Assembly (NCBI RefSeq): GCF_001425625.1
Contig: NZ_LMCP01000046.1
Coordinates: forward strand, 6,107 to 70,106
Length of the DNA: 64,000 nt
Source: Mesorhizobium sp. Root102
Lineage (GTDB): Bacteria > Pseudomonadota > Alphaproteobacteria > Rhizobiales > Rhizobiaceae
Direction of reading: 5' to 3'
Below, one piece after another: positions 1-64,000 of this stretch. Each line of letters begins with the position of its first letter. The first letter of the stretch is position 1. The translations under genes and the position numbers were made by a program. Below the pieces are notes generated by a model, which had not been told where the DNA came from, did no database searches, and saw only the letters and a program-made list of their open reading frames with translations.

Positions 1-45
1 CTCATAACCTGAAGGTCACAGGTTCAAATCCTGTCCCCGCAACCA
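1..45 (+). tRNA. tRNA-fMet, 3' part only
   Basis: The window opens inside a tRNA gene. The anticodon loop CTCATAA (positions 1-7) carries anticodon CAT. The T arm is ACAGG/TTCAAAT/CCTGT and the acceptor strand CCCCGCA is followed by an encoded ACCA. The acceptor ending in A rather than G before the discriminator matches the unpaired 1:72 position of bacterial initiator tRNAs, so initiator is preferred over elongator Met. The 5' half lies outside the window. Confidence 0.85.
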
Positions 46-63
46 ACTTCATCATAAATCAAT

Positions 64-93
64 AACCGTCCCGGTCTAACCAGGGCGGTTTTT
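64..93 (+). terminator. Rho-independent terminator after tRNA-fMet
   Basis: Twelve-base arms at 64-75 and 79-90, with two mismatches that can form G-U pairs and a three-base loop, run into five Ts at 89-93. It sits 19 bases past the tRNA CCA, so it most likely ends the tRNA transcript. Confidence 0.75.
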
Positions 94-226
94 GCGTTTT
101 GACGGAAGCGCAGTCATCATGCGAGCACGTTAAGTGCCGTTCGGCTACGCACACCAGCAAGGGGGGCTGCGTACTCCCGAGTGTATCCCCCGAGTACGAG
201 GTGTTCCTCGGCAGCGAGCCCTCTGC

Positions 227-1416
227 TTACGAAAAATCCTTCGCCGCGACGAACCGCTCACGAAAAATGCGGGCGAAGTTGTTGTGCACGATCTGTACGC
301 CAATTTCTTGGCGCAGGTTGTCGCCAGAAGGATCCGATGACAGCAGGTTCTGACTCGTGACAAGCAGATTGCTGACGTCCCAGCCCAGAACCTTGGCGTA
401 CAATCGAGGGCGTTGAACGGGTGACACCCTTAAATTGCGCTTTGAAAAATCCCGGAGTGCTGAAGTCGCGCTGCAGTCTCCAGGGCCTCTAGCGTTGGGC
501 CCATCGCATATCCCATCTGATGGCTAAGGAGGACTATTCGGTCCTTGGCATTGTCTCTGGCGTCAAGAACAACGTCGGCGTGTTCGCTCCCCAACACTAT
601 CCTTGCGGTGCTCGTCAGACCTACCGGTGCCGGCTCCCTCGCTAGCTGCCGACCAATGGCAAGCATATCAGTACTGAAAGTACCGATATTGCCATCCGGC
701 GGTCTAGCGAGTTCCGCGAGTTCAAAAGCGACGTCTGCCAGAATGTGTGAGTCACGCAGACGCACCGAAGTCTCGAATGCATCGAATTTGGATGCGAGCC
801 AGTTACAGGAACCAACCACGGCCTGATAGATATGGGGCTCACCGGTGTCGGCGAAAATTATCTTCGCATGGGATCTGCTGGGCGAAGCATGGACCCGGAC
901 ACGAGATTGAACCCCCTCTTTTGAGAAACGCGCTCGCAGTGCGTTTGCAGCAATTAACGTGTCATTTTGGCCCTTCTTCTCTGAAGACTGCCCCCAGATA
1001 ATGTCCACAAGAACGTCTCGCCGAGCGGCTAGTAGCAAAGCTGGAAACCAGCGATCGAGCGCGACCTCAGAGTAAGAGCGACAAGGCGGCGACGCCTCGC
1101 ATCCGCAATGGCCTTTTCTAAGCAAGGCGCGTCCGATACCCAAGCGTTGTCGATCAAGGCGCACGGCAAGTTCCCAGATGTGCAACGTGTCATCCTGGAT
1201 CTCCGCGCTCAGGAATGCGATCGGCGGGTCGTCGAGCTCCGCCGCGACCCAGCACGTGCCCTTGGCGATGAGTTCACGGTGGCGCTCGACTGTCTGGTTG
1301 TCGTCATCAGCGATCCAGGCAAGCTCCTCGATCCACCGATAAGCCTCACCCGCAGACTGTTCGATATCGGGTAGTGCTTCCGCGTCAGCGTCTTGCGCAA
1401 TTCGGATGGTGGTCAT
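227..1416 (-). pseudogene. Chimeric remnant: GNAT N-terminus joined to phospholipase-D-like (HKD) protein
   Basis: Reading from 1416, about 104 residues look like the front of a GNAT acetyltransferase, ending at the acetyl-CoA loop QRLGIGRALL. The rest looks like a PLD-superfamily protein, with a clear HxKx4D motif (HAKIIFAD) and the following VGSCNWLAS. The frame stops at 430, but the typical PLD C-terminus (LYAKVLGWD, LLVTSQNLLSSDP) continues one base out of frame at 427-227. In that second motif the expected His is Tyr. An internal deletion fused two genes, and a frameshift and His loss broke the PLD part. The intact family has two HKD motifs and acts as a nuclease, phospholipase or helicase-associated factor. 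The GNAT start overlaps the upstream acetyltransferase stop by four bases. Confidence 0.7.
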
Positions 1417-1853
1417 TGGGTTGCAGTCGGGGCTTCCAGTATTTTGCAGAGAATGACGTTGGAGTATCCCTCAGGCCAATCCGCAAATTCGGCTACGCGC
1501 ACGAACCCGGCTTTTTCATACATTCCTGGCGCTTGGAAATCATGGCTCTGCACCCAAATCCGCCGAACGCCGCGGGCGTCGGCCTCGGCCGCGAAGGCGT
1601 TCAACAACGCTCGCGCATAGCCACGTCCCCTATGCGCCTCGTCGATCCACATCTGTTTGAGTTCGCAAGTGCCTGCCCAGGAAAATCCCGTTGCAACGCC
1701 GACGATGCGTCCAACCGCGTCGCGAATCACAAAGCCAAGGCCCTGAGCGTCATCACGCCCTACAGCTTCCCGGTTGTAGGCGTAGATCCTGTCTTCGAAG
1801 GCGTCGATCTCAATTGCAGAAAGATCGTGCTGGGGTTGGGCAAGGGTGGTCAT
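1413..1853 (-). CDS. GNAT family N-acetyltransferase
   Basis: A 146-residue protein of normal length for a single GNAT domain. The acetyl-CoA binding loop is RGRGYARALL (about residues 75-84), preceded by the strand LKQMWIDEAHRG and followed by the late GNAT strand and helix (GMYEKAGFVRV). GNAT proteins move acetyl groups from acetyl-CoA to amines; the substrate cannot be told from sequence. Its ATG overlaps the stop of the DoxX gene upstream and its stop overlaps the next gene (ATGA both times), so the three were built as one minus-strand transcript. Confidence 0.85.
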   Translation of the reverse strand: MTTLAQPQHDLSAIEIDAFEDRIYAYNREAVGRDDAQGLGFVIRDAVGRIVGVATGFSWAGTCELKQMWIDEAHRGRGYARALLNAFAAEADARGVRRIWVQSHDFQAPGMYEKAGFVRVAEFADWPEGYSNVILCKILEAPTATQ

Positions 1854-2359
1854 TTCGAGCGCTCATTTCCCTTGGGTCGAGACAAGACCGTCTCAAGCGA
1901 CAAACGGCCAGGACCGCCTACTGCAAGCGTTGCGAGGCCGGCTAGGTAAAGCAGGATGATCTCGTAACCGACGGGCCCGAATCGGATTCCTGCCGACGTC
2001 ACTTCGGCAAACTTCACCGAGAAGAATCCATATTGGGAATGGACCGTGAACAATGCCGTCAAAAGCACGATCGCCATCGGCACGCTGACTAGCGGAATAA
2101 ACACGCCCGCCAGCACAGCACCGCCGCCGACAAGTTCAACCAGCGTCGTCAGCCATGCCAGCAATTGCGGCACGGGAACTCCCAGAATCTGAAGCACCAC
2201 GCCAAAGCTTTCCGGTCCCCTGCTGAGCTTGGCGTAGCCATGGGCCAGAAAGCCAAAGCCCACGATCAACCTTATCGGCAACGGCGCCCATCCGGCGGCA
2301 GCGCTGGATGAGGAGAGTGTGGTTCTTGAGACAAGTTTACGGAAATGCATTGCCGGCAT
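1850..2359 (-). CDS. DoxX family membrane protein
   Basis: 169 residues with four hydrophobic segments. The DoxX signature region is LPIRLIVGFGFLAHGYAKL (about residues 28-46), then VELVGGGAVLAG. DoxX-family proteins are small inner-membrane proteins often linked to thiol or quinone redox and oxidative stress; no reaction is proven for this one. It leads a three-gene overlapping unit with the acetyltransferase. The 213 bases upstream (2360-2572) hold no recognisable gene. A second DoxX lies in the bufferin operon at 7008-7484. Confidence 0.85.
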   Translation of the reverse strand: MPAMHFRKLVSRTTLSSSSAAAGWAPLPIRLIVGFGFLAHGYAKLSRGPESFGVVLQILGVPVPQLLAWLTTLVELVGGGAVLAGVFIPLVSVPMAIVLLTALFTVHSQYGFFSVKFAEVTSAGIRFGPVGYEIILLYLAGLATLAVGGPGRLSLETVLSRPKGNERSK

Positions 2360-2572
2360 ACCCTCTTCTGTGTGCGGTGTGCCTGAAGTTGGGCACCACC
2401 TGAAAAGCCCGACATTACGGACTGAGCTACAGTCTGCTATTCGCCCATGGTGACTGCCCGTTACGGCCTCACAGCAACGTTACCGCCGTTTAGGGATGCC
2501 TCGGCGAGAGCAGAACCAAAATCGCCCGGCCAACCTCACACGGTAGACCGGGCGTGATGGAAGCGCGGTCGA

Positions 2573-3118
2573 TCAGGCGGCTTCGGCGGCGCGAACGACG
2601 GGAAAGTCGATATCGGTCTCGGCAACATTGTTGATGAGATTGGTCAGGAAGTTCTCGGCTACGACGGTGACAATCTCGATGACTTGAGCCTCGGTGAAGC
2701 CAGCCAGTTTAACGGCGGCAATGTCAGCATCCTTTACCTTGCCGCGGGTCTCCGCCACCCTGGCCGCGAAACGCACCGCCGCGTCAGCCTTCGGATCGCC
2801 CGACGCGCCCTTGCGGTTGAGCGCAATCTCCTCGGCACTGATCTTTGCCAGGTTGAGACCGAGATAGGTATGAGCAGACAGGCAGTAATCGCAACCGTTC
2901 ACCTGGGCAACGGCCAATGCAATGCGTTCGCGGGTCTTTACGTCCAATGCTCTGGTGAGAGCACCGGACAAGCTGGTCATGCCCGCCAGAGCTGCAGGAC
3001 TTATCGAAACGAGGCGGAAGAGGCCGGGAACGACGCCAAGCTGCTTGTTCACGGCGTCGAGAATGGGTTGCGAGGCGACTGGGGCTGCTTCGCGGGTTGG
3101 GATGGCAATGCGGGACAT
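2573..3118 (-). CDS. Carboxymuconolactone decarboxylase / AhpD-like peroxidase-family protein
   Basis: 181 residues, all alpha by pattern. The AhpD redox motif is CDYCLSAH (Cys76, Cys79, His83), preceded by the helix KTRERIALAVAQVNG. In AhpD the two cysteines and the His act as a peroxidase or alkylhydroperoxide-linked disulfide reductase; a longer CMD protein with this motif usually has such redox activity. It is divergent from the LysR gene at 3237, with a 118-base shared promoter region, which makes that LysR its likely regulator. Confidence 0.85.
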   Translation of the reverse strand: MSRIAIPTREAAPVASQPILDAVNKQLGVVPGLFRLVSISPAALAGMTSLSGALTRALDVKTRERIALAVAQVNGCDYCLSAHTYLGLNLAKISAEEIALNRKGASGDPKADAAVRFAARVAETRGKVKDADIAAVKLAGFTEAQVIEIVTVVAENFLTNLINNVAETDIDFPVVRAAEAA

Positions 3119-3236
3119 TCATATCTCTCCTGTTCGATGATGTCGGTGCGACAGGAGCTGTCTATTATCTTCCGCTATGCGAGAGTATTGGATGCCCACA
3201 AGATACGACCTCTCATTATTTGGAAGATGATGCCCC

Positions 3237-4169
3237 ATGGACCGTCTCGAAGCCATGTCAATTTTGATCGCCGCCGTCGAAACCGGCAGTCTGTCGGCGG
3301 CGGGGCGCAAACTCGGAACACCCCTGCCAACCATCAGTCGCAAGGTTACGGAATTGGAGGCCTATCTCCACACCCGCTTGCTCGTCCGATCGACACGCCG
3401 ACTTATCCTGACCGATAGCGGAGCCGCCTATGTGGCCGCCTGCAAGCGAATCCTGGAGCAGGTGGGCGAGGCGGAGCGAACCGCATCCGGCGAATACAAC
3501 GCGCCAAAGGGCGATCTGATCATTACGGCTCCCGTCGTATTCGGACGACTGCATGTGCTACCGGCGATAAATGATTTCCTCTCGCACTTTCCAGACATCA
3601 ACGTGCGGTTGGTGCTGTCAGACCGCAATGTGAATCTCATCGATGACCATGTCGATATGGCCGTTCGAATTGGCCCTTTGCCGGACAGCAGCATGGTGGC
3701 GACGCGGGTAGGATCCGTGCGTCGTGTTGTCTGCGGCAGTCCTGCCTATTTTGCTGACCATGGCTTGCCAAGGGCGCCGGCCGAACTTTCCGCGGTCTCT
3801 TGCGTCACCTTCGATGTCCTGGCGTCCGCCACATCCTGGAGTTTTGCCACGCCAGGCTCGAATGCCGAGCAGACCGTAGCCATCCGCTCACGTCTTTCAG
3901 TGAATACCGCGGAAGCTGCGATCGACGCGGCCGTGGCAGGTGTAGGTGTCACCAGGGTGCTCTCCTATCAAGCGGCAAAGGCGATCGAGCAAGGAAAGCT
4001 GGTGGCCGTTCTTGAAGGGTTCGAGCCGGAACCCATGCCGGTCAGCCTCCTCCATGCAGGTCAGGGGCTTTTGCCCCTCAAGATGCGATCCTTTCTTGAT
4101 TTTGTGGCCCCGCGATTGCGCAAGGCCCTTCTGCCGCCGAAGCACGGCGGATGGCCAACCCGTCATTGA
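3237..4169 (+). CDS. LysR family transcriptional regulator
   Basis: 310 residues. The N-terminal winged helix-turn-helix begins MDRLEAMSILIAAVETGSLS and includes the recognition helix region TPLPTISRKVTELE. The effector domain follows from about residue 90 (GDLIITAPVVFGRLHVLP). The style is that of the AbgR/DmlR branch. It is divergent from the AhpD-like gene; LysR proteins usually control the divergent neighbour and themselves from the shared spacer. The effector is unknown. Confidence 0.9.
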   Translation: MDRLEAMSILIAAVETGSLSAAGRKLGTPLPTISRKVTELEAYLHTRLLVRSTRRLILTDSGAAYVAACKRILEQVGEAERTASGEYNAPKGDLIITAPVVFGRLHVLPAINDFLSHFPDINVRLVLSDRNVNLIDDHVDMAVRIGPLPDSSMVATRVGSVRRVVCGSPAYFADHGLPRAPAELSAVSCVTFDVLASATSWSFATPGSNAEQTVAIRSRLSVNTAEAAIDAAVAGVGVTRVLSYQAAKAIEQGKLVAVLEGFEPEPMPVSLLHAGQGLLPLKMRSFLDFVAPRLRKALLPPKHGGWPTRH

Positions 4170-4318
4170 TGCACAAGGTGATCTCCCCGGGGTGAAGGCT
4201 CCGCGTTCGAGCCGCGGATGGTGCTGATAAGTCCAGTGCGGCCTTGTTGGAAACCATTCTGACACTTATTAAAGGGTTACAAATTGCCACTGCTGAAATG
4301 ATCGGAAAAGAGTCGAAA

Positions 4319-4894
4319 ATGGGTGAGCAAATGATTGGCGAACTTCGCGACGGTATGCCCTTCGTTGGAGGCAAGCTCTGGATCGATTTCGTCAATTCGG
4401 CGACCGCAACAATGGGCGATTTCCTTGAAACGCCCGACGGGTGGCGCCGTTGGATTGCGGCCGCGGACTTGCCGCCAGCGTCAACAGGAGAAGTGCCGAA
4501 TGTCGGACCCGCGCGTGACCTGCGGACGGCCCTAACGACCCTGTTGGCGCATCTGATCCGGCAAACCAGGCCGCCTCAGCAAGCCATCGACGCCGTCAAC
4601 CGGCATCTGGGAGAGGTTGGGGTCCGCAAGCAACTCCAGATTCGCGACGGCGTGCTGGCCATTGGTGCCGCGACCACGGGTGGCAATGATGCGCTGGCTG
4701 CTATCGCGCAGGATTTTGCCGACTTTGCCGCTGGTTTCGAACCACATCGTCTGCGGCACTGCAGCGGGCCGGACTGCACGCTGGCTTTCTACGACACCGC
4801 CCGCAACGCCACCCGGCGCTGGTGTTCCATGGCCCTGTGTGGCAACCGCCACAAGGTCAAGACGCACCGCGCGAGGAAGCTCGTCTGCGACTAG
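4319..4894 (+). CDS. CGNR zinc-finger (ABATE domain) regulator
   Basis: 191 residues from the chosen ATG; an in-frame start at 4244 would add 25 residues that look unlike the family. The N-terminus holds an ABATE-type stress-linked domain starting FVGGKLWIDFVNS. The C-terminus has the CGNR zinc finger with Cys148, Cys153, Cys169 and Cys174 (CSGPDC, then WCSMALCGNR). The family is thought to be DNA-binding and to respond to stress or ligands. It lies upstream of, and in the same direction as, the secreted hydrolase at 5090, with a 9-bp palindrome between them, so it may control that gene. Confidence 0.85.
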   Translation: MGEQMIGELRDGMPFVGGKLWIDFVNSATATMGDFLETPDGWRRWIAAADLPPASTGEVPNVGPARDLRTALTTLLAHLIRQTRPPQQAIDAVNRHLGEVGVRKQLQIRDGVLAIGAATTGGNDALAAIAQDFADFAAGFEPHRLRHCSGPDCTLAFYDTARNATRRWCSMALCGNRHKVKTHRARKLVCD

Positions 4895-4976
4895 GGTCCA
4901 ATCGACTCTCATTAAGCTGTGAGCTGGCTCTGTCAGAGCCATCCGAGAAACAAACGGGCAGTCGCGCACTGGGTGC

Positions 4977-4998
4977 CGCGTCACGGTATCGTGACGCG
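4977..4998. promoter_or_regulatory. Perfect 22-base inverted repeat upstream of the alpha/beta hydrolase
   Basis: Two perfect 9-base arms (4977-4985 and 4990-4998) flank the loop GTAT. There is no T run, so an operator is more likely than a terminator. A TTGACA hexamer follows at 5026-5031, but I see no good -10 at the right spacing. It lies 83 bases past the CGNR regulator stop and 92 bases before the hydrolase ATG. Confidence 0.45.
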
Positions 4999-5089
4999 CC
5001 CCTTGTGTAACCGATAAAAATGACGTTGACAGGTTTCGACAAATTCGACACCATTAAAACGTACAATTAACGGTTACAAGGTTCGCAAC

Positions 5090-6085
5090 ATGTTCCAGAC
5101 GTCATCTCTCCCGGGCAGTTCCGCCCTTTCCCGCTCCTGGCGCAGCGGTTTGATCGGCGCGCTACTCGCTGCTGTGGCTTCGATTCCATCCGTCTTTGCG
5201 GGCCAAGCGGCCAACGTCGAGACACTTTCGAAGACGGTGAAGGTGGATGGGCTCGACATCTTCTATCGCGAGGCCGGGCCAAAGGACGCGCCAGTCGTCT
5301 TGCTGCTGCACGGTTTTCCCTCTTCCTCGCACATGTATCGCAACCTGATCCCCAGGCTCGCGGCACACTACCGGGTCATCGCGCCGGACTATCCAGGTTT
5401 TGGCTATAGTTCAGCGCCAACACTTGACCATTTCGCCTATACGTTTGGTGCGGTCACCGACATCGTCGACCACTTTACCCAGACTGTCGGAGCGAAGAAT
5501 TATGTGCTCTTCATGCAGGACTATGGTGGCCCCGTCGGCTTCCGACTGGCGGTCAAGCATCCGGAGCGTCTGCGTGGCCTGATCATACAGAACGCGGTCG
5601 CAAACGTCGAAGGCTGGAACCCTGACGTGGTGAAGCAGCTTTCGCCTTTCTGGGTGAAACGCAACGCAGAGACGGAAAAGCCAATCCGCGACATTCTCAC
5701 GCCTGACGCCACGAAATTCGAATACACGCACGGCACCACGCAACCGGACAAACTGTCGCCAGATGCTTGGACCGTCGATCAGGCGGGCCTCGACCGGCCG
5801 GGCAATGTCGACATCCAACTCCAGTATTTCCACGACTACCAGACAAACGTCGCTCTCTATCCTGCGTGGGGTGCGTTTCTGAAATCGGCACAGCCGCCAC
5901 TCCTCATCGTCTGGGGCAGGAACGACCCATATTTCACGCTGAAGGGCGTGGACTATCTCAAGGAGTTGGTTCCGGGTGCAGAGGTGCATCTCTACGACGC
6001 CGGTCATTTCGCGCTCGAAACATATGGTGACGAGATCGCCGCAACCTCGCTCGAGTTCCTATCGCGATTGCCGAAGATCAATTGA
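5090..6085 (+). CDS. Secreted alpha/beta hydrolase with Asp nucleophile (haloalkane dehalogenase/epoxide hydrolase type)
   Basis: 331 residues. A signal-peptide-like N-terminus (hydrophobic 20-38, ending SVFAGQA) points to export. The fold markers are the oxyanion HGFP (74-77), nucleophile elbow MQDYGG with Asp144, acid region GRNDP (Asp279), and AGHF with His306. Asp in place of Ser at the elbow is typical of haloalkane dehalogenases and epoxide hydrolases, which form a covalent ester with Asp. The substrate is not predictable. The gene stands alone after the CGNR regulator and is followed by a hairpin at 6096-6127. Confidence 0.85.
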   Translation: MFQTSSLPGSSALSRSWRSGLIGALLAAVASIPSVFAGQAANVETLSKTVKVDGLDIFYREAGPKDAPVVLLLHGFPSSSHMYRNLIPRLAAHYRVIAPDYPGFGYSSAPTLDHFAYTFGAVTDIVDHFTQTVGAKNYVLFMQDYGGPVGFRLAVKHPERLRGLIIQNAVANVEGWNPDVVKQLSPFWVKRNAETEKPIRDILTPDATKFEYTHGTTQPDKLSPDAWTVDQAGLDRPGNVDIQLQYFHDYQTNVALYPAWGAFLKSAQPPLLIVWGRNDPYFTLKGVDYLKELVPGAEVHLYDAGHFALETYGDEIAATSLEFLSRLPKIN

Positions 6086-6095
6086 TCGACTTGAG

Positions 6096-6127
6096 GCGGC
6101 GTTCCGATGCATTTGTCGGAGCGCCGC
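6096..6127 (+). terminator. Hairpin after the alpha/beta hydrolase
   Basis: Arms 6096-6107 and 6116-6127 pair at 11 of 12 positions with an 8-base loop. It starts ten bases past the hydrolase stop. No T run follows, so it is either a weak intrinsic terminator or an mRNA-stabilising stem. The remaining stretch to 6274 shows no gene. Confidence 0.45.
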
Positions 6128-6274
6128 GCCCCATGTTCCTCCACCAAAAGCGGAGCCGCGGATGTCCCGGCCAGCCGGTCCCAGGATGGTTTGACGCAAG
6201 AGCGGGACGTGCTGGCCCCGAGGGCCACAGCCTGAATACGGCGTTCTGTCCCGATCAACTGCACGAGGTTTCAT

Positions 6275-6982
6275 TCACATCGATTTCAAGACATAGGTTT
6301 CGTCGAAGTCGGCAAGCTTCGGATACGCGATTGTCGGGGCACACAGGAGCCCGAGGACGCGTTCGCGGTAACGAACGAGGCACTGCCGGCGCTCGCTGTC
6401 GCTGATGCGCGCTGGCGCATGCACGAGGAATGGCTCGATCACGGTGAAGCCCACAAAGTAGAGCATCCCGTGGTTGATTGGGAACAGGATCTCGGCGATT
6501 GGGCCGTTTAGTCCGCGGTTGGAATATATCAGCGGAGGCCCGCCGATTGTGACGGAACACATCGCGCGCTTTCCTGCCAAGACGCCGCGATCATACCATT
6601 TGCCGCCGCCATAGATGCGGCCACCCGACGCGAACATTCGGTCAACCCAGCCCTTGAGGATCGCCGGCAGCCCGAACCACCAGAGCGGAAACTGCAGGAT
6701 CAAGGCGTCGCACCAGAAAAGCTTGTCCATCTCGGCCTGGATGTCTGGAGCGAATCCGTCGTGGGCATCCGCATTCGCCTCCTCAGACTGCTGGTGGTAG
6801 TAGTTCGCGTCTCGAATGGTCGTGAAGTTGCGCCGGTCTGATACCGGATTGAAGCTCATGGCATAGAGATCGGAGATAACGACCTCGTGCCCCGCCGCAG
6901 ACAGTGCGTCCTGCGCCGAGCGGGTTAGGGCGCCGTTGAAGCTGTTGTGCTCCGGGTGGGCATGAACGATGAAAATGCGCAC
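6275..6982 (-). CDS. Flavodoxin-like NAD(P)H:quinone oxidoreductase
   Basis: 235 residues from GTG at 6982, which has GGGAAG just upstream; the longer frame to 7045 would overlap the DoxX gene. The fold is the NQO1/MdaB/KefF type: IFIVHAHPEHNSFNGAL at the FMN loop, then QFPLWWFGLPAILKGW and DRMF, the classic active-site strand of this family. These enzymes use FMN or FAD to pass two electrons from NAD(P)H to quinones, avoiding semiquinone radicals. It is the last gene of the bufferin operon, 25 bases after the DoxX gene. Confidence 0.85.
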   Translation of the reverse strand: MRIFIVHAHPEHNSFNGALTRSAQDALSAAGHEVVISDLYAMSFNPVSDRRNFTTIRDANYYHQQSEEANADAHDGFAPDIQAEMDKLFWCDALILQFPLWWFGLPAILKGWVDRMFASGGRIYGGGKWYDRGVLAGKRAMCSVTIGGPPLIYSNRGLNGPIAEILFPINHGMLYFVGFTVIEPFLVHAPARISDSERRQCLVRYRERVLGLLCAPTIAYPKLADFDETYVLKSM

Positions 6983-7007
6983 CGTGCTTCCCTGCTGGTC
7001 GAGATGT

Positions 7008-7484
7008 TCATTTTCCAGACGCTGAAAAGGTCCGCTCGGCGACATAGTCGAGCGAGAAGGCGCCGGCGCCCCGGGTCAGCACGAGCAGCAGCAGCGAGGC
7101 CCACAGCAGATGCTCGGCCCAGTTCTCCGGGAAAACGAAGATCTGGATTACCGATACGACACCGAGCAGCAGCAGTGCGCCGAGGCGAGAGAATAGTCCC
7201 AGGAAAAGCAGCACCGCCCCGGTGATCTCTGCCGTTGTCGCCAGCGGCGCCGCGATCGACGGATCGATGAGCGGTAGATTGTATTCGCTGGCGAACAGCT
7301 GCAGCGTCACCGGCCAAGACGCCAGCTTCGATTGTGCAGACTGCCAGAAGACATGCGCAATCGCCACGCGAGCTGCGAGCTGGACCAGCGAAAATGGGAT
7401 ACGCTCCGGCAACTTGATCACTCGTCGGTAAAGACCAACAAGGCCGGCAGGGCGAGGAGGGGAATATTCCGGTATCGCAGTCAT
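7008..7484 (-). CDS. DoxX family protein of the bufferin operon
   Basis: 158 residues with four predicted membrane segments (IAHVFWQSAQSKLASW, ITGAVLLFLGLFSRLGALLLL, VSVIQIFVF, LLWASLLLLVLTRG). DoxX proteins are regular partners of DUF2282/DUF692/DUF2063 clusters, including the gold-induced gig genes of Cupriavidus, where the equivalent is called gigT. It starts 12 bases after the DUF2063 gene ends. A membrane redox or export role for the bufferin system is inferred. Confidence 0.85.
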   Translation of the reverse strand: MTAIPEYSPPRPAGLVGLYRRVIKLPERIPFSLVQLAARVAIAHVFWQSAQSKLASWPVTLQLFASEYNLPLIDPSIAAPLATTAEITGAVLLFLGLFSRLGALLLLGVVSVIQIFVFPENWAEHLLWASLLLLVLTRGAGAFSLDYVAERTFSASGK

Positions 7485-7495
7485 GGTCGTTTCCT

Positions 7496-8281
7496 TCAGT
7501 TTGAGAGAGGGTGCACCGGGACGCGCACGTCGGTGACGAGCCTGTCGCGGAACAGACGCACAAGCGCTGAAACCAGGTCGAAGGCCGGGTCGAGCGCCAA
7601 GGCGCGGCCAGTGGCATGCTCAAGGCCGAAGCCGTGCTTCAGCGAATGCCAGAAGGCGAAGCTCGCGCGGTCGAGCAGAAAAAGCCGCACGTAGTTCCTC
7701 GATCGCCAAAGCGCCACCCGTTCGGGGCGCCTTGTCCAGGTGATTTTTTCATCGACCGCAGTCTCCTTTTGATGCTCCATCCATACCGATAGGATCGACC
7801 AGTGGGAGACGATCAGTCGCAGTGAAGGCTGGAGCAGGATATCCGGCGACAGCCCAAGGTCGGTGCTGTCGTATTCTGCGAGACTGCGGGCCGGCAGCGA
7901 AGCTGTATCGAGCGCTTCGGCAATGGCCCATTCGAGCCGCGCGGTCTCGGCGACGATTGGCATGTCGGACAGCGTGTCGATGGTTTTCAGGAAGCGAGGG
8001 AAGCCCGCGCCATAACGCGCCAGGCGTGACTCCGCCGGCGGATGCCGTCGAATGAATTCGCTCGCCATAAAGCGGAAGAAACGTTCGTCGACGAGGCGAG
8101 CCGTAACGGGGAAGACCGCCATCAGCACAGCAGTCAACGAACTGCGCGTATTGTTCTGGTAGATGCGCAGGCGAGCCATTGGGTCGGCCTTGCCGGCGGT
8201 CAGCATTTTTGCGTCGATCACTGGCTCCATGGCCAGCACCGAGCGCGCCACGATGGTCTGCAGATGTTCAAGCGGCAGCAT
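7496..8281 (-). CDS. bufC: BufC-type DUF2063 protein, partner of the MNIO enzyme
   Basis: 261 residues from ATG 8281; the frame upstream is antisense-like and not part of the protein. The N-terminus LEHLQTIVARSVLA is the DUF2063 putative DNA-binding-like start that in studied systems serves as peptide or enzyme partner domain. It follows the DUF692 gene with a 14-base overlap. In known bufferin pathways BufC works with BufB to bind and modify the BufA precursor in the cytoplasm before export. The assignment rests on family order plus these signatures. Confidence 0.8.
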   Translation of the reverse strand: MLPLEHLQTIVARSVLAMEPVIDAKMLTAGKADPMARLRIYQNNTRSSLTAVLMAVFPVTARLVDERFFRFMASEFIRRHPPAESRLARYGAGFPRFLKTIDTLSDMPIVAETARLEWAIAEALDTASLPARSLAEYDSTDLGLSPDILLQPSLRLIVSHWSILSVWMEHQKETAVDEKITWTRRPERVALWRSRNYVRLFLLDRASFAFWHSLKHGFGLEHATGRALALDPAFDLVSALVRLFRDRLVTDVRVPVHPLSN

Positions 8282-9296
8282 GATATCCTCCCTCGATTGT
8301 CGGCAAGGCCATGTGCATGGCCGGTTTGGCTCTGGCAGCGGCAAATGCCGCAAGCACAGGCATGCTTGTCTGAGAGCTTTCGAAAGCCGGTAGCGTGTGC
8401 GCCGGCGGGGCCATAGTCGTGGCGATGTGCCGCGCGGCCTGCTTGCGGTTGAACATGACCGAAGCGGTGAGCATGTCGGCCCACATGGCTTCACCAAGCA
8501 GAACGTCGAGAACCGGCACATCGGTATCCCATTCGATCAGCGTAGGGCGCGGTCCAAGACTGGTGATGGCATGCTGGTAGAGGTGCCAGACAACTGGCGG
8601 CACGCGAGAGCCGTGGTCGTCGATAAGCACCGTGTCGCCGCCGACCTGATTGGTCGCGTGACCGGCAAGGTGAATTTCGCCGATGGCATCGGCAGGCAAA
8701 GCGTCGATGAAGGTCTTGGCGTCGTATTGGAGATTGTGCGCCGAAACCTGGACATTGTTGACGTCCAGAAGCAGGCCGCAGCCAGTTTGCGCCACCAGCC
8801 CAGCCAGAAATTCAGCTTCATTCATGGAGGAGTCCGCAAACGCGACATAGGCGGACAGGTTCTCGATCAGCACACGCCGCTTCAGCGTATCTTGGATGGT
8901 CGCTACATTGCGCGCCACGATCGCCAGCGCCTCTTCGTCATAGCGAAGCGGCAGCAGGTCATTGAGATAGGCTCCGTCGGCAACGCTCCAGGCAAGATGC
9001 TCCGAAACAAGATCAGGCTGGAACCGCTCGCAGACCTTGCGCAGCCTTTCCAGATGATCGCGGTCCACGCCTTGTGCGCTGCCCAGAGACAGGCCGACGC
9101 CATGCACCGACAGCGGATATATTTGGCGCAGCCGTTCAAGCGCCTCGACGGCGGCGCCGTCGCCCATATAGTTCTCGGCATGAACTTCGAGCCAGCCAGC
9201 GGAGGGTCTGCGGGTCAGCATCTCGCTGATGTGAGGAGAGCGCAGACCGATGCCAGCGGATGCCGGGATCGTGAGGGGCTGAAATGCACGGGACAT
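8268..9296 (-). CDS. bufB: BufB-type multinuclear non-haem iron oxidase (DUF692, MNIO)
   Basis: 342 residues from ATG 9296, preceded by AAGGGAG; an in-frame TTG 18 bases upstream is less likely. It is a TIM-barrel enzyme with MNIO landmarks: WLEVHAENYMG, VSEHLAWS, LLLDVNNVQVSAHN, IGEIHLAGHA and TLIEWDTDVP, whose His, Asp and Glu residues bind the iron cluster in the family. MNIOs install thiooxazole or related changes on Cys of small peptides. About 60 Ala/Pro-rich residues at the end extend past the barrel. It sits between the bufA and bufC genes. Confidence 0.88.
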   Translation of the reverse strand: MSRAFQPLTIPASAGIGLRSPHISEMLTRRPSAGWLEVHAENYMGDGAAVEALERLRQIYPLSVHGVGLSLGSAQGVDRDHLERLRKVCERFQPDLVSEHLAWSVADGAYLNDLLPLRYDEEALAIVARNVATIQDTLKRRVLIENLSAYVAFADSSMNEAEFLAGLVAQTGCGLLLDVNNVQVSAHNLQYDAKTFIDALPADAIGEIHLAGHATNQVGGDTVLIDDHGSRVPPVVWHLYQHAITSLGPRPTLIEWDTDVPVLDVLLGEAMWADMLTASVMFNRKQAARHIATTMAPPAHTLPAFESSQTSMPVLAAFAAARAKPAMHMALPTIEGGYHAAA

Positions 9297-9341
9297 CGGT
9301 CTGCTCCCTTCCAAAGGGGGTTGGCTTGAAGTCTGGGTCGG

Positions 9342-9611
9342 TCAGGCTTTCGGCTTGTCGCTGCCGCCGGTGATCTTGGCGCAGCTGCCGGCCGGCACGT
9401 AGAGCCAGGAGTCCGGCTGGTTGTCGGCGGTCGAGGTGCCGGCGCATGAATGCGTCGCAGTCTGGCAGTCGTTCTGGCCAGCCTTGACGACGCCATAGCA
9501 CTTCTCGAACGAGAAGCTGGGCTGAGCGGCGGGGCCGCTATAGGCTGCAGTTGCAGCAAGCGAGGTGGCGGCCGCGAGGGCCGATCCGATGAGGGTCTTG
9601 GTGTTGATCAC
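9342..9611 (-). CDS. bufA: Bufferin precursor peptide (DUF2282)
   Basis: 89 residues from GTG 9611, chosen because AGGAG lies eight bases upstream; the longer frame to 9713 has no such site. Residues 1-23 form a Sec signal peptide ([18 protein letters not shown]). The mature part has four cysteines at 38, 49, 56 and 77 in the bufferin pattern EKCYGVV..NDC..HSCAG..VPAGSC. In Caulobacter such peptides are modified at Cys by BufB/BufC and bind copper in the periplasm; that role is transferred here by family. It is the first gene of a five-gene minus operon. Confidence 0.88.
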
Positions 9612-9755
9612 GGTCGTTTCTCCTGATTGCGTTTCGAGGGAAGACTGACCTAGCGGCCTGTCTGCAAACAGTGTCGTCGAACGTGCGATGAAGCTGAAAT
9701 GCTGTCTCGGCATGGATTTGATACGCGGTCACTATGTTGAGGAGGATAACGTGCA

Positions 9756-9786
9756 AAAGCCCTCCGGCGGGGAACCGGAGGGCTTT
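9756..9786 (-). terminator. Intrinsic terminator after the patatin-like gene
   Basis: Perfect 12-base arms (9756-9767 and 9775-9786) with a seven-base loop. On the minus strand the stem runs into TTTT, so it ends the minus-strand patatin-like gene that stops at 9843. It also insulates the bufferin operon. Confidence 0.85.
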
Positions 9787-9842
9787 GGCGCCTGCACTTC
9801 GTGAGCGGAGCGAAGCGGGCGCGGCTAGGCGGAGGGAGGCGC

Positions 9843-10685
9843 CTAGACGTATCGATTTTTGTTGTCGACGACCGAGCTTTCGCTCAAGGTTGGATGGTCG
9901 GCGAGAAGCCAGTCCTCGGCTCGCTGGCGACCGCGGTCACGCATGTCGGTCAATTCGCCCCAGTCGATCCAAGGCCTGGTAAACAAGGCAGCGCTTGTTC
10001 TGTGATGGCTGTCGAAGAGGATAGATCCAGAGTTCACGGCATTTGCGGCGAGGCAGTAAGCCGCACAAGGCGTCATGCACCCGGAGGGTTTGCCGCTGAC
10101 AATGAGCCAATGCCCAGCCTCGATCGGCTGCACTGCTGGCAAGGTCGAAAAATCGCATTCGCCCCAATACGTATCGCCATCGATTTCCACGGGCGGGAAT
10201 AGAAATGGGACTGTCGCCCCCGCCAAAATAGCGTCGATCGACAACTGGTCGCCGGAGAAAATCGTCACTGTGTCGGTGCGTGCATTTGAAGTCAGGATGT
10301 TGAGCTCCAACTGGCAGCTGTTTTTGTGCAACTCGGCAATGTCGATCGACTGTTCCAGGATCGATTTCAATGGATTGGCTGTCGCGGCCACAGACGTCGA
10401 TGCGTGGCTGACGCGCCGCCAGAAATTGGTAAGCGCCGTCCTTGCCCCACGCCTGCCGCCCAAAGCCAGTCCGTAGGCAAGAACCGCCGCTTCTATGCCC
10501 CCGAAACCGGATGCGGTGATGCTGCGGAAGGAAAGACGAGGTTCATCCAGCAGACGATCGAGCACGCCCCAGACAAATGCGCCGTGTGCGTCGCTTGCTA
10601 GCGCAATGTCGATCAGCTGGCGGTCTTCCGTCGCGGGTCTCGCACCGGCAATGAAGGCTTGGTCGGTTGCGGCCTGGATTTGCAT
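9843..10685 (-). CDS. Patatin-like protein with lost catalytic dyad
   Basis: 280 residues from ATG 10685, with GGAGGAG eight bases upstream. The fold follows patatin-like phospholipases closely (AHGAFVWGVLDRLLDEPRL, VLAYGLALGG, FWRRVS, GATVPFLFPPVEI, TYWGE). The three catalytic elements are all changed. The glycine-rich oxyanion loop reads ASDAHG. The GxSxG elbow reads ASGFGG, putting Gly60 where Ser should be. The DG(G/A) motif reads GEC, with Gly175 for Asp. The frame is open and has a good start and terminator, so this looks like a kept pseudoenzyme rather than decay. It stands as its own unit between the bufferin operon and a LysR gene. Confidence 0.75.
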   Translation of the reverse strand: MQIQAATDQAFIAGARPATEDRQLIDIALASDAHGAFVWGVLDRLLDEPRLSFRSITASGFGGIEAAVLAYGLALGGRRGARTALTNFWRRVSHASTSVAATANPLKSILEQSIDIAELHKNSCQLELNILTSNARTDTVTIFSGDQLSIDAILAGATVPFLFPPVEIDGDTYWGECDFSTLPAVQPIEAGHWLIVSGKPSGCMTPCAAYCLAANAVNSGSILFDSHHRTSAALFTRPWIDWGELTDMRDRGRQRAEDWLLADHPTLSESSVVDNKNRYV

Positions 10686-10904
10686 CTTTTGAGTCTCCTC
10701 CCGAAGAACGCCCGGCAAGGCGTTTGATGGAGACACTGCCGCATGATCCGCCATTGGCGAAATGCCAAGGTGGCATGAACTCCATAGGCAGATTGCATTG
10801 GCTGCAATCCCTCGCGCGGCGCAAGGTTTGTGCCAGCCAGGCGAGGATCTTGCTTGGCGCGACGACGGTCGCTGGCAAGCCTTCAGCACAAGGAAGAGCG
10901 TGTC

Positions 10905-11178
10905 ATGAGAATACGAACTGTCTGTGTGGGGTGTTCGCCTTCAGTCTTTTGGCCAGACGCGCATCCGCCGATGCCTTCAGCGATCTGGCGTCGCTGCCAT
11001 CATTCATAGCGATGCCGGAATGAAAACGATGAAGCCGATGGCCTGTTTCAAGAAGGCCTGGCTGGCTGCGCCTCGGAAGGATCGGGACACGATGATGAAG
11101 ATGTGCAATGACGCCGCCATGAGCAAGCCGCAAGCTGCGTTCTGCGCCAATGTATTGGCGCTTGGCGGCGCCAATTGA
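10905..11178 (+). pseudogene. Broken or doubtful small secreted protein
   Basis: Three short frames follow each other: MRIRTV from ATG 10905, then an exported-protein-like stretch CLCGVFAFSLLARRASADAF ending at 11023, then MKTMKPMACFKKAW onward from ATG 11020 to 11178, with MMKMCNDAAMSKPQAAFCAN and three cysteines. Read together they resemble a small periplasmic Cys-containing protein cut by two frameshifts. Alternatively only the last 52 codons are real. The stretch 11179-11423 has no gene I can support. Confidence 0.35.
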
Positions 11179-11423
11179 GCTGCTCCGGCCGCTAACCGCA
11201 GCCCCAGGGCTCGGGCAGCCAGGGATGATGTCAACGATGGCGAGCGGTTGGCCTGCCGTCCTCTTCGAAGGTGGTCAGCTGCTCCGCTACCCAATTTGTC
11301 CGTACCGCGTGCCATGACAGACCGCTATCGACTTTATAGCCGCAGTGCATTGGCGCCAAAGCGAGCCTTACGGCAGTCTCCGAAGCACGAACAGCCACGT
11401 CTGCAATTCGGGGACAAATCGGC

Positions 11424-12338
11424 ATGGACATTCACCACATCCGCTACTTCCTGGCCGTGTGCGAGACGCGAAACTTCACGCGCGCAGGTGAAAAGTGCAA
11501 CGTCACTCAGCCGGCGCTATCCCGCGCCATTCAGCAACTTGAGGAGGAGGTCGGAGGGCTACTGTTTCGCCGCGAACGAAGCTTGACCCACCTGACCGAT
11601 CTAGGTGTGCTGCTTCGCCCCCGTTTTCAGCAGATCCTCGACGAACTGACTGGAGTGCGGCAGGAGGCATCAAGGTTCCTGTGCCTGGAGAACGCCAACC
11701 TTAAGGTCGGCGTCATGTGCACCATCGGCCCCCGTCGCTTCACCGGTCTGCTGACCGACTTTAACCGGCGTCAGCAGGGCATCCAGCTGCAACTGGTTGA
11801 GGGCGTCCCGGCATCACTCTCCCAACTTCTAGAGTCCGGCGAGATCGACGTCGCCATTATGGCGTCAAGCGACAGCTTTCCGGACCGCTTCGACGTCACA
11901 CCGCTTTATCGCGAGCGCTTTGTCCTCGCCTTTCCAAACGGCCATCGGCTGGCCCGCAATGACAACGTGGCCATCTCCGAACTCGATGGTGAAAATTATC
12001 TCAGGCGGCTCAATTGCGAGTATCGCGATCACCTCGCGGGTCTGTGCACGGATCGGGGCGTGAAGCTCAGGATCTCCTATGCCAGCGAACGCGAGGACTG
12101 GATCCAGAATATGGTGTCGGGAGGACTGGGCATCTGCTTCATCCCGGAATTCAGTGCGGTGATTCCAGGGCTGCAGGTCCGTCCCGTGATTGATCCTGAG
12201 GTCTGGCGGGAAGTATCCCTGGTTGTCGTTGCGGGGCGCAGGTTCTCGCCTGCGGCATCGGCTTTCGTAAACAGCGTCAAGGCGTATGGCTGGCCTGAGA
12301 GCGCAATCGTCCAGGCCATCCAAAAGACCGCTGCCTGA
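11424..12338 (+). CDS. LysR family transcriptional regulator, paralogue A
   Basis: 304 residues. The DNA-binding region reads IHHIRYFLAVCETRNFTRAG, NVTQPALSRAI and GGLLFRRERSLTHLTDLG. These blocks recur almost unchanged in the LysRs at 14881-15792 and 20447-21352, so the three are paralogues. The effector domain begins around residue 90. It precedes a same-direction cupin, MFS and DUF302 set and may control it. A GC-rich imperfect hairpin lies just after the stop (about 12360-12390). Confidence 0.9.
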   Translation: MDIHHIRYFLAVCETRNFTRAGEKCNVTQPALSRAIQQLEEEVGGLLFRRERSLTHLTDLGVLLRPRFQQILDELTGVRQEASRFLCLENANLKVGVMCTIGPRRFTGLLTDFNRRQQGIQLQLVEGVPASLSQLLESGEIDVAIMASSDSFPDRFDVTPLYRERFVLAFPNGHRLARNDNVAISELDGENYLRRLNCEYRDHLAGLCTDRGVKLRISYASEREDWIQNMVSGGLGICFIPEFSAVIPGLQVRPVIDPEVWREVSLVVVAGRRFSPAASAFVNSVKAYGWPESAIVQAIQKTAA

Positions 12339-12532
12339 AGCAAATCAAAGAATTAAGGGGTCGCACGTGGCGGTTTGCCGCGTGTGCCCCACATGCATTT
12401 GCGATGGTCCACGATAGTTTTCAGGTATCGATTTCAGAGCCAGTCAGCATTTCTCTTTTCGGATCGCTCCCGTCACCCTCCGCGTCATGCCCCGCCTCCC
12501 GCGTTTGGGCACCGACAAAGGAGAAATACAAG

Positions 12533-13015
12533 ATGGCTACCAAAAAACTCACCCTTTCGTTTGCGGCAGGTCTGCTTTCGGCAACCGCTGCTTTTTCCTC
12601 TGCTCCAGCCTTCGCCGGCGACTGCCCCGCCGGACAGGCCGCCACGACCGACATCCAGGAACATCCCAGCAAGCCGATCGGCGTGACCGACACCGTTCTT
12701 TCGGCGATCGATCTCAGCCCGAAGGGCGAAGCCTGGAAGGGCAACATGCTGCGTCTGCGCAAGCTCGTCGTTCAGCCGGGCGGCGTGGTGCCGTGGCATG
12801 AGCACACGGTTCGCCCCGCTAACATTATCGTCGTCGAGGGCTCGATCACTGAATACGCCAGCACCTGCAAGGTCGGAATCGAGCACCCTGCTGGCGATGT
12901 GACCGCTGAGTTCGGCCAGCTCGCCCATTGGTGGAAGAACAACGGAAAGGTGCCCGCGGTGCTCTATTCCGCCGACGTCCTTCCGCCCGCGATGCACGAC
13001 GACCACATGATGTGA
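12533..13015 (+). CDS. Secreted cupin-domain protein
   Basis: 160 residues from ATG 12533, which has AAGGAG upstream; the frame before it is open but lacks a signal peptide. Residues 1-28 are a signal peptide ending APAFAG. A single cupin barrel follows, with metal-type residues in VPWHEHTVRPANIIVVEGS and a late HWW. Two cysteines, one just after the cleavage site and one in ASTCKVG, could form a disulfide. The family binds a metal and small ligands; no reaction can be named. It precedes an MFS exporter by 92 bases. Confidence 0.8.
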   Translation: MATKKLTLSFAAGLLSATAAFSSAPAFAGDCPAGQAATTDIQEHPSKPIGVTDTVLSAIDLSPKGEAWKGNMLRLRKLVVQPGGVVPWHEHTVRPANIIVVEGSITEYASTCKVGIEHPAGDVTAEFGQLAHWWKNNGKVPAVLYSADVLPPAMHDDHMM

Positions 13016-13107
13016 TCCGAACGTTTGGGCGGACAGTTCCCACACTCAGCAACCGAATGCGCGTCCTCAGGTAATCGCCTGGGGACGTCCGGCCACGGAG
13101 CCTCGTC

Positions 13108-14310
13108 ATGACAACCAGTGAACAGACAGAAATGACGCCGCTGCACAACGTGGCCGCAGATAGTCGGCGCTTTGGCCTTGTTGCGCTGATCGCATTTCTT
13201 ACGCTTGTCGATCTGTTCGCCACCCAGGCAATACTGCCGTCACTGGTGATAAAATTCGGCGTCAGCCGTGCAACTATGGGGTTCGCCGTCAACGCCAGCA
13301 CGTTCGGCATGGCGGTGGCAGGTATCGCTGTTGCCCTCTTCGGGCGCGGCATCGATCGCCGCAATGGCATCTGGATCAGCTTGGCCATATTGGCGATCCC
13401 GACAACACTGCTTTCGCAGACCGACAGCATAGTCGTCTTTGCCCTCCTGCGCGTTGCGCAAGGCCTGTGCATGTCGACCGCGTTCACGCTGACGATGGCC
13501 TACCTGGCCGAACATTTCTCCGCACGGCAGACGACCAGTGCGCTCGCCGCCTATGTAACGGGCAATGTCGCCAGCAATTTCTTCGGACGACTGATGTCGG
13601 CCGCCGTCGCCGACACATTCGGCATCTCCACCAACTTTCTGACCTTCGCGGCTCTCAATTTGTCTGGCGCGGCGCTTGTCTGGTTCACGCTACAAAAGAC
13701 TTCGGCAGCGATGCGCGTCGATACGGTCGGTCATTCTGCCCGCGCATCTTGGAAAGGCCCTCTGGAGAATGCCGAACTACGTGCTTGTTTCGCGATCGGC
13801 TTCCTGATCCTTTTCGTCTTCATAGGCACCTTCACCTATGTGAATTTCCAGCTTGTCGCCCCGCCGCTGTCGCTGTCACCGATGGCACTCGGACTGATCT
13901 ATTTCGTCTTCCTGCCATCGATGCTGACCACGCCACTCGCCGGACGTGTGACGGCCGGTCTCGGCCCGAGGATTGGCATCGGTGCAACGCTTGCGATGGC
14001 AATCGTTGGGCTGCTGCTGTTGCTCACAACCAGCCTGCCGATCGTCCTTGCAGGGATGGCGCTGGTCGCCATGGGAACCTTCCTGGCGCAAGCGATAGCA
14101 ACGGGACACGTCAGCCGGGCCGCTTCGCGCGATCGCACCGCCGCGAGCGGCATCTACTTGGCCTCCTACTATGGGGGCGGGCTCGCTGGCAGCTTCGTCA
14201 TCGGACAGATTTACGACCGGATCGGGTGGACGGCATGCGTGGCCGTGCTCGCCGCCTTCCTTGCCGGCGCCATCGCGGTGGCGCGCGTGCTGCAACCTCC
14301 AAAGACGTGA
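13108..14310 (+). CDS. MFS transporter (DHA1-type exporter)
   Basis: 400 residues with about 12 hydrophobic segments. The loop 2-3 motif is GRGIDRRNG, and motif C-like glycines occur in helix 5. Similar proteins export drugs, sugars or amino acids with proton exchange. It lies between a secreted cupin and a DUF302 protein, all plus strand, after LysR paralogue A, so it may belong to the same stress response. Confidence 0.85.
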   Translation: MTTSEQTEMTPLHNVAADSRRFGLVALIAFLTLVDLFATQAILPSLVIKFGVSRATMGFAVNASTFGMAVAGIAVALFGRGIDRRNGIWISLAILAIPTTLLSQTDSIVVFALLRVAQGLCMSTAFTLTMAYLAEHFSARQTTSALAAYVTGNVASNFFGRLMSAAVADTFGISTNFLTFAALNLSGAALVWFTLQKTSAAMRVDTVGHSARASWKGPLENAELRACFAIGFLILFVFIGTFTYVNFQLVAPPLSLSPMALGLIYFVFLPSMLTTPLAGRVTAGLGPRIGIGATLAMAIVGLLLLLTTSLPIVLAGMALVAMGTFLAQAIATGHVSRAASRDRTAASGIYLASYYGGGLAGSFVIGQIYDRIGWTACVAVLAAFLAGAIAVARVLQPPKT

Positions 14311-14352
14311 CACCCAAGACCGAAAAATGACCATTCAACAAAGGAGACTGAC

Positions 14353-14817
14353 ATGACCAACTACCTCAAGACCATGATTGCTGGAGCCGCCCTACTGATA
14401 GCTGCCGCCATACCAGCCGCCGCTTCTGATGGCGTTGTCACGGTGAAGAGCGACTATTCCGTCACTGAGACCGTCGCCCGCATCAAGAAGGATGTCCTCA
14501 AGAAAGGCATCAAGTTCTTCGGCGTCATCGACCAGGCAAAGCTGGGCAAAAATGCCGGCAACGAAGTCAAGCCGTCGCGACTGGTGATGTTCGGCAACCC
14601 GGCCCTCGGGACAACCTTCATCACATCCAATCCCGAAGCCGGTCTCGACTGGCCGGTGCGCGTGCTCGTCTATCAGACTGCGGATGGCGCGGTTTACGCC
14701 GCCTATAGCGACTTCGACTGGATCGCCAAGCGTCATGGCATCACCGACCGCGCCCCGCAGTTCAAGATGGCAACCGAGGTCATCCAGTCGGTGACCTCGA
14801 CAATCAGGAAGAACTGA
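14353..14817 (+). CDS. DUF302 family periplasmic protein
   Basis: 154 residues. Signal peptide about 1-24 (AGAALLIAAAIPAAAS). The DUF302 core follows: VARIKKDVLKKGIKFFGVIDQ, RLVMFGNPALGT and LPWVR-type strands (DWPVRVLVYQ). DUF302 proteins are small alpha-beta proteins often linked to oxidative, chlorine or metal stress and DsrE/thioredoxin genes; no activity is proven. Its start follows the MFS gene by 42 bases with AAAGGAG in front, so co-transcription is likely. Confidence 0.85.
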   Translation: MTNYLKTMIAGAALLIAAAIPAAASDGVVTVKSDYSVTETVARIKKDVLKKGIKFFGVIDQAKLGKNAGNEVKPSRLVMFGNPALGTTFITSNPEAGLDWPVRVLVYQTADGAVYAAYSDFDWIAKRHGITDRAPQFKMATEVIQSVTSTIRKN

Positions 14818-14880
14818 GCGTGGGCATGTGCCGGAGATCCATCACTCTGGCATGGGAAAGAACGTGTTTGCGCGCAGAGG

Positions 14881-15792
14881 CTATTCAGCGGCGGACAACG
14901 CCTTTGCACGCTCGCCGAACCACTTCTTCTGCGTGGCCTCGCGCACGAGTGCGCCAACCGCCGGCGAATGCCTGCGGCCGCGCACCGTGACGAGATTGAC
15001 CTCGCGCCAGAATTCCGGATCGGTGATCGGCAACGGCACCACTCCGGGGTGCTTGGCGGTATGCTCAGGCATGAATCCGAAACCAAGCCCGGCGGCGATC
15101 ATTGCGAGTGTCCAATCGTCACGATCGCTCCAGTAAACGTGACTGACGGTCACGCCCTGCGAGGCAAGAATGGCATCGGTATAACCGGCAAATTCACAAT
15201 TGTTGCGGTGGATGTAGGTCTCATTGCTCATATCCGTCACCCGCACGCTGCGCTGGTTGGCCAGGCGATGGTTCAGATGAACTGCCATCACCATCTGTTC
15301 CTGGAACAACGGCAAGGAGTGAACCTCCTCATCGGGCACGTTTGACGGCAACGCGTAAATTGCTGCCTCGAGATCTCCCCCGAGCAGTCGTTTGCGCAAG
15401 CTCGGTGCATCGGCATCGCAAAGATGAAGCTCCACGCCCGGATGGTGCGTTCGCACGGACGAGATGAGCTCGATGATTTCATCCGGAGCAATCGTGCTCA
15501 TGATGCCGACCCGGAGAGGCGTTTTCTTCAGGTGCACGTATTGCTCGGCGATCTGCTTTGCCTGCCTGGAGTTCTCGAAAACGCCTTCGAGATAGGTCTC
15601 GACCATGCGACCGAGTTCAGTCAGATGGGTGAAGCGCCGTTCACGGTGAAAAAGCGCGCCGCCGAACTCATCTTCGAGCAACTTGATCGCGCGTGACAGT
15701 GCCGGCTGCGTAACGTTGCACAGCTCGGCCGCCCTGGTGAAATTCATTTCCTTGGCGACGGCCAAGAAATACCTGACCTGGCTGATCTCCAC
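14881..15792 (-). CDS. LysR family transcriptional regulator, paralogue B
   Basis: 303 residues from GTG 15792, chosen for the GGGGGAG upstream and because the protein then starts VEISQVRYFLAVAKE like its paralogues; the longer frame to 16068 adds 92 unlike residues. The helix-turn-helix block is FTRAAELCNVTQPALSRAIK, then HLTELG. It is divergent from the bdhA-patatin-NDH-2 operon with a 278-base spacer, so it most likely controls that operon. Confidence 0.88.
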   Translation of the reverse strand: MEISQVRYFLAVAKEMNFTRAAELCNVTQPALSRAIKLLEDEFGGALFHRERRFTHLTELGRMVETYLEGVFENSRQAKQIAEQYVHLKKTPLRVGIMSTIAPDEIIELISSVRTHHPGVELHLCDADAPSLRKRLLGGDLEAAIYALPSNVPDEEVHSLPLFQEQMVMAVHLNHRLANQRSVRVTDMSNETYIHRNNCEFAGYTDAILASQGVTVSHVYWSDRDDWTLAMIAAGLGFGFMPEHTAKHPGVVPLPITDPEFWREVNLVTVRGRRHSPAVGALVREATQKKWFGERAKALSAAE

Positions 15793-16070
15793 TGCACGCT
15801 CCCCCAGCGGCTGGCATACGGCACGACCCGCATTGCCCGGTGATCTTACTAGTTGCCCCAACGTCAAACAACCCGATCCGGCATTGAAAACCCAGGCGAC
15901 AGATTGACGATCTGACGGTCGGCTATCGAATCCATGTCTCAACGGCATTTCCGCTGTCCCGAGCCAGCCGCCATACTTGGCCCCAGAAGTCGAGACCCGG
16001 GTGCTAAGGCCCGTTGCTCGCAGCCCTTTGCAGGCCATTTCGGCCGCAGCTTCAACCGAAGGAAACAACG

Positions 16071-16853
16071 ATGCTCAGAGGAAAGACGGCACTGATCACA
16101 GGCTCGACCAGCGGCATCGGCCAAGGCATTGCCGAAGCCTTCGCCGCGAAGGGCTGCAACATCATTCTGAACGGCTTCGGCGATCCCGGTGCGATCGAGT
16201 CGCTGAGGGCAAAGCTTGCCGCGAACCATGGTGTGACTGTTTGCTACGACGGCGCGGACATGAGCAAGGGCAGCGCGATCACCGCGATGATGGACAAGGC
16301 AATCGCCGAGTTCGGCGCAGTAGACATCCTCGTCAACAATGCCGGCATCCAGCATGTCGCGCCGATCGACGACTTTCCGATCGAGAAATTCGAGGCGGTC
16401 GTGGCGATCGATCTCATGTCGTCCTTCTACACGATCCGGCGCGCGCTGCAGGGCATGAAAGAGCGCAAATGGGGTCGCATCATCAATGTTGCATCTGCCC
16501 ACGCGCTCGTCGCTTCACCGTATAAATCCGCTTACGTCGCTGCCAAGCACGGGGTCGCCGGTCTGACCAAGACGGTCGCGCTTGAAGTCGCTGAGCAAGG
16601 CATCACCGTCAACGCGGTGTGCCCAGGATACGTCCTCACCCCATTGGTCGAAAAGCAGATACCCGACACAGCCAAGGCACGCGGGATCACGGAAGAACAG
16701 GTGATCAAGGACGTGCTCCTGGCAGCCCAGCCAACCAAACAGTTCGTGACTGTAGCTGAGGTAGCGGCGCTCTGCCTATTCCTGGCCTCAGAGGATGCGG
16801 CTTCGATCACCGGCGCGATCATGCCGATCGAAGGCGGCTGGACCGCCCATTGA
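16071..16853 (+). CDS. bdhA: D-3-hydroxybutyrate dehydrogenase (SDR)
   Basis: 260 residues, the usual SDR length, from ATG 16071 (GAAGGAA upstream). The NAD-binding motif is TGSTSGIG (10-17), the structural NNAG follows at 89-92, and the catalytic set is Ser142, Tyr155 and Lys159. The stretch VASAHALVASPYKSAYVAAK is highly typical of 3-hydroxybutyrate dehydrogenases, which turn 3-hydroxybutyrate to acetoacetate with NAD in PHB turnover. It starts an operon with a patatin phospholipase and NDH-2 and is divergent from LysR paralogue B. Confidence 0.88.
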   Translation: MLRGKTALITGSTSGIGQGIAEAFAAKGCNIILNGFGDPGAIESLRAKLAANHGVTVCYDGADMSKGSAITAMMDKAIAEFGAVDILVNNAGIQHVAPIDDFPIEKFEAVVAIDLMSSFYTIRRALQGMKERKWGRIINVASAHALVASPYKSAYVAAKHGVAGLTKTVALEVAEQGITVNAVCPGYVLTPLVEKQIPDTAKARGITEEQVIKDVLLAAQPTKQFVTVAEVAALCLFLASEDAASITGAIMPIEGGWTAH

Positions 16854-16879
16854 ATCCGGCAACGAGGAGCTGAACAACC

Positions 16880-18037
16880 ATGAACAAGATCACCAGAAAT
16901 CCTTCGGCGTCGGAACCTGTGCAAGCGGCCGCCAGTGTGGCCGATGGTTCGGTCCAGCGACAGACCGTGCTGGTCCTGCAGGGCGGCGGCGCGCTGGGCG
17001 CGTATCAGGCCGGCGTCTACCAGGCGATGGTCGAAGGCGGTATCGAGCCGGACTGGGTGATTGGCACCTCGATCGGCGCAATTAACGCCGCGCTCATTGC
17101 CGGGAACGAACCACAAGACCGCCTGCCAAGACTGCGCGAATTCTGGGATGGCGTCGGTCGCAGCAGTCCGCTCGACGAGTTCTTCCGGATGATGGTTCCA
17201 AGCAACATTTTTGCCAATATGGGCACGGTGATACGTGGCATACCGGGATTCTTCGAGCCCAACCCAAGCGCAATGTTCGGGGTCAATCGCGAAGTGGGTG
17301 TGGAGAATGCATCCTACTACACCACCGATCCGCTGAAGCGGACGCTAAACAACCTTATCGACTTCGATTGCCTCAACCGCCGTTACACGCGGCTGACAGT
17401 CGGCGCTGTCAACGTCAACACCAGCGAACTCAAATATTTCGATAGCAGCCTGATGCCGTTGTCGGTGGCCCATATCATGGCGTCGGGCGCCTTGCCGCCG
17501 GCTTTCCCGGCAGTCTGCATCGACGGCGAGCCCTACTGGGATGGCGGCATCTATTCGAACACGCCTATCGAGGTCGTGCTGGACGAGCGTCCGCGGCGCG
17601 ACGCGCTGATCTTCGCCGTCAACATGTGGCAACCGCGCGCCACTGAACCGAAATCGATCTGGCAGGTCATGGGCCGGCAGAAGGATCTTCAATACGCCAG
17701 CCGCGGACGTAGCCACGTCGCCCGCCAGGAGCAACTGCATCGTTTGCGCCACGTCGTGCGCGAAATGGGAAAGTTGGTCCCTGAAGAGCGGCGCGAGGAT
17801 CTAATGTTCAAGGAGCTTGCGGCCTACGGCTGTCCGTCGGTCATGCATCTTGTGCGGCTGCTGTCACCGCGCCTCGACGGAGAGGATCACACCAAGGATA
17901 TCGACTTTACCCGCGCAGGCATTCGCACCCGCTGGGAGGCCGGATACGAGCACGGGCAACGCGTCCTCTTGGAGAAGCCGTGGGAATGCGACGTCGACCT
18001 GCTCCAGGGCATCGTTATTCACGAATCGCAAGAGTGA
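16880..18037 (+). CDS. Patatin-like phospholipase (DUF3734 type)
   Basis: 385 residues. All catalytic elements are present: oxyanion GGGALG (35-40), elbow GTSIG with Ser64, and DGG with Asp221. The C-terminal DUF3734-type region includes RGRSHVARQEQLHRLRHVV. It is a cytoplasmic acyl hydrolase. Being 26 bases after bdhA, a pairing seen in other alphaproteobacteria, it may act on lipids or PHB-linked esters; that is inferred. It contrasts with the dead patatin at 9843-10685. Confidence 0.88.
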   Translation: MNKITRNPSASEPVQAAASVADGSVQRQTVLVLQGGGALGAYQAGVYQAMVEGGIEPDWVIGTSIGAINAALIAGNEPQDRLPRLREFWDGVGRSSPLDEFFRMMVPSNIFANMGTVIRGIPGFFEPNPSAMFGVNREVGVENASYYTTDPLKRTLNNLIDFDCLNRRYTRLTVGAVNVNTSELKYFDSSLMPLSVAHIMASGALPPAFPAVCIDGEPYWDGGIYSNTPIEVVLDERPRRDALIFAVNMWQPRATEPKSIWQVMGRQKDLQYASRGRSHVARQEQLHRLRHVVREMGKLVPEERREDLMFKELAAYGCPSVMHLVRLLSPRLDGEDHTKDIDFTRAGIRTRWEAGYEHGQRVLLEKPWECDVDLLQGIVIHESQE

Positions 18038-18079
18038 GTTGTTCCAGCGGCGAGCCCGAGGAAAAGACGGAGACTACCG

Positions 18080-19474
18080 ATGCAGATCATCACTCCTGGG
18101 ATGCGGCTGGTTCCGGAAGCCGTGCTCGCCAACGACGCCGCGCTTTTACGCACGATACCAGAGACGCCATCCCACGCCGACAGTTCACGGCATCGCGTAG
18201 TCATCGTCGGCGGAGGTGCCGGTGGACTCGAGTTGGCAACACGGCTCGGCAGGAAATTCGGCAAGCGGCGGCTTTCCATAACGCTCGTCGATCGCAATCG
18301 CACACATGTCTGGAAGCCACTTCTGCACGAGGTGGCGTCCGGTGCGTTGAACCCGTCGAGCGATGCGGTGGAATACATCGCACATGCCAACAGGCACCAC
18401 TATCGCTACCGGATCGGTGAAGTCGTCGGCATTGACCGCGCCAAGCGCCAGGTTTTTGTGGCGCCGAGCTTCGACGACGACGGCAGACGGATCATTCCGC
18501 CGCGGGTGTTGGGCTACGACACGCTGGTGCTGGCCGTGGGCAGCGTCAGCAACGATTTCGGGACGCCGGGGGCGGCGCGTCACGCCATTGCGCTCGACAC
18601 GACCGGTCAGGCCTCCCGTTTCAACAAGCGCATGATCGACGCCTGCCTGCGTGCGAACGCCCAATACGAGAAGCTTTCACCAGGCCAACTCCATTGCGTC
18701 ATCGTTGGCGCCGGGGCCACCGGCGTTGAACTGGCCGCCGAGTTGCATAAGTCGATGCGAGAAATCGCCTCGCACAATCTCGACAACATCGATTTCGAAA
18801 GGCTGATCCGCATCACCATCGTCGAGGCAGAACCGCGCATCCTGCCGGCTTTGCCGGAACACCTTGCGCGCTCTTCCGCGCGCCGGCTTGTTGATCTCGG
18901 CGTCCAGATCCGATGCGGCATAAAGGTCACCGAAGTGACAGAAGACGGTATCAGGCTTGGCGAGAAGCTGTTCGTGCCAGCTGAACTCGTCGTATGGTCC
19001 GCGGGGATAAAGGCGCCGGATTTTCTGAAGCAACTCGATGGCCTCGATACGGATCGCATCAACCGCCTGGTCGTGGATGAGACGCTGCGGGCCATGGGAG
19101 ACGAAAACGTGTTTGCGATCGGCGACTGCGCGCGTTGTGTGTTGCCCGGCAGCGAAGATCCCTTGCCGCCGCGCGCCCAGACGGCCCATCAGCAAGCCGA
19201 TCATATGGTCAAGGTGATTGCGGCACGCCTCGAAGGGCAGGAGGCGCCGGCGTTCCGTTACCGCGACTACGGTTCTCTCGTTTCACTGGCCGACTACGGC
19301 ACCTTTGGCAGCCTGGTGGGCGGACTGAAGGTCGAGGGTTTTCTTGCCCGGCTGATGTATCATTCGCTCTACAAGATGCATCTCAAGGCGGTGCACGGGA
19401 CCTTCAAGACCATGCGGGATACGATCGTGGGAATCCTGTCGCACCGCACCAAACCGCGGGTCAAATTGCATTGA
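18080..19474 (+). CDS. Type II NADH:quinone oxidoreductase-like flavoprotein
   Basis: 464 residues. The FAD Rossmann motif is VIVGGGAGGLELA (about 41-53), the NADH Rossmann motif VIVGAGATGVELA (about 207-219), and the late FAD motif VFAIGDCAR (345-352). An unusual 35-40 residue lead comes before the first motif. The C-terminal helix (FLARLMYHSLYKMHL) can sit on the membrane as in NDH-2. It would pass NADH electrons to quinone without pumping protons, which fits re-oxidising NADH from the 3-hydroxybutyrate dehydrogenase of the same operon. Confidence 0.85.
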   Translation: MQIITPGMRLVPEAVLANDAALLRTIPETPSHADSSRHRVVIVGGGAGGLELATRLGRKFGKRRLSITLVDRNRTHVWKPLLHEVASGALNPSSDAVEYIAHANRHHYRYRIGEVVGIDRAKRQVFVAPSFDDDGRRIIPPRVLGYDTLVLAVGSVSNDFGTPGAARHAIALDTTGQASRFNKRMIDACLRANAQYEKLSPGQLHCVIVGAGATGVELAAELHKSMREIASHNLDNIDFERLIRITIVEAEPRILPALPEHLARSSARRLVDLGVQIRCGIKVTEVTEDGIRLGEKLFVPAELVVWSAGIKAPDFLKQLDGLDTDRINRLVVDETLRAMGDENVFAIGDCARCVLPGSEDPLPPRAQTAHQQADHMVKVIAARLEGQEAPAFRYRDYGSLVSLADYGTFGSLVGGLKVEGFLARLMYHSLYKMHLKAVHGTFKTMRDTIVGILSHRTKPRVKLH

Positions 19475-19493
19475 ATCTCGATAGGCCGGGACG

Positions 19494-19613
19494 GTGGAAA
19501 AATATGATGTCGCGATCCTCGGTGGCGGTGGTGCAGGGATGGCTGTGACAGTAGCCACACGCGATGCCTGGATGCCGCTTTCAGACTTCCGCTTCGGAAG
19601 TCTGGCTATCTGA
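19494..19613 (+). pseudogene. N-terminal fragment of an FAD-binding oxidoreductase
   Basis: Twenty bases after the NDH-2 stop, a GTG opens a 39-codon frame beginning VEKYDVAILGGGGAGMAVTV, a perfect dinucleotide-binding start (GxGxxG), then loses similarity and stops at 19613. This is the first strand-turn-helix of a flavoprotein whose rest has been deleted. The 10-bp hairpin at 19582-19604 lies inside its tail. The stretch from there to 19758 shows no other gene. Confidence 0.65.
19582..19604 (+). terminator. Perfect hairpin at the end of the bdhA operon
   Basis: Ten-base perfect arms (19582-19591 and 19595-19604) around the loop CTT. No T run follows. It is placed 108 bases past the NDH-2 stop and may end or stabilise that transcript. 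Confidence 0.5.
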
Positions 19614-19758
19614 TGTAACGATTCGAGCCGCAATACCGAACAGAAGATGAATCCGCATAGCTTCGATGCACGCAGGGCATCGACTCCATGCAAGAAAAGC
19701 ATGGCCGTGCCCGTGGGGCTTCAATGTTAGGCTGCATGGAAATTGCGAAGGTGCAGAA

Positions 19759-20463
19759 ATGGCCGCCGACGACCAGCCAATGACATTTGAACAGTCCGTC
19801 CAGGCTGCCATCGAACTCGATGCACCTCTCAACGAGAGGCTGGCGGTGATCGCGAGCGCAGTGCGCCGACTGAACTCGGAGTTCGCTGACGCGGTTGACC
19901 GGCTCGTGGCGCGCCTCAAGGAACAGGGAGCTGGTGCAAGTGCTCCCGCCCCCGGCGATGTTATGCCCGCATTCCTGTTGCCTGATGACGAGGGCAGGCT
20001 CGTGAGCCTATCTGAAATCCTTAGCCACGGGCCGGCCGTCATTACCTTTCAGCGCGGACATTGGTGTCCCTATTGTCGCCTGAATGCGATCGGCATCGTC
20101 GAAGCCCAACAAGAGATTTCGACGCTGCGCGGCCAAGTCGTGGTGATCATGCCGGAGCGGCGCAAATTCGCAAAGGCAATGAAGGCCTCGGTTGGTGCTC
20201 AGTTTCCTTTCCTGACGGATATCGACAATGGCTACGCCTTGTCCCTCAACCTGGCGATCTGGGTGGGAGCCGAGATGGAGCGGTTGATGGGCCTCGGCCT
20301 CGATCTGCCGAACTATCAGGGCAACAGCAGCTGGTTCCTGCCGATCCCTGCTACTTTCGTCGTTGGAACTGATGGCATCGTCACAGATCGGTTCGTCGAT
20401 CCCGACTATCGTCGGCGGATGGACATTGACGACTTGATCGCGGCGCTCAGGCGGGCTCGCTGA
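19759..20463 (+). CDS. Peroxiredoxin-like (AhpC/TSA family) protein A
   Basis: 234 residues from ATG 19759 (GAAGGTG upstream). The thioredoxin-fold active site is FQRGHWCPYC with Cys103 and Cys106, in the place of the peroxidatic Cys of AhpC/TSA proteins; the loop before it is GDVMPAFLLPDDEG. A CxxC here is typical of the peroxiredoxin-like branch that reduces peroxides or disulfides. Its last 17 bases overlap the convergent LysR at 20447. It shares layout with protein B at 22501. Confidence 0.85.
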   Translation: MAADDQPMTFEQSVQAAIELDAPLNERLAVIASAVRRLNSEFADAVDRLVARLKEQGAGASAPAPGDVMPAFLLPDDEGRLVSLSEILSHGPAVITFQRGHWCPYCRLNAIGIVEAQQEISTLRGQVVVIMPERRKFAKAMKASVGAQFPFLTDIDNGYALSLNLAIWVGAEMERLMGLGLDLPNYQGNSSWFLPIPATFVVGTDGIVTDRFVDPDYRRRMDIDDLIAALRRAR

Positions 20464-21352
20464 CGCCAAATGTCGACCAGTCGGTTGATCGCAGGAGGTT
20501 GAGGAGCGTCACGGCCACCTGCGAGCGATGTCGGCCGGCGACTGCGTAGACGGCGACGATCCGAGAAACATCCAGATCACGCAGCTTGAGTCTGCGGACG
20601 TTGGGCGAGCGGGGTGCGGTCATCGAGACAAAGCCAACGCCTGCATTGGCTTCCAGCAGCGCCAGCAAATCCTGGTCGGTTTCAACCTCATGTGTGGTGC
20701 GAGGCGTAATCCCTTTTGCCGAGAGACCGCGCGACAGATCTTCGCTCGTTTCCCAGTCGATCCGACTGAGCACGGGTTCTGCGGCTAACTGGCTCAGCGC
20801 TACATCCGCTTCGTTTCGGCGGGCAAGAGGGTGATCGGAGTTCACGACGAGCTCGATCCCCTCCTGGAAAAGCGGCCACGTGTCGAGCCGATCCCAAGCC
20901 TGTCCCAGCGGACCGGCAACCGCCAGTTCGACCTCGCCGTTCTTTAGGGCGTCGATGACAGCGGTCGGGGAACCGCGACTGATCTTGAGATGCACCCCAG
21001 GGTAGGCTCGGAAAAGCTCGGTGAAGGGAGAGACCAGCAGCGCTATGTTGACGCTGTTGGAAATGGTTACGTTGAGTGGGGCGACGTCACTGCTTTGCAC
21101 GGCCTTTGCGAGAGATTTTGCGGAGGTCGCAGCATCGTAACATTGTTGCAGCAGGGGCAGCATGCGCCGGCCAAGCTCGGTCAGATGGGAATGCTGGCGC
21201 TCGCGACGAAGCAACTCACCGCCCAACTCGTCTTCGAGGGTCTTGATTGCGCGAGTCAGGGCCGGCTGCGTGACATTGCACTCTTCCGCTGCTCGGGTGA
21301 AATTTAGCGTGTTGGACAGGGCCAGAAAATAGCGGACCTGCTGCATCTCCAT
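20447..21352 (-). CDS. LysR family transcriptional regulator, paralogue C
   Basis: 301 residues. The DNA-binding block reads MQQVRYFLALSNTLNFTRAA, NVTQPALTRAIK and GGELLRRERQHSHLTELG, matching paralogues A and B. Its stop overlaps the end of peroxiredoxin-like protein A by 17 bases in convergent orientation. The 147-base spacer to the next LysR holds no gene. Regulation of the nearby peroxiredoxin is plausible but not shown. Confidence 0.9.
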   Translation of the reverse strand: MEMQQVRYFLALSNTLNFTRAAEECNVTQPALTRAIKTLEDELGGELLRRERQHSHLTELGRRMLPLLQQCYDAATSAKSLAKAVQSSDVAPLNVTISNSVNIALLVSPFTELFRAYPGVHLKISRGSPTAVIDALKNGEVELAVAGPLGQAWDRLDTWPLFQEGIELVVNSDHPLARRNEADVALSQLAAEPVLSRIDWETSEDLSRGLSAKGITPRTTHEVETDQDLLALLEANAGVGFVSMTAPRSPNVRRLKLRDLDVSRIVAVYAVAGRHRSQVAVTLLNLLRSTDWSTFGVSEPA

Positions 21353-21499
21353 GAATTTTCGCCCCCTCAGCGAAATGATCTATCAGCGATGGTGCATATT
21401 CGAAGATTAACGCAATAAATCGTTTTCAGCAAAGTGGCCTGCACCATGGTGCGAATGGGGCGCCGACGGCAAGACAATCAAGACTCTGACAATCTAGAG

Positions 21500-22390
21500 T
21501 CATGACGAACTGAGCGATCTGCTTAGCCAATCGGCAAACCCTCTTGCCCGTTTGCTCGGCTGGCGCCCGGCCGGGAACAGGACATGGATGGGGATGGTCG
21601 GCAGCGGAAACTCCGGTAGCAGCCGGCGAAGGCTGCCGTCCGAGAGCTCGGCATTGAACATCCAGCCGGAACCGAAGGCCACGCCAAGTCCAGCCAGCAC
21701 GCAGGCGGTGACGCCGGCTGAACTCGATACCCGGATGCGCGGGCTTTCCGGCAGAGTAAAGTTGGCCTCCGGGCCGATCAGTTCTTGAAAAGTAGCGCCG
21801 CTGCTGTCGGAGGGGCCGAAGATGACCTCGTGCTGAACCAGATCGCCAGGGCTTTGCGGCAAACCGCGCCGGGCGATGTAGTCCGGTGAGGCCACCAGCA
21901 GTCGCGGCGTCTGCCCGACCTTGCGCGCCATCAGGCTGGAACTGTCGAGCAGACCGAGCCTCACCGCGACATCGGCGCCTTCTTCGACAAGGCTTCGCCT
22001 GCGATCGTCCATCATCAGTTCAATGGAGAGGTTGGGATGCTCGGCAAGAAGGCCGGGCAGCCGCGGAATGAGCGCGCGCACGGCGAAAGTGACAGACAGC
22101 TCGACCCGCAGCAGCCCGCGCAACTCCTCATTGCCGGCCGCAGTATCGGCCGCCGCCCCAAGCTCGGCAAGCAGCGGCCGGACCTGTCCGAGATAACCAT
22201 GCCCCGCCTCGGTCAGCCCGACCTTCCGGCTGGTGCGGACGAGGAGGCGGGCGCCGATGCGCCCCTCGAGATCGTTCAGGATCCGCGACACTGAGGGCTG
22301 CGACAGCCCGATTTCGCGGGCGACCTGTGAAAGGTTGCCACGCTCCGCCACCCGAATAAACACTTCAAGTTCCTGGAGCCGGTCAGCCAT
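21500..22390 (-). CDS. LysR family transcriptional regulator next to peroxiredoxin B
   Basis: 296 residues. It begins MADRLQELEVFIRVAERGNL, with the recognition region LSQPSVSRILNDLEGRIG. This is the AbgR/DmlR branch, like the LysR at 3237 and unlike paralogues A-C. The effector domain starts near residue 90. It is divergent from peroxiredoxin-like B and an MFS gene with a 110-base spacer, so it is their likely regulator. Confidence 0.9.
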   Translation of the reverse strand: MADRLQELEVFIRVAERGNLSQVAREIGLSQPSVSRILNDLEGRIGARLLVRTSRKVGLTEAGHGYLGQVRPLLAELGAAADTAAGNEELRGLLRVELSVTFAVRALIPRLPGLLAEHPNLSIELMMDDRRRSLVEEGADVAVRLGLLDSSSLMARKVGQTPRLLVASPDYIARRGLPQSPGDLVQHEVIFGPSDSSGATFQELIGPEANFTLPESPRIRVSSSAGVTACVLAGLGVAFGSGWMFNAELSDGSLRRLLPEFPLPTIPIHVLFPAGRQPSKRARGFADWLSRSLSSS

Positions 22391-22500
22391 CCATTTTCCG
22401 AATGATTGCTATCCTTTCCGGCAGGCTACCCCTGTTTTGGGAAATAGGCGAGGACGTTTCCGCCGCTTTGAGAGCGGTGAGAAATCTTCGGAGTAATTCC

Positions 22501-23166
22501 ATGTCGCTTCAAGACAAGCTTGATGCCTTCAAGGCCGACTTTGAGAGCAAGAAGGCGCCCAGACAGGCGGTCGAGATCATGCATCGCGCCACCGCCGAGC
22601 TTATCGCTTCCGGTCAGGCCGCCCGCGCCCTGGGAGTCGGTGCTGTCGCCCCGACCTTCGCATTGATGGAGGCTGATGGCGGCCTCGTTTCGTCGGCCGA
22701 CCTGCTGGCGCTCGGCCCACTGGTGCTCAGCTTCTACCGCGGTGTCTGGTGCCCCTATTGCAACATCGAACTTGGCGCACTGCAGGAAACCTGGCCGGCA
22801 ATCAACGCCACCGGCGCGCAGCTGGCCTCCATCTCCCCGCAATCACCGGCGAACGGTCGCAAGGCCAAGCGCGACAAGCAGGTTGCGTTCCCGATGTTGA
22901 GCGACCCGAACGGCGAGGTCGCCAACGCCTTTGGCCTGCGCTTCCGCCTGCCCGACGATCTGATCGCGCTCTACAAGAGCTTCGGCGTTGACCTACCTGC
23001 CATCAACGAAGACCCGTCATGGACGTTGCCGATGCCGGCGCGGTTCGTGATCAGGCGCGATGGCATCATCGTCTATAAGGAGGTGAGCCCGGACTACACA
23101 ATCCGACCCGACCCGGCCGGTCTGCTTCCACTGCTGAAGCGGTTGCAAAACGCCGTCACCGTCTGA
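22501..23166 (+). CDS. Peroxiredoxin-like (AhpC/TSA family) protein B
   Basis: 221 residues from ATG 22501; an upstream in-frame start adds 33 residues without family likeness. The active site is FYRGVWCPYC with Cys84 and Cys87, the same CxxC arrangement as protein A. The early helix DKLDAFKADFESKK is typical of this family. It would reduce peroxides using thiols. The MFS exporter at 23176 begins nine bases later, so the two form an operon under the divergent LysR. Confidence 0.87.
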   Translation: MSLQDKLDAFKADFESKKAPRQAVEIMHRATAELIASGQAARALGVGAVAPTFALMEADGGLVSSADLLALGPLVLSFYRGVWCPYCNIELGALQETWPAINATGAQLASISPQSPANGRKAKRDKQVAFPMLSDPNGEVANAFGLRFRLPDDLIALYKSFGVDLPAINEDPSWTLPMPARFVIRRDGIIVYKEVSPDYTIRPDPAGLLPLLKRLQNAVTV

Positions 23167-23175
23167 GACCGCCAG

Positions 23176-24417
23176 ATGGAACCCATGGCAGCCATGAACC
23201 CGGCCGGCATTGGCGCTGGCCGGCGCTGGTCGATGCTGGCGGTGATCTGCGCCGGCGCCTTCCTGCCCATGACTGCCTGGTTTTCGGCTACCGCGATCGC
23301 GCCGCAGCTGACGCAAGTCTGGGGGTTGTCGCCAGCGCAAGGCGCCTGGATCACAGGCGCCGTGCAGGTCGGCTTTGCGGTTGGCGCGCTCGCCTCCAGC
23401 ATTGCCGGCCTGCTGGACATCGTCTCGCTTCGCAAGGTGATCGGCATCAGTGCCCTGATCGCCGCCATTGCCAATCTCTGCCTGCTGGTCGCCCCGTCCG
23501 TCGGCTTGCTGCTGCTTGCCCGCTTCGCCACCGGCGTTGCCTTGGCAGGTGTTTATCCACCGTCGCTCAAACTGGTTTCGACCTGGTTCCGCCGCGGGCG
23601 CGGCATGGCACTGGGTGCCTTGCTCGCGGCGCTGACGCTCGGATCGGCGTTTCCGCATCTGCTGTCCGCATTTGCTACTGATGTCTCCTGGCAGGATGTC
23701 ATCATCGCGACCTCGCTCGCTGCATTGGCTGGCGCAATCCTGATCCTGTGTCTTGGCAGTGAAGGCCCATATCCCTTCGCCAAATCGACCTTCGACCGCC
23801 GCCATATCCGGGCGGTCCTGCAGAACCGCCCGCTGGCTCTCGCCAATCTCGGCTATCTCGGACACATGTGGGAGCTCTACGCCATGTGGGGCTGGATGCT
23901 GGCCTATATCAGGGCGGGGACCCCCAGCCTCGGCATCGATGGCTCAAGGACGGCGTCCCTGCTTGCCTTCCTTGTCGTCGCGTCTGGAGGGATCGGGTCG
24001 ATCCTGGGCGGGATTGTCGCCGACCGCATCGGCCGCACGGCAACAGCAGCAATCATGATGACGCTTTCGGGATTTTGTGCGCTGACGATCGGCCTCGCTT
24101 TCGAGGGGCCGCTTTGGCTGTTCATCGCCATTGCCATTCTCTGGGGGATGACCGTCATCGGCGATTCCGCGCAGTTTTCCGCCATGACCACCGAATTAAG
24201 CGACCAGCGCTATGTCGGCACGGCACTGTCGTTGCAATTGAGCGTCGGCATCGCGCTCACCTTTGTCTCGATCCACCTGACCTCGTCGGTGGCGGAGGCT
24301 TTCGGCTGGCGCTGGAGCTTCCTGATCCTCGCGCCTGGCCCGCTGCTTGGCGTTGTCGCAATGGTAGCGCTGCGGCGGATGCCGGCTGCGCGACTAATAG
24401 CGCATGGACTGATGTAA
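23176..24417 (+). CDS. MFS transporter
   Basis: 413 residues with about 12 membrane segments. An early helix carries MTAWFSATAIAPQL, followed by a central loop and a second half with FSAMTTELSDQRYVGTALSLQ. The style resembles the cyanate/nitrate (CynX/NarK-like) side of MFS. It is directly downstream of peroxiredoxin-like B and probably shares its promoter. The substrate is unknown. Confidence 0.85.
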   Translation: MEPMAAMNPAGIGAGRRWSMLAVICAGAFLPMTAWFSATAIAPQLTQVWGLSPAQGAWITGAVQVGFAVGALASSIAGLLDIVSLRKVIGISALIAAIANLCLLVAPSVGLLLLARFATGVALAGVYPPSLKLVSTWFRRGRGMALGALLAALTLGSAFPHLLSAFATDVSWQDVIIATSLAALAGAILILCLGSEGPYPFAKSTFDRRHIRAVLQNRPLALANLGYLGHMWELYAMWGWMLAYIRAGTPSLGIDGSRTASLLAFLVVASGGIGSILGGIVADRIGRTATAAIMMTLSGFCALTIGLAFEGPLWLFIAIAILWGMTVIGDSAQFSAMTTELSDQRYVGTALSLQLSVGIALTFVSIHLTSSVAEAFGWRWSFLILAPGPLLGVVAMVALRRMPAARLIAHGLM

Positions 24418-24540
24418 AGGTTTCAGCGGTGCTCACCTTAATGTTGCACCGGAGCCGTCTGTCGGGGTCATTTTGTCGGTCGTCACAATGTTACAAAGTA
24501 TGACATAAGTTATTGATTTATATAGATGTATTAAGATTCT

Positions 24541-24753
24541 CCTTTCCGAGTCTCTCTCTTCGCGAAGGGCGTCTCGACAGAGAAATACCGGCAAACCCAT
24601 CGTGGTCTGCGGGGGAGGGTGGAGAAGGGCAAGGCCGGGGGCGGGCTGTGCTACGGCTACCGGGTGATGAAGAAACTCGATTCCGAAGGCGAGCCCATCC
24701 GTGGCGATCGCGAGATCGTGCCGGAGGAAGCGACCATCGTGCGCCAGGCGATA
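24541..24753 (+). pseudogene. Serine site-specific recombinase fragment
   Basis: About 70 codons with no start of their own read as the Recombinase domain of large serine recombinases: KYRQTHRGLRGRVEKGKAG, GLCYGYRVMKKLDSEGEPI and RGDREIVPEEATIVRQ. The catalytic N-terminal domain and the DNA-binding tail are both absent. It is a leftover of a mobile element, cut sharply at about 24750 where the next remnant begins on the other strand. Confidence 0.75.
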
Positions 24754-24912
24754 AAGGCGCGGCCTGCGGTCGGGCATCACTGCGAAAGTCCCGTGCCAAT
24801 ATTCTACCATATCCGGTTCGGCGCCAAAGGCGAGAAAGGCCTTGCCCAGCATGCGCGCAACCTTGGCGCGGCCGCGATCGGCCTCGCCGAACCAGACCGC
24901 ATGCGTCCCGCC
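24742..24912 (-). pseudogene. C-terminal fragment of an FAD-dependent amino-acid oxidase-like protein
   Basis: On the minus strand, GGTHAVWFGEADRGRAKVA, then MVEYWHGTFAVMPDRRPRLYRLA, resembles the region of DadA-type FAD oxidoreductases in which WHG and TPD-x-x-PRLYRLA precede the FAD C-terminal loop. The fragment ends exactly where the recombinase fragment starts, so the two mark a recombination junction. There is no start codon or full domain. Confidence 0.5.
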
Positions 24913-24923
24913 GTACGATATGA

Positions 24924-24950
24924 AATATATTTCACTATGTGAATTATATT
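24924..24950. promoter_or_regulatory. Candidate operator of the sugar/polyol operon
   Basis: An inverted repeat centred on TTCAC-TAT-GTGAA (24931-24943). Outside this core the arms continue for seven more bases with one mismatch. It sits directly upstream of, and touches, the -35 of the promoter at 24949. The SorC regulator of the same operon is the obvious candidate to bind it. Confidence 0.6.
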
Positions 24951-24976
24951 GACAATACGCGCCCGGGCTGTACTGT
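24949..24976 (+). promoter_or_regulatory. Candidate sigma-70 promoter of the sugar/polyol operon
   Basis: TTGACA at 24949-24954, a 16-base spacer, and TACTGT at 24971-24976. It is 109 bases before the chosen start of the binding-protein gene and points the right way. Confidence 0.6.
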
Positions 24977-25084
24977 CCCAATCGTCGGCTTTCGGAGGAA
25001 GGTCGGCTTCATCAGATCCATACGGCAGCGCTCGTTGAGCGCCTGCGACGGTCATTGAGGATGGCTTCGGCCAAGGGAGGAAAC

Positions 25085-26116
25085 TTGCGCAAATTTCTGA
25101 GCACGCTCGCAATCGCGGCGGCTGCATCGACCTGCTTTGGGCCGATGCAGGTACGCGCCGAAACCCCCAACCCGTTCAAATGCGAGCCGGGTGAAAAATA
25201 CGTCATGAACGTCATGGTCTCGGGCGTCGAATACTGGTTCCCGGTCTATGAAATGTTCAAGCAGGCCGGCCAGCAGTTCGGCTGCGAGACCGCCTATACC
25301 GGTACGCCTGAATACGACGTCAACAAGCAGATCGCGACCTTCGACCAGGCGCTCGCGCAGAAGCCGGCCGGCATTCTGGTGCACCCGATGAACTCCGACC
25401 CGTTCATCGAGCCGATCAACCGCGCCATCGAGCAGGGCACCGCGGTGGTGACCTTCGCCGCAGACTCGCCGAATTCCAAGCGTGTCTCCTACATCACCTC
25501 CGACAATAATGCCGAAGGCACCTATGCCGCCGACGCCGTTGCCAAGGCGATGGACGGCAAGGGCGAATATGCGGTGCTGGAGAATCCCGGTCAGGACAAT
25601 CACGACAAGCGCGTCAACGCCTTCGTCGCTCGCATGGAAGCCAAATGGCCTGACATGAAGCTCGTCGGCCGGGCCGCCTCGAACCAGGATCCGACCAAGG
25701 CCTATCAGGCCGTTCTGAGTCTGGCGCAGGCGCATCCTGACCTCGGTGCCGTGTTCATGCCGGAGGCCAATTCGGCCATTGGTGCCGCCCAGGCAGCCAA
25801 GGAAGGCGGCGGCAAGATCCGCGTCATGCTCGCCGACGTCAATGCCAAGATCCTCGACATGATCAAGGCCGGCGAGATCTTTGGCTCGGTCAATCCCAAC
25901 CAGGGCATGCAAGGCTATATGGGCTTCATGCTGTTGTGGATGGCCAAGCATCCCGGCCTGATCGACCCGATGAACGATGCCAAGCGTTCGGGCTTCAACC
26001 CGATGAGCGTGCCGTTCGTCGACAATGGCTTCTCCATCGTCTCCAAGGACAATGCGGACGACTTCTACTGGGACAAGTACCTCAAGCGTCGCGGCACCAA
26101 GGGTATCGAGGAATAG
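25085..26116 (+). CDS. Sugar ABC transporter substrate-binding protein (CUT2, RbsB-like)
   Basis: 343 residues from TTG 25085, chosen because GGGAGG stands four bases ahead; an in-frame TTG at 25055 lacks a site. The signal peptide is 1-28 ([15 protein letters not shown]). The mature protein is a two-lobed pentose/hexose binder: [31 protein letters not shown] and [14 protein letters not shown]. It collects the sugar or polyol in the periplasm for the ATPase and permease encoded next. First gene of the operon, followed by two hairpins. Confidence 0.9.
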
Positions 26117-26157
26117 CCTCGATCTCGCTGCCCCGGCCGGCAAGGCCGGACCAACCG

Positions 26158-26181
26158 GGAAGGAGGCTTCGGCCTCCTTCC
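26158..26181 (+). promoter_or_regulatory. Strong intra-operon hairpin after the binding-protein gene
   Basis: Perfect ten-base arms (26158-26167 and 26172-26181) with a TTCG tetraloop. A shorter GC stem (26133-26138 with 26144-26149) precedes it. No T run follows, so it should slow 3' decay of the binding-protein message or partly attenuate, rather than fully terminate. It lies between stop 26116 and the ATPase start 26209. Confidence 0.7.
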
Positions 26182-26208
26182 TCCCCGCAAGCATCGCAGG
26201 AGCATGGC

Positions 26209-27744
26209 GTGACCCAGTCGCCCATTCTTGAAATCCGCGGCCTGTCCAAGGCGTTTGGCCCGGTCAAGGCGCTGAGCGATGTGCAGTTCGAGCTGCGGCG
26301 CGGCGAAATCCATGCGCTGTGCGGCGAGAACGGCGCCGGCAAGTCGACGCTGATGAACATGATCGCCGGTGTATTGCAGCCCGACGAGGGCGACATCCTG
26401 ATCGATGGGGAGCGTGTTTCGATCCACTCGCCCGCGGCCGCCCAACGCCTCGGCATCGCGCTTGTCCACCAGGAGATAGCGCTGTGTCAGGACGCGACGG
26501 TTGCCGAAAACATCTATATGGCCGCGATCAACAGCCGGCGCGCGCCGCTGATGAATTTCCAGAGGCTCTACGCCGATGCCCAGAAGGTCATGGACCTGCT
26601 CGCGCCCATTCCGGTGCGCACCAGGGTCGCGGATCTCTCCATTTCCAGCCAGCAGCTCGTCGAGATCGCCAAGGCGCTGACGCTCGACTGCAAGGTGCTG
26701 ATGCTCGATGAGCCAACCGCAGCGCTCACCGAAAGCGAAGCACAGCGCCTGTTTTCGATCGTGCGCGGGCTCAGGGAGCGTGGCATTTCCGTGGTCTATA
26801 TCAGCCATCGCATGGCCGAGATATTTTCGCTGTGCGACCGCGTCACCGTCTTCCGCGATGGCCGCTACGTGGTGACCGATCCGATCGCCGCCGTCTCACC
26901 GGACGATGTCGTGCGCAAGATGGTGGGCCGCGAAATCAGCCAGCTCTATCCCGACAAGCTGGCGCCGCAAGAGCCGGGGCGCCTGCTCCTGTCGGTCGGG
27001 GGGCTTTCCGATGGTCGCCGCTTCGCCGGCGTCGATCTTCAACTTCGCGCTGGTGAAATTCTCGGCATAGGCGGCCTCATCGGCGCCGGCCGCAGCGAAA
27101 TCGCGCAAACGGTCTGTGGCCTCAGACCAATGACGGCAGGAACCGTTGCGCTCGACGGAAAGCAGCTGCGGCTGCGCGGCTATGGCGATGCGGTCAAAGC
27201 AGGCCTGGTTTACCTTTCGGAGGATCGCAAGGGCTCCGGCGTGTTCCTCGATCTGCCGATCGCGGCGAACATCTCGGCGCTCGACCTCGCCAGGCTGACC
27301 GGACCGCTGGGCCTGGTCGATCGCAAGGCCGAGGATCGTCAGGCGAGAGAGCTGACCGGCAGGCTCGGCGTACGCATGGCTGGCATCGAGGCCGCCGTCT
27401 CGACGCTGAGCGGCGGCAACCAACAAAAGGTCGCCATCGCCAGGCAGCTGTCGGTCGATCCCAAGGTCATCATCATGGACGAGCCGACTCGCGGCATCGA
27501 TGTCGGCGCCAAGGTGGAGATCCACCGGCTGCTGCGCCAGCTTGCCAGCAGCGGTGTCGGCGTCGTCGTCATCTCGTCGGAACTGCCGGAGCTGATCGGC
27601 TTGTGCGACCGCGTCATGGTGGTGCGCGAAGGCAGGATCGCCGGTGAACTCGCCGCCAGCGAACTCGGCGAGGAAGCCATCATCATGCTCGCCTCGGGCG
27701 TCCACAACAGTTCAACTCAAAGGCAGGCCCAGAATGTCGCCTAG
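26209..27744 (+). CDS. Sugar ABC transporter ATP-binding protein (CUT2, RbsA-like double ATPase)
   Basis: 511 residues from GTG 26209 (CAGGAG upstream). Two fused ATPase halves are visible. The first has Walker [10 protein letters not shown] and Walker [12 protein letters not shown]. The second has the degenerate Walker A typical of this class ([10 protein letters not shown]), signature [15 protein letters not shown] and Walker [13 protein letters not shown]. It powers import with the permease at 27734, whose start overlaps its last 11 bases. Confidence 0.92.
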
Positions 27745-28750
27745 GGAATCGGGAGAAGTGCTCGTGCACGCCGAGATCAAGGTCGCCAGTGCCGCGCGGC
27801 GCATCAATTTCGCTCAGCTCGCATCGATGCGCGAGGCCGGGCTGATCGTCATCATCCTGGCGCTGTGCATCGCCATGAGCTTAGCCTCGCCGCACTTCCT
27901 GACATGGGGCAATTTCCGCGCCATGCTGATGAGCTTTTCCATCGAAGGCATCGTCGTTGTCGGCATGACCATCCTGCTCATCGTCGGCGGCATCGACCTG
28001 TCGGTCGGCTCGGTCGTGTGTTTCTCGATGGTGGTCTCCGGAGCGCTGTTCCTCGCCGGCCTCGATCCCTGGACGGCAAGCCTGATCGGCATCGGCGTCA
28101 GCGCGCTGATCGGCGCGGCGATGGGCTTCTTCGTCACGGTGATAGGCCTCAATCATTTCATCACGTCGCTGGCGGCCATGGTCATCGTGCGCGGCATGTG
28201 CCTGGTGGTCACCAAAGGTACGCCGCTGTCGCTGTTCACCCTGCCGCCCGCTTTCAAGGCCATCGGCCAGGGCAGTTTCAACAACATCCCCTATGTCATC
28301 CTGATCTTCGTCGTCGTGGTGGCGATCTTCGATTTCCTGCTGCGTCGCGCCACGGCCTTCCGCAAGGTTTTCTACACCGGCTCCAATGAGAAGGCCGCGC
28401 AGTTCTCGGGCATCAGGACCAACCAGGTGAAGTTCTGGGTCACGGTGCTGTGCTCGACCCTCGCCGGACTGGCCGGTGTCATCTACATGGCGCGCTTTGG
28501 CGCGGCGACGCCGACCTTCGGCGCCGGCATGGAGCTCAACATCATCGCCGCGGCGGTCATCGGCGGCGCCTCGCTCAATGGCGGCTCGGGCACCATCTTC
28601 GGGGCGATCCTCGGCATGGCGCTGCTCTCGGTGGTGACCAGCTCGCTCATCCTGCTCGATATCTCGGTCTATTGGCAGGACATGATCAAGGGATGCATTC
28701 TGCTCGCAGCCGTATCGATCGATCACTTCCTGCACCGCAAGAAGTCCTGA
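27734..28750 (+). CDS. Sugar ABC transporter permease (CUT2, RbsC-like)
   Basis: 338 residues from ATG 27734, which overlaps the ATPase end by 11 bases. About nine membrane segments; characteristic stretches are [30 protein letters not shown] and the coupling-loop region [15 protein letters not shown], then [15 protein letters not shown]. One gene is present, so the membrane part is likely a homodimer. It is followed after 24 bases by the SorC regulator. Confidence 0.92.
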
Positions 28751-28774
28751 ACCTCCAAGGCACCGAGCAAGACC

Positions 28775-29755
28775 ATGGCCCCTCCCAACACCCGCGACGA
28801 CATCGCCGCTGTCCGCCAGATGCACCAGGCGCTTGTCCTGCATTATGTCGAAGGCAAGACCCAGGCCGAGATCGCCAGGGAACTCGGCATCTCGCACGCC
28901 ACCGTCAACCGGCTCATCAAGCGCGGCCACCAGCTCGGCCTCGTCGAGATCAAGATCAAGTCGCCGATCGACCATCTGGTCGACCTGGAGGCGCGGCTGG
29001 TGGCGCTGGGCGGCATCGAACGGGCGGTGGTGGTGCCGTCAGTCTCCGAAAATCCGCACACCGCCCTGCAGCGGGTCGGCGAGGCGGCGGCACGGTTGCT
29101 GCTCGACACTATCAAGGATGGCGACACCATCTCGATTACGGGCGGCAAGGGCGTCAGCGCGCTGGTCGCCGGTCTCAAGCCGGGGCGCCGCTACGATGTC
29201 GAGATCATCCCCGCCACCGGACTGGTCCAGGGCAAGCACTACACAGACGTCAACCATGTCGCCTCGCTGATGGCCGACAAGCTCGGCGGACGCGCCTACC
29301 AGATCCATGCACCGCTGTTTGCGGACACCGCGCAGCAGCGCGAGATGCTGATGGGCATCAGCTCGGTCGCCGACGTGTTTCGCAAGGCGCGAGAGGCCGA
29401 TGTCGCTGTCGTGGGCGTCGGCTCCATCCTGACCGACGATTCCAGCTACTACGATCTTCATCCGTCCTCGAATGCCGATCGCCAGGCGATCGAGAAGTCC
29501 GGGGCCACAGGCGAGCTGCTCGCTCATCTCATCGATCGCCAGGGCAAGCTTTGCAACTACTCGCTCAATCGTTCGCTGGTCTCATTGACGCTTGACGAGT
29601 TCGCGACCATCCCGCGCTCCATCGGCATCGCTAGCGGCCCCAGCAAGGTCGCACCGATCCTCGCCGCCCTGCGCGGAGACCATCTCGACACCATCGTCAC
29701 GGACGAGGCCACCGGGCTCCAGATGCTCGAGCTGGCCGAACAGGAGGCAGCATGA
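28775..29755 (+). CDS. SorC/DeoR-type sugar-binding transcriptional regulator (EryD-like)
   Basis: 326 residues, the usual SorC length. Helix-turn-helix at about 30-52 (TQAEIARELGISHATVNRLIK). The sugar-phosphate binding domain follows: DTISITGGKGVSALVAGL, EIIPATGLVQGK and a late TDEATGLQML. The family includes the erythritol repressor EryD of Brucella and rhizobia. It is encoded inside the operon and overlaps the next gene (ATGA), giving autoregulation through the candidate site at 24924-24950. Confidence 0.9.
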   Translation: MAPPNTRDDIAAVRQMHQALVLHYVEGKTQAEIARELGISHATVNRLIKRGHQLGLVEIKIKSPIDHLVDLEARLVALGGIERAVVVPSVSENPHTALQRVGEAAARLLLDTIKDGDTISITGGKGVSALVAGLKPGRRYDVEIIPATGLVQGKHYTDVNHVASLMADKLGGRAYQIHAPLFADTAQQREMLMGISSVADVFRKAREADVAVVGVGSILTDDSSYYDLHPSSNADRQAIEKSGATGELLAHLIDRQGKLCNYSLNRSLVSLTLDEFATIPRSIGIASGPSKVAPILAALRGDHLDTIVTDEATGLQMLELAEQEAA

Positions 29756-30747
29756 ATTCTCGACTGATCCAGCGGCAGATCGGCAAGTCCGGCATATCGG
29801 CGTCGGCTGTGGGCCTCGGCACCTGGGCCATTGGCGGCTGGATGTGGGGCGGCACCGACGAGAAGGAGTCGGTGCGGGCGATTGAAGCCTCGATCGACGC
29901 CGGCCTCAGCCTGATCGACACCGCACCGGCCTACGGCCTTGGCCGCAGCGAGGCGATCGTCGGCACCGCCATCAAGGGCAAGCGTGACAAGGTGGTGATC
30001 GCGACCAAATGCGGGCTAAACTGGCATTCCGGCAAAGGGGGCCATTTCTTCGACCAGGACGGCAAGCCGGTGCATCGCTATCTTGGCGCCGACGGCATCG
30101 CCTATGAAGTCGAGCAGAGCCTGCGGCGTCTCGGCACCGATCATATCGACCTCTACATCACCCATTGGCAGGACCCGACGACACCGATCGTCGAGACGAT
30201 GGCAGTGCTGGAAAGACTCAAGGCGGCCGGCAAGATCCGCGCTGTCGGCGCCAGCAATATCAGCGCCGAGGATCTCAGCCACTATATCGATGCCGGCCAG
30301 CTCGATGCGATCCAGGAGCGCTATTCGATGATCGACCACGACATCGAGAGCAGCCTGCTGCCGATCACCCGCCGCCATGACATCGCCACCCTCAGCTACT
30401 CGTCGCTGGCGCTGGGCCTGCTCACAGGCACTGTCGACCCCGGCCGAACATTCTGTGGTGACGACCAGCGCAAGGACAATCCACGCTTCTCCATGGGCAA
30501 CCGGCAGAAGGTGGCAAAGCTGAAGGAGGCAATCGCCCCGATCGCCGAAAGCCGCCAGGCGTCTATGGCCCAGATCGTCATCGCGTGGACGCTTGCCCAG
30601 CCGGGTATCACCTTCGCCCTGTGTGGCGCGCGCAATCCCGAACAGGCGCTCGACAATGCGCGGGCCGGCGAGATCACGCTTGCGGCAAGCGATCTTGCAG
30701 CCATCGACGCTGCGGCAGCCGCGCATCTCACCGCGATGGATGCCTGA
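29752..30747 (+). CDS. Aldo/keto reductase
   Basis: 331 residues. Catalytic tetrad visible as Asp56, Tyr61 (TAPAYGLGRSE), Lys86 (IATKCG) and His138 (YITHWQDP). It belongs to the L-galactose dehydrogenase/YajO-like branch (GLGTWAIGGWMWGGTDE). It would interconvert an aldehyde or ketone and an alcohol with NAD(P)H, probably an early or side step on the imported sugar. It overlaps the SorC stop by four bases and is 21 bases before the FAD dehydrogenase. Confidence 0.9.
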   Translation: MNSRLIQRQIGKSGISASAVGLGTWAIGGWMWGGTDEKESVRAIEASIDAGLSLIDTAPAYGLGRSEAIVGTAIKGKRDKVVIATKCGLNWHSGKGGHFFDQDGKPVHRYLGADGIAYEVEQSLRRLGTDHIDLYITHWQDPTTPIVETMAVLERLKAAGKIRAVGASNISAEDLSHYIDAGQLDAIQERYSMIDHDIESSLLPITRRHDIATLSYSSLALGLLTGTVDPGRTFCGDDQRKDNPRFSMGNRQKVAKLKEAIAPIAESRQASMAQIVIAWTLAQPGITFALCGARNPEQALDNARAGEITLAASDLAAIDAAAAAHLTAMDA

Positions 30748-30768
30748 GCAAAAAAGGCAACAGCCCCG

Positions 30769-32466
30769 ATGAACCGTAGCCAAACACTCGCCGGTCTGCG
30801 CGACCGGCCTGATATTGCCGTGCTCATCATTGGTGGCGGCATCAACGGCATCAGCGTCTTTCGCGAACTGGCCTTGCAAGGGGTCGATGTCGTCCTGGCG
30901 GAAAAGGGCGACTACTGCAGCGGCGCCAGTGCCGCCCTGTCGCGCATGGTGCATGGCGGCCTGCGCTACCTCGAAAACGGTGAATTCAAACTGGTGCGCG
31001 AATCGCTGCTCGAACGCGACCGCCTGCTGAGGAATGCGCCGCACTATGTGGCCCCGTTGCCGACGACGGTGCCGATCTTCGATATGTTTTCCGGCCTCGC
31101 CAACGGTGCGGTGCGTTTCCTGGGGCTGACGCGGCGGCCGAGCCGGCGCGGCGCTCTGGTGATCAAGGCCGGCCTTGCCATGTACGACTTGTTCACCGCC
31201 GCACGTCGATTGATGCCGACGCACAGGTTCAGGGGGCGTGCCGAGACCTTGAAAAAATGGCCGGCGATCAATCCGGCGATCCGCAATTCGGCGACCTACT
31301 ACGACGCCTGGGTAAGCCGGCCCGAACGCCTCGGCCTGGAGATGCTGCTGGACGCCACGGCGAGCGGGGAGAACGCGCGCGCCTTGAACTATGCACAGGT
31401 ATCATCGACCGGCGACGTCCTTGCCATTACCGACAGACTGACGGGCAAAGAGCTGCCGGTGCGGGCGCAACTGGTCATCAACGCCACCGGTGGCTGGATC
31501 GACCTGACCAACAAGGCCATCGGGGCAGCGGCGCAGAGAATGATGGGCGGCACCAAGGGCTCGCATCTGATCGTCGACAACGCAGAACTCTACGCCGCGC
31601 TCGGCGGCCACATGGTCTATTACGAGAACGAGGACGGGCGCATCTGCATCCTGTTTCCCTATCTCGGCAAGGTGCTGATCGGTTCGACCGACATTCGGGT
31701 CGACGATCCCGACCAGGTCCGTTGCGAGGAGGACGAGCAGCGCTACATCCTGCAGTCGCTCGCCTTCGTCTTTCCCTCGATCAAGGTTACCGACGACCAG
31801 ATCGTGTTCCGCTTCGCGGGAGTACGTCCCTTGCCCGCCAGCAAAGATAGTTTCACCGGCCGCATACCGCGCGACCATTTTTGCGAGTTCGTCGAGCCGG
31901 CCGGACACCTGCCGGCGACACTGTGCATGATCGGCGGCAAATGGACGACCTTCCGTTCGTTCGGGGCGTTGGCCGCGGATATGGCGCTGAAGCGACTCGG
32001 GCTCGTGCGCAGCATGGGCACGCAGGACATGGCCATCGGCGGCGGTCGCGACTTTCCGGCCGATCCGCAGGCCTGGTGTGCGTCATTCGCCGCCGAGCAC
32101 GGCCTGCCGGTCGAGCGTGCGGGGACACTGCTGCAGCGCTATGGCACGTCGGCCAGGGACTTCGTTTGGCATCCAGCTGGCGAACAGGTGCTGCCGCGCT
32201 CGGACTACTCGGCAAGCGAGATCGGGCGCATCATCGAGCGTGAGCAGGTCGAGTGCCTTGCCGACCTGTTCCTGCGCCGCACCACCATCGCCATTTCGGG
32301 CGGCCTCAGCTTCGACCTCATCAACGCCGTTCTCGACATGCTGGCGGCGCACAAGGGCTGGAGCGCCAGCGAGGCCGCCGCCGAACGCTCGACTTTCCTG
32401 GCCTTGCTGGCCGACCGGCACGGCATCGATCTCCAGACGCATCAAAGGAGCGCCCTATGCGCGTAA
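30769..32466 (+). CDS. GlpD/EryB-like FAD-dependent polyol-phosphate dehydrogenase
   Basis: 565 residues. FAD motif VLIIGGGINGISVFREL (from about 18), then the GlpD-type block ASAALSRMVHGGLRYLENGE, the central GSTDIRVDDP and GGKWTTFR. The length and C-terminal domain match glycerol-3-phosphate dehydrogenase and erythritol-1-phosphate dehydrogenase EryB. It should oxidise a secondary alcohol of a polyol phosphate, passing electrons to quinone at the inner membrane. With the FGGY kinase downstream, the substrate is likely a phosphorylated polyol other than glycerol. Confidence 0.87.
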   Translation: MNRSQTLAGLRDRPDIAVLIIGGGINGISVFRELALQGVDVVLAEKGDYCSGASAALSRMVHGGLRYLENGEFKLVRESLLERDRLLRNAPHYVAPLPTTVPIFDMFSGLANGAVRFLGLTRRPSRRGALVIKAGLAMYDLFTAARRLMPTHRFRGRAETLKKWPAINPAIRNSATYYDAWVSRPERLGLEMLLDATASGENARALNYAQVSSTGDVLAITDRLTGKELPVRAQLVINATGGWIDLTNKAIGAAAQRMMGGTKGSHLIVDNAELYAALGGHMVYYENEDGRICILFPYLGKVLIGSTDIRVDDPDQVRCEEDEQRYILQSLAFVFPSIKVTDDQIVFRFAGVRPLPASKDSFTGRIPRDHFCEFVEPAGHLPATLCMIGGKWTTFRSFGALAADMALKRLGLVRSMGTQDMAIGGGRDFPADPQAWCASFAAEHGLPVERAGTLLQRYGTSARDFVWHPAGEQVLPRSDYSASEIGRIIEREQVECLADLFLRRTTIAISGGLSFDLINAVLDMLAAHKGWSASEAAAERSTFLALLADRHGIDLQTHQRSALCA

Positions 32467-33299
32467 ACAAGAAAGTCCGCATGAACCGGCTGTTCAGCGG
32501 TGGCCGCTGCCTCGACGTGGCGATCGATCATGGTGTCTGCAACGAACCGAGCTTTCTTGCCGGGCTCGAAGACATGGCCGGTGTCGTCACACAGCTGGTC
32601 AAGGCCGGCCCCGACGCCATCCAGATGAACTACGGCCAGGCCGATCTGCTGCAGTCCGTACCGGGCAAGGATAAGCCGGCGCTGGTGATGCGCATCGACA
32701 TGGGCAATCCCTACAACAGGACACGCCACCGGGCGATGTGGGCGGTGCTGCAGAACGATGCCGAACCCTTGCTTGGCGCCATCGAGATGGATGCGGCTTG
32801 CGTCGTGGTCAATCTGTTCATGCTGCCCGACGAGCCGGATCTGTTCCGGCAATGCGTGCAGAACATCGCCCGCGTGCGCGCCGATTGCGAGAAATACGGC
32901 CTGCCGCTGATGATCGAGCCGCTGGCCATGCTGCCGGTCACTGAGCATGGCGGCTACATGGTTGACGGCGATGCCGAAAAGATCGTCACCTTGACCCGGC
33001 TTGCCCGCGAGATGGGTGCCGATATCGTCAAGGCCGATCCGACCACCGATCCGAACGATTTCCACCGCGTCGTCGAGGCCGCGCGGTGCCCGGTGCTGGT
33101 GCGCGGCGGCGGCAAGGAGGACCTGCGTGCTGTGTTCGACAAATCGGCTGCCTTGATGGCACAAGGTGCGCTTGGCATGGTCTATGGCCGCAACATCTAC
33201 CAGCATGCCAACCCGAGAGCTGTCGTGCGCGGGCTGATGGCGATCATCCATGACGATGCCGATGGCGGCGTGGCCTGGGACCTGTACAACCAGGCATAG
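32457..33299 (+). CDS. Class I (DeoC/LsrF/FbaB-type) aldolase
   Basis: 280 residues from ATG 32457, overlapping the dehydrogenase end by ten bases. TIM-barrel landmarks: LDVAIDHGVCNEP (20-32), MRIDMGNP, MIEPLAML, and ADIVKADPTTDP with Lys192 as probable Schiff-base residue, then VLVRGGGKED. This branch cleaves ketose phosphates or phospho-hydroxy acids. It would split the keto-sugar phosphate made by the preceding enzyme. Erythritol loci have no such aldolase, which makes this operon different. Confidence 0.83.
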   Translation: MRVNKKVRMNRLFSGGRCLDVAIDHGVCNEPSFLAGLEDMAGVVTQLVKAGPDAIQMNYGQADLLQSVPGKDKPALVMRIDMGNPYNRTRHRAMWAVLQNDAEPLLGAIEMDAACVVVNLFMLPDEPDLFRQCVQNIARVRADCEKYGLPLMIEPLAMLPVTEHGGYMVDGDAEKIVTLTRLAREMGADIVKADPTTDPNDFHRVVEAARCPVLVRGGGKEDLRAVFDKSAALMAQGALGMVYGRNIYQHANPRAVVRGLMAIIHDDADGGVAWDLYNQA

Positions 33300-33321
33300 G
33301 CTGCGGCCTCGGGAGGCGCCA

Positions 33322-34836
33322 ATGGCAAACTACATCCTCGGCCTCGATGCCGGCAACACGGTCATCAAGGCCATCCTCTTCGACCTGTCGGGACGCGAGT
33401 TGGCGCTTGCCGCCCGCGATGGCCGCTCATCCATGCCAAAGCCCGGACATGTCGAGCGCGACCTCGACGAACTCTGGCGCAACGCGGTTTCGGTCATCGG
33501 CCAATGCATCGCCGAGGCCGGCATCGACGCCGGCGAGATCGTCGCCATCGGCTGCGCCGGCCATGGCAACGGTCTCTACGCGCTCGATCGCGTAGGTGCG
33601 CCGCTGATCGGGATCCAGTCGCTTGACACACGCGCGGTCGGCATCGTTGCCGAATGGGCAAAACAGGATGTCGGCGACCGCACCTATGCACACTGCCTGC
33701 AACGGCCGTGGGCGGCGCAGACGCCGACCCTGCTTGCCTGGCTCAAGCGCTTTTCGCCGGCGCTGTTCGCTCGGATAGGCACGGTCTTCCTGTGCAAGGA
33801 TTTCGTCGTCAATCGCCTGACCGGCGTGCGCTGCAGCGACACCTCCGACATGTCGGGCTGCGGCCTGCTGCAGATGCGGGCTCGGCGCTACGAGCCGGAC
33901 CTGCTTGCCGCCTACGGGCTGGGCGATTGCACGGACCTGCTGCCGCCAGTGCTGGAATCGGCCGACATTGCCGGTCATGTCAGCGAGGAGGTGGCGGCCC
34001 TGACGGGACTGCGCGCCGGCACGCCCGTCGTGGCCGGGCTGTTCGATGTCGTCGCCAGCGCGGTCGGTTCGGGTGTGACCAGAACCGGTGCCGCCTCGGT
34101 CATCGCCGGAACCTGGAGCATCAACCAGGTCATCACCGACGAACCGATCCGCGACCCCTCAATCTTCATGCTGTCGACTTTCGATCGCCAGCGCTATCTG
34201 GCGATCGAATCCAGCGCCACATCGGCCGCCAATCTCGAATGGATCGTTCGCGAATTCCTCGAACATGGCGGCGAAGCCGGCAAGTCGCCGTTCGAATTGT
34301 GCAGCGAACTCGTCGCTTCCGTCGACCCGAACAGCGACATCCCGATCTATCATCCTTTCCTGTACGGCTCGCAGCAGAATGGGCACGCGCGCGCCGGCTT
34401 CTACGGCATCGCCGGCTGGCACAGCCGGGCACATCTGCTTCGTGCGCTGTTCGAGGGCGTCGCCTTCGAGCACAAGCGCCATGTCGAGACGTTGCACAAA
34501 GCGGGCGCCGATTTCGACCAGGTGGTGCTGTCTGGCGGCGGCTCGCGCAGCACGGTCTGGCCGCAGATCTTCGCTGATGTGCTCGTCGTGCCCGTTACCG
34601 TGGCGCGCAGCCGCGAAACCGGAGCCCTGGGAGCGGCGATCGCTGCGGGTACCGGGGTGGGCATCTTCGCGGACTACAATGCCGGTGCCGCCGCCATGAC
34701 GGCAGCCGCCCGACATTTTTTACCCAACGAGGCGGTTGCCGACGCCTATGCACGGCGGTATCGACTGTACGGCGAGATCAACCAGGCGATGACCCCGATA
34801 TGGGAGCGCATCGGCGGACAGCAGGCGCGCACGTGA
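33322..34836 (+). CDS. FGGY-family carbohydrate kinase
   Basis: 504 residues from ATG 33322 (GGGAGG ten bases ahead). Actin-like ATPase fold: phosphate loop LGLDAGNTVIKAILFDLSG, GCAGHGNGLYALD, and adenosine region VVLSGGGSRSTVWPQIFADV. FGGY kinases phosphorylate sugars and polyols (ribulose, xylulose, glycerol, erythritol). It would trap the imported substrate as a phosphate. The GMC gene starts at its stop (GTGA). Confidence 0.9.
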   Translation: MANYILGLDAGNTVIKAILFDLSGRELALAARDGRSSMPKPGHVERDLDELWRNAVSVIGQCIAEAGIDAGEIVAIGCAGHGNGLYALDRVGAPLIGIQSLDTRAVGIVAEWAKQDVGDRTYAHCLQRPWAAQTPTLLAWLKRFSPALFARIGTVFLCKDFVVNRLTGVRCSDTSDMSGCGLLQMRARRYEPDLLAAYGLGDCTDLLPPVLESADIAGHVSEEVAALTGLRAGTPVVAGLFDVVASAVGSGVTRTGAASVIAGTWSINQVITDEPIRDPSIFMLSTFDRQRYLAIESSATSAANLEWIVREFLEHGGEAGKSPFELCSELVASVDPNSDIPIYHPFLYGSQQNGHARAGFYGIAGWHSRAHLLRALFEGVAFEHKRHVETLHKAGADFDQVVLSGGGSRSTVWPQIFADVLVVPVTVARSRETGALGAAIAAGTGVGIFADYNAGAAAMTAAARHFLPNEAVADAYARRYRLYGEINQAMTPIWERIGGQQART

Positions 34837-36449
34837 CCGAACCTTCACCGTCCCCGTTCGGCAGTTACGACTACGTCATCGTCGGTGCCGGCTCCGCCGG
34901 CTGCGTGCTCGCCAACCGGCTTTCGGCCGATCCGCGCAACAGTGTGCTGCTGCTCGAAGCCGGCGGCAGCGACCGCTATCACTGGGTCGATATCCCGATC
35001 GGCTACCTCTTCTGCATGGGCAATCCGCGCACCGACTGGATGATGAAGACCGAGCCGGAAGCCGGTCTCAACGGACGCAGCCTCAACTATCCGCGCGGCA
35101 AGGTGCTTGGCGGCTGTTCATCGATCAACGGCATGATCTACATGCGCGGCCAGGCAGCCGACTATGACGGCTGGCGTCAGGCCGGCAATGCCGGCTGGGG
35201 CTGGGACGATGTCCTGCCTTACTTCCTCAAATCGGAAGATTTCCATGGTGGCAAGAGCGCCATGCACGGGAGCGGCGGCGAGTGGCGGGTCGAACGGCAA
35301 CGCCTGTCATGGCCGATCCTGGACGCCTTCCGGGACGCGGCCGAGGAACTCGGCATTCCCCGCACCGAGGACTTCAACACAGGCACCAATGAAGGCTCGG
35401 GCTATTTCGAGGTCAACCAGCGGAAAGGCGTGCGCTGGAACACATCGAAGGCGTTTTTGCGCGGCATTGCCACGCGCAAGAATCTGCGTGTGGTGACTGG
35501 CGCGGAGACCATGCGGCTCGAATTCGACGGCCGGCACGCAACCGGACTCGTCTTCCGAAAAGACGGTGTCCAGCACCGTGTGTCAGCCGGCCAGACCATT
35601 CTCGCCGCAGGCGCCATCAACTCGCCGAAGATCCTCGAACTCTCCGGCATCGGCCGCCCCGACCTGCTTTCGAGCATTGGCGTGGATGTCCGTCACGCCT
35701 TGCCGGGCGTCGGTGAAAATCTGCAGGACCATTTGCAGATCCGCACCGTTTTCAAGGTCGCCAATGCCGCGACGCTCAACCAGCGCTACCACAATCTGAT
35801 CAGCCGTGCGTCGATGGGGCTGGAATATGCACTTAAGCGCAGCGGGCCGCTGTCGATGGCACCAAGCCAGCTCGGCATCTTCGCCAGGAGCGATCCGCGC
35901 CTTGCAACGCCCGACCTCGAATATCATGTGCAGCCACTGAGCACCGACCGGCTGGGCGAGCCGCTGCATCGCTTTCCCGCTGTCACCGTCTCGGTCTGCA
36001 ATCTGCGTCCGGAAAGTCGGGGCACCGTACATATGGGTTCGTCCGATGCACGGGAGGCGGCGAAGATCCGGCCAAACTATCTTTCCACCGAAGGAGACCG
36101 CAGCGTGGCCATCGCTTCGTTGCGCCATGTCCGCAGCCTGATGAAAGCCCGCGCCGTGGCGCGCTTTTCGCCGGAAGAGATGCTGCCCGGCGCGCAATAT
36201 GACAGCGACGAAGACCTCATCCGCAAGGCCGGAGATATCGGCACGACGATCTTCCACCCCGTCGGTACCTGCAAGATGGGTTCAGACTCGATGGCGGTGG
36301 TTGACGACGGCCTGCATGTTCACGGGCTTGCCGGACTTCGCGTGGTCGATGCCTCGATCATGCCTACAATCGTTTCGGGCAACACCAATTCTCCGGTCGT
36401 CATGATCGCGGAGAAGGCAGCCGAGATGATCCTGCAAGAGGCCCGCTGA
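34833..36449 (+). CDS. GMC oxidoreductase (choline/alcohol dehydrogenase-like)
   Basis: 538 residues from GTG 34833, which overlaps the kinase stop; an in-frame ATG at 34800 would add 11. FAD motif YDYVIVGAGSAGCVLANRL (from 12), GMC signature region GKVLGGCSSINGMIYMRG, and C-terminal catalytic block HPVGTCKMGS with NTNSPVVMIAEKAA. It oxidises a primary or secondary alcohol and has no signal peptide. It is the last gene of the operon; its role may be oxidation of an alternative alcohol. Confidence 0.9.
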   Translation: MTEPSPSPFGSYDYVIVGAGSAGCVLANRLSADPRNSVLLLEAGGSDRYHWVDIPIGYLFCMGNPRTDWMMKTEPEAGLNGRSLNYPRGKVLGGCSSINGMIYMRGQAADYDGWRQAGNAGWGWDDVLPYFLKSEDFHGGKSAMHGSGGEWRVERQRLSWPILDAFRDAAEELGIPRTEDFNTGTNEGSGYFEVNQRKGVRWNTSKAFLRGIATRKNLRVVTGAETMRLEFDGRHATGLVFRKDGVQHRVSAGQTILAAGAINSPKILELSGIGRPDLLSSIGVDVRHALPGVGENLQDHLQIRTVFKVANAATLNQRYHNLISRASMGLEYALKRSGPLSMAPSQLGIFARSDPRLATPDLEYHVQPLSTDRLGEPLHRFPAVTVSVCNLRPESRGTVHMGSSDAREAAKIRPNYLSTEGDRSVAIASLRHVRSLMKARAVARFSPEEMLPGAQYDSDEDLIRKAGDIGTTIFHPVGTCKMGSDSMAVVDDGLHVHGLAGLRVVDASIMPTIVSGNTNSPVVMIAEKAAEMILQEAR

Positions 36450-36461
36450 CCATCATCGGCT

Positions 36462-36542
36462 TCAGGCCGTGGCACCACCGCGCGATCGTCTTTTCTCTGC
36501 GGCCGCGAGCAGATCGACGAAGGCGCGCACCTTGGCGGGCCG
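36462..36542 (-). pseudogene. C-terminal scrap of a LysR regulator
   Basis: The minus frame ending at stop 36462 reads PAKVRAFVDLLAAAEKRR, the kind of tail that ends LysR effector domains (x-PAKVRAFVDFLA). Nothing upstream continues it. The scrap lies 13 bases past the GMC gene on the opposite strand. Confidence 0.45.
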
Positions 36543-36597
36543 GAACCGGGCCGGCGGCCGGCGACCTCGAATTGATCGAACGGGCGGCGCCCGAGCC

Positions 36598-37378
36598 TCA
36601 ATCGAGGGCCGGCCGAGCCCGCCGCATCAGCGCTTCGCGGACACCGGCACGCCGGTGGGTCTCGGGGACGAGGCCGTCCTGTCTCAGCGCCTCGCGGCGG
36701 CGTTCGACAAAGGCGCGTTCCTCGCTGGTCAGGTCGTGCTCTCGCTTGCGCAGCCATTCCTGGTAGGACGGATCGACCTCCTTGACCGGCTTGGCCGCTG
36801 TCGAAATCGAAGCCGGCCGGTTGTCGGCATAGCGAGGCCGCAAGGCGCTGTTGGGGGTGTATTCAGTTCGCCTGTCGTTGCCCCAAATGACGAGGTCGGG
36901 ATCAGAAACCCGGCCCGACGGGCTGCAAACGAATGCCGAGACAATCCGGTCGAGCGCCGCGTCGACTTCCTTCGGCCGGTGCACGACGTCTCGCGGCAGG
37001 CGATCGGGGACGGCAAGCCAGGTGATGCCGCGATCGTTAATGCGTCGAGGACCTCACGGTGATCGCGCGAGGTGATGACCTCGCGCCGAGCCGGCCAGAA
37101 ATCATAGGGCGCATGCGCGCCATGCCCTTGCCGATAAGGAATGCATAGATTTCCGGATAGACCGTCAACTCGGTGCGGCGGCTCGGTTTGACGTCGTAGA
37201 ACGAAGTGATGGCGATCTGCGGCAGATGGGTCGCGCCGATGCCGCCAAGTGCGTCGTCGATCACCAGGCCGAAACGGGCATGCGGGTTCCAGTCCGGCAA
37301 AGCCTCGGCGATCGAAGCGGGCTTGCCGTCGATCTCGACATCGAACATGTTCGCTTTCAACAATGTCACGACATGCAT
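36598..37378 (-). pseudogene. Conserved hypothetical protein split by two frameshifts
   Basis: A protein-like frame starts MHVVTLLKANMFDVEIDGKP at 37378 and keeps sense through EIYAFLIGKG. Sense then continues one frame over (GAHAPYDFWPARREVITSRD) from about 37120, and shifts again near 37042 to NDRGITWLAVPDRLPRDVVH, which runs on to a stop at 36598 through PSYQEWLRKREHDLTSEERA. Rejoined it would be about 260 residues. I do not recognise the family; there is no signal peptide or membrane segment. Two shifts make a dead gene more likely than one sequencing slip. Its neighbours are also scraps. Confidence 0.55.
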
Positions 37379-37528
37379 TGGGCTCTCCTGACGGCCCGTG
37401 GATTCGTCAAGGCTTCATCAGACCAGCCATCAACGCGCTTGTCAGCCCATATCGGCTTTGAGCCACTCACGCTGCTTCCCCACCGGCGCCCGCATCGCTA
37501 ATGTCCTCGACTTGGCGGAGGATTGATC

Positions 37529-38311
37529 ATGGAGCATAGCCGGCTTTCGAAGAAGGAGCGGCATGAGCTGATCTTGTCGGAAGTGCGACGGTCGGCCTCG
37601 ATCCGTATCTCCAGGCTCGCCATGCGCCTCGGGGTCGCCGGCGAGACGATCCGTCGCGACCTCATCGAGCTTGGTGATGCGGGGCTGCTCAACCGAACCT
37701 ATGGTGGCGCGACGATCTCGCTGGTGACGTCGGAGCCGGTGATTGCCGAGCGCAGCCAGACCATGGTCGAGGAGCGTACCCGGATCGGACGTGGCGCGGC
37801 CGGACTGGTCAAGAAAGGCCAGATCGTGATGATCGACGGGGGCTCGACAACCTATGAGGTGGCGCGCAATCTCTCGCAGCTGAGGCGCGAGCTGACCATC
37901 ATCACCAACTCCATTGGCGTGGCCTCGGTAGCCGGCGCCAATCCGACTTTCCGGGTTGTCCTTTGCCCTGGCACCTATGACAGCCGGGAAGCCAGCGTGT
38001 TCGGCGAGGATACGGTCGAATTCATCAGGCGCTACAATGCCGACCTTGCCATCATCGGCGCCTCGAGTCTGTCCGCGGATGGGCCCAGCGACATGATCTC
38101 GGGAGCAGCGGCGGTCAAGCGGGCGATGATCTCGCGAACGCTGTCGACAGCGCTGGTGGTGACCAACGACAAGTTCGGCCGCAACAGCCTCGAGCGCGTG
38201 TGCGGCCTCGGCGAGCTTTCTGACATCGTCACCGATCGCGAGCCGCAGCCGGCGCTGCGCGCCGTCATCGAATCGGCTGGAACGGAACTTCACGTCTTTG
38301 GCGGCGGCTGA
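37529..38311 (+). CDS. DeoR/GlpR family transcriptional regulator
   Basis: 260 residues from ATG 37529 (GGAGG seven bases ahead; the TTG at 37523 is less likely). The DeoR helix-turn-helix is ILSEVRRSASIRISRLAMRL then AGETIRRDLIELGDAGLLN. The sugar-phosphate-sensing domain has DGGSTTYEVARNL, IITNSI and VTNDKFGR. It is isolated, between the scraps and the convergent peptide operon, so its target is not clear; the sugar operon upstream is one option. Confidence 0.9.
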   Translation: MEHSRLSKKERHELILSEVRRSASIRISRLAMRLGVAGETIRRDLIELGDAGLLNRTYGGATISLVTSEPVIAERSQTMVEERTRIGRGAAGLVKKGQIVMIDGGSTTYEVARNLSQLRRELTIITNSIGVASVAGANPTFRVVLCPGTYDSREASVFGEDTVEFIRRYNADLAIIGASSLSADGPSDMISGAAAVKRAMISRTLSTALVVTNDKFGRNSLERVCGLGELSDIVTDREPQPALRAVIESAGTELHVFGGG

Positions 38312-38313
38312 GC

Positions 38314-38820
38314 CTATCCGGCACCCCGGTTTGTCAGCGCGATATGACAGCAGCCGGAGCCATGGCCCGGCGTCCAGGTGACATTGTCGAAACGCAGGCC
38401 GGTCGCCTCGAACAGGCCACGGTCGAAGGCGCCGGCAATGCGGCAGAGCGCGGCGAGTTTTTCGTCACCGAAACCGGCCTCGACCCAGGCGTCCTTCAGC
38501 GGGCAGCGCTTCACCTTGAAGGCGATATGGTCGTCGTGGCGTTCGACATCGGTCGGATACATCAGGCCGCCATCCGGGCTGACCGCCAGGAAGGCTTCGT
38601 CGATCGCGCGGGCGTCGTTGGCGCCGAAGCTGGCGAAAGTGGCTGCCGCGACTTCCTTGCCGCGCCGTTCGATGGCGCGGATCATGATCGCTTCGGCCTT
38701 TTCGGCGCCCAGCTCTCCGTTCAGTTCTTCGAGGAACAGGCGGTACAGATCGGCTCGGTTGCGAAAGGCGGAATCGAATTCGCGCGACAGTTTCTCGGCT
38801 CTGGCTTCGGCGTTGGTCAT
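38314..38820 (-). CDS. L-2-amino-thiazoline-4-carboxylic acid hydrolase-like protein
   Basis: 168 residues. Typical family pattern: a helical N-terminus (LYRLFLEELNGELGAEKAEA), AFLAVSPDGGLMYPTDV, FKVKRCPLKDAWVEAGFGDE and the C-terminal GSGCCHIAL. The namesake Pseudomonas enzyme opens the ATC ring on the way to cysteine. It is the last gene of the peptide ABC operon, with its ATG overlapping the ATPase stop. The link suggests ring opening of an imported cyclic amino-acid compound. Confidence 0.8.
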   Translation of the reverse strand: MTNAEARAEKLSREFDSAFRNRADLYRLFLEELNGELGAEKAEAIMIRAIERRGKEVAAATFASFGANDARAIDEAFLAVSPDGGLMYPTDVERHDDHIAFKVKRCPLKDAWVEAGFGDEKLAALCRIAGAFDRGLFEATGLRFDNVTWTPGHGSGCCHIALTNRGAG

Positions 38821-39602
38821 GATGCGTCCTGTTTGGTCCGGTTCAATCTCGGTGCGGCCGCCACCAGCGCCTTGCCAATGGCTGATTGCGGCGCGTCGAT
38901 GACGGCACAGGCATCGCCACTCTCGGCAATCCGCCCGGCATCGAGAAGGACGACGCGGTGGGCGATCGCCCTGATGACGCCGAGATCATGCGAAATGAAG
39001 AGATAGGCGATCCGTTCCTGGCGTTGCAGGTCGAGCAAAAGGTCAAGGATCTGTCCGCGCACGGAAACGTCGAGCGCCGACACCGCCTCATCGAGCACGA
39101 TCAGTGACGGCTTCGTCGCGACGGCGCGGGCAATGGCGACGCGCTGCCGCTGGCCACCTGAGATTTCATGAATGGCGCGCGGGGCGAGGTCAGCCGTCAG
39201 CCCGACGCGCTCCAGCAAGGCGGCGATGCGGCGCGGGCGCTCGGAGCGGGAGGCAATGCCATGAATGCGCAAGGGATCGTCGAGCACACGCGCCACCGTG
39301 GCGCGCGGGTTGAAGGCGGCCAACGGGTCCTGGAACACCATCTGCAGGCGTGCGCGGCGTACGCGCAGCGCAGCGCCATTCAAAGCCAGAAAATCGTCGC
39401 CTTCGAAGTCGATGCGCCCGTCGTCCGGCTCGATCAATCGCAGCACTAGCCGTGCGATTGTCGACTTGCCGCTGCCGGAGGGTCCGGCCAGCGCCAGCGT
39501 TTCGCCGGAGTCAATGTGAAAGGAGACATCGTCGACGGCAGCGATGGTCTTGTCGCCGCGATGGTAGCGTTTGGTGAGGTTGGACACGGTCAGCAGGCTC
39601 AT
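38817..39602 (-). CDS. Peptide-type ABC transporter ATP-binding protein (DppF-like)
   Basis: 261 residues. Walker A AGPSGSGKSTIA, signature ISGGQRQRVAIARA and Walker B LIVLDEAVSALD, followed by the switch His in YLFISHDLG. It lacks the long oligopeptide C-terminal tail of many OppF proteins. The start overlaps the stop of the other ATPase by four bases. With DppD-like 39599 it forms a heterodimer that drives the two permeases. Confidence 0.9.
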   Translation of the reverse strand: MSLLTVSNLTKRYHRGDKTIAAVDDVSFHIDSGETLALAGPSGSGKSTIARLVLRLIEPDDGRIDFEGDDFLALNGAALRVRRARLQMVFQDPLAAFNPRATVARVLDDPLRIHGIASRSERPRRIAALLERVGLTADLAPRAIHEISGGQRQRVAIARAVATKPSLIVLDEAVSALDVSVRGQILDLLLDLQRQERIAYLFISHDLGVIRAIAHRVVLLDAGRIAESGDACAVIDAPQSAIGKALVAAAPRLNRTKQDAS

Positions 39603-40396
39603 ACGTCGAGCCCGGCTCGGTTCAGCAAGGGCTTGGCGTCGAGGCCGATATGGGCATCGAGCAGCGTGCGTGTATAAGCCTGGGCCGGTGCGCCGACGAT
39701 CTCCGCTGTCGTGCCAAGCTCGACCAACTGGCCATGACGGAAAACGGCGATGCGCTCTGCAAGCTCGGCCGCCAGCGCAATGTCATGGCTGATAAACAAC
39801 AGCGTCATGCCGTCCTCGGTCACCAATCGTCGGATCAAGGCAACGATCTCAGCCTGCACGATGGTGTCGAGCGCGCTGGTCGCCTCGTCGGCGATCAGCA
39901 ATTTCGGACCGGCCGCAATGGCTGCGGCGATCGCCACACGCTGCTTCTGGCCGCCGGAGAGCTGATGCGGGAAGGCGCGCAAGGCCGAGCCCGGGTCCGG
40001 CAGACGGACGCGTTCGAGCAGGTGCTTTGCCTTCGCATAGGCCTGTGGCCATGTGAGGCCGAGATGGGTGTGCGCGACTTCGGCGATTTGTTTGCCGATT
40101 GCCATCACCGGATCGAGGCTGGCGGAAGGATCCTGGAAGACGAAGCCGATGTCGCGACCGCCGAGGGGCGCGTGGGCAAGGCCAGGCCACTCGATTCCTC
40201 CGCTGACCGCCGAAGAAGCTGGCAACAGGCGGGCAATGGCCAGTGCCAGCGTGCTCTTGCCCGAACCGCTTTCGCCGATGATGGCGAGGCGTTCGCCAAC
40301 GGCGATGTCGAGGTTGATACTCTTCAGCGCCGCAACCTCGCTGCCGTCGCGGCGGTAGGTCACCGTGAGGTCGCGGATCGTAGCCAGGGCGGTCAC
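39599..40396 (-). CDS. Peptide-type ABC transporter ATP-binding protein (DppD-like)
   Basis: 265 residues. Walker A IGESGSGKSTLALA, signature LSGGQKQRVAIAAA and Walker B LLIADEATSALD, followed by LLFISHDIALAAELAERI. It overlaps the permease at 40393 and the second ATPase at 38817 by four bases each, so all are one transcript. Confidence 0.9.
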   Translation of the reverse strand: MTALATIRDLTVTYRRDGSEVAALKSINLDIAVGERLAIIGESGSGKSTLALAIARLLPASSAVSGGIEWPGLAHAPLGGRDIGFVFQDPSASLDPVMAIGKQIAEVAHTHLGLTWPQAYAKAKHLLERVRLPDPGSALRAFPHQLSGGQKQRVAIAAAIAAGPKLLIADEATSALDTIVQAEIVALIRRLVTEDGMTLLFISHDIALAAELAERIAVFRHGQLVELGTTAEIVGAPAQAYTRTLLDAHIGLDAKPLLNRAGLDV

Positions 40397-41223
40397 GACA
40401 GGCCTCTTCTGACCGCGGTCGTCTCGACGATGCCTTCACCGGCGAGATAGACGCCGAGCACGGTCAGCACCAGCGCTATGCCCGGGACGATCGACAGGAA
40501 GGGCGCGGTGCGCAGGACGGCACGGCCTTCGGCGATCATGCCGCCCCAAGTGACCCGGTTGGGATCTCCCAAGCCGAGGAAGGACAACGCCGCTTCGGTG
40601 AGGATCGCGGCGGCGACGATCACCGATGACATCGCCAGCACCGGAGGCAAGGCATTGGGTAGCACCTCGCGGAAGGCGATCACCAGCGGGTGCATGCCGA
40701 TGACCCTGGCCCCGGCGACATAATCGCGTTCGCGAATGGAGAGGACTTCCGCGCGGGCTACTCTGGCAGGTCCGGTCCAGGTGCCGAGCGCGATGGCAAT
40801 CGCGACGATGCCGAGCGACGATCCGACGACGCTGACGAAGGCCAGCGCCAGCAGGAAGCTCGGCACGGTCTGGAAGGCGTCGGTGATGCGCATCAGCACC
40901 TCGTCGACGAGGCCACCGGCAAAGCCGGCCAATGTGCCGACCACCGCGCCGACGACAAGTGCGGCGGCTGCGGCCGCGAGCCCGACAGCCAGCGATGTGC
41001 GGGCGCCATGAAAGAGCTCGGCCAGCACGTTGCGTCCAAGCCGGTCGGTGCCGAGCGGCAGCGACCAGTCCTGGAACGGCGACAGCAGTGCCGGTCCGGC
41101 AATGGCCTGCGGATCGCCAGGGAAGAGCAAGGGTGCGGACAGCGCCATGGCGATCAGCACCGCCAGGAGGATGGCGCCGGCAACCGCCTCGGGCGTGCGC
41201 AGAAAGCGGCGGAGCGGGCTCAT
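40393..41223 (-). CDS. Peptide-type ABC transporter permease (DppC-like)
   Basis: 276 residues. The N-terminal segment (MALSAPLLFPGDPQA) and GTDRLGRNVLAELFHGARTS are hallmarks of DppC/OppC. The EAA-type coupling loop is around GMHPLVIAFREVLPNALPPV. About six membrane segments. The start overlaps the other permease stop by four bases. Confidence 0.92.
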   Translation of the reverse strand: MSPLRRFLRTPEAVAGAILLAVLIAMALSAPLLFPGDPQAIAGPALLSPFQDWSLPLGTDRLGRNVLAELFHGARTSLAVGLAAAAAALVVGAVVGTLAGFAGGLVDEVLMRITDAFQTVPSFLLALAFVSVVGSSLGIVAIAIALGTWTGPARVARAEVLSIRERDYVAGARVIGMHPLVIAFREVLPNALPPVLAMSSVIVAAAILTEAALSFLGLGDPNRVTWGGMIAEGRAVLRTAPFLSIVPGIALVLTVLGVYLAGEGIVETTAVRRGLS

Positions 41224-42206
41224 GCGCCAGCCTCGCCAGCGCCGACGCGGGGATCGAGGAAGGCATAGGCGATGTCGACGGCAAGGTTGATGACAATGAC
41301 CAGGACGGCGCTGGTGAGAATAATCCCGAGCAGCAATGGGGTGTCCCGCGCTGCCACCGCTTCCTGCGCCAGCCGGCCGAGGCCGGGCACGGAAAAGACG
41401 CTCTCGATGACGACGCTGCCGCCGAGCATCTGCGCCGACTGCAGCCCGAGCATGGTGACCAGTGGCAACAGTGCGTTGCGGGCGACGTGGGCGAGCACGA
41501 TGCGGCGGCGTGACAATCCCTTGGCGCGGGCGGCCAACACGAAATCCAGGCGCCAGACCTCGGCCATGCCGGCACGCATCATGCGCAGATAGAGCGCCAG
41601 ATAGATGAAGCCGAGGGCGGAAACAGGCAGGACGAGATGGACGGCGATGTCGGCGGCACGGTCTAGACCGGTCTTGTCAGAAGCCAGAGTTTCGATGCCG
41701 CCGATCGGCAGCCAGCGCAGGTCGACGGCAAAGACGACGATCAGCACCAGTCCGAGCCAGAAACCCGGCACGGCATAGAGCGCCAGCGAGCCGATCGACA
41801 GGAAGCGATCGCGGAAACTGCCTGGCCGCGCGCCGGCATAGATGCCAAGTGCCGAGCCAAGCCCGAAGGAGAGCGCGGTGGCGCTGACCATCAACAGCAG
41901 CGTGTTGGGCAGGCGTTCGAGGATGACGTCGCGGATCGGTCGGGAGAACGTCACCGACTGGCCGAGATCGAGATGCAACAGGGCCCAGAGGTAGTTGGCC
42001 AAGCGGGTCAGCTCCGACTGGTCGAGGCCCCAGCGATGGCGCAACAACTCGATCATGCCGGCGTCACCGCCGGTCGAGACGATATAGGCGTCGACCGCGT
42101 CGCCGGGCGCGGCTTCGAGCAGCAGGAAGGTGCCGACGACGACGATCAGCAGCACGAAGATGCTGCCGACGAGGCGACGGCGGAGCAGGGTGAGGGCGCG
42201 GGTCAT
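41220..42206 (-). CDS. Peptide-type ABC transporter permease (DppB-like)
   Basis: 328 residues. The opening (LLRRRLVGSIFVLLIVVVGT) and the late block VVIESVFSVPGLGRLA are DppB/OppB signatures. Coupling loop region: VLAARAKGLSRRRIVLAHVA. About six membrane segments. It follows the binding protein after 129 bases that hold a strong hairpin just before its start, so its expression is likely lower than that of the binding protein. Confidence 0.92.
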   Translation of the reverse strand: MTRALTLLRRRLVGSIFVLLIVVVGTFLLLEAAPGDAVDAYIVSTGGDAGMIELLRHRWGLDQSELTRLANYLWALLHLDLGQSVTFSRPIRDVILERLPNTLLLMVSATALSFGLGSALGIYAGARPGSFRDRFLSIGSLALYAVPGFWLGLVLIVVFAVDLRWLPIGGIETLASDKTGLDRAADIAVHLVLPVSALGFIYLALYLRMMRAGMAEVWRLDFVLAARAKGLSRRRIVLAHVARNALLPLVTMLGLQSAQMLGGSVVIESVFSVPGLGRLAQEAVAARDTPLLLGIILTSAVLVIVINLAVDIAYAFLDPRVGAGEAGA

Positions 42207-42211
42207 CGTCG

Positions 42212-42242
42212 CCTTACCCTCCCCACAAGGGCGAGGGTAAGG
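42212..42242 (-). promoter_or_regulatory. Intra-operon hairpin between binding protein and permease
   Basis: Perfect ten-base arms (42212-42221 and 42233-42242) with an 11-base loop, five bases before the permease start on the minus strand. A weaker six-base stem (42308-42313 with 42327-42332) comes just after the binding-protein stop. It likely lowers permease translation or protects the upstream message. Confidence 0.65.
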
Positions 42243-42335
42243 CCAGCGGCGCTATCCGGCAGGATAGGAGGGGGCGCGAAGGAACTCTCATTGTCGAACC
42301 TGAGCACCCAGACCGACGATCTGCAAGTCTGGCGG

Positions 42336-43946
42336 TTAACCCGCCAAATACGTGTCCGCCCAGTTAGACACCGCCCAGCGCGGATTGTTGGCGATATTGC
42401 CGACCGTGTCGCGGGCAACACTGATAAAACTCCATTCGGCGACGTTGATCAGCGGCAGGTCGGTGGCCACCTCTTTCTGGAACTCCTTGTAGAGGTTGGT
42501 GCGAGCAGCCGTGTCGAGCGTCTCCGATGCCTTGGCGATCAGCGCATCGAGAGCGTCGTTCTTGTAGCCGCCCTGGTTGGAGAATGGCACACCGTCCGGA
42601 ATGCCGCTCTGCACCAGGATGGTGGTGGAGATCGCCGGGTCGCCGCGGAACACCGGCGGGCCGACCGCGAGGTCGAAGGCGTGGTCGGTGTAGACCGCCT
42701 TGATGTGCGCGGCCGAGTCGTTGTTGACCAGTTGGGCATCGATGCCGATGGCGGCGAGCGCCTGGCGCAGATAGTCGCCGAACTGCTTGGTCTCGTTGAA
42801 GTAGGGCGCCGGCAGCAGCTTGAGCGAGAAGCGATTGCCGTCGGCGCCTTTCTTGTAGCCGGCCTCGTCGAGCAGCGCGTTGGCCTTGGCGACGTCGAAG
42901 GCATAGGTCGGTACGTCGGCGGTGTAGAACTGCGGATCGTTCTTTGGCACCGGACCGGTGGCTGTCGCGGCATAGCCGAGGAACACCGTCTTGACGACGA
43001 AATCCTTGTCGATGGCATGCGCGATCGCCTGCCGCACTTTGACGTCGGCCAGCTCCTTGCGGCGATGGTTGATCTCGACGACGAGCTGATAGGTCAGCCC
43101 TTCGTAACCCTTGGAGATCACCTTCAGGCCCGGCACCTTGGAGATGCGTTCGAGATCGGCCAGCGGCACGGCGGAGAAGGCTGCGAGTTGGATCTCCTCG
43201 GCCTCGAGCGCGCTCGCCGCGGACGTGCGATCCGGCAGCACCTGATAGATGATCTCGTCCAGATAGGGCTCGTCCTTGCCCCAGTAATCCGCGTTCTTTG
43301 TCAGCCGGTAATACTGGCCGGCCTTGTACTCGCCGAATTTGAACGGCCCAGTGCCGATGGGCGCGTTGTTGGCCGGGTTGTCCTCGATCTTGCCGACCTC
43401 GTAGATGTGCTTCGGCACCACGCTGCTCAGCGCCGGCAGCGCGTTGCGGATCAGCTGGAAGGGCGTCGGCTTGGCGAATTTGAACACGGCGGTGAGATCG
43501 TCAGGGGTGTCGACGGCGGCCAGATCCTTGAACACGGTGCGGCCGAGGTTCTGCAGCGGCTTCCAGATCTGCAGCGCCGAGAAGGCGACGTCGGCCGAGG
43601 TGAACGGCTTGCCGTCATGCCATTTGACGCCGTCGCGCAGTTTGAACGTCACCGAGAGCCCGTCGGCGGCACCCTCCCAGCTCAGCGCCAGCCTTGGAGC
43701 GAGCCCGTCCTTGCCGTCGAAGGAGGCTTCGGCCAGCGTTTCGACGATCTTGCTGGAGATGAAGAACACGCCATTGGAGGCGACGATCGCCGGGTTGAGG
43801 TTGCGTGGTTCGGAATCGGCGGCAAGCACCAGCCGTCCGCCCTTCTTCGGAGTCTGCGCCCAGCCTGATGTCGGCATGGCGGTGGAGGCCAGCAGCATCG
43901 CCGAGCCGGCAAGCATCGTGCGTCTGGAAATCGTGAAACCTGACAT
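42336..43946 (-). CDS. Peptide-type ABC transporter substrate-binding protein (SBP family 5), Tat-exported
   Basis: 536 residues from ATG 43946. The N-terminus SRRTMLAGSAMLLASTAMP is a twin-arginine signal ending near GWAQ. Family-5 landmarks follow: GRLVLAADSEPRNLNPAI, YEVGKIEDNPANNAPIGTGPF and VRQAIAHAIDKD. These proteins bind peptides, amino-acid derivatives or opines in the periplasm. It is the first gene of the operon and divergent from the M24 peptidase; the shared 374-base region holds two palindromic operators. Confidence 0.9.
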   Translation of the reverse strand: MSGFTISRRTMLAGSAMLLASTAMPTSGWAQTPKKGGRLVLAADSEPRNLNPAIVASNGVFFISSKIVETLAEASFDGKDGLAPRLALSWEGAADGLSVTFKLRDGVKWHDGKPFTSADVAFSALQIWKPLQNLGRTVFKDLAAVDTPDDLTAVFKFAKPTPFQLIRNALPALSSVVPKHIYEVGKIEDNPANNAPIGTGPFKFGEYKAGQYYRLTKNADYWGKDEPYLDEIIYQVLPDRTSAASALEAEEIQLAAFSAVPLADLERISKVPGLKVISKGYEGLTYQLVVEINHRRKELADVKVRQAIAHAIDKDFVVKTVFLGYAATATGPVPKNDPQFYTADVPTYAFDVAKANALLDEAGYKKGADGNRFSLKLLPAPYFNETKQFGDYLRQALAAIGIDAQLVNNDSAAHIKAVYTDHAFDLAVGPPVFRGDPAISTTILVQSGIPDGVPFSNQGGYKNDALDALIAKASETLDTAARTNLYKEFQKEVATDLPLINVAEWSFISVARDTVGNIANNPRWAVSNWADTYLAG

Positions 43947-44142
43947 GATCGAACTCCGTCCTCTCCGCAACCCGGTCGGGTGCGCCAATACCCCCCAGAC
44001 GCCGGCAAGCCCGCCAGCATCCATGCGGTGGCGATTATGAGCCTTGCCGAGGGTTTCGCCAGAGACGGAATTGGCGCATCCTCACTTGGCTTTGAAATTT
44101 TCGTCCGCTGGACCAGTTTGAGGGAAGCGGCTCAATTCGACT

Positions 44143-44161
44143 AATCTGGTAGGACCAGATT
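44143..44161. promoter_or_regulatory. FCD-GntR-type operator, perfect copy
   Basis: Arms AATCTGGT and ACCAGATT are perfect 8-mers around AGG. The core TGGT-N3-ACCA is the usual shape for FCD-subfamily GntR operators. It lies 160 bases before the M24 peptidase and 197 before the divergent binding-protein start. Confidence 0.7.
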
Positions 44162-44219
44162 CATCTGACATGCGGCGGATGACGATATGGTGACATCGAA
44201 CGGCGCTGTTTTTCCTATT

Positions 44220-44234
44220 TCTGGCTGGACCAGA
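44220..44234. promoter_or_regulatory. FCD-GntR-type operator, weaker copy
   Basis: TCTGG-CTGGA-CCAGA, five-base arms at the same spacing as the copy at 44143 but missing the inner T-A pair. It lies 87 bases before the M24 peptidase start, near where its promoter should be. Confidence 0.45.
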
Positions 44235-44320
44235 GTGAGCAAAATGGTGCAGATTTGAGCCATAGCCAAGGGATCGGGAGCAGAACGGCCGGCGCTCCCA
44301 GGCAATTCAGGGAGAGAGAG

Positions 44321-45511
44321 ATGAACATTGCTCCGGGCAAGAATGCCGTCGGCAATATCCCGTTCGACCAGGCAAGGGTCGACCGGCTGATGGAGGAGGC
44401 CGGCATCGATGTGCTGCTCGCCACCTCCAAGCACAACACGCAATATCTGTTGGGCGGCTACAAGTTCATCTTCTTCGCCGCCATGGATGCGATCGGCCAT
44501 AGCCGTTACCTGCCGATCGTCGTGTACGAAAAGGGCGGGCCGGACCATGCCGCCTATATCGGCAACCGCATGGAAGGCGGCGAGCATCAGAACAACCCGT
44601 TCTGGACGCCGACGCTGCACGCCGCCTGCTGGGGCACGCTCGATGCCGCCAATCTCGCCGTCGAGCATCTGCAGAAGATCGGCAAGGGCAATGCCCGCAT
44701 CGGCATCGAGCCCGGCTTCCTGCCGTCGGACGCGTATACGCTGATCCGCAAGGCGTTGCCGGACGCCAGACTGATCGATGCCACCGACATGCTGGAACGC
44801 ATGCGCGCCATCAAGACCGATGCCGAGCTGGAGAAGCTGCGCACGGCCTCCGAACTGATCACTGATTCCATGCTGGCAACCATTGCCTGGGCGCGCGAAG
44901 GCACGACCAAGAGCGAGATGATCGAGCAGCTGCGGCGCGAGGAAACCAATCGCGGCATCCATTTCGAATATTGCCTGCTGACGTTGGGCTCCAGCCATAA
45001 CCGTGCCGCCTCGCCGCAGGCGTGGAAGAGGGGCGAGGTGCTGTCGATCGATTCCGGCGGCAACTATCACGGCTATATAGGCGACCTCTGCCGGATGGGC
45101 ATTCTGGGCGAACCGGATGCCGAGCTCGAAGATCTGCTGGCCGAGGTCGAAACGGTGCAGCAGGCGGCCTTTTCAAAGGTCAAGGCAGGCACGCTGGGCG
45201 GCGACATGATTTCGCACGCAGAGGGCGTGCTGAAGGCCTCGAAGGTCGCGGCCTACACGGATTTCTTCGCCCATGGCATGGGCCTGATTACGCATGAGGC
45301 GCCGTTCCTGATGACCAACCATCCGGTGACTTATGAGGGCACCTATTCGGCAAAGCCGCTGGAGAAGAACATGGTGCTGTCGGTGGAGACAACCATGCTC
45401 CACCCGACGCGGGGGTTCATCAAGCTGGAGGACACGCTTGCGGTGACTGACGCCGGCTATGTGATGTTCGGCGACCGGGGTCGAGGCTGGAACAGGGGTG
45501 GCACCCTATAA
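44321..45511 (+). CDS. M24 family metallopeptidase (Xaa-Pro dipeptidase-like)
   Basis: 396 residues from ATG 44321 (GGGAGAGAG directly upstream). The N-terminal creatinase-like domain reads FDQARVDRLMEEAGIDVLLA and NTQYLLGGYKF. The C-terminal pita-bread domain has metal ligands in VLSIDSGGNYHGYIGDLCR, AHGMGLITHEAPF and VETTM. It would hydrolyse dipeptides or related amide or C-N bonds. Facing the peptide-type importer, it is the likely cytoplasmic hydrolase of the imported compound. Confidence 0.9.
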   Translation: MNIAPGKNAVGNIPFDQARVDRLMEEAGIDVLLATSKHNTQYLLGGYKFIFFAAMDAIGHSRYLPIVVYEKGGPDHAAYIGNRMEGGEHQNNPFWTPTLHAACWGTLDAANLAVEHLQKIGKGNARIGIEPGFLPSDAYTLIRKALPDARLIDATDMLERMRAIKTDAELEKLRTASELITDSMLATIAWAREGTTKSEMIEQLRREETNRGIHFEYCLLTLGSSHNRAASPQAWKRGEVLSIDSGGNYHGYIGDLCRMGILGEPDAELEDLLAEVETVQQAAFSKVKAGTLGGDMISHAEGVLKASKVAAYTDFFAHGMGLITHEAPFLMTNHPVTYEGTYSAKPLEKNMVLSVETTMLHPTRGFIKLEDTLAVTDAGYVMFGDRGRGWNRGGTL

Positions 45512-45522
45512 AGACGAAGGCT

Positions 45523-45672
45523 GGCGCCGCCCCTCATCCGCCTGCCGGCACCTTCTCCCCGTAGAACGGGAGAAGGGAGCAGTTCCGGCGATTGGCGAAA
45601 GCGCCTATGACAGCGTCTTTCTCTCCGTTCTACGGGGAGAAATGTCCGGCAGGACAATGAGGGGCGGCGCTG
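45523..45672. repeat. Rhizobial palindromic intergenic repeat (RIME/RPE-like)
   Basis: A long imperfect inverted repeat fills the gap between two convergent genes. The left arm (45523-45576) contains GCGCCGCCCCTCATCCGCCT and CTTCTCCCCGTAGAACGGG; the right arm (45616-45672) carries their near-exact reverse complements. About 40 bases lie between. Such CTTCTCCCCG/GAGGGGCGG units are spread through rhizobial genomes and fold into long stems. It may also end transcription from both sides. Confidence 0.75.
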
Positions 45673-45683
45673 CCCAAAAATAG

Positions 45684-46103
45684 CTATTTCCCGCCCGCCG
45701 GGATCAGCCTGAAATCCGGCAGCTCGCGCAGGACCAACTCCGGGCCGGCCGGCGAATAGACGACGAAAAGCTGCATCGGCCCGTCACCGGTGTTGAGCGT
45801 CGAATGAAAGCGGCTCTCCGGCACATAGATGGTGCAGCCAGGGCCGACCTTCTCGACCACCGGATTGCCCTTCTCGTCCTCAACCATCTGCTCGCCATGG
45901 CCTGAGATGACGAAGATGATTTCCTCGGCACCGGGATGATTGTGGCGCGTGTGGCCCTTGCCCGACGGCAGGTCGACGACGCCGCCTGAAAACCGGGTCG
46001 CGCCATTCACTTCGGGCGCTACCGTCAACGACAACTTTCCCCAGTCGAAGCCGAAGGCGCTGACGTCCTTCGGGTACACGAACACCTTGCTCTTGTCGGT
46101 CAT
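45684..46103 (-). CDS. Cupin-domain protein
   Basis: 139 residues. One cupin barrel with metal-type His at 51, 54 and 56 (GHTRHNHPGAEE) and a later GPMQLFVVYSPAGPE. No signal peptide. It follows the PEP-hydrolase-like gene by six bases in the UPF0261 operon and is probably an accessory isomerase or sensor. The function is unknown. Confidence 0.85.
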   Translation of the reverse strand: MTDKSKVFVYPKDVSAFGFDWGKLSLTVAPEVNGATRFSGGVVDLPSGKGHTRHNHPGAEEIIFVISGHGEQMVEDEKGNPVVEKVGPGCTIYVPESRFHSTLNTGDGPMQLFVVYSPAGPELVLRELPDFRLIPAGGK

Positions 46104-46109
46104 CTCTCA

Positions 46110-46991
46110 TCATCCCTTCTTTTTCTTTGGCATCGTCTTCTCACCACCGAGTGTCACGGCCTTGAAATCCGCCGTCTGGCGGGCGATCGCCGCTTCGGCC
46201 GGCAGCCGTTCCATCGAGCTTGCGCCATAGAAGCCGTGCAGGCCCTTGCAGCGGTCGAGGATGTAGCGGGCGTCGTCCGGCATCGAGATCGGCCCGCCAT
46301 GGCAAAGCAGGATGACATCCTTGCGCACCGAGCGGGCCGCGTTGGCGATGGCGTCGATCTCGACGACGCAGTCGTCGAGCGACTTGGCCGAGGTGGCGCC
46401 GATCGAGCCGCCTGTCGTCACGCCCATATGGGCGACGACGATGTCGGCGCCTGCCTTGGTCATGGCACGGGCCTCACCCGGGTTGAAGACATAGGGCGTG
46501 GTCAAGAGGTCGAGTTTGTGCGCTTCGGCGATCATGTCGACCTCGAGCCCGAAGCCCATACCGGTCTCTTCGAAACTCTGCCGCATGCTGCCGTCGAACA
46601 GGCCGATGGTGGGAAAGTTCTGCACCCCAGAAAAGCCCATCGTCTTCAACTCGGCCAGCAACAGCGGCATGATGACGAAGGGATCGGTGCCGTTGACGCC
46701 GGCCAGTACCGGCGTCTTCTTGACCACCGGCAACACCTCGTAGGCCATCTCCTTGACGATCTCGTTGGCATTGCCATAGGCGAGCAGGCCGGCGGCCGAG
46801 CCGCGCCCGGCCATGCGGTAGCGGCCGGAATTGTAAATGATGATGAGGTCGATGCCGCCAGCTTCCTCTGCCTTGGCAGACAGGCCGGTGCCGGCGCCGC
46901 CGCCGACGATCGGCACGCCCTTGTCGATCATCCCCCGGAACCTCTTCAGTATGTCCTTGCGCGGTATGGCGGGCATTTTTTTGGGTCTCAC
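46110..46991 (-). CDS. Phosphoenolpyruvate hydrolase-like TIM-barrel protein
   Basis: 293 residues; the GTG at 46991 overlaps the UPF0261 stop, with an ATG at 46976 as alternative. Family marks: [74 protein letters not shown] and LLCHGGPIS. It ends in a Lys-rich tail. This family matches the C-terminal TIM-barrel half of the plant virus-resistance protein Tm-1. The reaction is unproven despite the name. Confidence 0.87.
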
Positions 46992-48184
46992 TGTTTGGCG
47001 ATGTCGAGAAAAGCCGCAACCGCGGCCTTGGCGAATTCGGGGTCGTTGATGTGGAGCGGAAGGCGCGTCACGCGCCGCGTGTCATTCGGACGGATGGTGC
47101 GCTCGATGGCTTTGAACAGGACGGCGTCGGCTTCCAGGTCGAAGAAGGCGCCGCCCTCGATGTCGAGCGCCGAGACGCCTTTTTCTGGAATGAGAAAATG
47201 CACTGGCCCCTCGCAAAGGGCGAGCCTGGTGCCAATCCATTCGCCGATCTTGCGGCATTCCTGCGCCGTGGTGCGCATCAACGTGACGTTGGGGTTGTGC
47301 TCGTAGAACAGCCGGCCGCGATGGTGTTCGGGAATCGTCGACGGCGCCCAGAAGTTCACCATGTCGAGCGCGCCGACCGAACCGACATAGGGCAGTCTGG
47401 TGCGGGCGATTGCGCCAAAACGATCCTCGGTCGCCGGCAGGACGCCGCCGAACAGGAGATCGCAGACTTCGGTCGTGGTGATGTCGATGATCCCGGACAG
47501 CAGGCCGCTGTCGGCCAGCTTCTCCATGCTGCGACCGCCAGTGCCCGTGGCATGGAAGACTATGCAGTCATAGGTCGAACGGAGCTGGTCGGCGATGGCC
47601 GTCACGCAAGGCGTGGTGACGCCGAACATGGTGAGGCCGATCGACGGTTTGCCGTCGGGTGGCGGCGCCGGCCTGGCTGCCATGCCAGCGATTGCCTGGG
47701 CGGCATTGTGCAAGACAACACGGGACAGCCGGTTCAGTCCGGCCATATCGGTCACAGCAGGCATCATGATGATGTCGGAAACATCGACATAAGGCGCTGT
47801 GTCGCCGGAGGCGAGCGTCGAGACCATGATCTTGGGCAGGCCTAGCGGCAGCGCGCGCATGCCCGACGTGATGATCGAGGTGCCGCCGCCGCCGCCAATG
47901 CCAATGACGGCGGCGATGTCGTTTCGCGATTGGACGAAGCGGGCGAAGGCGATGCCCATTGCGGCAACCGCGGTTCCGCGGTCGTCGATATCAAGCACGG
48001 CGCCGCGACCGTCGGGGTGGTGGCCGGCAATTTCCTTTGCGGTGATGTCGACGGGAATGGTTGCGTCGCGCGTTCCGACATCGACGCGGGACACTGCTGC
48101 GCCCGCAGCAGTGATCGCATCGGCCAGGAAGGCAAGCTCTTCGCCCTTGGTGTCGGCGGTGCCCACCACATAGATGCGCTTCAT
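46988..48184 (-). CDS. UPF0261 / Tm-1-like ATP-binding protein
   Basis: 398 residues from ATG 48184. Opens [20 protein letters not shown]; the glycine loop GIGGGGGTS (95-103) and [19 protein letters not shown] are typical. The C-terminal part has [15 protein letters not shown]. It matches the N-terminal ATP-binding half of plant Tm-1. It is divergent from a TetR gene with an 83-base spacer, and followed with a four-base overlap by the TIM-barrel protein that forms the other half of Tm-1. Confidence 0.88.
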
Positions 48185-48267
48185 CGCGTTTCCCCGCCGG
48201 CTGTTTGCCCGGCCTTTCCGCAAGCGAAGGCCATTGCAATTTTTTGAGACGTGCGTATCGTATTGAT

Positions 48268-48963
48268 ATGGAAGTCTCACGTCAACAATCCACGGTGAGC
48301 GACGACGCTGAGCGAGGAAACGGCCAGGCGATAGAGCGCGGCCCGCGCGCTCGCACGAAACGGCTGATGCTGGAGACGGCGACGCGGCTGATGCAGGCGG
48401 GCGTCACGCCGTCAGTCAGCGAGGTCGCCGAGGCGGCTGAGGTTTCCCGAGCCACTGCCTATCGTTATTTCCCGAGCCAGGCGGCACTGGTGCAAGCTGT
48501 GGTCGACGAGGGGCTGGGGCCAATCCTCACCTGGCAATCGACCTCCGTCGATGCCGAGCGCCGGATCGCCGAGCTGTTCGACACGGCCATGCCGCGCATC
48601 GAGGCCTTCGAAGCCACGTTCAAGGCAGCACTGAAGCTGTCGCTCGATCAATGGGCACGGCGGCAGGCCGGCACGCTGGGTGGCGAGCCGACTTTCACGC
48701 GCGGCCACCGCATCGACTTGCTGAAAGAGGCGATCGCGCCGCTCAAGGGCCGTTTGCCGCCGCGCGACTTCAAGCGGCTGGCGCAGGCGCTGTCGCTGAT
48801 GTTCGGCGTCGAGGTGCTGATCGTGCTCAAGGATATATGGGGGTTGGACAGTCGCCGAACGATGTCGGTCGCACAATGGGCGGCCGGGGCGCTGGTGCGT
48901 GCGGCGGTCGCGGAATCAATCGGTGACGGAGACAACATCAATCGGGCGGCAGTCGTGAAATAG
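48268..48963 (+). CDS. TetR family transcriptional regulator
   Basis: 231 residues from ATG 48268. Helix-turn-helix in VSEVAEAAEVSRATAYRYFP, preceded by TKRLMLETATRLMQAG. A C-terminal ligand domain follows. It is divergent from the UPF0261 operon; the spacer and gene start hold GACGTG (48248-48253) and CACGTC (48278-48283) in opposite orientation. It most likely represses that operon. Confidence 0.88.
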   Translation: MEVSRQQSTVSDDAERGNGQAIERGPRARTKRLMLETATRLMQAGVTPSVSEVAEAAEVSRATAYRYFPSQAALVQAVVDEGLGPILTWQSTSVDAERRIAELFDTAMPRIEAFEATFKAALKLSLDQWARRQAGTLGGEPTFTRGHRIDLLKEAIAPLKGRLPPRDFKRLAQALSLMFGVEVLIVLKDIWGLDSRRTMSVAQWAAGALVRAAVAESIGDGDNINRAAVVK

Positions 48964-48968
48964 CGCCT

Positions 48969-48985
48969 ATCTGGTTCGACCAGAT
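48969..48985. promoter_or_regulatory. FCD-GntR-type operator
   Basis: Perfect seven-base arms ATCTGGT and ACCAGAT around TCG. It lies six bases past the TetR stop and 338 bases before the CUT1 binding-protein gene. Confidence 0.65.
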
Positions 48986-49145
48986 TGGCATGCCGACTGC
49001 CGATATTAACCGCAATGCGGGGTACGGGACAACACCTGCGCGTATCACTGAGTAGGAAAATCTTGGTAAAACAGGCAGATAAAGCCGGAATCCGATAGCA
49101 ATGGGCAAGTCGAGCTGCCAAGAAAGGGCTTGACGCGCATGCAGA

Positions 49146-49161
49146 ATTGGTAATACCAGAT
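49146..49161. promoter_or_regulatory. FCD-GntR-type operator at the CUT1 operon
   Basis: ATTGGT-AAT-ACCAGAT, sharing TTGGTAATACCAGA with the copy at 63968-63985. A TTGACG hexamer lies just upstream at 49131-49136, so the site would cover the promoter of the ABC operon starting at 49323. Confidence 0.65.
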
Positions 49162-49322
49162 CAAGTAAGAAAAGCGGATCGAAAGTGAGGGCTGCGATCC
49201 ATTTTCCGGCAGGGCGAGGAGGCTCAGAACCGGAATGGTGCGATCACGGGAGGAACTACCCGGGCCGGTCCCGTTGCCGGCTCGCATGACCAGGTAGAAT
49301 GCGCACAAGGGAGGAAATCATT

Positions 49323-50639
49323 ATGCGCAAGTTAGTGACCAGCGTACTTGCTGGTATCGGCTTAACGCTTGCCTGCGGAACGTCCGTTTACGCGCAGGAA
49401 AAGTCGCTCACCATCTTCTGGGCCGAATGGGATCCGGCCAACTATCTGCAGGAACTCGGCAACGAGTACGAGAAGGAAACCGGCGTCAAGATCACGGTGG
49501 AGACCACACCCTGGTCCGACTTCCAGACCAAGGCCTTTACCGAGTTCAACGCCCATGGCGACGCCTATGATTTGGTCGTCGGCGACTCGCAATGGCTCGG
49601 CGCCGGCTCGACCGGTGGCCACTATGTCGACCTGACCGACTTCTTCAACAAGTACAAGCTGAAGGAGGTGATGGCGCCGGCGACGGTGAAATACTACGCA
49701 GAATATCCCGGCAACAGCGGCAAATACTGGGCTATTCCGCTCGAAGGCGATGCCGTCGGCTGGTCCTATCGCAAGGACTGGTTCGAGGACCCCAAGGAGA
49801 AGGAAGCGTTCAAGGCCAAGTACGGTTACGACCTGGACGTGCCGAAGGATTTCAAGGCGCTGCGCGACATCGCCGAATTCTTCTACCGGCCGGATCAGAA
49901 GCGCTACGGGATCGCCATCTATACCGACAATTCCTATGACGCGATGGCGATGGGCTTCGAGAACGCGCTGTTCTCCTATGGCGGCGAGCTGGGTGACTAT
50001 TCGACCTACAAGGTCGATGGCTTCATCAACTCCGACAAGGCGGTCGCAGCACTCGATGCCTACAAGGAACTCTACAAGTTCACGCCTCCAGGCTGGGCCA
50101 AGTCGTTCTTCGTCGAAGACAACCAGGCGATCACCGAAAACCTGGCCGCGATGAGCATGAACTACTTCGCGTTCTTCCCCTCGCTGATCAACGAGGCGTC
50201 GAACCCGAACGCCAAGAACACCGGCTTCTTCGCCAATCCTCCCGGCCCTGGCGGCGACCAGTTCGCAGCGCTCGGCGGGCAAGGCATCTCCATCGTCTCC
50301 TACTCGCAGAAGCAGGACGAGGCGATGAAGTTCCTGGAATGGTTCATCAAGGACGAGACCCAGAAGAAGTGGGCGGCACTTGGCGGCTACACCTGCAGTG
50401 CGGCCGTGCTGAAGTCGGCTGAGTTCCAGAATGCCACGCCCTACAACAAGGCGTTCTATGAGACCATGTTCAAGGTGAAGGATTTCTGGGCTGTGCCGGA
50501 ATATGCCGAACTGCTGCAGCAGCTCAACCAGCGCGTCTATCCCTACATGATTGGCGGCGAAGGCACCGCCAAGGAAACGCTGGACGCACTGGCGGCCGAC
50601 TGGACCGCGACCTTCAAGAAGTACGGCCGCGGCCAGTAA
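49323..50639 (+). CDS. Sugar ABC transporter substrate-binding protein (CUT1, family 1)
   Basis: 438 residues from ATG 49323 (GGGAGGA upstream). Signal peptide 1-24 (LVTSVLAGIGLTLACGTSVYA). The mature protein is family 1: LTIFWAEWDPANYLQELGNE, YDLVVGDSQWLGAGST, YWAIPLEGDAVGWSYRKDWF. Rich in aromatics, as in sugar or polyol binders. First gene of a six-gene transport operon with a hairpin directly after it. Confidence 0.9.
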   Translation: MRKLVTSVLAGIGLTLACGTSVYAQEKSLTIFWAEWDPANYLQELGNEYEKETGVKITVETTPWSDFQTKAFTEFNAHGDAYDLVVGDSQWLGAGSTGGHYVDLTDFFNKYKLKEVMAPATVKYYAEYPGNSGKYWAIPLEGDAVGWSYRKDWFEDPKEKEAFKAKYGYDLDVPKDFKALRDIAEFFYRPDQKRYGIAIYTDNSYDAMAMGFENALFSYGGELGDYSTYKVDGFINSDKAVAALDAYKELYKFTPPGWAKSFFVEDNQAITENLAAMSMNYFAFFPSLINEASNPNAKNTGFFANPPGPGGDQFAALGGQGISIVSYSQKQDEAMKFLEWFIKDETQKKWAALGGYTCSAAVLKSAEFQNATPYNKAFYETMFKVKDFWAVPEYAELLQQLNQRVYPYMIGGEGTAKETLDALAADWTATFKKYGRGQ

Positions 50640-50651
50640 CAATCATGCCTC

Positions 50652-50688
50652 ACGGAGGGGGCGTTGGTGCCTCCTCCGTTTCTTTTTC
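50652..50688 (+). terminator. Attenuator-type hairpin after the CUT1 binding-protein gene
   Basis: Arms 50652-50661 and 50670-50679 pair at nine of ten positions with an eight-base loop, followed by the T-rich TTTCTTTTTC. It starts 13 bases past the stop. Part of the transcripts should end here, leaving more binding protein than permease. Confidence 0.7.
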
Positions 50689-50707
50689 TGCAAACGGGAG
50701 CAGGGTC

Positions 50708-51613
50708 TTGGCGACCACGATGATCACCACACTGGACAGGTCTTCAAGAGCGGCCGCGCGGGGCCTCAGCGACATTTCGATCCGCAACCTCTTCATCATT
50801 CCGACGGTCCTGTTCCTGATCGTCTTCAACATCTTTCCGCTGATCTATTCGCTCGGCTATTCCTTCACCGATTTTCGTGCGTCGACCAACGCGCCGGCGA
50901 ATTTCGTCGGGCTGCAAAACTATCGCGACCTGCTCAACGATCCCTATGTCTGGTCCAACTTCGCCATCACCGCGAAGTACGTCATCATCTCGGTCGCCGG
51001 ACAGTTGCTGGTCGGTTTCGGCGTGGCGATGCTGCTCAACCGCGACATCCCGCTGAAGGGTCTGCTGACGACGCTTCTCCTGCTGCCGATGATGCTGTCG
51101 ATGGCCGTCGTCGGCCTGTTCTGGAAACTGCTCTACGACCCGTCCTTCGGCATCATCAACTACGCGCTCGGTCTCGGCACCTTCGAATGGCTGTCGGATC
51201 CGAAGATGGCGCTCTACGCCGTTGCGCTGACCGACATCTGGATGTGGTCGCCCTTCGTCATGCTGTTGTCGCTGGCCGGCCTGTCGGCGGTGCCGAAGCA
51301 CCTCTACGAAGCCGCAGCGATCGATCGCGCCGGGCCGTTCTACACCTTCTTCCGCATCACGCTGCCGCTGGTCGCGCCGATCCTGATGATCGCCGTCATC
51401 TTCCGCACCATGGAAGCGTTCAAGACCTTCGATCTCGCCTACATCCTGACCAGCCAGCCGACCACCGAGTTGATCTCGATCCGGCTCTACAAGATGGCGT
51501 TCCAGGAGTGGCAGACGGGGCGCTCCTGCGCGCTCGCCTACATCGTGCTGATCATGGTGCTGGCCATCACCAACATCTACGTCAAATACCTCAACAAGGT
51601 GAAGGAGCGCTGA
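50708..51613 (+). CDS. Sugar ABC transporter permease (CUT1, first)
   Basis: 301 residues from TTG 50708, which has GGGAG seven bases ahead; ATG 50720 is possible but poorly spaced. About six membrane segments beginning LFIIPTVLFLIVFNIFPLIY, with the coupling loop VPKHLYEAAAIDRAGPFYTF and FRITLPLVAPILM. It pairs with the second permease, whose ATG comes two bases after its stop. Confidence 0.9.
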   Translation: MATTMITTLDRSSRAAARGLSDISIRNLFIIPTVLFLIVFNIFPLIYSLGYSFTDFRASTNAPANFVGLQNYRDLLNDPYVWSNFAITAKYVIISVAGQLLVGFGVAMLLNRDIPLKGLLTTLLLLPMMLSMAVVGLFWKLLYDPSFGIINYALGLGTFEWLSDPKMALYAVALTDIWMWSPFVMLLSLAGLSAVPKHLYEAAAIDRAGPFYTFFRITLPLVAPILMIAVIFRTMEAFKTFDLAYILTSQPTTELISIRLYKMAFQEWQTGRSCALAYIVLIMVLAITNIYVKYLNKVKER

Positions 51614-51614
51614 G

Positions 51615-52574
51615 ATGGCGGCCGTTCGCACTTCTTCCGAAATCGGCTTCAACCGTGTCGCCATCGTTGCCGTTCTGATGGTGACGATCATTTTCCTGGC
51701 ACCGATCTACTGGATCGCCTCGACTGCGTTCAAGCCGCGCAATCTCGCCACCACCATCCCGCCGACGGTCGTCTTCCAGCCGGAAATTTCGCCCTTCGTG
51801 AAGCTGTTCACCAAGCGCTCGCAATTGCGCAGCCCGCCGACGCCGGAAGAATATGCGGCCGCCCCATGGTGGGAGCGCGTCGTCTTCGACGGCGGCGAGA
51901 AGATCGTGCGTGACGGCAAGGACCAGGTGCAGTGGTCGGGATATCCAAGCCGCTTCCTGAACTCGCTGATCATCGCCATCACCTCGACGGTGCTGGCGGT
52001 CGGCATGGGAACGTTCACCGCTTACGGCTTCTCGCGTTTCAAGGTGAAGGGGGAGGCGGACCTGCTCTTCTTCATCCTGTCGACACGCATGCTGCCGCCG
52101 GTCGTGGTGGCGATCCCGATGTTCCTGATGTACCGGGCGGTCGGCCTCAACGATTCCCATATCGGCCTGATCATCCTCTACACCGCTTTCAACCTATCCT
52201 TCTCGGTGTGGCTGATGAAGGGCTTCATGGACGAGATACCGAAGGAGTATGAGGAGGCTGCCCTCGTCGACGGCTATACGCGCATGGAGGCCTTCTTCAA
52301 GATCGTGCTGCCGGAGGCCGCCACCGGCATCGCCGCCACCGCCGTGTTCTGTTTCATCACGGCGTGGAACGAATATGCCTTCGCGCTGATCATGACCAAC
52401 CGCCGCGCCCAGACCGCGCCGCCGTTCATCCCCAGCCAGGTCGGCTCCGGTCTGCCGGACTGGACGGTGATTGCCGCCGGAACCTTCCTGTTCCTGCTGC
52501 CCGTCGCAATCTTTACCTTCCTGCTTCGCAACCATCTGTTGCGCGGCATGTCCTTCGGAGCGATCCGCAAATGA
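51615..52574 (+). CDS. Sugar ABC transporter permease (CUT1, second) with long first outer loop
   Basis: 319 residues. Six membrane segments; coupling loop EIPKEYEEAALVDGYTRMEA and IVLPEAATGIAAT. Between segment 1 (about 17-38) and segment 2 (about 113-133) lies a long polar loop with KLFTKRSQLRSPPTPEEYAA and DGGEKIVRDGKDQVQW, longer than in ordinary MalG-like permeases. Its last four bases overlap the small membrane protein. Confidence 0.9.
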   Translation: MAAVRTSSEIGFNRVAIVAVLMVTIIFLAPIYWIASTAFKPRNLATTIPPTVVFQPEISPFVKLFTKRSQLRSPPTPEEYAAAPWWERVVFDGGEKIVRDGKDQVQWSGYPSRFLNSLIIAITSTVLAVGMGTFTAYGFSRFKVKGEADLLFFILSTRMLPPVVVAIPMFLMYRAVGLNDSHIGLIILYTAFNLSFSVWLMKGFMDEIPKEYEEAALVDGYTRMEAFFKIVLPEAATGIAATAVFCFITAWNEYAFALIMTNRRAQTAPPFIPSQVGSGLPDWTVIAAGTFLFLLPVAIFTFLLRNHLLRGMSFGAIRK

Positions 52575-52792
52575 GCTTTCGCGCCATCAATCAGAAATAT
52601 CTGGAGCCCGGTTCGCAGGTGCTGATGGTGCTCGGCATCATCGCGCTCTGCCAGCCCTGGAACCTGCTGTTGCACACCTATGGCCTGACCATCATCCTGA
52701 TCGGGCTGATCGGCTTCAACATCACCTCGAAGATCGCGCCTGAGGAGAAGGCCGGCACCGGCCAGGTGCGAAATCCGGGAGCACAGCATTGA
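52571..52792 (+). CDS. Small two-helix membrane protein of the ABC operon
   Basis: 73 residues, ATG overlapping the permease stop (ATGA) and its own stop overlapping the next start (TTGA). Two hydrophobic helices (about 17-33 and 37-55: QVLMVLGIIALCQPWNLLL, then LTIILIGLIGFNI) and a charged tail. The double overlap in a tight operon supports that it is translated. Rhizobial glycerol importers also carry a small membrane protein (GlpU/DUF2160) between permease and ATPase genes; a similar helper role is inferred, with no clear homology seen. Confidence 0.75.
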   Translation: MSFRAINQKYLEPGSQVLMVLGIIALCQPWNLLLHTYGLTIILIGLIGFNITSKIAPEEKAGTGQVRNPGAQH

Positions 52793-53892
52793 CCCAGATC
52801 GAGCTTCGCGGCGTCCAGAAATTCTTCGGCGCCGTCCAGGTCATCAAGGACCTCAACCTGAAGATCAGCGACAACGAGTTCATCGTCCTGCTCGGCCAGT
52901 CGGGCTGCGGCAAAACGACGACGCTGCGCGCCATCGCCGGACTGGAGACGATCGACGAGGGCGACATCCTCATCGACGGCAAGCCGATCCAGCATCTGAA
53001 GGCCGCCGACCGCGACATCGCCATGGTGTTCCAGTCGTTCTCGCTCTACCCGCATATGAGCGTCTACGAGAACATTGCCTTTCCCTTGCGTGCTACACGC
53101 AAGAGCAAGGCCGAGATCGACTCGGAAGTGCGCTCGGTCGCCAAGACTCTGCAAATATTAGACCTGCTCGACAAGAAGCCGTCGGCGCTTTCGGGCGGCG
53201 ACATGCAGCGCGTGGCCATCGGCCGGGCGCTGGTGCGGCGGCCGAAGGCGATGCTGATGGACGAACCGATCGGCGCGCTCGACGCCAAGCTGCGCGAGGA
53301 AATGCGGGCCGAGATCAAGCGGCTTCACATCAAGCAGGGCTCGACCACCATCTATGTCACGCACGACCAGATCGAGGCGATGAGCCTCGCTGACCGCATC
53401 GTCATCATGCATGAAGGTGTGCTGCAGCAGGTCGGTTCGCCGGACGAGGTCTATTCGCGTCCGGCAAACCTGTTCGTGGCGCAGTTCGTAGGCAGTCCGG
53501 TGATGAACGTCGCCGACGCGGCGGTCGCGGAGACGGCGTCTTCGGTCTCGGTGACGGTCGGCGGGGCTGCCTCCGGCTTTGAATTCCCGCGGGCGCTGCT
53601 GTCGAAGCTCAACGGCCATGCCGGCGGCCAACTGGCGCTCGGCATCCGGCCGGAAGGCGTCCTCATCCGCCGCGATGCGGCCGAGGGGTTCCTGCCGGTC
53701 GAGACGCAGATCGTCGAGCCGCTCGGCTCCTTCGACATCGTCGACCTCAAGGTCGGGTCCAAGATGCTGCGCGCACGCACCAAGAGCGGCTTCGTCAGCG
53801 GCCCCGGCGAGAAGGTGTTCGCCAGGATCGATCCGGCCCAGGCGCATTTCTTCGACACGGCGAGCGGCAAGTCGCTGGAGGTGAGACTGTGA
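52789..53892 (+). CDS. ABC transporter ATP-binding protein (CUT1, first)
   Basis: 367 residues from TTG 52789 overlapping the small gene. Walker A LLGQSGCGKTTTLRAIAG, signature LSGGDMQRVAIGRAL, Walker B AMLMDEPIGALD and switch TIYVTHDQIEAMSLADR. The C-terminal TOBE-like domain follows (LALGIRPEGVLI). The LSGGDM variant is unusual beside the common LSGGQ. A second, different ATPase gene follows 106 bases later, implying a heterodimer. Confidence 0.92.
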   Translation: MTQIELRGVQKFFGAVQVIKDLNLKISDNEFIVLLGQSGCGKTTTLRAIAGLETIDEGDILIDGKPIQHLKAADRDIAMVFQSFSLYPHMSVYENIAFPLRATRKSKAEIDSEVRSVAKTLQILDLLDKKPSALSGGDMQRVAIGRALVRRPKAMLMDEPIGALDAKLREEMRAEIKRLHIKQGSTTIYVTHDQIEAMSLADRIVIMHEGVLQQVGSPDEVYSRPANLFVAQFVGSPVMNVADAAVAETASSVSVTVGGAASGFEFPRALLSKLNGHAGGQLALGIRPEGVLIRRDAAEGFLPVETQIVEPLGSFDIVDLKVGSKMLRARTKSGFVSGPGEKVFARIDPAQAHFFDTASGKSLEVRL

Positions 53893-53998
53893 CCGCCGAA
53901 GGTCGCGAGAAGCCAACGATTTGGCTTTTCGAACAGTCGAACGCCCGGAGCCATAGCGGAGGGCAGACCGCCCTCGAACAGCATCGAGACAACTGACC

Positions 53999-55084
53999 AT
54001 GGCCCATATCCAGCTCAAGAATATTTCGAAGACCTTCGGAAATCACACCGCCTTGACCGGCCTCGATCTCGACATCGCCGATGGCGAGTTCTTCGTGCTG
54101 CTGGGCGAGACGGGCGCTGGCAAGACGACGACCCTGCGGCTGATCGCCGGGCTGGAAAAGCCCAGTGAAGGCCAGGTCTTCATCGACGGCGTCGACGTCG
54201 CCGACTGGGGTGCGGCCGAGCGCGACGTGGCGCTGGTGTTGCAGCAATATTCGCTCTATCCGCGCTACACTGTGCGCGAAAATCTCGAGTTCCCGCTGAA
54301 GCCGAAGATCCGCCGGCTGCCCGACGCCGAGATCAAGGATCGTGTCGACCGCGCCGCCCGCACGCTGAGGATCGAGCATCTGCTCGACCGCAAGACCGAC
54401 CGCCTGTCCGGCGGCGAGATGCAGCGCGTCTCCATCGGCCGCGCCATCGTGCGCAAGCCGCGCGTATTCCTGATGGACGAGCCCCTGTCGGCGCTCGACG
54501 CCAAGCTGCGCGAGGCGCTCCGCACGGAACTCAAGAATCTCCAAATGCAGCTTGGCGCCACCTTCCTGTTTGTCACCCACGACCAGATCGAAGCGATGTC
54601 GATGGGCGACATGGTCGGCGTGCTCAACCATGGCCGCATCGTCCAAACCGGGACGCCGCACGAGATCTACAACAACCCGCGCGACACCTATGTCGCAAGC
54701 TTCGTCGGCTCGCCGCCGATGAACCTTATCGACGGCAAGCTGGTGAACGGCCGCGCGGTGATGGCGCCGTTGAATTTCGAGCTGCCTTTTTCAGGGGGAG
54801 CCAAGGCGAGTGCGGCGACCGACGGTCGCCCGCTCGTCTTCGGCATTCGTCCCGAGGATGTCTATCTCGAGAGTGGCGCGCCGGTCGAAGCGCGCGTCCA
54901 TGATGTCGAGAACCATGGCGTCGAAAAGATCCTGACGCTACGCGTCGGCGACGCGACACTGCGTGCCACCGTTCCGGCCAGGACCGATGTCGCCATCGAG
55001 CAAGCGGTGCGCTTCGCCTGGAACCCGGACAAGGTGGTGCTGTTCGACAAAGGCAGCGGCGTCAGCTTGCGGCACGCGTCATAG
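53999..55084 (+). CDS. ABC transporter ATP-binding protein (CUT1, second)
   Basis: 361 residues. Walker A LLGETGAGKTTTLRLIAG, signature LSGGEMQRVSIGRAI, Walker B VFLMDEPLSALD, switch FLFVTHDQIEAMSMGD, and C-terminal TOBE-like region LVFGIRPEDVYL. It differs clearly from the first ATPase. Paired unlike ATPases of this type are known from rhizobial glycerol/polyol importers (GlpS/GlpT). Last gene of the transport operon. Confidence 0.92.
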   Translation: MAHIQLKNISKTFGNHTALTGLDLDIADGEFFVLLGETGAGKTTTLRLIAGLEKPSEGQVFIDGVDVADWGAAERDVALVLQQYSLYPRYTVRENLEFPLKPKIRRLPDAEIKDRVDRAARTLRIEHLLDRKTDRLSGGEMQRVSIGRAIVRKPRVFLMDEPLSALDAKLREALRTELKNLQMQLGATFLFVTHDQIEAMSMGDMVGVLNHGRIVQTGTPHEIYNNPRDTYVASFVGSPPMNLIDGKLVNGRAVMAPLNFELPFSGGAKASAATDGRPLVFGIRPEDVYLESGAPVEARVHDVENHGVEKILTLRVGDATLRATVPARTDVAIEQAVRFAWNPDKVVLFDKGSGVSLRHAS

Positions 55085-55090
55085 GCCCGC

Positions 55091-55138
55091 CTATTTCAGC
55101 AGGTAGGTCTCATAAGGCGCGGCGTTGATCAGCAGGAT
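55091..55138 (-). pseudogene. C-terminal scrap of an unidentified protein
   Basis: The minus frame ending at stop 55091 reads ILLINAAPYETYLLK, protein-like and composed like a domain end, with nothing sensible upstream. I do not recognise the parent gene. The rest of 55139-55269 shows no gene. Confidence 0.3.
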
Positions 55139-55269
55139 CACGCTTCGGTGTCGGAGAGGCAGGCGTCGTCAGCGCACCGCCTGGGGCCGGCAAGATAGTC
55201 CTGGATGAGGTGAAGACCACGCCGATTTCTAGCCTGGAATCACCAGCCCGTCGCGGCCTCCGTGCTGCG

Positions 55270-56253
55270 TCAGCTGGCCTGGCGGATATCAGCCTGTTCC
55301 TCGGCGCGCAGGTGGCTGGGCGCCGAGCCGATGACGCGCTTGAAGGCGCGACTGAAGGCGGCGTCCGATTCATAGCCGAGACGCGCGGCAACGACGGAGA
55401 TTTTCATCCTGTCGCGGACCAGCCACTGTCGCGCCTGATGCATTCTGACCTGGGTGACATATTTTGCCGGCGTTTCGCCAACGATGGTGGCGAAGCGCTC
55501 GGCAAATCCCGATCGCGAGGCGCCCATCATCCGGGCCAGCGACTCGACCGTCCAGTCGTGGTTCGGTTCGAGATGGATGGCGGCCAGCACGCGGCCGATT
55601 TCGCGGTCCCTGACCGCGGCGATCCAGCCGGACGAGTCGCCGCAGCCGCGCTCGACCCATGAGCGTATGACGGTGGCGGCAAGCACGTCAGCCAGCCGCG
55701 CCAGGATGCCGCCGGAACCGACGCGCTCCATCGTCACTTCGCGCGCCATCGACTCCAGCAGATGCGGAATGCCGGGCTCATAGGCCTCCAGCTCATGCGT
55801 GCGCATCACGTCCGGCATCATGCCGAGCAGGGGGTGCAGGCCATCGAGATTGAAGTACATGCTGCCGCAGAACAACAGGGTGCCCGGCCGGCAACACTCC
55901 GACATGCCTTCGTTCGACATGCAGTAGACGTCCTTGCAGACCTCCTCGACTTCGTAGCCGTGGATCGGCCAGGCCTGCGCGCCGGGTTCGCTGGCAAGCA
56001 CATGGGCCGCACCGCGCGGCAGCAGGATCGCATCGCCTGCGTTGAGTTCCACCCATTCGCCGGACGGCTGCTTCAGCCAGCAGCCTTTCCGGCCGATGAA
56101 ATGAAACCGCGCCGCCGGCTGGGCCGGAAACTGGATACCCCAAGGCTCCTTCAGTTCGAAGCGACCATATTCGACGCCGTCGAGGCGCAGGCCGCGCAAT
56201 ATGTCGGTGAGCGGGTCGCCGGTGATTGGAATTTTGGACGAATGGTCAAGCAT
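55270..56253 (-). CDS. AraC family regulator with N-terminal cupin
   Basis: 327 residues from ATG 56253. The N-terminal cupin region reads FHFIGRKGCWLKQPSGEW and GDAILLPRGAAHVL. The C-terminal AraC double helix-turn-helix is DWTVESLARMMGASRSGFAE and ISVVAARLGYESDAAFSRAF. It is divergent from an MFS exporter with a 91-base spacer that holds a long inverted repeat. The layout (AraC with cupin_6-type domain next to DHA1 efflux) is common; it most likely controls the exporter. Confidence 0.9.
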   Translation of the reverse strand: MLDHSSKIPITGDPLTDILRGLRLDGVEYGRFELKEPWGIQFPAQPAARFHFIGRKGCWLKQPSGEWVELNAGDAILLPRGAAHVLASEPGAQAWPIHGYEVEEVCKDVYCMSNEGMSECCRPGTLLFCGSMYFNLDGLHPLLGMMPDVMRTHELEAYEPGIPHLLESMAREVTMERVGSGGILARLADVLAATVIRSWVERGCGDSSGWIAAVRDREIGRVLAAIHLEPNHDWTVESLARMMGASRSGFAERFATIVGETPAKYVTQVRMHQARQWLVRDRMKISVVAARLGYESDAAFSRAFKRVIGSAPSHLRAEEQADIRQAS

Positions 56254-56297
56254 GATGGGGTTTCTAGCATGGAAACTCCAGGTGGTCACTCCCTATG

Positions 56298-56326
56298 TTG
56301 CATTGCAGCCAAATGCTGCGCTGCAA
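56298..56326. promoter_or_regulatory. Candidate AraC operator between the divergent AraC and MFS genes
   Basis: Twelve-base arms (56298-56309 and 56315-56326) match at ten positions: TTGCAttGCAGC, five bases, GCTGCgcTGCAA. It ends 18 bases before the MFS ATG and starts 44 bases from the AraC start, placing it over both promoters. Confidence 0.6.
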
Positions 56327-56344
56327 ACATATCGGAGACTGACC

Positions 56345-57559
56345 ATGGCCGAACCCGCGACAGGCGTCATCGACGCTGCTCTTCTGAACCCCGCAGACTC
56401 CGATGAACGGACCGAACCGGCCTGGGGTGCCGTAGTCTCGCTGGCACTTGGGGTGTTTGGTCTGGTGACGGCTGAATTTCTGCCCGCCAGCCTGCTGACG
56501 CCGATGGCGCGCGATCTCGGCGTCAGCGAGGGCGTGGCCGGACAGGCGGTGACGGCAACCGCGATCGTTGGCGCCATTGCCGCACCCACCATGGCCATCA
56601 TTACCAGACGCATGGACCGTAGGCTGGTGATGTGGATGCTGACGGTGTTCCTGATCCTGTCCAATCTCCTGGCCACCTTTGCCTCATCGCTGCCCGTGCT
56701 TCTGCTTGCCCGTGTCGTGCTCGGCGTAGCACTTGGCGGCTTCTGGGCGATGTCGGCGGCCATGGCGCTGCGTTTGGTGCCGATGCGGCTGATGCCACGC
56801 GCCATGTCGATCATCCTCACCGGCGTTTCGCTGGCGACAGTCTGCGCGGCGCCGGTCGGCGCCTATGTCGGCGACATCTGGGGCTGGCGCACTGCCTTCA
56901 TGATCGCCACTGTCGTTGCCGCCCTGGCGTTGCTGGTGCAACTGGCCACCATTCCGAAATTGCCGCCCATGGGTGTGGCGAGCTTCCGCACCTTGCTCGA
57001 CGTGCTGGAACGTCCGTCGATCAGGGTGGCCTTGCTGGTCGTGCTGCTGGTCGCTTCGGGACATTTTGCCGGCTTCACCTATGTTCGTCCCTTCTTTGAG
57101 AAAGTGCCCGTGCTTGACATCGCGACGATCTCGCTGGTGCTGCTGGCCTATGGCATAGGCGGCTTCTTCGGCAATGTCGCCGGCGGCATCCTGGCCGAAC
57201 GCAGCCTCAAGGCAGCCGTTGCGCTGGCGCCCCTGCTGATTGCTCTGGCAGCCGCCTCGATGCTGGTTTTCGGCGCTTCGCCCACGGTCGCCGCTGCCGC
57301 CGTTGCGGTCTGGGGCTTTGCCTTCGGCGCAGTGCCGGTCGGGCTGCAGAGCTGGCTGGTGCGGGCCGCGCCCGATCAGGCCGAAAGCGCTGGTGGACTG
57401 ATGGTGGCGACGTTCCAGGTGGCGATCGCGCTCGGCGCCGTCTTCGGCGGCCTGCTGGTCGACCATGCCGGCGTCGCCAGCGCCTTCGCCTATTGCGGCG
57501 CGGCAACGCTGCTGGCGGCCATCGTGGTGTTCCTGCGCGGCCCGCAACGCGCCGAGTAG
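56345..57559 (+). CDS. MFS efflux transporter (NepI/AraJ-like)
   Basis: 404 residues with 12 predicted segments. DHA1 marks: LGVSEGVAGQAVTATAIVGA, loop ITRRMDRRLVMW and FLILSNLLATFA. Relatives export purine nucleosides, sugars or drugs by proton exchange. The chosen ATG 56345 lies just past the operator. A hairpin (57599-57623) follows 40 bases after the stop. Confidence 0.88.
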   Translation: MAEPATGVIDAALLNPADSDERTEPAWGAVVSLALGVFGLVTAEFLPASLLTPMARDLGVSEGVAGQAVTATAIVGAIAAPTMAIITRRMDRRLVMWMLTVFLILSNLLATFASSLPVLLLARVVLGVALGGFWAMSAAMALRLVPMRLMPRAMSIILTGVSLATVCAAPVGAYVGDIWGWRTAFMIATVVAALALLVQLATIPKLPPMGVASFRTLLDVLERPSIRVALLVVLLVASGHFAGFTYVRPFFEKVPVLDIATISLVLLAYGIGGFFGNVAGGILAERSLKAAVALAPLLIALAAASMLVFGASPTVAAAAVAVWGFAFGAVPVGLQSWLVRAAPDQAESAGGLMVATFQVAIALGAVFGGLLVDHAGVASAFAYCGAATLLAAIVVFLRGPQRAE

Positions 57560-57598
57560 CCTGGACGCAAATCAGACCTCCGTGACATTGCGCGCCGG

Positions 57599-57623
57599 CC
57601 CGAGAACCATCAGGGTTTTCGGG
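57599..57623 (+). terminator. Hairpin after the MFS gene
   Basis: Arms 57599-57608 and 57614-57623 match at nine of ten positions, with a five-base loop. The TTTT lies inside the right arm rather than after it, so terminator strength is uncertain. It separates the MFS gene from the convergent GFA gene. Confidence 0.45.
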
Positions 57624-57677
57624 CCGTCGCCGTTGTGATGTCTCGACGACCCGCGACATACGCCGCCACCGGCCGGC

Positions 57678-58025
57678 TCAGACAGCGCGCCCGTCGAAGT
57701 CGAAGATCGACAAGGTGGAAGGGTCGAGATCGGCGATGCAATTGACGTTGACGTAGGCGCTGCGTTCGCTGCCTTCGCGAACGTCCTCCGCAAAGGCATG
57801 AATGCCGCAGCCGCGGCAAAAACGGTGTGCGATGGCATGGTTGCCGAATGTGTAGGTGCCGAGATCGTCGCCCCAGGCCAGGACCTGCAAGGTCCCGTGC
57901 GGGATGGCACACAACAGGGCGCCCTTGCGCGAGCATATCGAGCAATTGCACCGCACGGCGTCGGTCAGTTCGGCCTTGAATTCGAAGGCGACCTTGCCGC
58001 AATGGCAGCTGCCTTTGTAGAGCAT
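57678..58025 (-). CDS. GFA (glutathione-dependent formaldehyde-activating) family protein
   Basis: 115 residues from ATG 58025. Zinc-binding cysteines of the family are all present: Cys7 and Cys9 (GSCHCG), Cys26, Cys28 and Cys31 (RCNCSIC), Cys70 and Cys73 (FCRGCG). The founding member speeds glutathione-formaldehyde adduct formation; most relatives have unknown roles. It stands alone, convergent with the MFS gene and divergent from the amidase. Confidence 0.88.
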   Translation of the reverse strand: MLYKGSCHCGKVAFEFKAELTDAVRCNCSICSRKGALLCAIPHGTLQVLAWGDDLGTYTFGNHAIAHRFCRGCGIHAFAEDVREGSERSAYVNVNCIADLDPSTLSIFDFDGRAV

Positions 58026-58131
58026 CGGATTTTCCTCGTATTCGACAGGGTGCAAAACCGCCTGCGCCGGGTTAAGTCTCGGCAAGCCATGCCCCAAGGA
58101 CGTTCAAGGCGTCTGGAGTCCGACACCGAAA

Positions 58132-59421
58132 ATGCAATCAGTCCGTGATCACCTGGAAATCGTCCTTGCGCGCCTCGCTGCCCGTGCCAGTGAAGAGCGC
58201 GTGTTCACGAAGCTCTATGCCCAAGCCGCACGGGCCGCGGCTGACGCCAGCGATGCGCGCCAACGGGCCGGCGTGACGCTCGGGCCGCTCGATGGAACGA
58301 TTGTCTCGATCAAGGACCTGTTCGATGTCAGCGGCGAACCAACCACGGCCGGCTCGCTGATGCTTAGGACAGCCGCGCCCGCCCTGCGCGATGCCGCCAT
58401 CGTCAACCGGCTGCGGCAGGCCGGCGCGGTGATCATTGGCAAGACCAACATGACCGAATTTGCCTTCACCGCGATCGGCGACAACCAGCACTATGGCACG
58501 CCCGGCAATGCGATGGATGCCAGCCGCATCCCGGGCGGCTCGTCTTCGGGCGCTGGCGTTTCCGTCGGTGAAGGCACTTGCGACATCGCCATCGGCTCGG
58601 ACACTGGTGGTTCGGTGCGCATACCGGCATCGCTCAACGGCGTCGTCGGCTTCAAGCCGACGGCGAGGCGCGTGCCGCTCGCCGGCGCGTTCCCGCTGTC
58701 CGCCTCGCTGGACTCGATCGGTCCGCTTGCCCGAACCGTCGCTCGGTGTGCCGCTGCCGACGCTGTGATGGCCGGCGAGGTGCCGACCGCGCTGGCGCCG
58801 ATTGCCCTTGCAGGGCTTCGCATTGGCATCCCGCGCGGTGTCCTTTTCGAAAACACCGAAAGTGAGGTCACCGCCGCGTTCGATCGCAGCCTTGGCAAGA
58901 TCGAGCAGACAGGGTCGCGGATCGCGGACCTGTCGATCGATGATCTGCTTGCCGACATGCGTTCGGCCACCAAACGTGGTTCGATCGCGGCGATGGAAGG
59001 GGCCGAAGTGCATGCGGACTGGCTGGCGACTGGGGCATCGGTGCCGGTCGACCCGCACGTCAGCGGGCCTTTGTCGCGGGCAGTAATGCTGCCGATGCCT
59101 ATTTACATCAGGGCGCTACGCCGTCGCACAGCACTCGTCGCTGCCATGGACGAGCGGTTGGCGTCGGTCGATGTGCTGGCTCTGCCGACCACACCGGTGA
59201 CGGCGCCGACAATTGTTTCGATGACTGAAGACGCCGAGCTGCGCGACCGCACCGAAGGCCTGCTGCTGCGCAACACGCAGGTCGCCAACCAGTTCGACCT
59301 CTGTGCGATCTCGCTGCCAATGCCTGATATGACGCTGCCTGCCGGATTGATGCTGGTGGCGCGCAACGGGCATGACCGGCGCCTGTTGCGGATTGCTGCT
59401 GAAATCGAGCGGCTGTTCTGA
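58132..59421 (+). CDS. Amidase signature-family amidase
   Basis: 429 residues. The Ser-cisSer-Lys triad is visible: Lys61 in VSIKDLFDV, cis-Ser at 137/138 in PGGSSSGAG, nucleophile Ser161 in GSDTGGSVRIP. It hydrolyses a carboxamide to acid and ammonia; it is a free amidase rather than GatA by context, with no gatB or gatC nearby. No signal peptide. It is convergent with the small secreted protein. Confidence 0.9.
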   Translation: MQSVRDHLEIVLARLAARASEERVFTKLYAQAARAAADASDARQRAGVTLGPLDGTIVSIKDLFDVSGEPTTAGSLMLRTAAPALRDAAIVNRLRQAGAVIIGKTNMTEFAFTAIGDNQHYGTPGNAMDASRIPGGSSSGAGVSVGEGTCDIAIGSDTGGSVRIPASLNGVVGFKPTARRVPLAGAFPLSASLDSIGPLARTVARCAAADAVMAGEVPTALAPIALAGLRIGIPRGVLFENTESEVTAAFDRSLGKIEQTGSRIADLSIDDLLADMRSATKRGSIAAMEGAEVHADWLATGASVPVDPHVSGPLSRAVMLPMPIYIRALRRRTALVAAMDERLASVDVLALPTTPVTAPTIVSMTEDAELRDRTEGLLLRNTQVANQFDLCAISLPMPDMTLPAGLMLVARNGHDRRLLRIAAEIERLF

Positions 59422-59445
59422 CGGCAGTATGCCTGAGATAGGCAA

Positions 59446-59820
59446 TCAGTGCGCCGCGCAGCGCTTGCGCTCGCCTGTCTTGGAGGCGCGTTCGATATCG
59501 GTAACGACCAGCATCGGCGGATCGCTCGTTTCACCGCGATGCTGGATAGATCCTCGGACGACGAGCTTTCCCGCATAGAGCTTGTCGGAGAGGTCGGGTG
59601 CGGATCTGTTCAGCGGCCGCAATTCGGTGGTGTTCAGCGCCACGCCCTTGACGATCTTGCCGGTGGCGAGATCGAGCGCATTACCCGACGGACAGGGGGC
59701 CCTGATGCAGACGATCCCATTGCCGCAATAGACATAATCGCTGCTCCGGGTCGCGGCGAGCGACGGCGAGGCGCAGATCGAAGAAGCAACAACCAGAGAC
59801 GCGAAGCGCAGAGTGAACAT
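59446..59820 (-). CDS. Small secreted protein of unknown function
   Basis: 124 residues. Signal peptide 1-23 (LRFASLVVASSICASPSLAA). The mature part has a Cys cluster (YCGNGIVCIRAPCPSG) that could form disulfides, then AGKLVVRGSIQ and a Cys near the end. I do not recognise the family. It is 41 bases upstream of, and convergent with, nothing on its own strand; the hydroxyacid dehydrogenase ends 42 bases before its start. Confidence 0.65.
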   Translation of the reverse strand: MFTLRFASLVVASSICASPSLAATRSSDYVYCGNGIVCIRAPCPSGNALDLATGKIVKGVALNTTELRPLNRSAPDLSDKLYAGKLVVRGSIQHRGETSDPPMLVVTDIERASKTGERKRCAAH

Positions 59821-59861
59821 GAGCTCAGCGTCGCCGAGAATTGGGGCGAAACAGCGATGTG

Positions 59862-60842
59862 TTACACGCTCGCTGGAAACCGCCGCCGATAGTGATCGAC
59901 CACTTCGGGATTGCGCAGGTTGACCGGCAGTTTGCCCGCCAGCACGAGCAGGGCCTCGCCAGCCGCGCCGACGCCCATGCGCATCATCGATTCCTCGGTG
60001 ATGCCGGCCATGTGCGGCGTGATGATGACATTGTCGAAGCCGAAATAGGGATGGTTCGACGGCAGCGGCTGCGTCGAAAACACATCGAGCGCGGCACCGC
60101 CGATACGGCGCTTCCGCAAGGCTTCGATCAGCGCGTCGTCATCGATGACCGGCCCGCGCGACACGTTGATCAGCAGCGCATGCGGTTTCATGCGGGCGAT
60201 CCGCTCACGGTTGATCAGGCCGCGCGTCTCCGGTGTCAGCGGACAGCACAGAACGATGATGTCGCTCTGCTCGACCAGCGCGTCGATCGACAGGAAGCCG
60301 ACCTTCTCCGGCGCTGGCTGCATGCTGCGCGTCGTTGCCACCACTTTCAGGTCGAAGCCGTGCGCGGCGATATGGCCAACCGCCTGGCCGACGGCACCGA
60401 GGCCGACGATGCCGATGGTCTTGCCGGCGAGCTCGCTGTTGGAGTTGGCGTGCTCGCGGCCGGCAAGCCAGCCTTTGGTGCGCAGGTCGCGGTCGACGAC
60501 GCGGAAGTTGCGAAGCAGGGCGAGCGCCGCGAACATGACGTGCTCGGCAACCGAGCGGGCATTGACCGCCGGCACGTTCGCCACCAGCACGCCGGCGGCG
60601 GTCGCTGCTTCCATAGGGATCATGTCGAGCCCGGCGCCATGGCGGATTGCCGCCCTCAGCTGCGTCGCGCCGTCGAACAGCTGTGGCGGCAGCGGAGCGC
60701 GCACGATGACGATGTCGGCATTCTTCGTCTCGGCGGCCAGCGTGGCTGGGTCGATGGCGGAGGCGACGACGAGCTCTCCGGCGCCGGCCAGCATGGCCGA
60801 GGCGCGTGGGTGCAGAGGGTGGGTCGTGAGGATCCGGGCCAT
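59862..60842 (-). CDS. D-2-hydroxyacid dehydrogenase (SerA/hydroxypyruvate reductase type)
   Basis: 326 residues. NAD-binding motif GIVGLGAVGQAVGHIA (about 145-160); catalytic Arg in the CPLTPETRGLIN block and NVSRGPVIDDDAL, His in VIITPHMAG. It reduces 2-keto acids or oxidises D-2-hydroxy acids in the cytoplasm. Last gene of the sugar-acid operon, six bases after the GntR gene. Confidence 0.9.
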   Translation of the reverse strand: MARILTTHPLHPRASAMLAGAGELVVASAIDPATLAAETKNADIVIVRAPLPPQLFDGATQLRAAIRHGAGLDMIPMEAATAAGVLVANVPAVNARSVAEHVMFAALALLRNFRVVDRDLRTKGWLAGREHANSNSELAGKTIGIVGLGAVGQAVGHIAAHGFDLKVVATTRSMQPAPEKVGFLSIDALVEQSDIIVLCCPLTPETRGLINRERIARMKPHALLINVSRGPVIDDDALIEALRKRRIGGAALDVFSTQPLPSNHPYFGFDNVIITPHMAGITEESMMRMGVGAAGEALLVLAGKLPVNLRNPEVVDHYRRRFPASV

Positions 60843-60847
60843 GTCGG

Positions 60848-61564
60848 TCAGGCTCTTTCGAGCGTCGGGCTTTGTGATTCTTCGCCATGGCCCTCGATCA
60901 GGCCTTTCCAGTAGCTCTCGGCGCCTTGCAGATGGGCGCTCATCAAAGCCTGGGCGAGATTGCCATCGCGGCGCAGCAGCGCCTCATAGATCTGGATGTG
61001 CTCGGCATGCGAGCGCACGTTGCGCTCCGGGTCGTTGAAATAAATCGGCAGGCGCTGTTCGCCCATCATGTAATAGACGCTGCAGACATTGTGGAAGACG
61101 CTGTTCTTGGTGGCGCGCACGATCTCCAGGTGGAATTCGCGGTCTTCCCTGGCAAGGCCTTCGCCCACCGCGATGCGCTCTTCCGAAGCTTTCAGGATTT
61201 CGCGCAGCCGCTCGAAATTCTCCTCGGTGGCCCGCGAACAGGCGAGCTCGGCCGCCTTGATCTCGTGGATCTTGCGCAGTTCGACCGTCTCGTAGATCTG
61301 GATCGGGTCGAGCGGCAGGCCGGCACGCGCGAACAGCGCCATCGCCTCGACGCTGGCCTGCTTGGTGTCGATGTAGATGCCGGACTTGGCCCGGCGCTCG
61401 ACGATGCGCATGGCTTCGAGGATGGCGAGCGCCTCGCGGATCTGGCCGCGGCTGACAGCGAAATGCTCCGCCAGTTCACGTTCCGACGGCGTTCGGCCGG
61501 TCTCCTTGTCCGAATGGGAGAACAGGTAGGCGGCGAGTTCCGCAAGAAGGTTCTTTTCTTTCAT
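60848..61564 (-). CDS. GntR family regulator, FCD subfamily
   Basis: 238 residues from ATG 61564; a TTG at 61570 that overlaps the preceding stop is an alternative. Winged helix SERELAEHFAVSRGQIREAL, then the FCD effector domain with metal-type residues (REFHLEIVRATKN, SHAEHIQIYEAL). FCD regulators bind TGGT-N3-ACCA-like palindromes and sense organic acids. It is the only FCD regulator in the window and the natural candidate for the six operators listed here. Encoded inside the operon it probably controls. Confidence 0.9.
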   Translation of the reverse strand: MKEKNLLAELAAYLFSHSDKETGRTPSERELAEHFAVSRGQIREALAILEAMRIVERRAKSGIYIDTKQASVEAMALFARAGLPLDPIQIYETVELRKIHEIKAAELACSRATEENFERLREILKASEERIAVGEGLAREDREFHLEIVRATKNSVFHNVCSVYYMMGEQRLPIYFNDPERNVRSHAEHIQIYEALLRRDGNLAQALMSAHLQGAESYWKGLIEGHGEESQSPTLERA

Positions 61565-61566
61565 CG

Positions 61567-62736
61567 TCAACCGCGTTGCGCGTGCGCCTCCAGGAACCGC
61601 TCCGAAATGGTGAATCCCAGACCCGGTCCTTCCGGGATCGCTATCATACCGTCCTTGGCTTCGACAGTCTCTTCGATCAGGTCATGGATCATCGGGTTGG
61701 CGCCGAGCGAATATTCGACGGTAAAACTCGACGGCGAGGCGGCGCAGACATGCAAGCCGGCGAAGAAGCAGGGCGCGCCGGCCCACAGATGCGGTGCAAA
61801 GCGCAGGTTGAAGGCGCTGGCGATGGTGCCGATCTTCATCGCCTCGCTGATGCCGCCGCAGAAGGCAGGATCGGGCTGGAAGATGTCGGCGGCCTTCAGC
61901 ACAGCAAGGTCGCGGAAGGCATAGCGTGTAGCCTCGCTTTCGCCGGTGGCGATCGGAACGGAGCCCGATGCCCGCACTTCGGCCATGCCGGGCTTGTCGT
62001 CGGCGATGATAGGCTCCTCGAACCAGGCGAGATCCAGATCGTTGACGAGGTGAATGAAGCGCTTGGCTTCCGCCACCGTATAGGTGCCGTGCGCGTCGAC
62101 CATCAACTCGACATCGGGGCCGAGCGCCTGCCGTGCGGCGCGGACGCGGGTGGCGGAAATGTGTGCCGCGCCGTCCATGGCGCCAACCCGCATCTTCAGT
62201 GCCTTGAAGCCGCCCTTGGCGATATAGGATTTCAACTGCTCGCCGATGGCGCCGGCGGCCGCCCAGCCGCCGGATGCATAGGCCGGCATGCGATCGAGCT
62301 TGCGGCCGCCGAGCAGCCGCCAGACCGGCACGCCAAGCGATTTGCCGAGGATGTCCCACAGCGCGATGTCGACGGCACTGATGGCGGCGATGCTCATGCC
62401 GCGCCGCGCCAGCTGCGGCATGGCGTGGCCGGCGCGGGCGGCGCTATCGTGGCGACCGCCATTGTAGAGCATCTCCCAGATGACGCCGATGTCGGCCGGA
62501 TCGCGCCCGATCAATTGCGGCCCGACCTCATGGTTCAGCATGTGGACGAGCGCGCCGTAGCTGCCGGCGCTGCCGGCGGCGTTCTTGCCTTCGCCCCAGC
62601 CGACCAACCCGTCATCGGTCTCGATGCGCAGGATGGCGGCGTCGAAGGTCGTCACCTGGCCGAAGTCGCTGCGGTGTTGCCGAGCGGCTTCGATCGGGAT
62701 GCGGACCCACCAGGCTTGGACGGTCTTGATGCGCAT
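61567..62736 (-). CDS. Mandelate racemase/muconate lactonizing enzyme family protein (probable sugar-acid dehydratase)
   Basis: 389 residues, enolase superfamily. Metal ligands Asp214 (VDAHG), Glu240 (FEEP) and Glu266 (TGESE); catalytic His316 (APHLWAG) with Asp289. The first base pair reads Lys181-Met-Arg183 where mandelate racemase has K-x-K. The His-Asp dyad places it in the MR subgroup, most members of which dehydrate aldonic acids. Second gene of the operon after the isomerase, before the GntR gene. Confidence 0.85.
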   Translation of the reverse strand: MRIKTVQAWWVRIPIEAARQHRSDFGQVTTFDAAILRIETDDGLVGWGEGKNAAGSAGSYGALVHMLNHEVGPQLIGRDPADIGVIWEMLYNGGRHDSAARAGHAMPQLARRGMSIAAISAVDIALWDILGKSLGVPVWRLLGGRKLDRMPAYASGGWAAAGAIGEQLKSYIAKGGFKALKMRVGAMDGAAHISATRVRAARQALGPDVELMVDAHGTYTVAEAKRFIHLVNDLDLAWFEEPIIADDKPGMAEVRASGSVPIATGESEATRYAFRDLAVLKAADIFQPDPAFCGGISEAMKIGTIASAFNLRFAPHLWAGAPCFFAGLHVCAASPSSFTVEYSLGANPMIHDLIEETVEAKDGMIAIPEGPGLGFTISERFLEAHAQRG

Positions 62737-62798
62737 ATTCTTCCCCAGCCCTGCCGCCGGTCAGGGCGGAAAGGGCAAATTCCCCAACAGGCAGCCGG

Positions 62799-63686
62799 CT
62801 ATTTGATCAGCGGCAGCAACGTTTCGGCGTTGATGCGCATCTGGTCGGTGTAGAACTTTTCCGTGAGCACGCTGGAGCCGTGGTCCTGGATGAACTTCAG
62901 CTGTTCGGGTGAGATGTCGACCGGATTGCGCTCGACCATGTCGGGATAGGGGGCCGCCGGCGTCCGGTCTACGGGGGCTACGAATTCGTTGGTCAGCGCG
63001 CCATCGTAGCCGATATCCCGCAACGTAGCGACGATCTTAGGCCAGTCGATCTGGCCAAGGCCGGCGGCAAAGCGGTTATTGTCGGCGACGTGGAAGTCGA
63101 ACAGGCGCTTTCCGACCTGCCGGATCGCGTCATAGACGTTAAATTCTTCCATGTGGATGTGGTAGGCATCGAGGCAGACACCGCATTCGGGGCTGACCGC
63201 GTCGGCCAGTGCCAGGGCCTGGGCGCCGCGATTGAACAGGTAGGTTTCGAAGCGATTGAGCGGCTCGACGGCGATCTTGACACCGACCTTCTTGGCATGG
63301 GTGAAGCATTCACGCGTGGCGTCGACAACCCACTTCCATTCCTCTTCCTCGGTGCCGTCGGGCACCACCTTGCCGACCGTCGCGGGAACCAGCGTGATGA
63401 TCTCGCCATCGAGTTCGCTGACCATGGTCAGCACGTCCTTGACATATTGCACGGAGCGCTCGCGCTGGCCCTGGTTCCTGGCGGCGAGGTTGCGCTCGCC
63501 CAGCATCAGCGTCACCGCGCCCCAGCAGCGGATGCCATGCTCCTTCAGCAGCGCCCGCGTCTCCTTGGTCTTGTACTGCTCAGGCTCGCCGGAAATCTCA
63601 ATCGACTCATAGCCGAATTTCTTGATGCGCTTGAGCGTCGTCTCCAAAGGTTCCGCGCGCATCCAGTTGTGCGTCGAAAGATGCAT
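62799..63686 (-). CDS. Sugar phosphate isomerase/epimerase (TIM barrel)
   Basis: 295 residues from ATG 63686 (GGAAGGA seven bases ahead; the frame to 63788 overruns the operator). Metal-binding positions of the xylose-isomerase-like barrel are present: Glu141 (AVEPLNRFE), Asp173 and His176 (CLDAYHIHM), His199 (FHVADNNR) and Glu234 (TNEF). Close in style to D-tagatose 3-epimerase proteins. It would epimerise or isomerise a ketose. First gene of the sugar-acid operon. Confidence 0.88.
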   Translation of the reverse strand: MHLSTHNWMRAEPLETTLKRIKKFGYESIEISGEPEQYKTKETRALLKEHGIRCWGAVTLMLGERNLAARNQGQRERSVQYVKDVLTMVSELDGEIITLVPATVGKVVPDGTEEEEWKWVVDATRECFTHAKKVGVKIAVEPLNRFETYLFNRGAQALALADAVSPECGVCLDAYHIHMEEFNVYDAIRQVGKRLFDFHVADNNRFAAGLGQIDWPKIVATLRDIGYDGALTNEFVAPVDRTPAAPYPDMVERNPVDISPEQLKFIQDHGSSVLTEKFYTDQMRINAETLLPLIK

Positions 63687-63785
63687 CGTCTGTCCTTCCC
63701 AATCGTCTCTATGGTTCGCCTGCGACATGCATCGCCAAAAGGCGACGCAACGGTTCCTCCCCAAGGCATCCCCAGCCTTTTCTCT

Positions 63786-63802
63786 CAAACTGGTTCGACC
63801 AA
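63786..63802. promoter_or_regulatory. FCD-GntR-type operator at the isomerase operon
   Basis: AACTGGT-TCG-ACCAATT, six of seven pairs matched, 100 bases before the isomerase ATG. A TATAAT hexamer on the minus strand lies upstream (63888-63893), so the site would be inside the leader, downstream of transcription start. Confidence 0.65.
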
Positions 63803-63951
63803 TTGGGCCTGAAGGGAGGTCTACAGCAAATTCTGCGGGACGGCAAGAAGTGCGGGAATGCGACTTTGTGCACGAATTACTTCTTTGATTATATTGAGAT
63901 ATATATCCCTATCTCGTGTGATCGTGGGGCCTTGACGATGCATCGCCAGGC

Positions 63952-63979
63952 TTGACCAAATTCGCATATTTGGTAATAC
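63952..63979 (+). promoter_or_regulatory. Outward-facing promoter at the right edge
   Basis: TTGACC (63952-63957), 16-base spacer, TAATAC (63974-63979). It points out of the window, so a plus-strand gene probably begins just beyond 64000. Its -10 is covered by the operator at 63968-63985. Confidence 0.6.
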
Positions 63980-63985
63980 CAGAAT
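63968..63985. promoter_or_regulatory. FCD-GntR-type operator at the right edge
   Basis: ATTTGGT-AAT-ACCAGAAT; core TTGGTAATACCAGA is identical to that at 49147-49160. It overlaps the -10 of the outward promoter, and lies upstream of the isomerase operon as a possible second site for looping. The rest of 63687-64000 shows no gene. Confidence 0.65.
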
Positions 63986-64000
63986 AGTGGCGCCTGCAAG

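Follow-up and report, generated by a model that had tools for sequence, protein, structure and literature searches.

A bufferin-1-type RiPP operon of Mesorhizobium with an accessory NQO-type quinone reductase gene behind doxX

Introduction

Bufferin-1 (Buf1) clusters and the gold-induced (GIG) operons share one gene order, in which a precursor peptide with four conserved cysteines is accompanied by an MNIO, a DUF2063 protein and a DoxX protein. Further marks of Buf1 are a precursor that starts with a signal peptide, carries a thiooxazole at its central cysteine and binds copper. Published Buf1 clusters are described with a sigma factor and NrsF in the cited part of PMC12452194, and the bufferin cluster of a Paraburkholderia plasmid carries a sigma factor and DUF1109. 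In Legionella pneumophila, the GIG homologue cluster H4 (lpg0671–lpg0676) links DoxX to an NADH dehydrogenase, and further comprises genes for an adenylate cyclase and of bufferin type (PMC5413113, section on H4), and in Escherichia coli the HOCl-induced RclABC system unites a flavoprotein Cu(II) reductase with one small periplasmic partner and another in the inner membrane (PMC7527725, section on RclABC).

Here, we analysed a 64,000-nt stretch of the Mesorhizobium sp. Root102 genome (the window), which contains a cluster with the Buf1/GIG gene order and the four cysteines but differs from these systems in having LysR genes and a slot for a quinone reductase. The linkage of DoxX to NADH dehydrogenase in Legionella H4 has counterparts among relatives of this cluster, whereas in H4, compared here by its description in the cited section, the DoxX domain is part of one, much larger NADH dehydrogenase protein and the genes lie on different strands. 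RclABC, as the cited section presents it, has neither an MNIO nor a modified peptide and uses another flavoprotein and regulator, and the parallel is a functional one only.

Results

The minus strand carries five genes, bufA-bufB-bufC-doxX-QR, at the position given in a preliminary description of the window. With a GTG start, bufA (9342–9611) encodes an 89-aa DUF2282 precursor peptide with four cysteines (Pfam DUF2282, 91 bits; cut-off 22.4). Its N-terminus resembles a signal peptide, as judged by eye. The MNIO (DUF692) maturase encoded by bufB (8268–9296; Pfam MbnB_TglH_ChrH, 336.1; cut-off 25) is kin to the solved DUF692 structure 3bww and scores 365 bits against NCBIfam MNIO_BufB, above the cut-off of 310. 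By 14 nt, bufB overlaps bufC (7496–8281), the gene of the DUF2063 partner protein (Pfam DUF2063, 68.6 bits; cut-off 27.2), which is followed by doxX (7008–7484), encoding a membrane protein (Pfam DoxX, 53.1 bits; cut-off 23.6). The NCBIfam models BufA2, HvfC and HvfX gave matches below their cut-offs only (30.1 of 60, 37 of 142 and 49.8 of 80, respectively).

A DUF2282 precursor with four conserved cysteines and adjoining MNIO, DUF2063 and DoxX genes, all above their Pfam cut-offs here, are features of Bufferin-1, and the Pfam and NCBIfam scores bear out the preliminary assignment of the DUF2282-DUF692-DUF2063-DoxX order to the bufferin/gold-induced type. The four cysteines named there also hold, being invariant, together with a stretch of 25 residues, across 54 loci with 45 distinct sequences of bufA. 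Judged from the sequence, and taking anatomy and gene history jointly, it is very likely that the cluster is a bufferin-1-type RiPP operon (bufA-B-C-doxX) of Mesorhizobium with an accessory NQO-type quinone reductase behind doxX; its product is probably a copper-trapping modified peptide.

The fifth gene, QR (6275–6982; GTG start), encodes a 235-aa flavodoxin-fold quinone reductase (Pfam Flavodoxin_2, 160; cut-off 27). Both this fold and the distance of 25 nt from doxX agree with the preliminary description, whose label of KefF/MdaB-like does not stand. Among solved structures, QR is closest to 4gi5, a quinone reductase from bacteria (167 bits), followed by NQO1/NQO2 (about 152–158 bits), and an identity as KefF, KefG or MdaB was ruled out (KefF model, 67.9 of 210; KefG, 54.9 of 240; MdaB, 47 bits versus the 167 of 4gi5). 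By sequence kinship, QR is thus an NQO1/NQO2-type quinone reductase of predicted activity. NQO1 and NQO2 are known detoxifying quinone reductases; what sets QR apart from enzymes of this type is the place of its gene, behind doxX within a bufferin operon.

We followed QR across the 50 type-A (Mesorhizobium) operons, from 49 genomes (L032, which is that of the window, L154–L200, L204 and L205); outside this count are the type-B loci L201–L203, the loci with a QR paralogue (L206–L209) and L218 of genome G247, on a contig that stops short of the buf genes. QR is intact in 22 of these operons, undetected in 16 and broken in 12, where single frameshifts in draft genomes may reflect assembly errors; bufABC and doxX, in contrast, are complete almost throughout (doxX in 50 of 50). 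Where the start is readable, QR begins with GTG or ATG, 19–28 nt behind doxX. At more distant bufferin loci, a three-sequence profile found QR at ≥60 bits in none of 163, a set made up of 64 loci and 99 of the best-scoring places outside the family, some of them cut by contig ends and with species that may recur between the two sets (G969 was left out, as it is seemingly the same locus as G971). On this count, we rejected the idea that bufferin clusters in general have QR as their fifth gene. Among 146 Mesorhizobium genomes, all 30 QR orthologues found at ≥79% identity sit at a buf locus.

According to the preliminary description, two findings together would speak against its reading, namely separation of the reductase from the cluster in relatives and a promoter of its own. 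The 28 of 50 type-A operons with broken or undetected QR and the 163 distant loci in which it was not found represent the first of the two; the second finds no support in the short doxX–QR gap, and a promoter could still lie within doxX. QR is thus a Mesorhizobium accessory and not a core bufferin gene, and the proposal that it extends the bufferin system holds within Mesorhizobium but not beyond.

Intact QR evolves under purifying selection (median dN/dS 0.11 in 21 operons with intact QR, 14 operons having been used for pat', the gene next to bufA), with a value that matches doxX (0.12). On a tree of 47 of the 50 operons (L187, L204 and L205, without a complete gene, were excluded), its presence and absence take no fewer than 11 changes. 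In the four operons nearest to that of the window QR is absent, and L154 bears a deletion scar; the downstream flank is shared with L205 and L174, not with the nearest operons. We think it unlikely that QR is a passenger, a gene with an unrelated role of its own that an ancestor of Mesorhizobium acquired behind doxX and that is now being lost. Such a history would fit the many broken or undetected copies, the number of changes, the scar in L154 and the shared flank, but intact QR is as constrained as doxX, no close orthologue was found off a buf locus in the 146 genomes, and the sister clade has filled the slot with another quinone reductase.

That reductase is a type II NADH:quinone oxidoreductase (NDH-2). 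It lies behind doxX on the same strand in all 11 of the type-B (sister clade) loci compared, with a possible start 0–4 nt past the doxX stop; among the type-B plasmid matches, the gene-by-gene examination covered L300 and the source record of L036. The slot protein of type-B locus L035 matches Pyr_redox_2 (176) and NDH2_C (36.3; cut-off 27.7) and a solved NADH:ubiquinone reductase (375 bits), as befits an NDH-2. The same arrangement recurs in four loci outside the type-B clade (L096, L100, L211 and L319). In the distant set, NDH-2 is found near bufferin genes in 6 of 163 loci and most loci have neither reductase nearby; in Microvirga (L102) it is present but not behind doxX. No fused annotation of DoxX and NDH-2 appeared among the plasmid matches listed (60 of 311 and 60 of 85), and a whole-word literature search found no paper joining bufferin with NDH-2. 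Relatives of NDH-2 accompany other stress genes too, e.g. those for formaldehyde detoxification on a Klebsiella plasmid.

In L211, bufB stands apart from doxX and NDH-2 is still paired with doxX. This bears on the idea that QR or NDH-2 serves the maturase, maintaining the BufB iron in the right oxidation state for peptide modification: for a related MNIO, dependence on a mixed-valent diiron cofactor is reported (PMC13419390, in the part cited), and QR would share the cytosol with BufB. We consider this very improbable, as NDH-2 partners doxX rather than bufB, and bufABC without a nearby reductase is the rule among distant loci.

The window has a putative NDH-2 of its own, about 8.5 kb from the buf operon and within a second, plus-strand operon. 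This begins with a 3-hydroxybutyrate dehydrogenase of the SDR type (3HBDH, 16071–16853, its ATG start chosen by eye; NCBIfam PHB_DH, 372.8 bits when scanned from 16044; cut-off 307), continues with a patatin-like phospholipase with DUF3734 (16880–18037) that has all of the GGG, GxSxG and DGG motifs, and ends with an NDH-2-like NADH:quinone oxidoreductase (18080–19474; Pyr_redox_2, 176 bits), the best solved relatives of which are NDH-2 proteins (152 bits) and which has no NDH2_C match among the matches listed. We considered whether it is a relocated type-B slot gene, but the two are just ~34–36% identical. For the 59%-identity NDH-2 copy elsewhere in the genome (contig C20), the surrounding 16 kb contain neither a doxX nor a buf match. 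No paper combining patatin, NADH dehydrogenase, LysR, 3-hydroxybutyrate dehydrogenase and operon was found.

A 29-bp element connects the two operons. It lies upstream of bufA (9696–9724, minus strand; 2 mismatches to the pattern; present in 48 of 49 type-A loci) and of the 3HBDH operon (15923–15951, plus strand; exact match; 45 of 46), and these are its only two sites at ≤3 mismatches in the 6.76-Mb genome (reversed control, 0), the pattern having been built from those very sites. Its dyad, ATGC-N7-GCAT, precedes bufA in 48 of 49 type-A loci and in 3 of 140 distant loci, and occurs five times in the window. The element is a candidate LysR-type operator, for which the rule is a dyad of T-N11-A form. 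The four outside loci with NDH-2 yielded no element before bufA at <6 mismatches; at ≤6 mismatches, L319, L222 and L301 have none, L082 has the bufA site only, and in L035 the second site is on the opposite strand. On balance, the bufA operon and the 3HBDH-patatin-NDH-2 operon probably form one shared regulon.

Two LysR regulators (Pfam HTH_1 and LysR_substrate) lie between the operons: LysR1 (11424–12338, plus strand), whose place next to the cluster is conserved in type A as well as type B, and LysR2 (14920–15792, minus strand), divergent from the 3HBDH operon. The genes between them, all on the plus strand, encode a small cupin protein (12533–13015) with an N-terminus that resembles a signal peptide (by eye), an MFS transporter (13108–14310; Pfam MFS_1, 103 bits) and a DUF302 protein (14422–14811; Pfam DUF302, 55.8 bits), the last two being syntenic in type B. 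The cupin gene is present in 51 of 146 Mesorhizobium genomes; in 25 loci our script scored it as broken, which we did not count, because only the first 20–28 residues were missing from the matches. Next to bufA, pat' (9843–10685, minus strand; Pfam Patatin, 35.7 bits) encodes a patatin-like protein without the usual catalytic motifs, the GGG oxyanion motif being absent in all 48 type-A copies. A terminator-like hairpin between pat' and bufA (9753–9786, minus strand) is conserved in 48 aligned type-A intergenic sequences, and we therefore think that pat' and bufA are unlikely to form one plain transcript. The 56-nt stretch 9735–9790 folds at −28 kcal/mol (z −6.26), with just four T after the stem. 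A sigma-70 promoter scan was uninformative (2 sites versus 1.7 expected); the same scan missed the bufA hairpin.

Discussion

The adjacency of doxX and NDH-2, retained where the remaining gene order shuffles, suggests a closer tie than shared stress. We propose that one LysR-type regulator would turn on both operons under metal or oxidant stress, and that BufB and BufC would modify the peptide, which after export would capture copper in the periplasm. Electrons from NAD(P)H may pass via QR and/or NDH-2 to the quinone pool, and DoxX may take part at the membrane; the quinol pool would keep copper as Cu(I) for capture while limiting quinone and semiquinone damage. QR would be a dispensable booster, because in this proposal NDH-2 does the same job. 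For the whole explanation (anatomy, slot history, shared regulation and quinone electron supply), leaving aside the copper-reduction step, we estimate a probability of about 0.5. Against it stand the 28 type-A operons with broken or undetected QR, its absence from the four operons nearest to that of the window, the lack of either reductase near most bufferin loci, the NDH-2 relatives among other stress genes, the position of NDH-2 in Microvirga L102 and the failure to find the element before bufA in the four outside loci at <6 mismatches; moreover, NDH-2 and QR should face the cytosol, whereas the peptide is exported.

The main competitor, to which we would give somewhat less than even odds, is a general stress regulon, in which QR and NDH-2 guard against quinones, hypochlorite and redox cyclers under a regulator common with bufferin, and no electrons go to copper or the peptide. 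The kinship of QR to the detoxifying NQO1/NQO2 would be expected of such a regulon, as would the inclusion of the 3HBDH, patatin, MFS and cupin genes, which have no evident copper role; a DUF692 RiPP gene set of Pseudomonas aeruginosa was expressed with sodium hypochlorite (PMC9023270, in the part cited). It accounts less well for the strict pairing of NDH-2 with doxX despite shuffled gene order.

The preliminary description held that metal binding is tied to membrane quinone redox. NDH-2 behind doxX, in type B and the four outside loci, and the element that the NDH-2 operon of the window shares with bufA speak for this, while the coupling of quinone reduction to copper capture itself is what we infer. 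For E. coli NDH-2, Cu(II)-reductase activity likely to be important for growth under copper stress is reported (PMC3817396), and a review classes it as Cu(II) reduction that is unspecific and depends on quinol (PMC7558416); with Cu(II) first reduced by ascorbate, related thiooxazole peptides bound copper (PMC13097082), each as given in the cited part of the source. That the electrons serve to reduce Cu(II), and not to detoxify quinones in general, is nevertheless doubtful. Still more tentative, and rather unlikely, is a reductive capture in these Alphaproteobacteria in which DoxX would be the membrane partner of an NADH:quinone oxidoreductase, the two would jointly reduce Cu(II) to Cu(I) (or reduce gold) at the membrane and pass it to the thiooxazole peptide, and NDH-2 and QR would be interchangeable electron feeders of the slot.

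Many bufferin clusters have DoxX among their core proteins. The recurring doxX–NDH-2 pair, the occurrence in that slot of a quinone reductase with a different fold and the rare shared element give it a testable role, in which it would help to bring respiratory electrons to a copper-trapping peptide, and Mesorhizobium, where some operons naturally have QR and others lack it, offers ready-made comparisons.

An operon of the Buf1 kind with a quinone reductase behind doxX

Near the start of the window, bufA (9342-9611, DUF2282 precursor), bufB (8268-9296, MNIO maturase, above the NCBIfam BufB cut-off), bufC (7496-8281, DUF2063), doxX (7008-7484, DoxX) and a flavodoxin-fold quinone reductase gene (QR; 6275-6982, Flavodoxin_2) follow one another on the minus strand; 25 nt separate the doxX stop from the start codon of QR, and coordinates and families agree with the order and spacing in the preliminary description. 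Across 45 distinct BufA sequences, taken from 54 loci (types A and B, defined below), the four precursor cysteines it pointed out never vary, and neither does the segment surrounding the first three. Its MdaB-like label for QR has to be dropped, since the nearest solved structures are a bacterial quinone reductase and NQO1/NQO2, with MdaB far off. By the sequence features examined, the operon belongs with the Buf1 clusters, and identities of up to 93% to the BufB of named loci mark the genome as a Mesorhizobium. Its link to LysR genes and the quinone reductase slot behind doxX set it apart from the Buf1 core as described in PMC12452194, which has a sigma factor and NrsF. In that survey, unrelated genes entered the count only if they lay within 10 bp of a relevant gene; QR, at 25 nt, would be left out, but not the type II NADH:quinone oxidoreductase (NDH-2) of the type-B loci, which may be listed in its supplementary cluster tables. 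Its main text contains no occurrence of flavodoxin, quinone or NAD, and it notes redox genes (oxidored_molybd, ferric reductase) adjoining some EGKCG-type clusters. In literature coverage that excludes most subscription journals, we found no paper linking bufferins with NDH-2.

Retention and loss of QR

Among 50 window-like operons (type A) gathered from 146 Mesorhizobium genomes, 22 carry an intact QR and 12 a broken copy or remnant, while none was detected in 16; one of these 16 (L154) retains a 56-bp match to the QR end behind doxX, likely a deletion scar. The core genes are whole in nearly all: doxX in 50/50, bufA in 49/49, bufB in 48/49 (in L205, both bufA and bufB lie beyond the contig) and bufC in 48/49, one further bufC being truncated by a contig end. 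On a tree of 47 operons, the distribution of intact QR requires at least 11 changes. Median dN/dS (0.11 for intact QR, 0.12 for doxX, 0.14 for bufB and bufC, 0.06 for bufA) indicates that intact QR is under constraint. Of the 146 genomes, 29 carry QR orthologues of at least 79% identity, at 30 loci in all, every one a buf locus; the next relative (60%, in genome G175) lies away from buf, in 13 kb without other query genes, and the nearest plasmid relatives among the matches listed are from Nostoc (61%) and Vibrio (about 49%). Taken together, retention pattern, constraint and the confinement of close orthologues to buf loci argue that QR is a dedicated yet dispensable accessory. Its proposed status as the cluster's fifth gene thus survives in part: close orthologues are all at buf loci, but only 22 of 50 type-A copies are intact and none lies near 163 distant bufferin loci.

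Recombination behind doxX is possible, because the window's four nearest operons on the tree lack QR while its flank from doxX on matches L205 (~92-93% across 5 kb) and, past QR, L174 (94.6% across 2.9 kb). The alpha/beta hydrolase and ABATE/CGNR zinc finger genes behind QR (4244-6085), common to L174 and L205 but not found in the nearest operons by bufABC, point the same way.

Upstream, a terminator-like hairpin in the 48 aligned type-A sequences parts bufA from a patatin-like gene, pat' (9843-10685, minus strand), so that bufA to QR probably form their own transcript. The GGG oxyanion motif of pat' is absent in 48/48 type-A copies and the DGG motif in 47/48; the frame is open past the likely start, with a sole stop near the end, in L192. 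With a dN/dS of 0.29 it evolves fast; its product has the look of a patatin that is catalytically dead but still retained.

NDH-2 in the slot of sister loci

The sister clade (type B; BufB identity about 66-76%) comprises loci of allied Mesorhizobium, Ensifer/Sinorhizobium, Rhizobium and one metagenome genome. Near these no QR match was found, and in 11/11 loci compared NDH-2 is the gene behind doxX, reads in the same direction and could start 0-4 nt past the doxX stop. On an annotated plasmid, a left arm (DUF302-MFS-cupin-LysR) diverges from a right arm of 3-hydroxybutyrate dehydrogenase (3HBDH)-patatin-bufA-bufB-bufC-doxX-NDH-2-adenylate cyclase-DUF3307, an order that recurs in further type-B loci, with the left arm partly lost in L203. 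Beyond this clade doxX and NDH-2 adjoin in Microvirga (L096, L100) and in L211 and L319 of other families, the remaining order being shuffled; NDH-2 is near bufferin genes but not behind doxX in Microvirga L102, Rokuibacteriota L106 and Roseiarcus L146. As NDH-2 is near only 6 of the 163 distant loci, and QR near none, the pairing marks a subgroup, not bufferins at large.

In several lineages a gene for a class III adenylate/guanylate cyclase, with a weak Cache match where scanned, lies beside the bufferin genes: at L035:10809-12701, L034:10765-12687 and L300:12594-14477, and also near L226, L229, L232, L241, L250, L270 and L319. This resembles the published bufferin-type cluster of Legionella, which encodes, besides an adenylate cyclase, a much larger NADH dehydrogenase that includes a DoxX domain (PMC5413113).

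A shared upstream element

The window's own 3HBDH and NDH-2 genes lie apart from bufA, in a plus-strand row (16071-19474) that also includes an intact patatin of the DUF3734 type and adjoins a second LysR gene. A 29-bp pattern, CTATCGAAWCCATGYCNNNACRGCATTTC, precedes this row as an exact match and bufA with two mismatches; at up to 3 mismatches these are its only sites in the 6.76-Mb genome (reversed-pattern control, 0). It precedes bufA in 48/49 and the 3HBDH row in 45/46 type-A loci. In type B it precedes bufA in 9/9 scanned loci (0-2 mismatches), and 7 of the 9 also have a poorer copy (4-6 mismatches) ahead of 3HBDH; as a control, other bufferin loci (1.14 Mb) gave 4 matches at up to 6 mismatches. 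Because the pattern was drawn from the very sites scored, the result is fairly read as two strongly alike sites without a third in the genome, and not as a predicted motif. The 64-kb window has a single CTAT-N7-ATAG sequence (a T-N11-A dyad), at 11325-11339 directly upstream of the first LysR gene; in Azospirillum (L301) a similar dyad lies in the LysR-bufA interval.

Possible function

DUF2282 products rank among the copper-binding thiooxazole peptides; copper, gold or oxidative stress often induces the pathways that make these, and copper loading of related peptides followed ascorbate reduction (PMC13097082). E. coli NDH-2 has Cu(II)-reductase activity, and the enzyme is likely important under copper stress (PMC3817396); a review lists it under unspecific Cu(II) reduction that depends on quinol (PMC7558416). 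Gene content, QR history, slot exchange and shared element are observed. On the account favoured here, NDH-2 and/or QR would pass NAD(P)H electrons into the quinone pool, with DoxX as putative membrane partner, and quinol would hold copper in the Cu(I) state, ready for the peptide once exported. A plain oxidant-stress regulon is about as likely. Two AhpC/TSA-Redoxin (peroxiredoxin-like) genes (19666-20463 and 22402-23166, plus strand) follow the NDH-2 row with more LysR genes, hinting at a wider oxidant-response island. Under the copper-reduction account, QR would supplement or substitute for NDH-2, which would fit its repeated loss.
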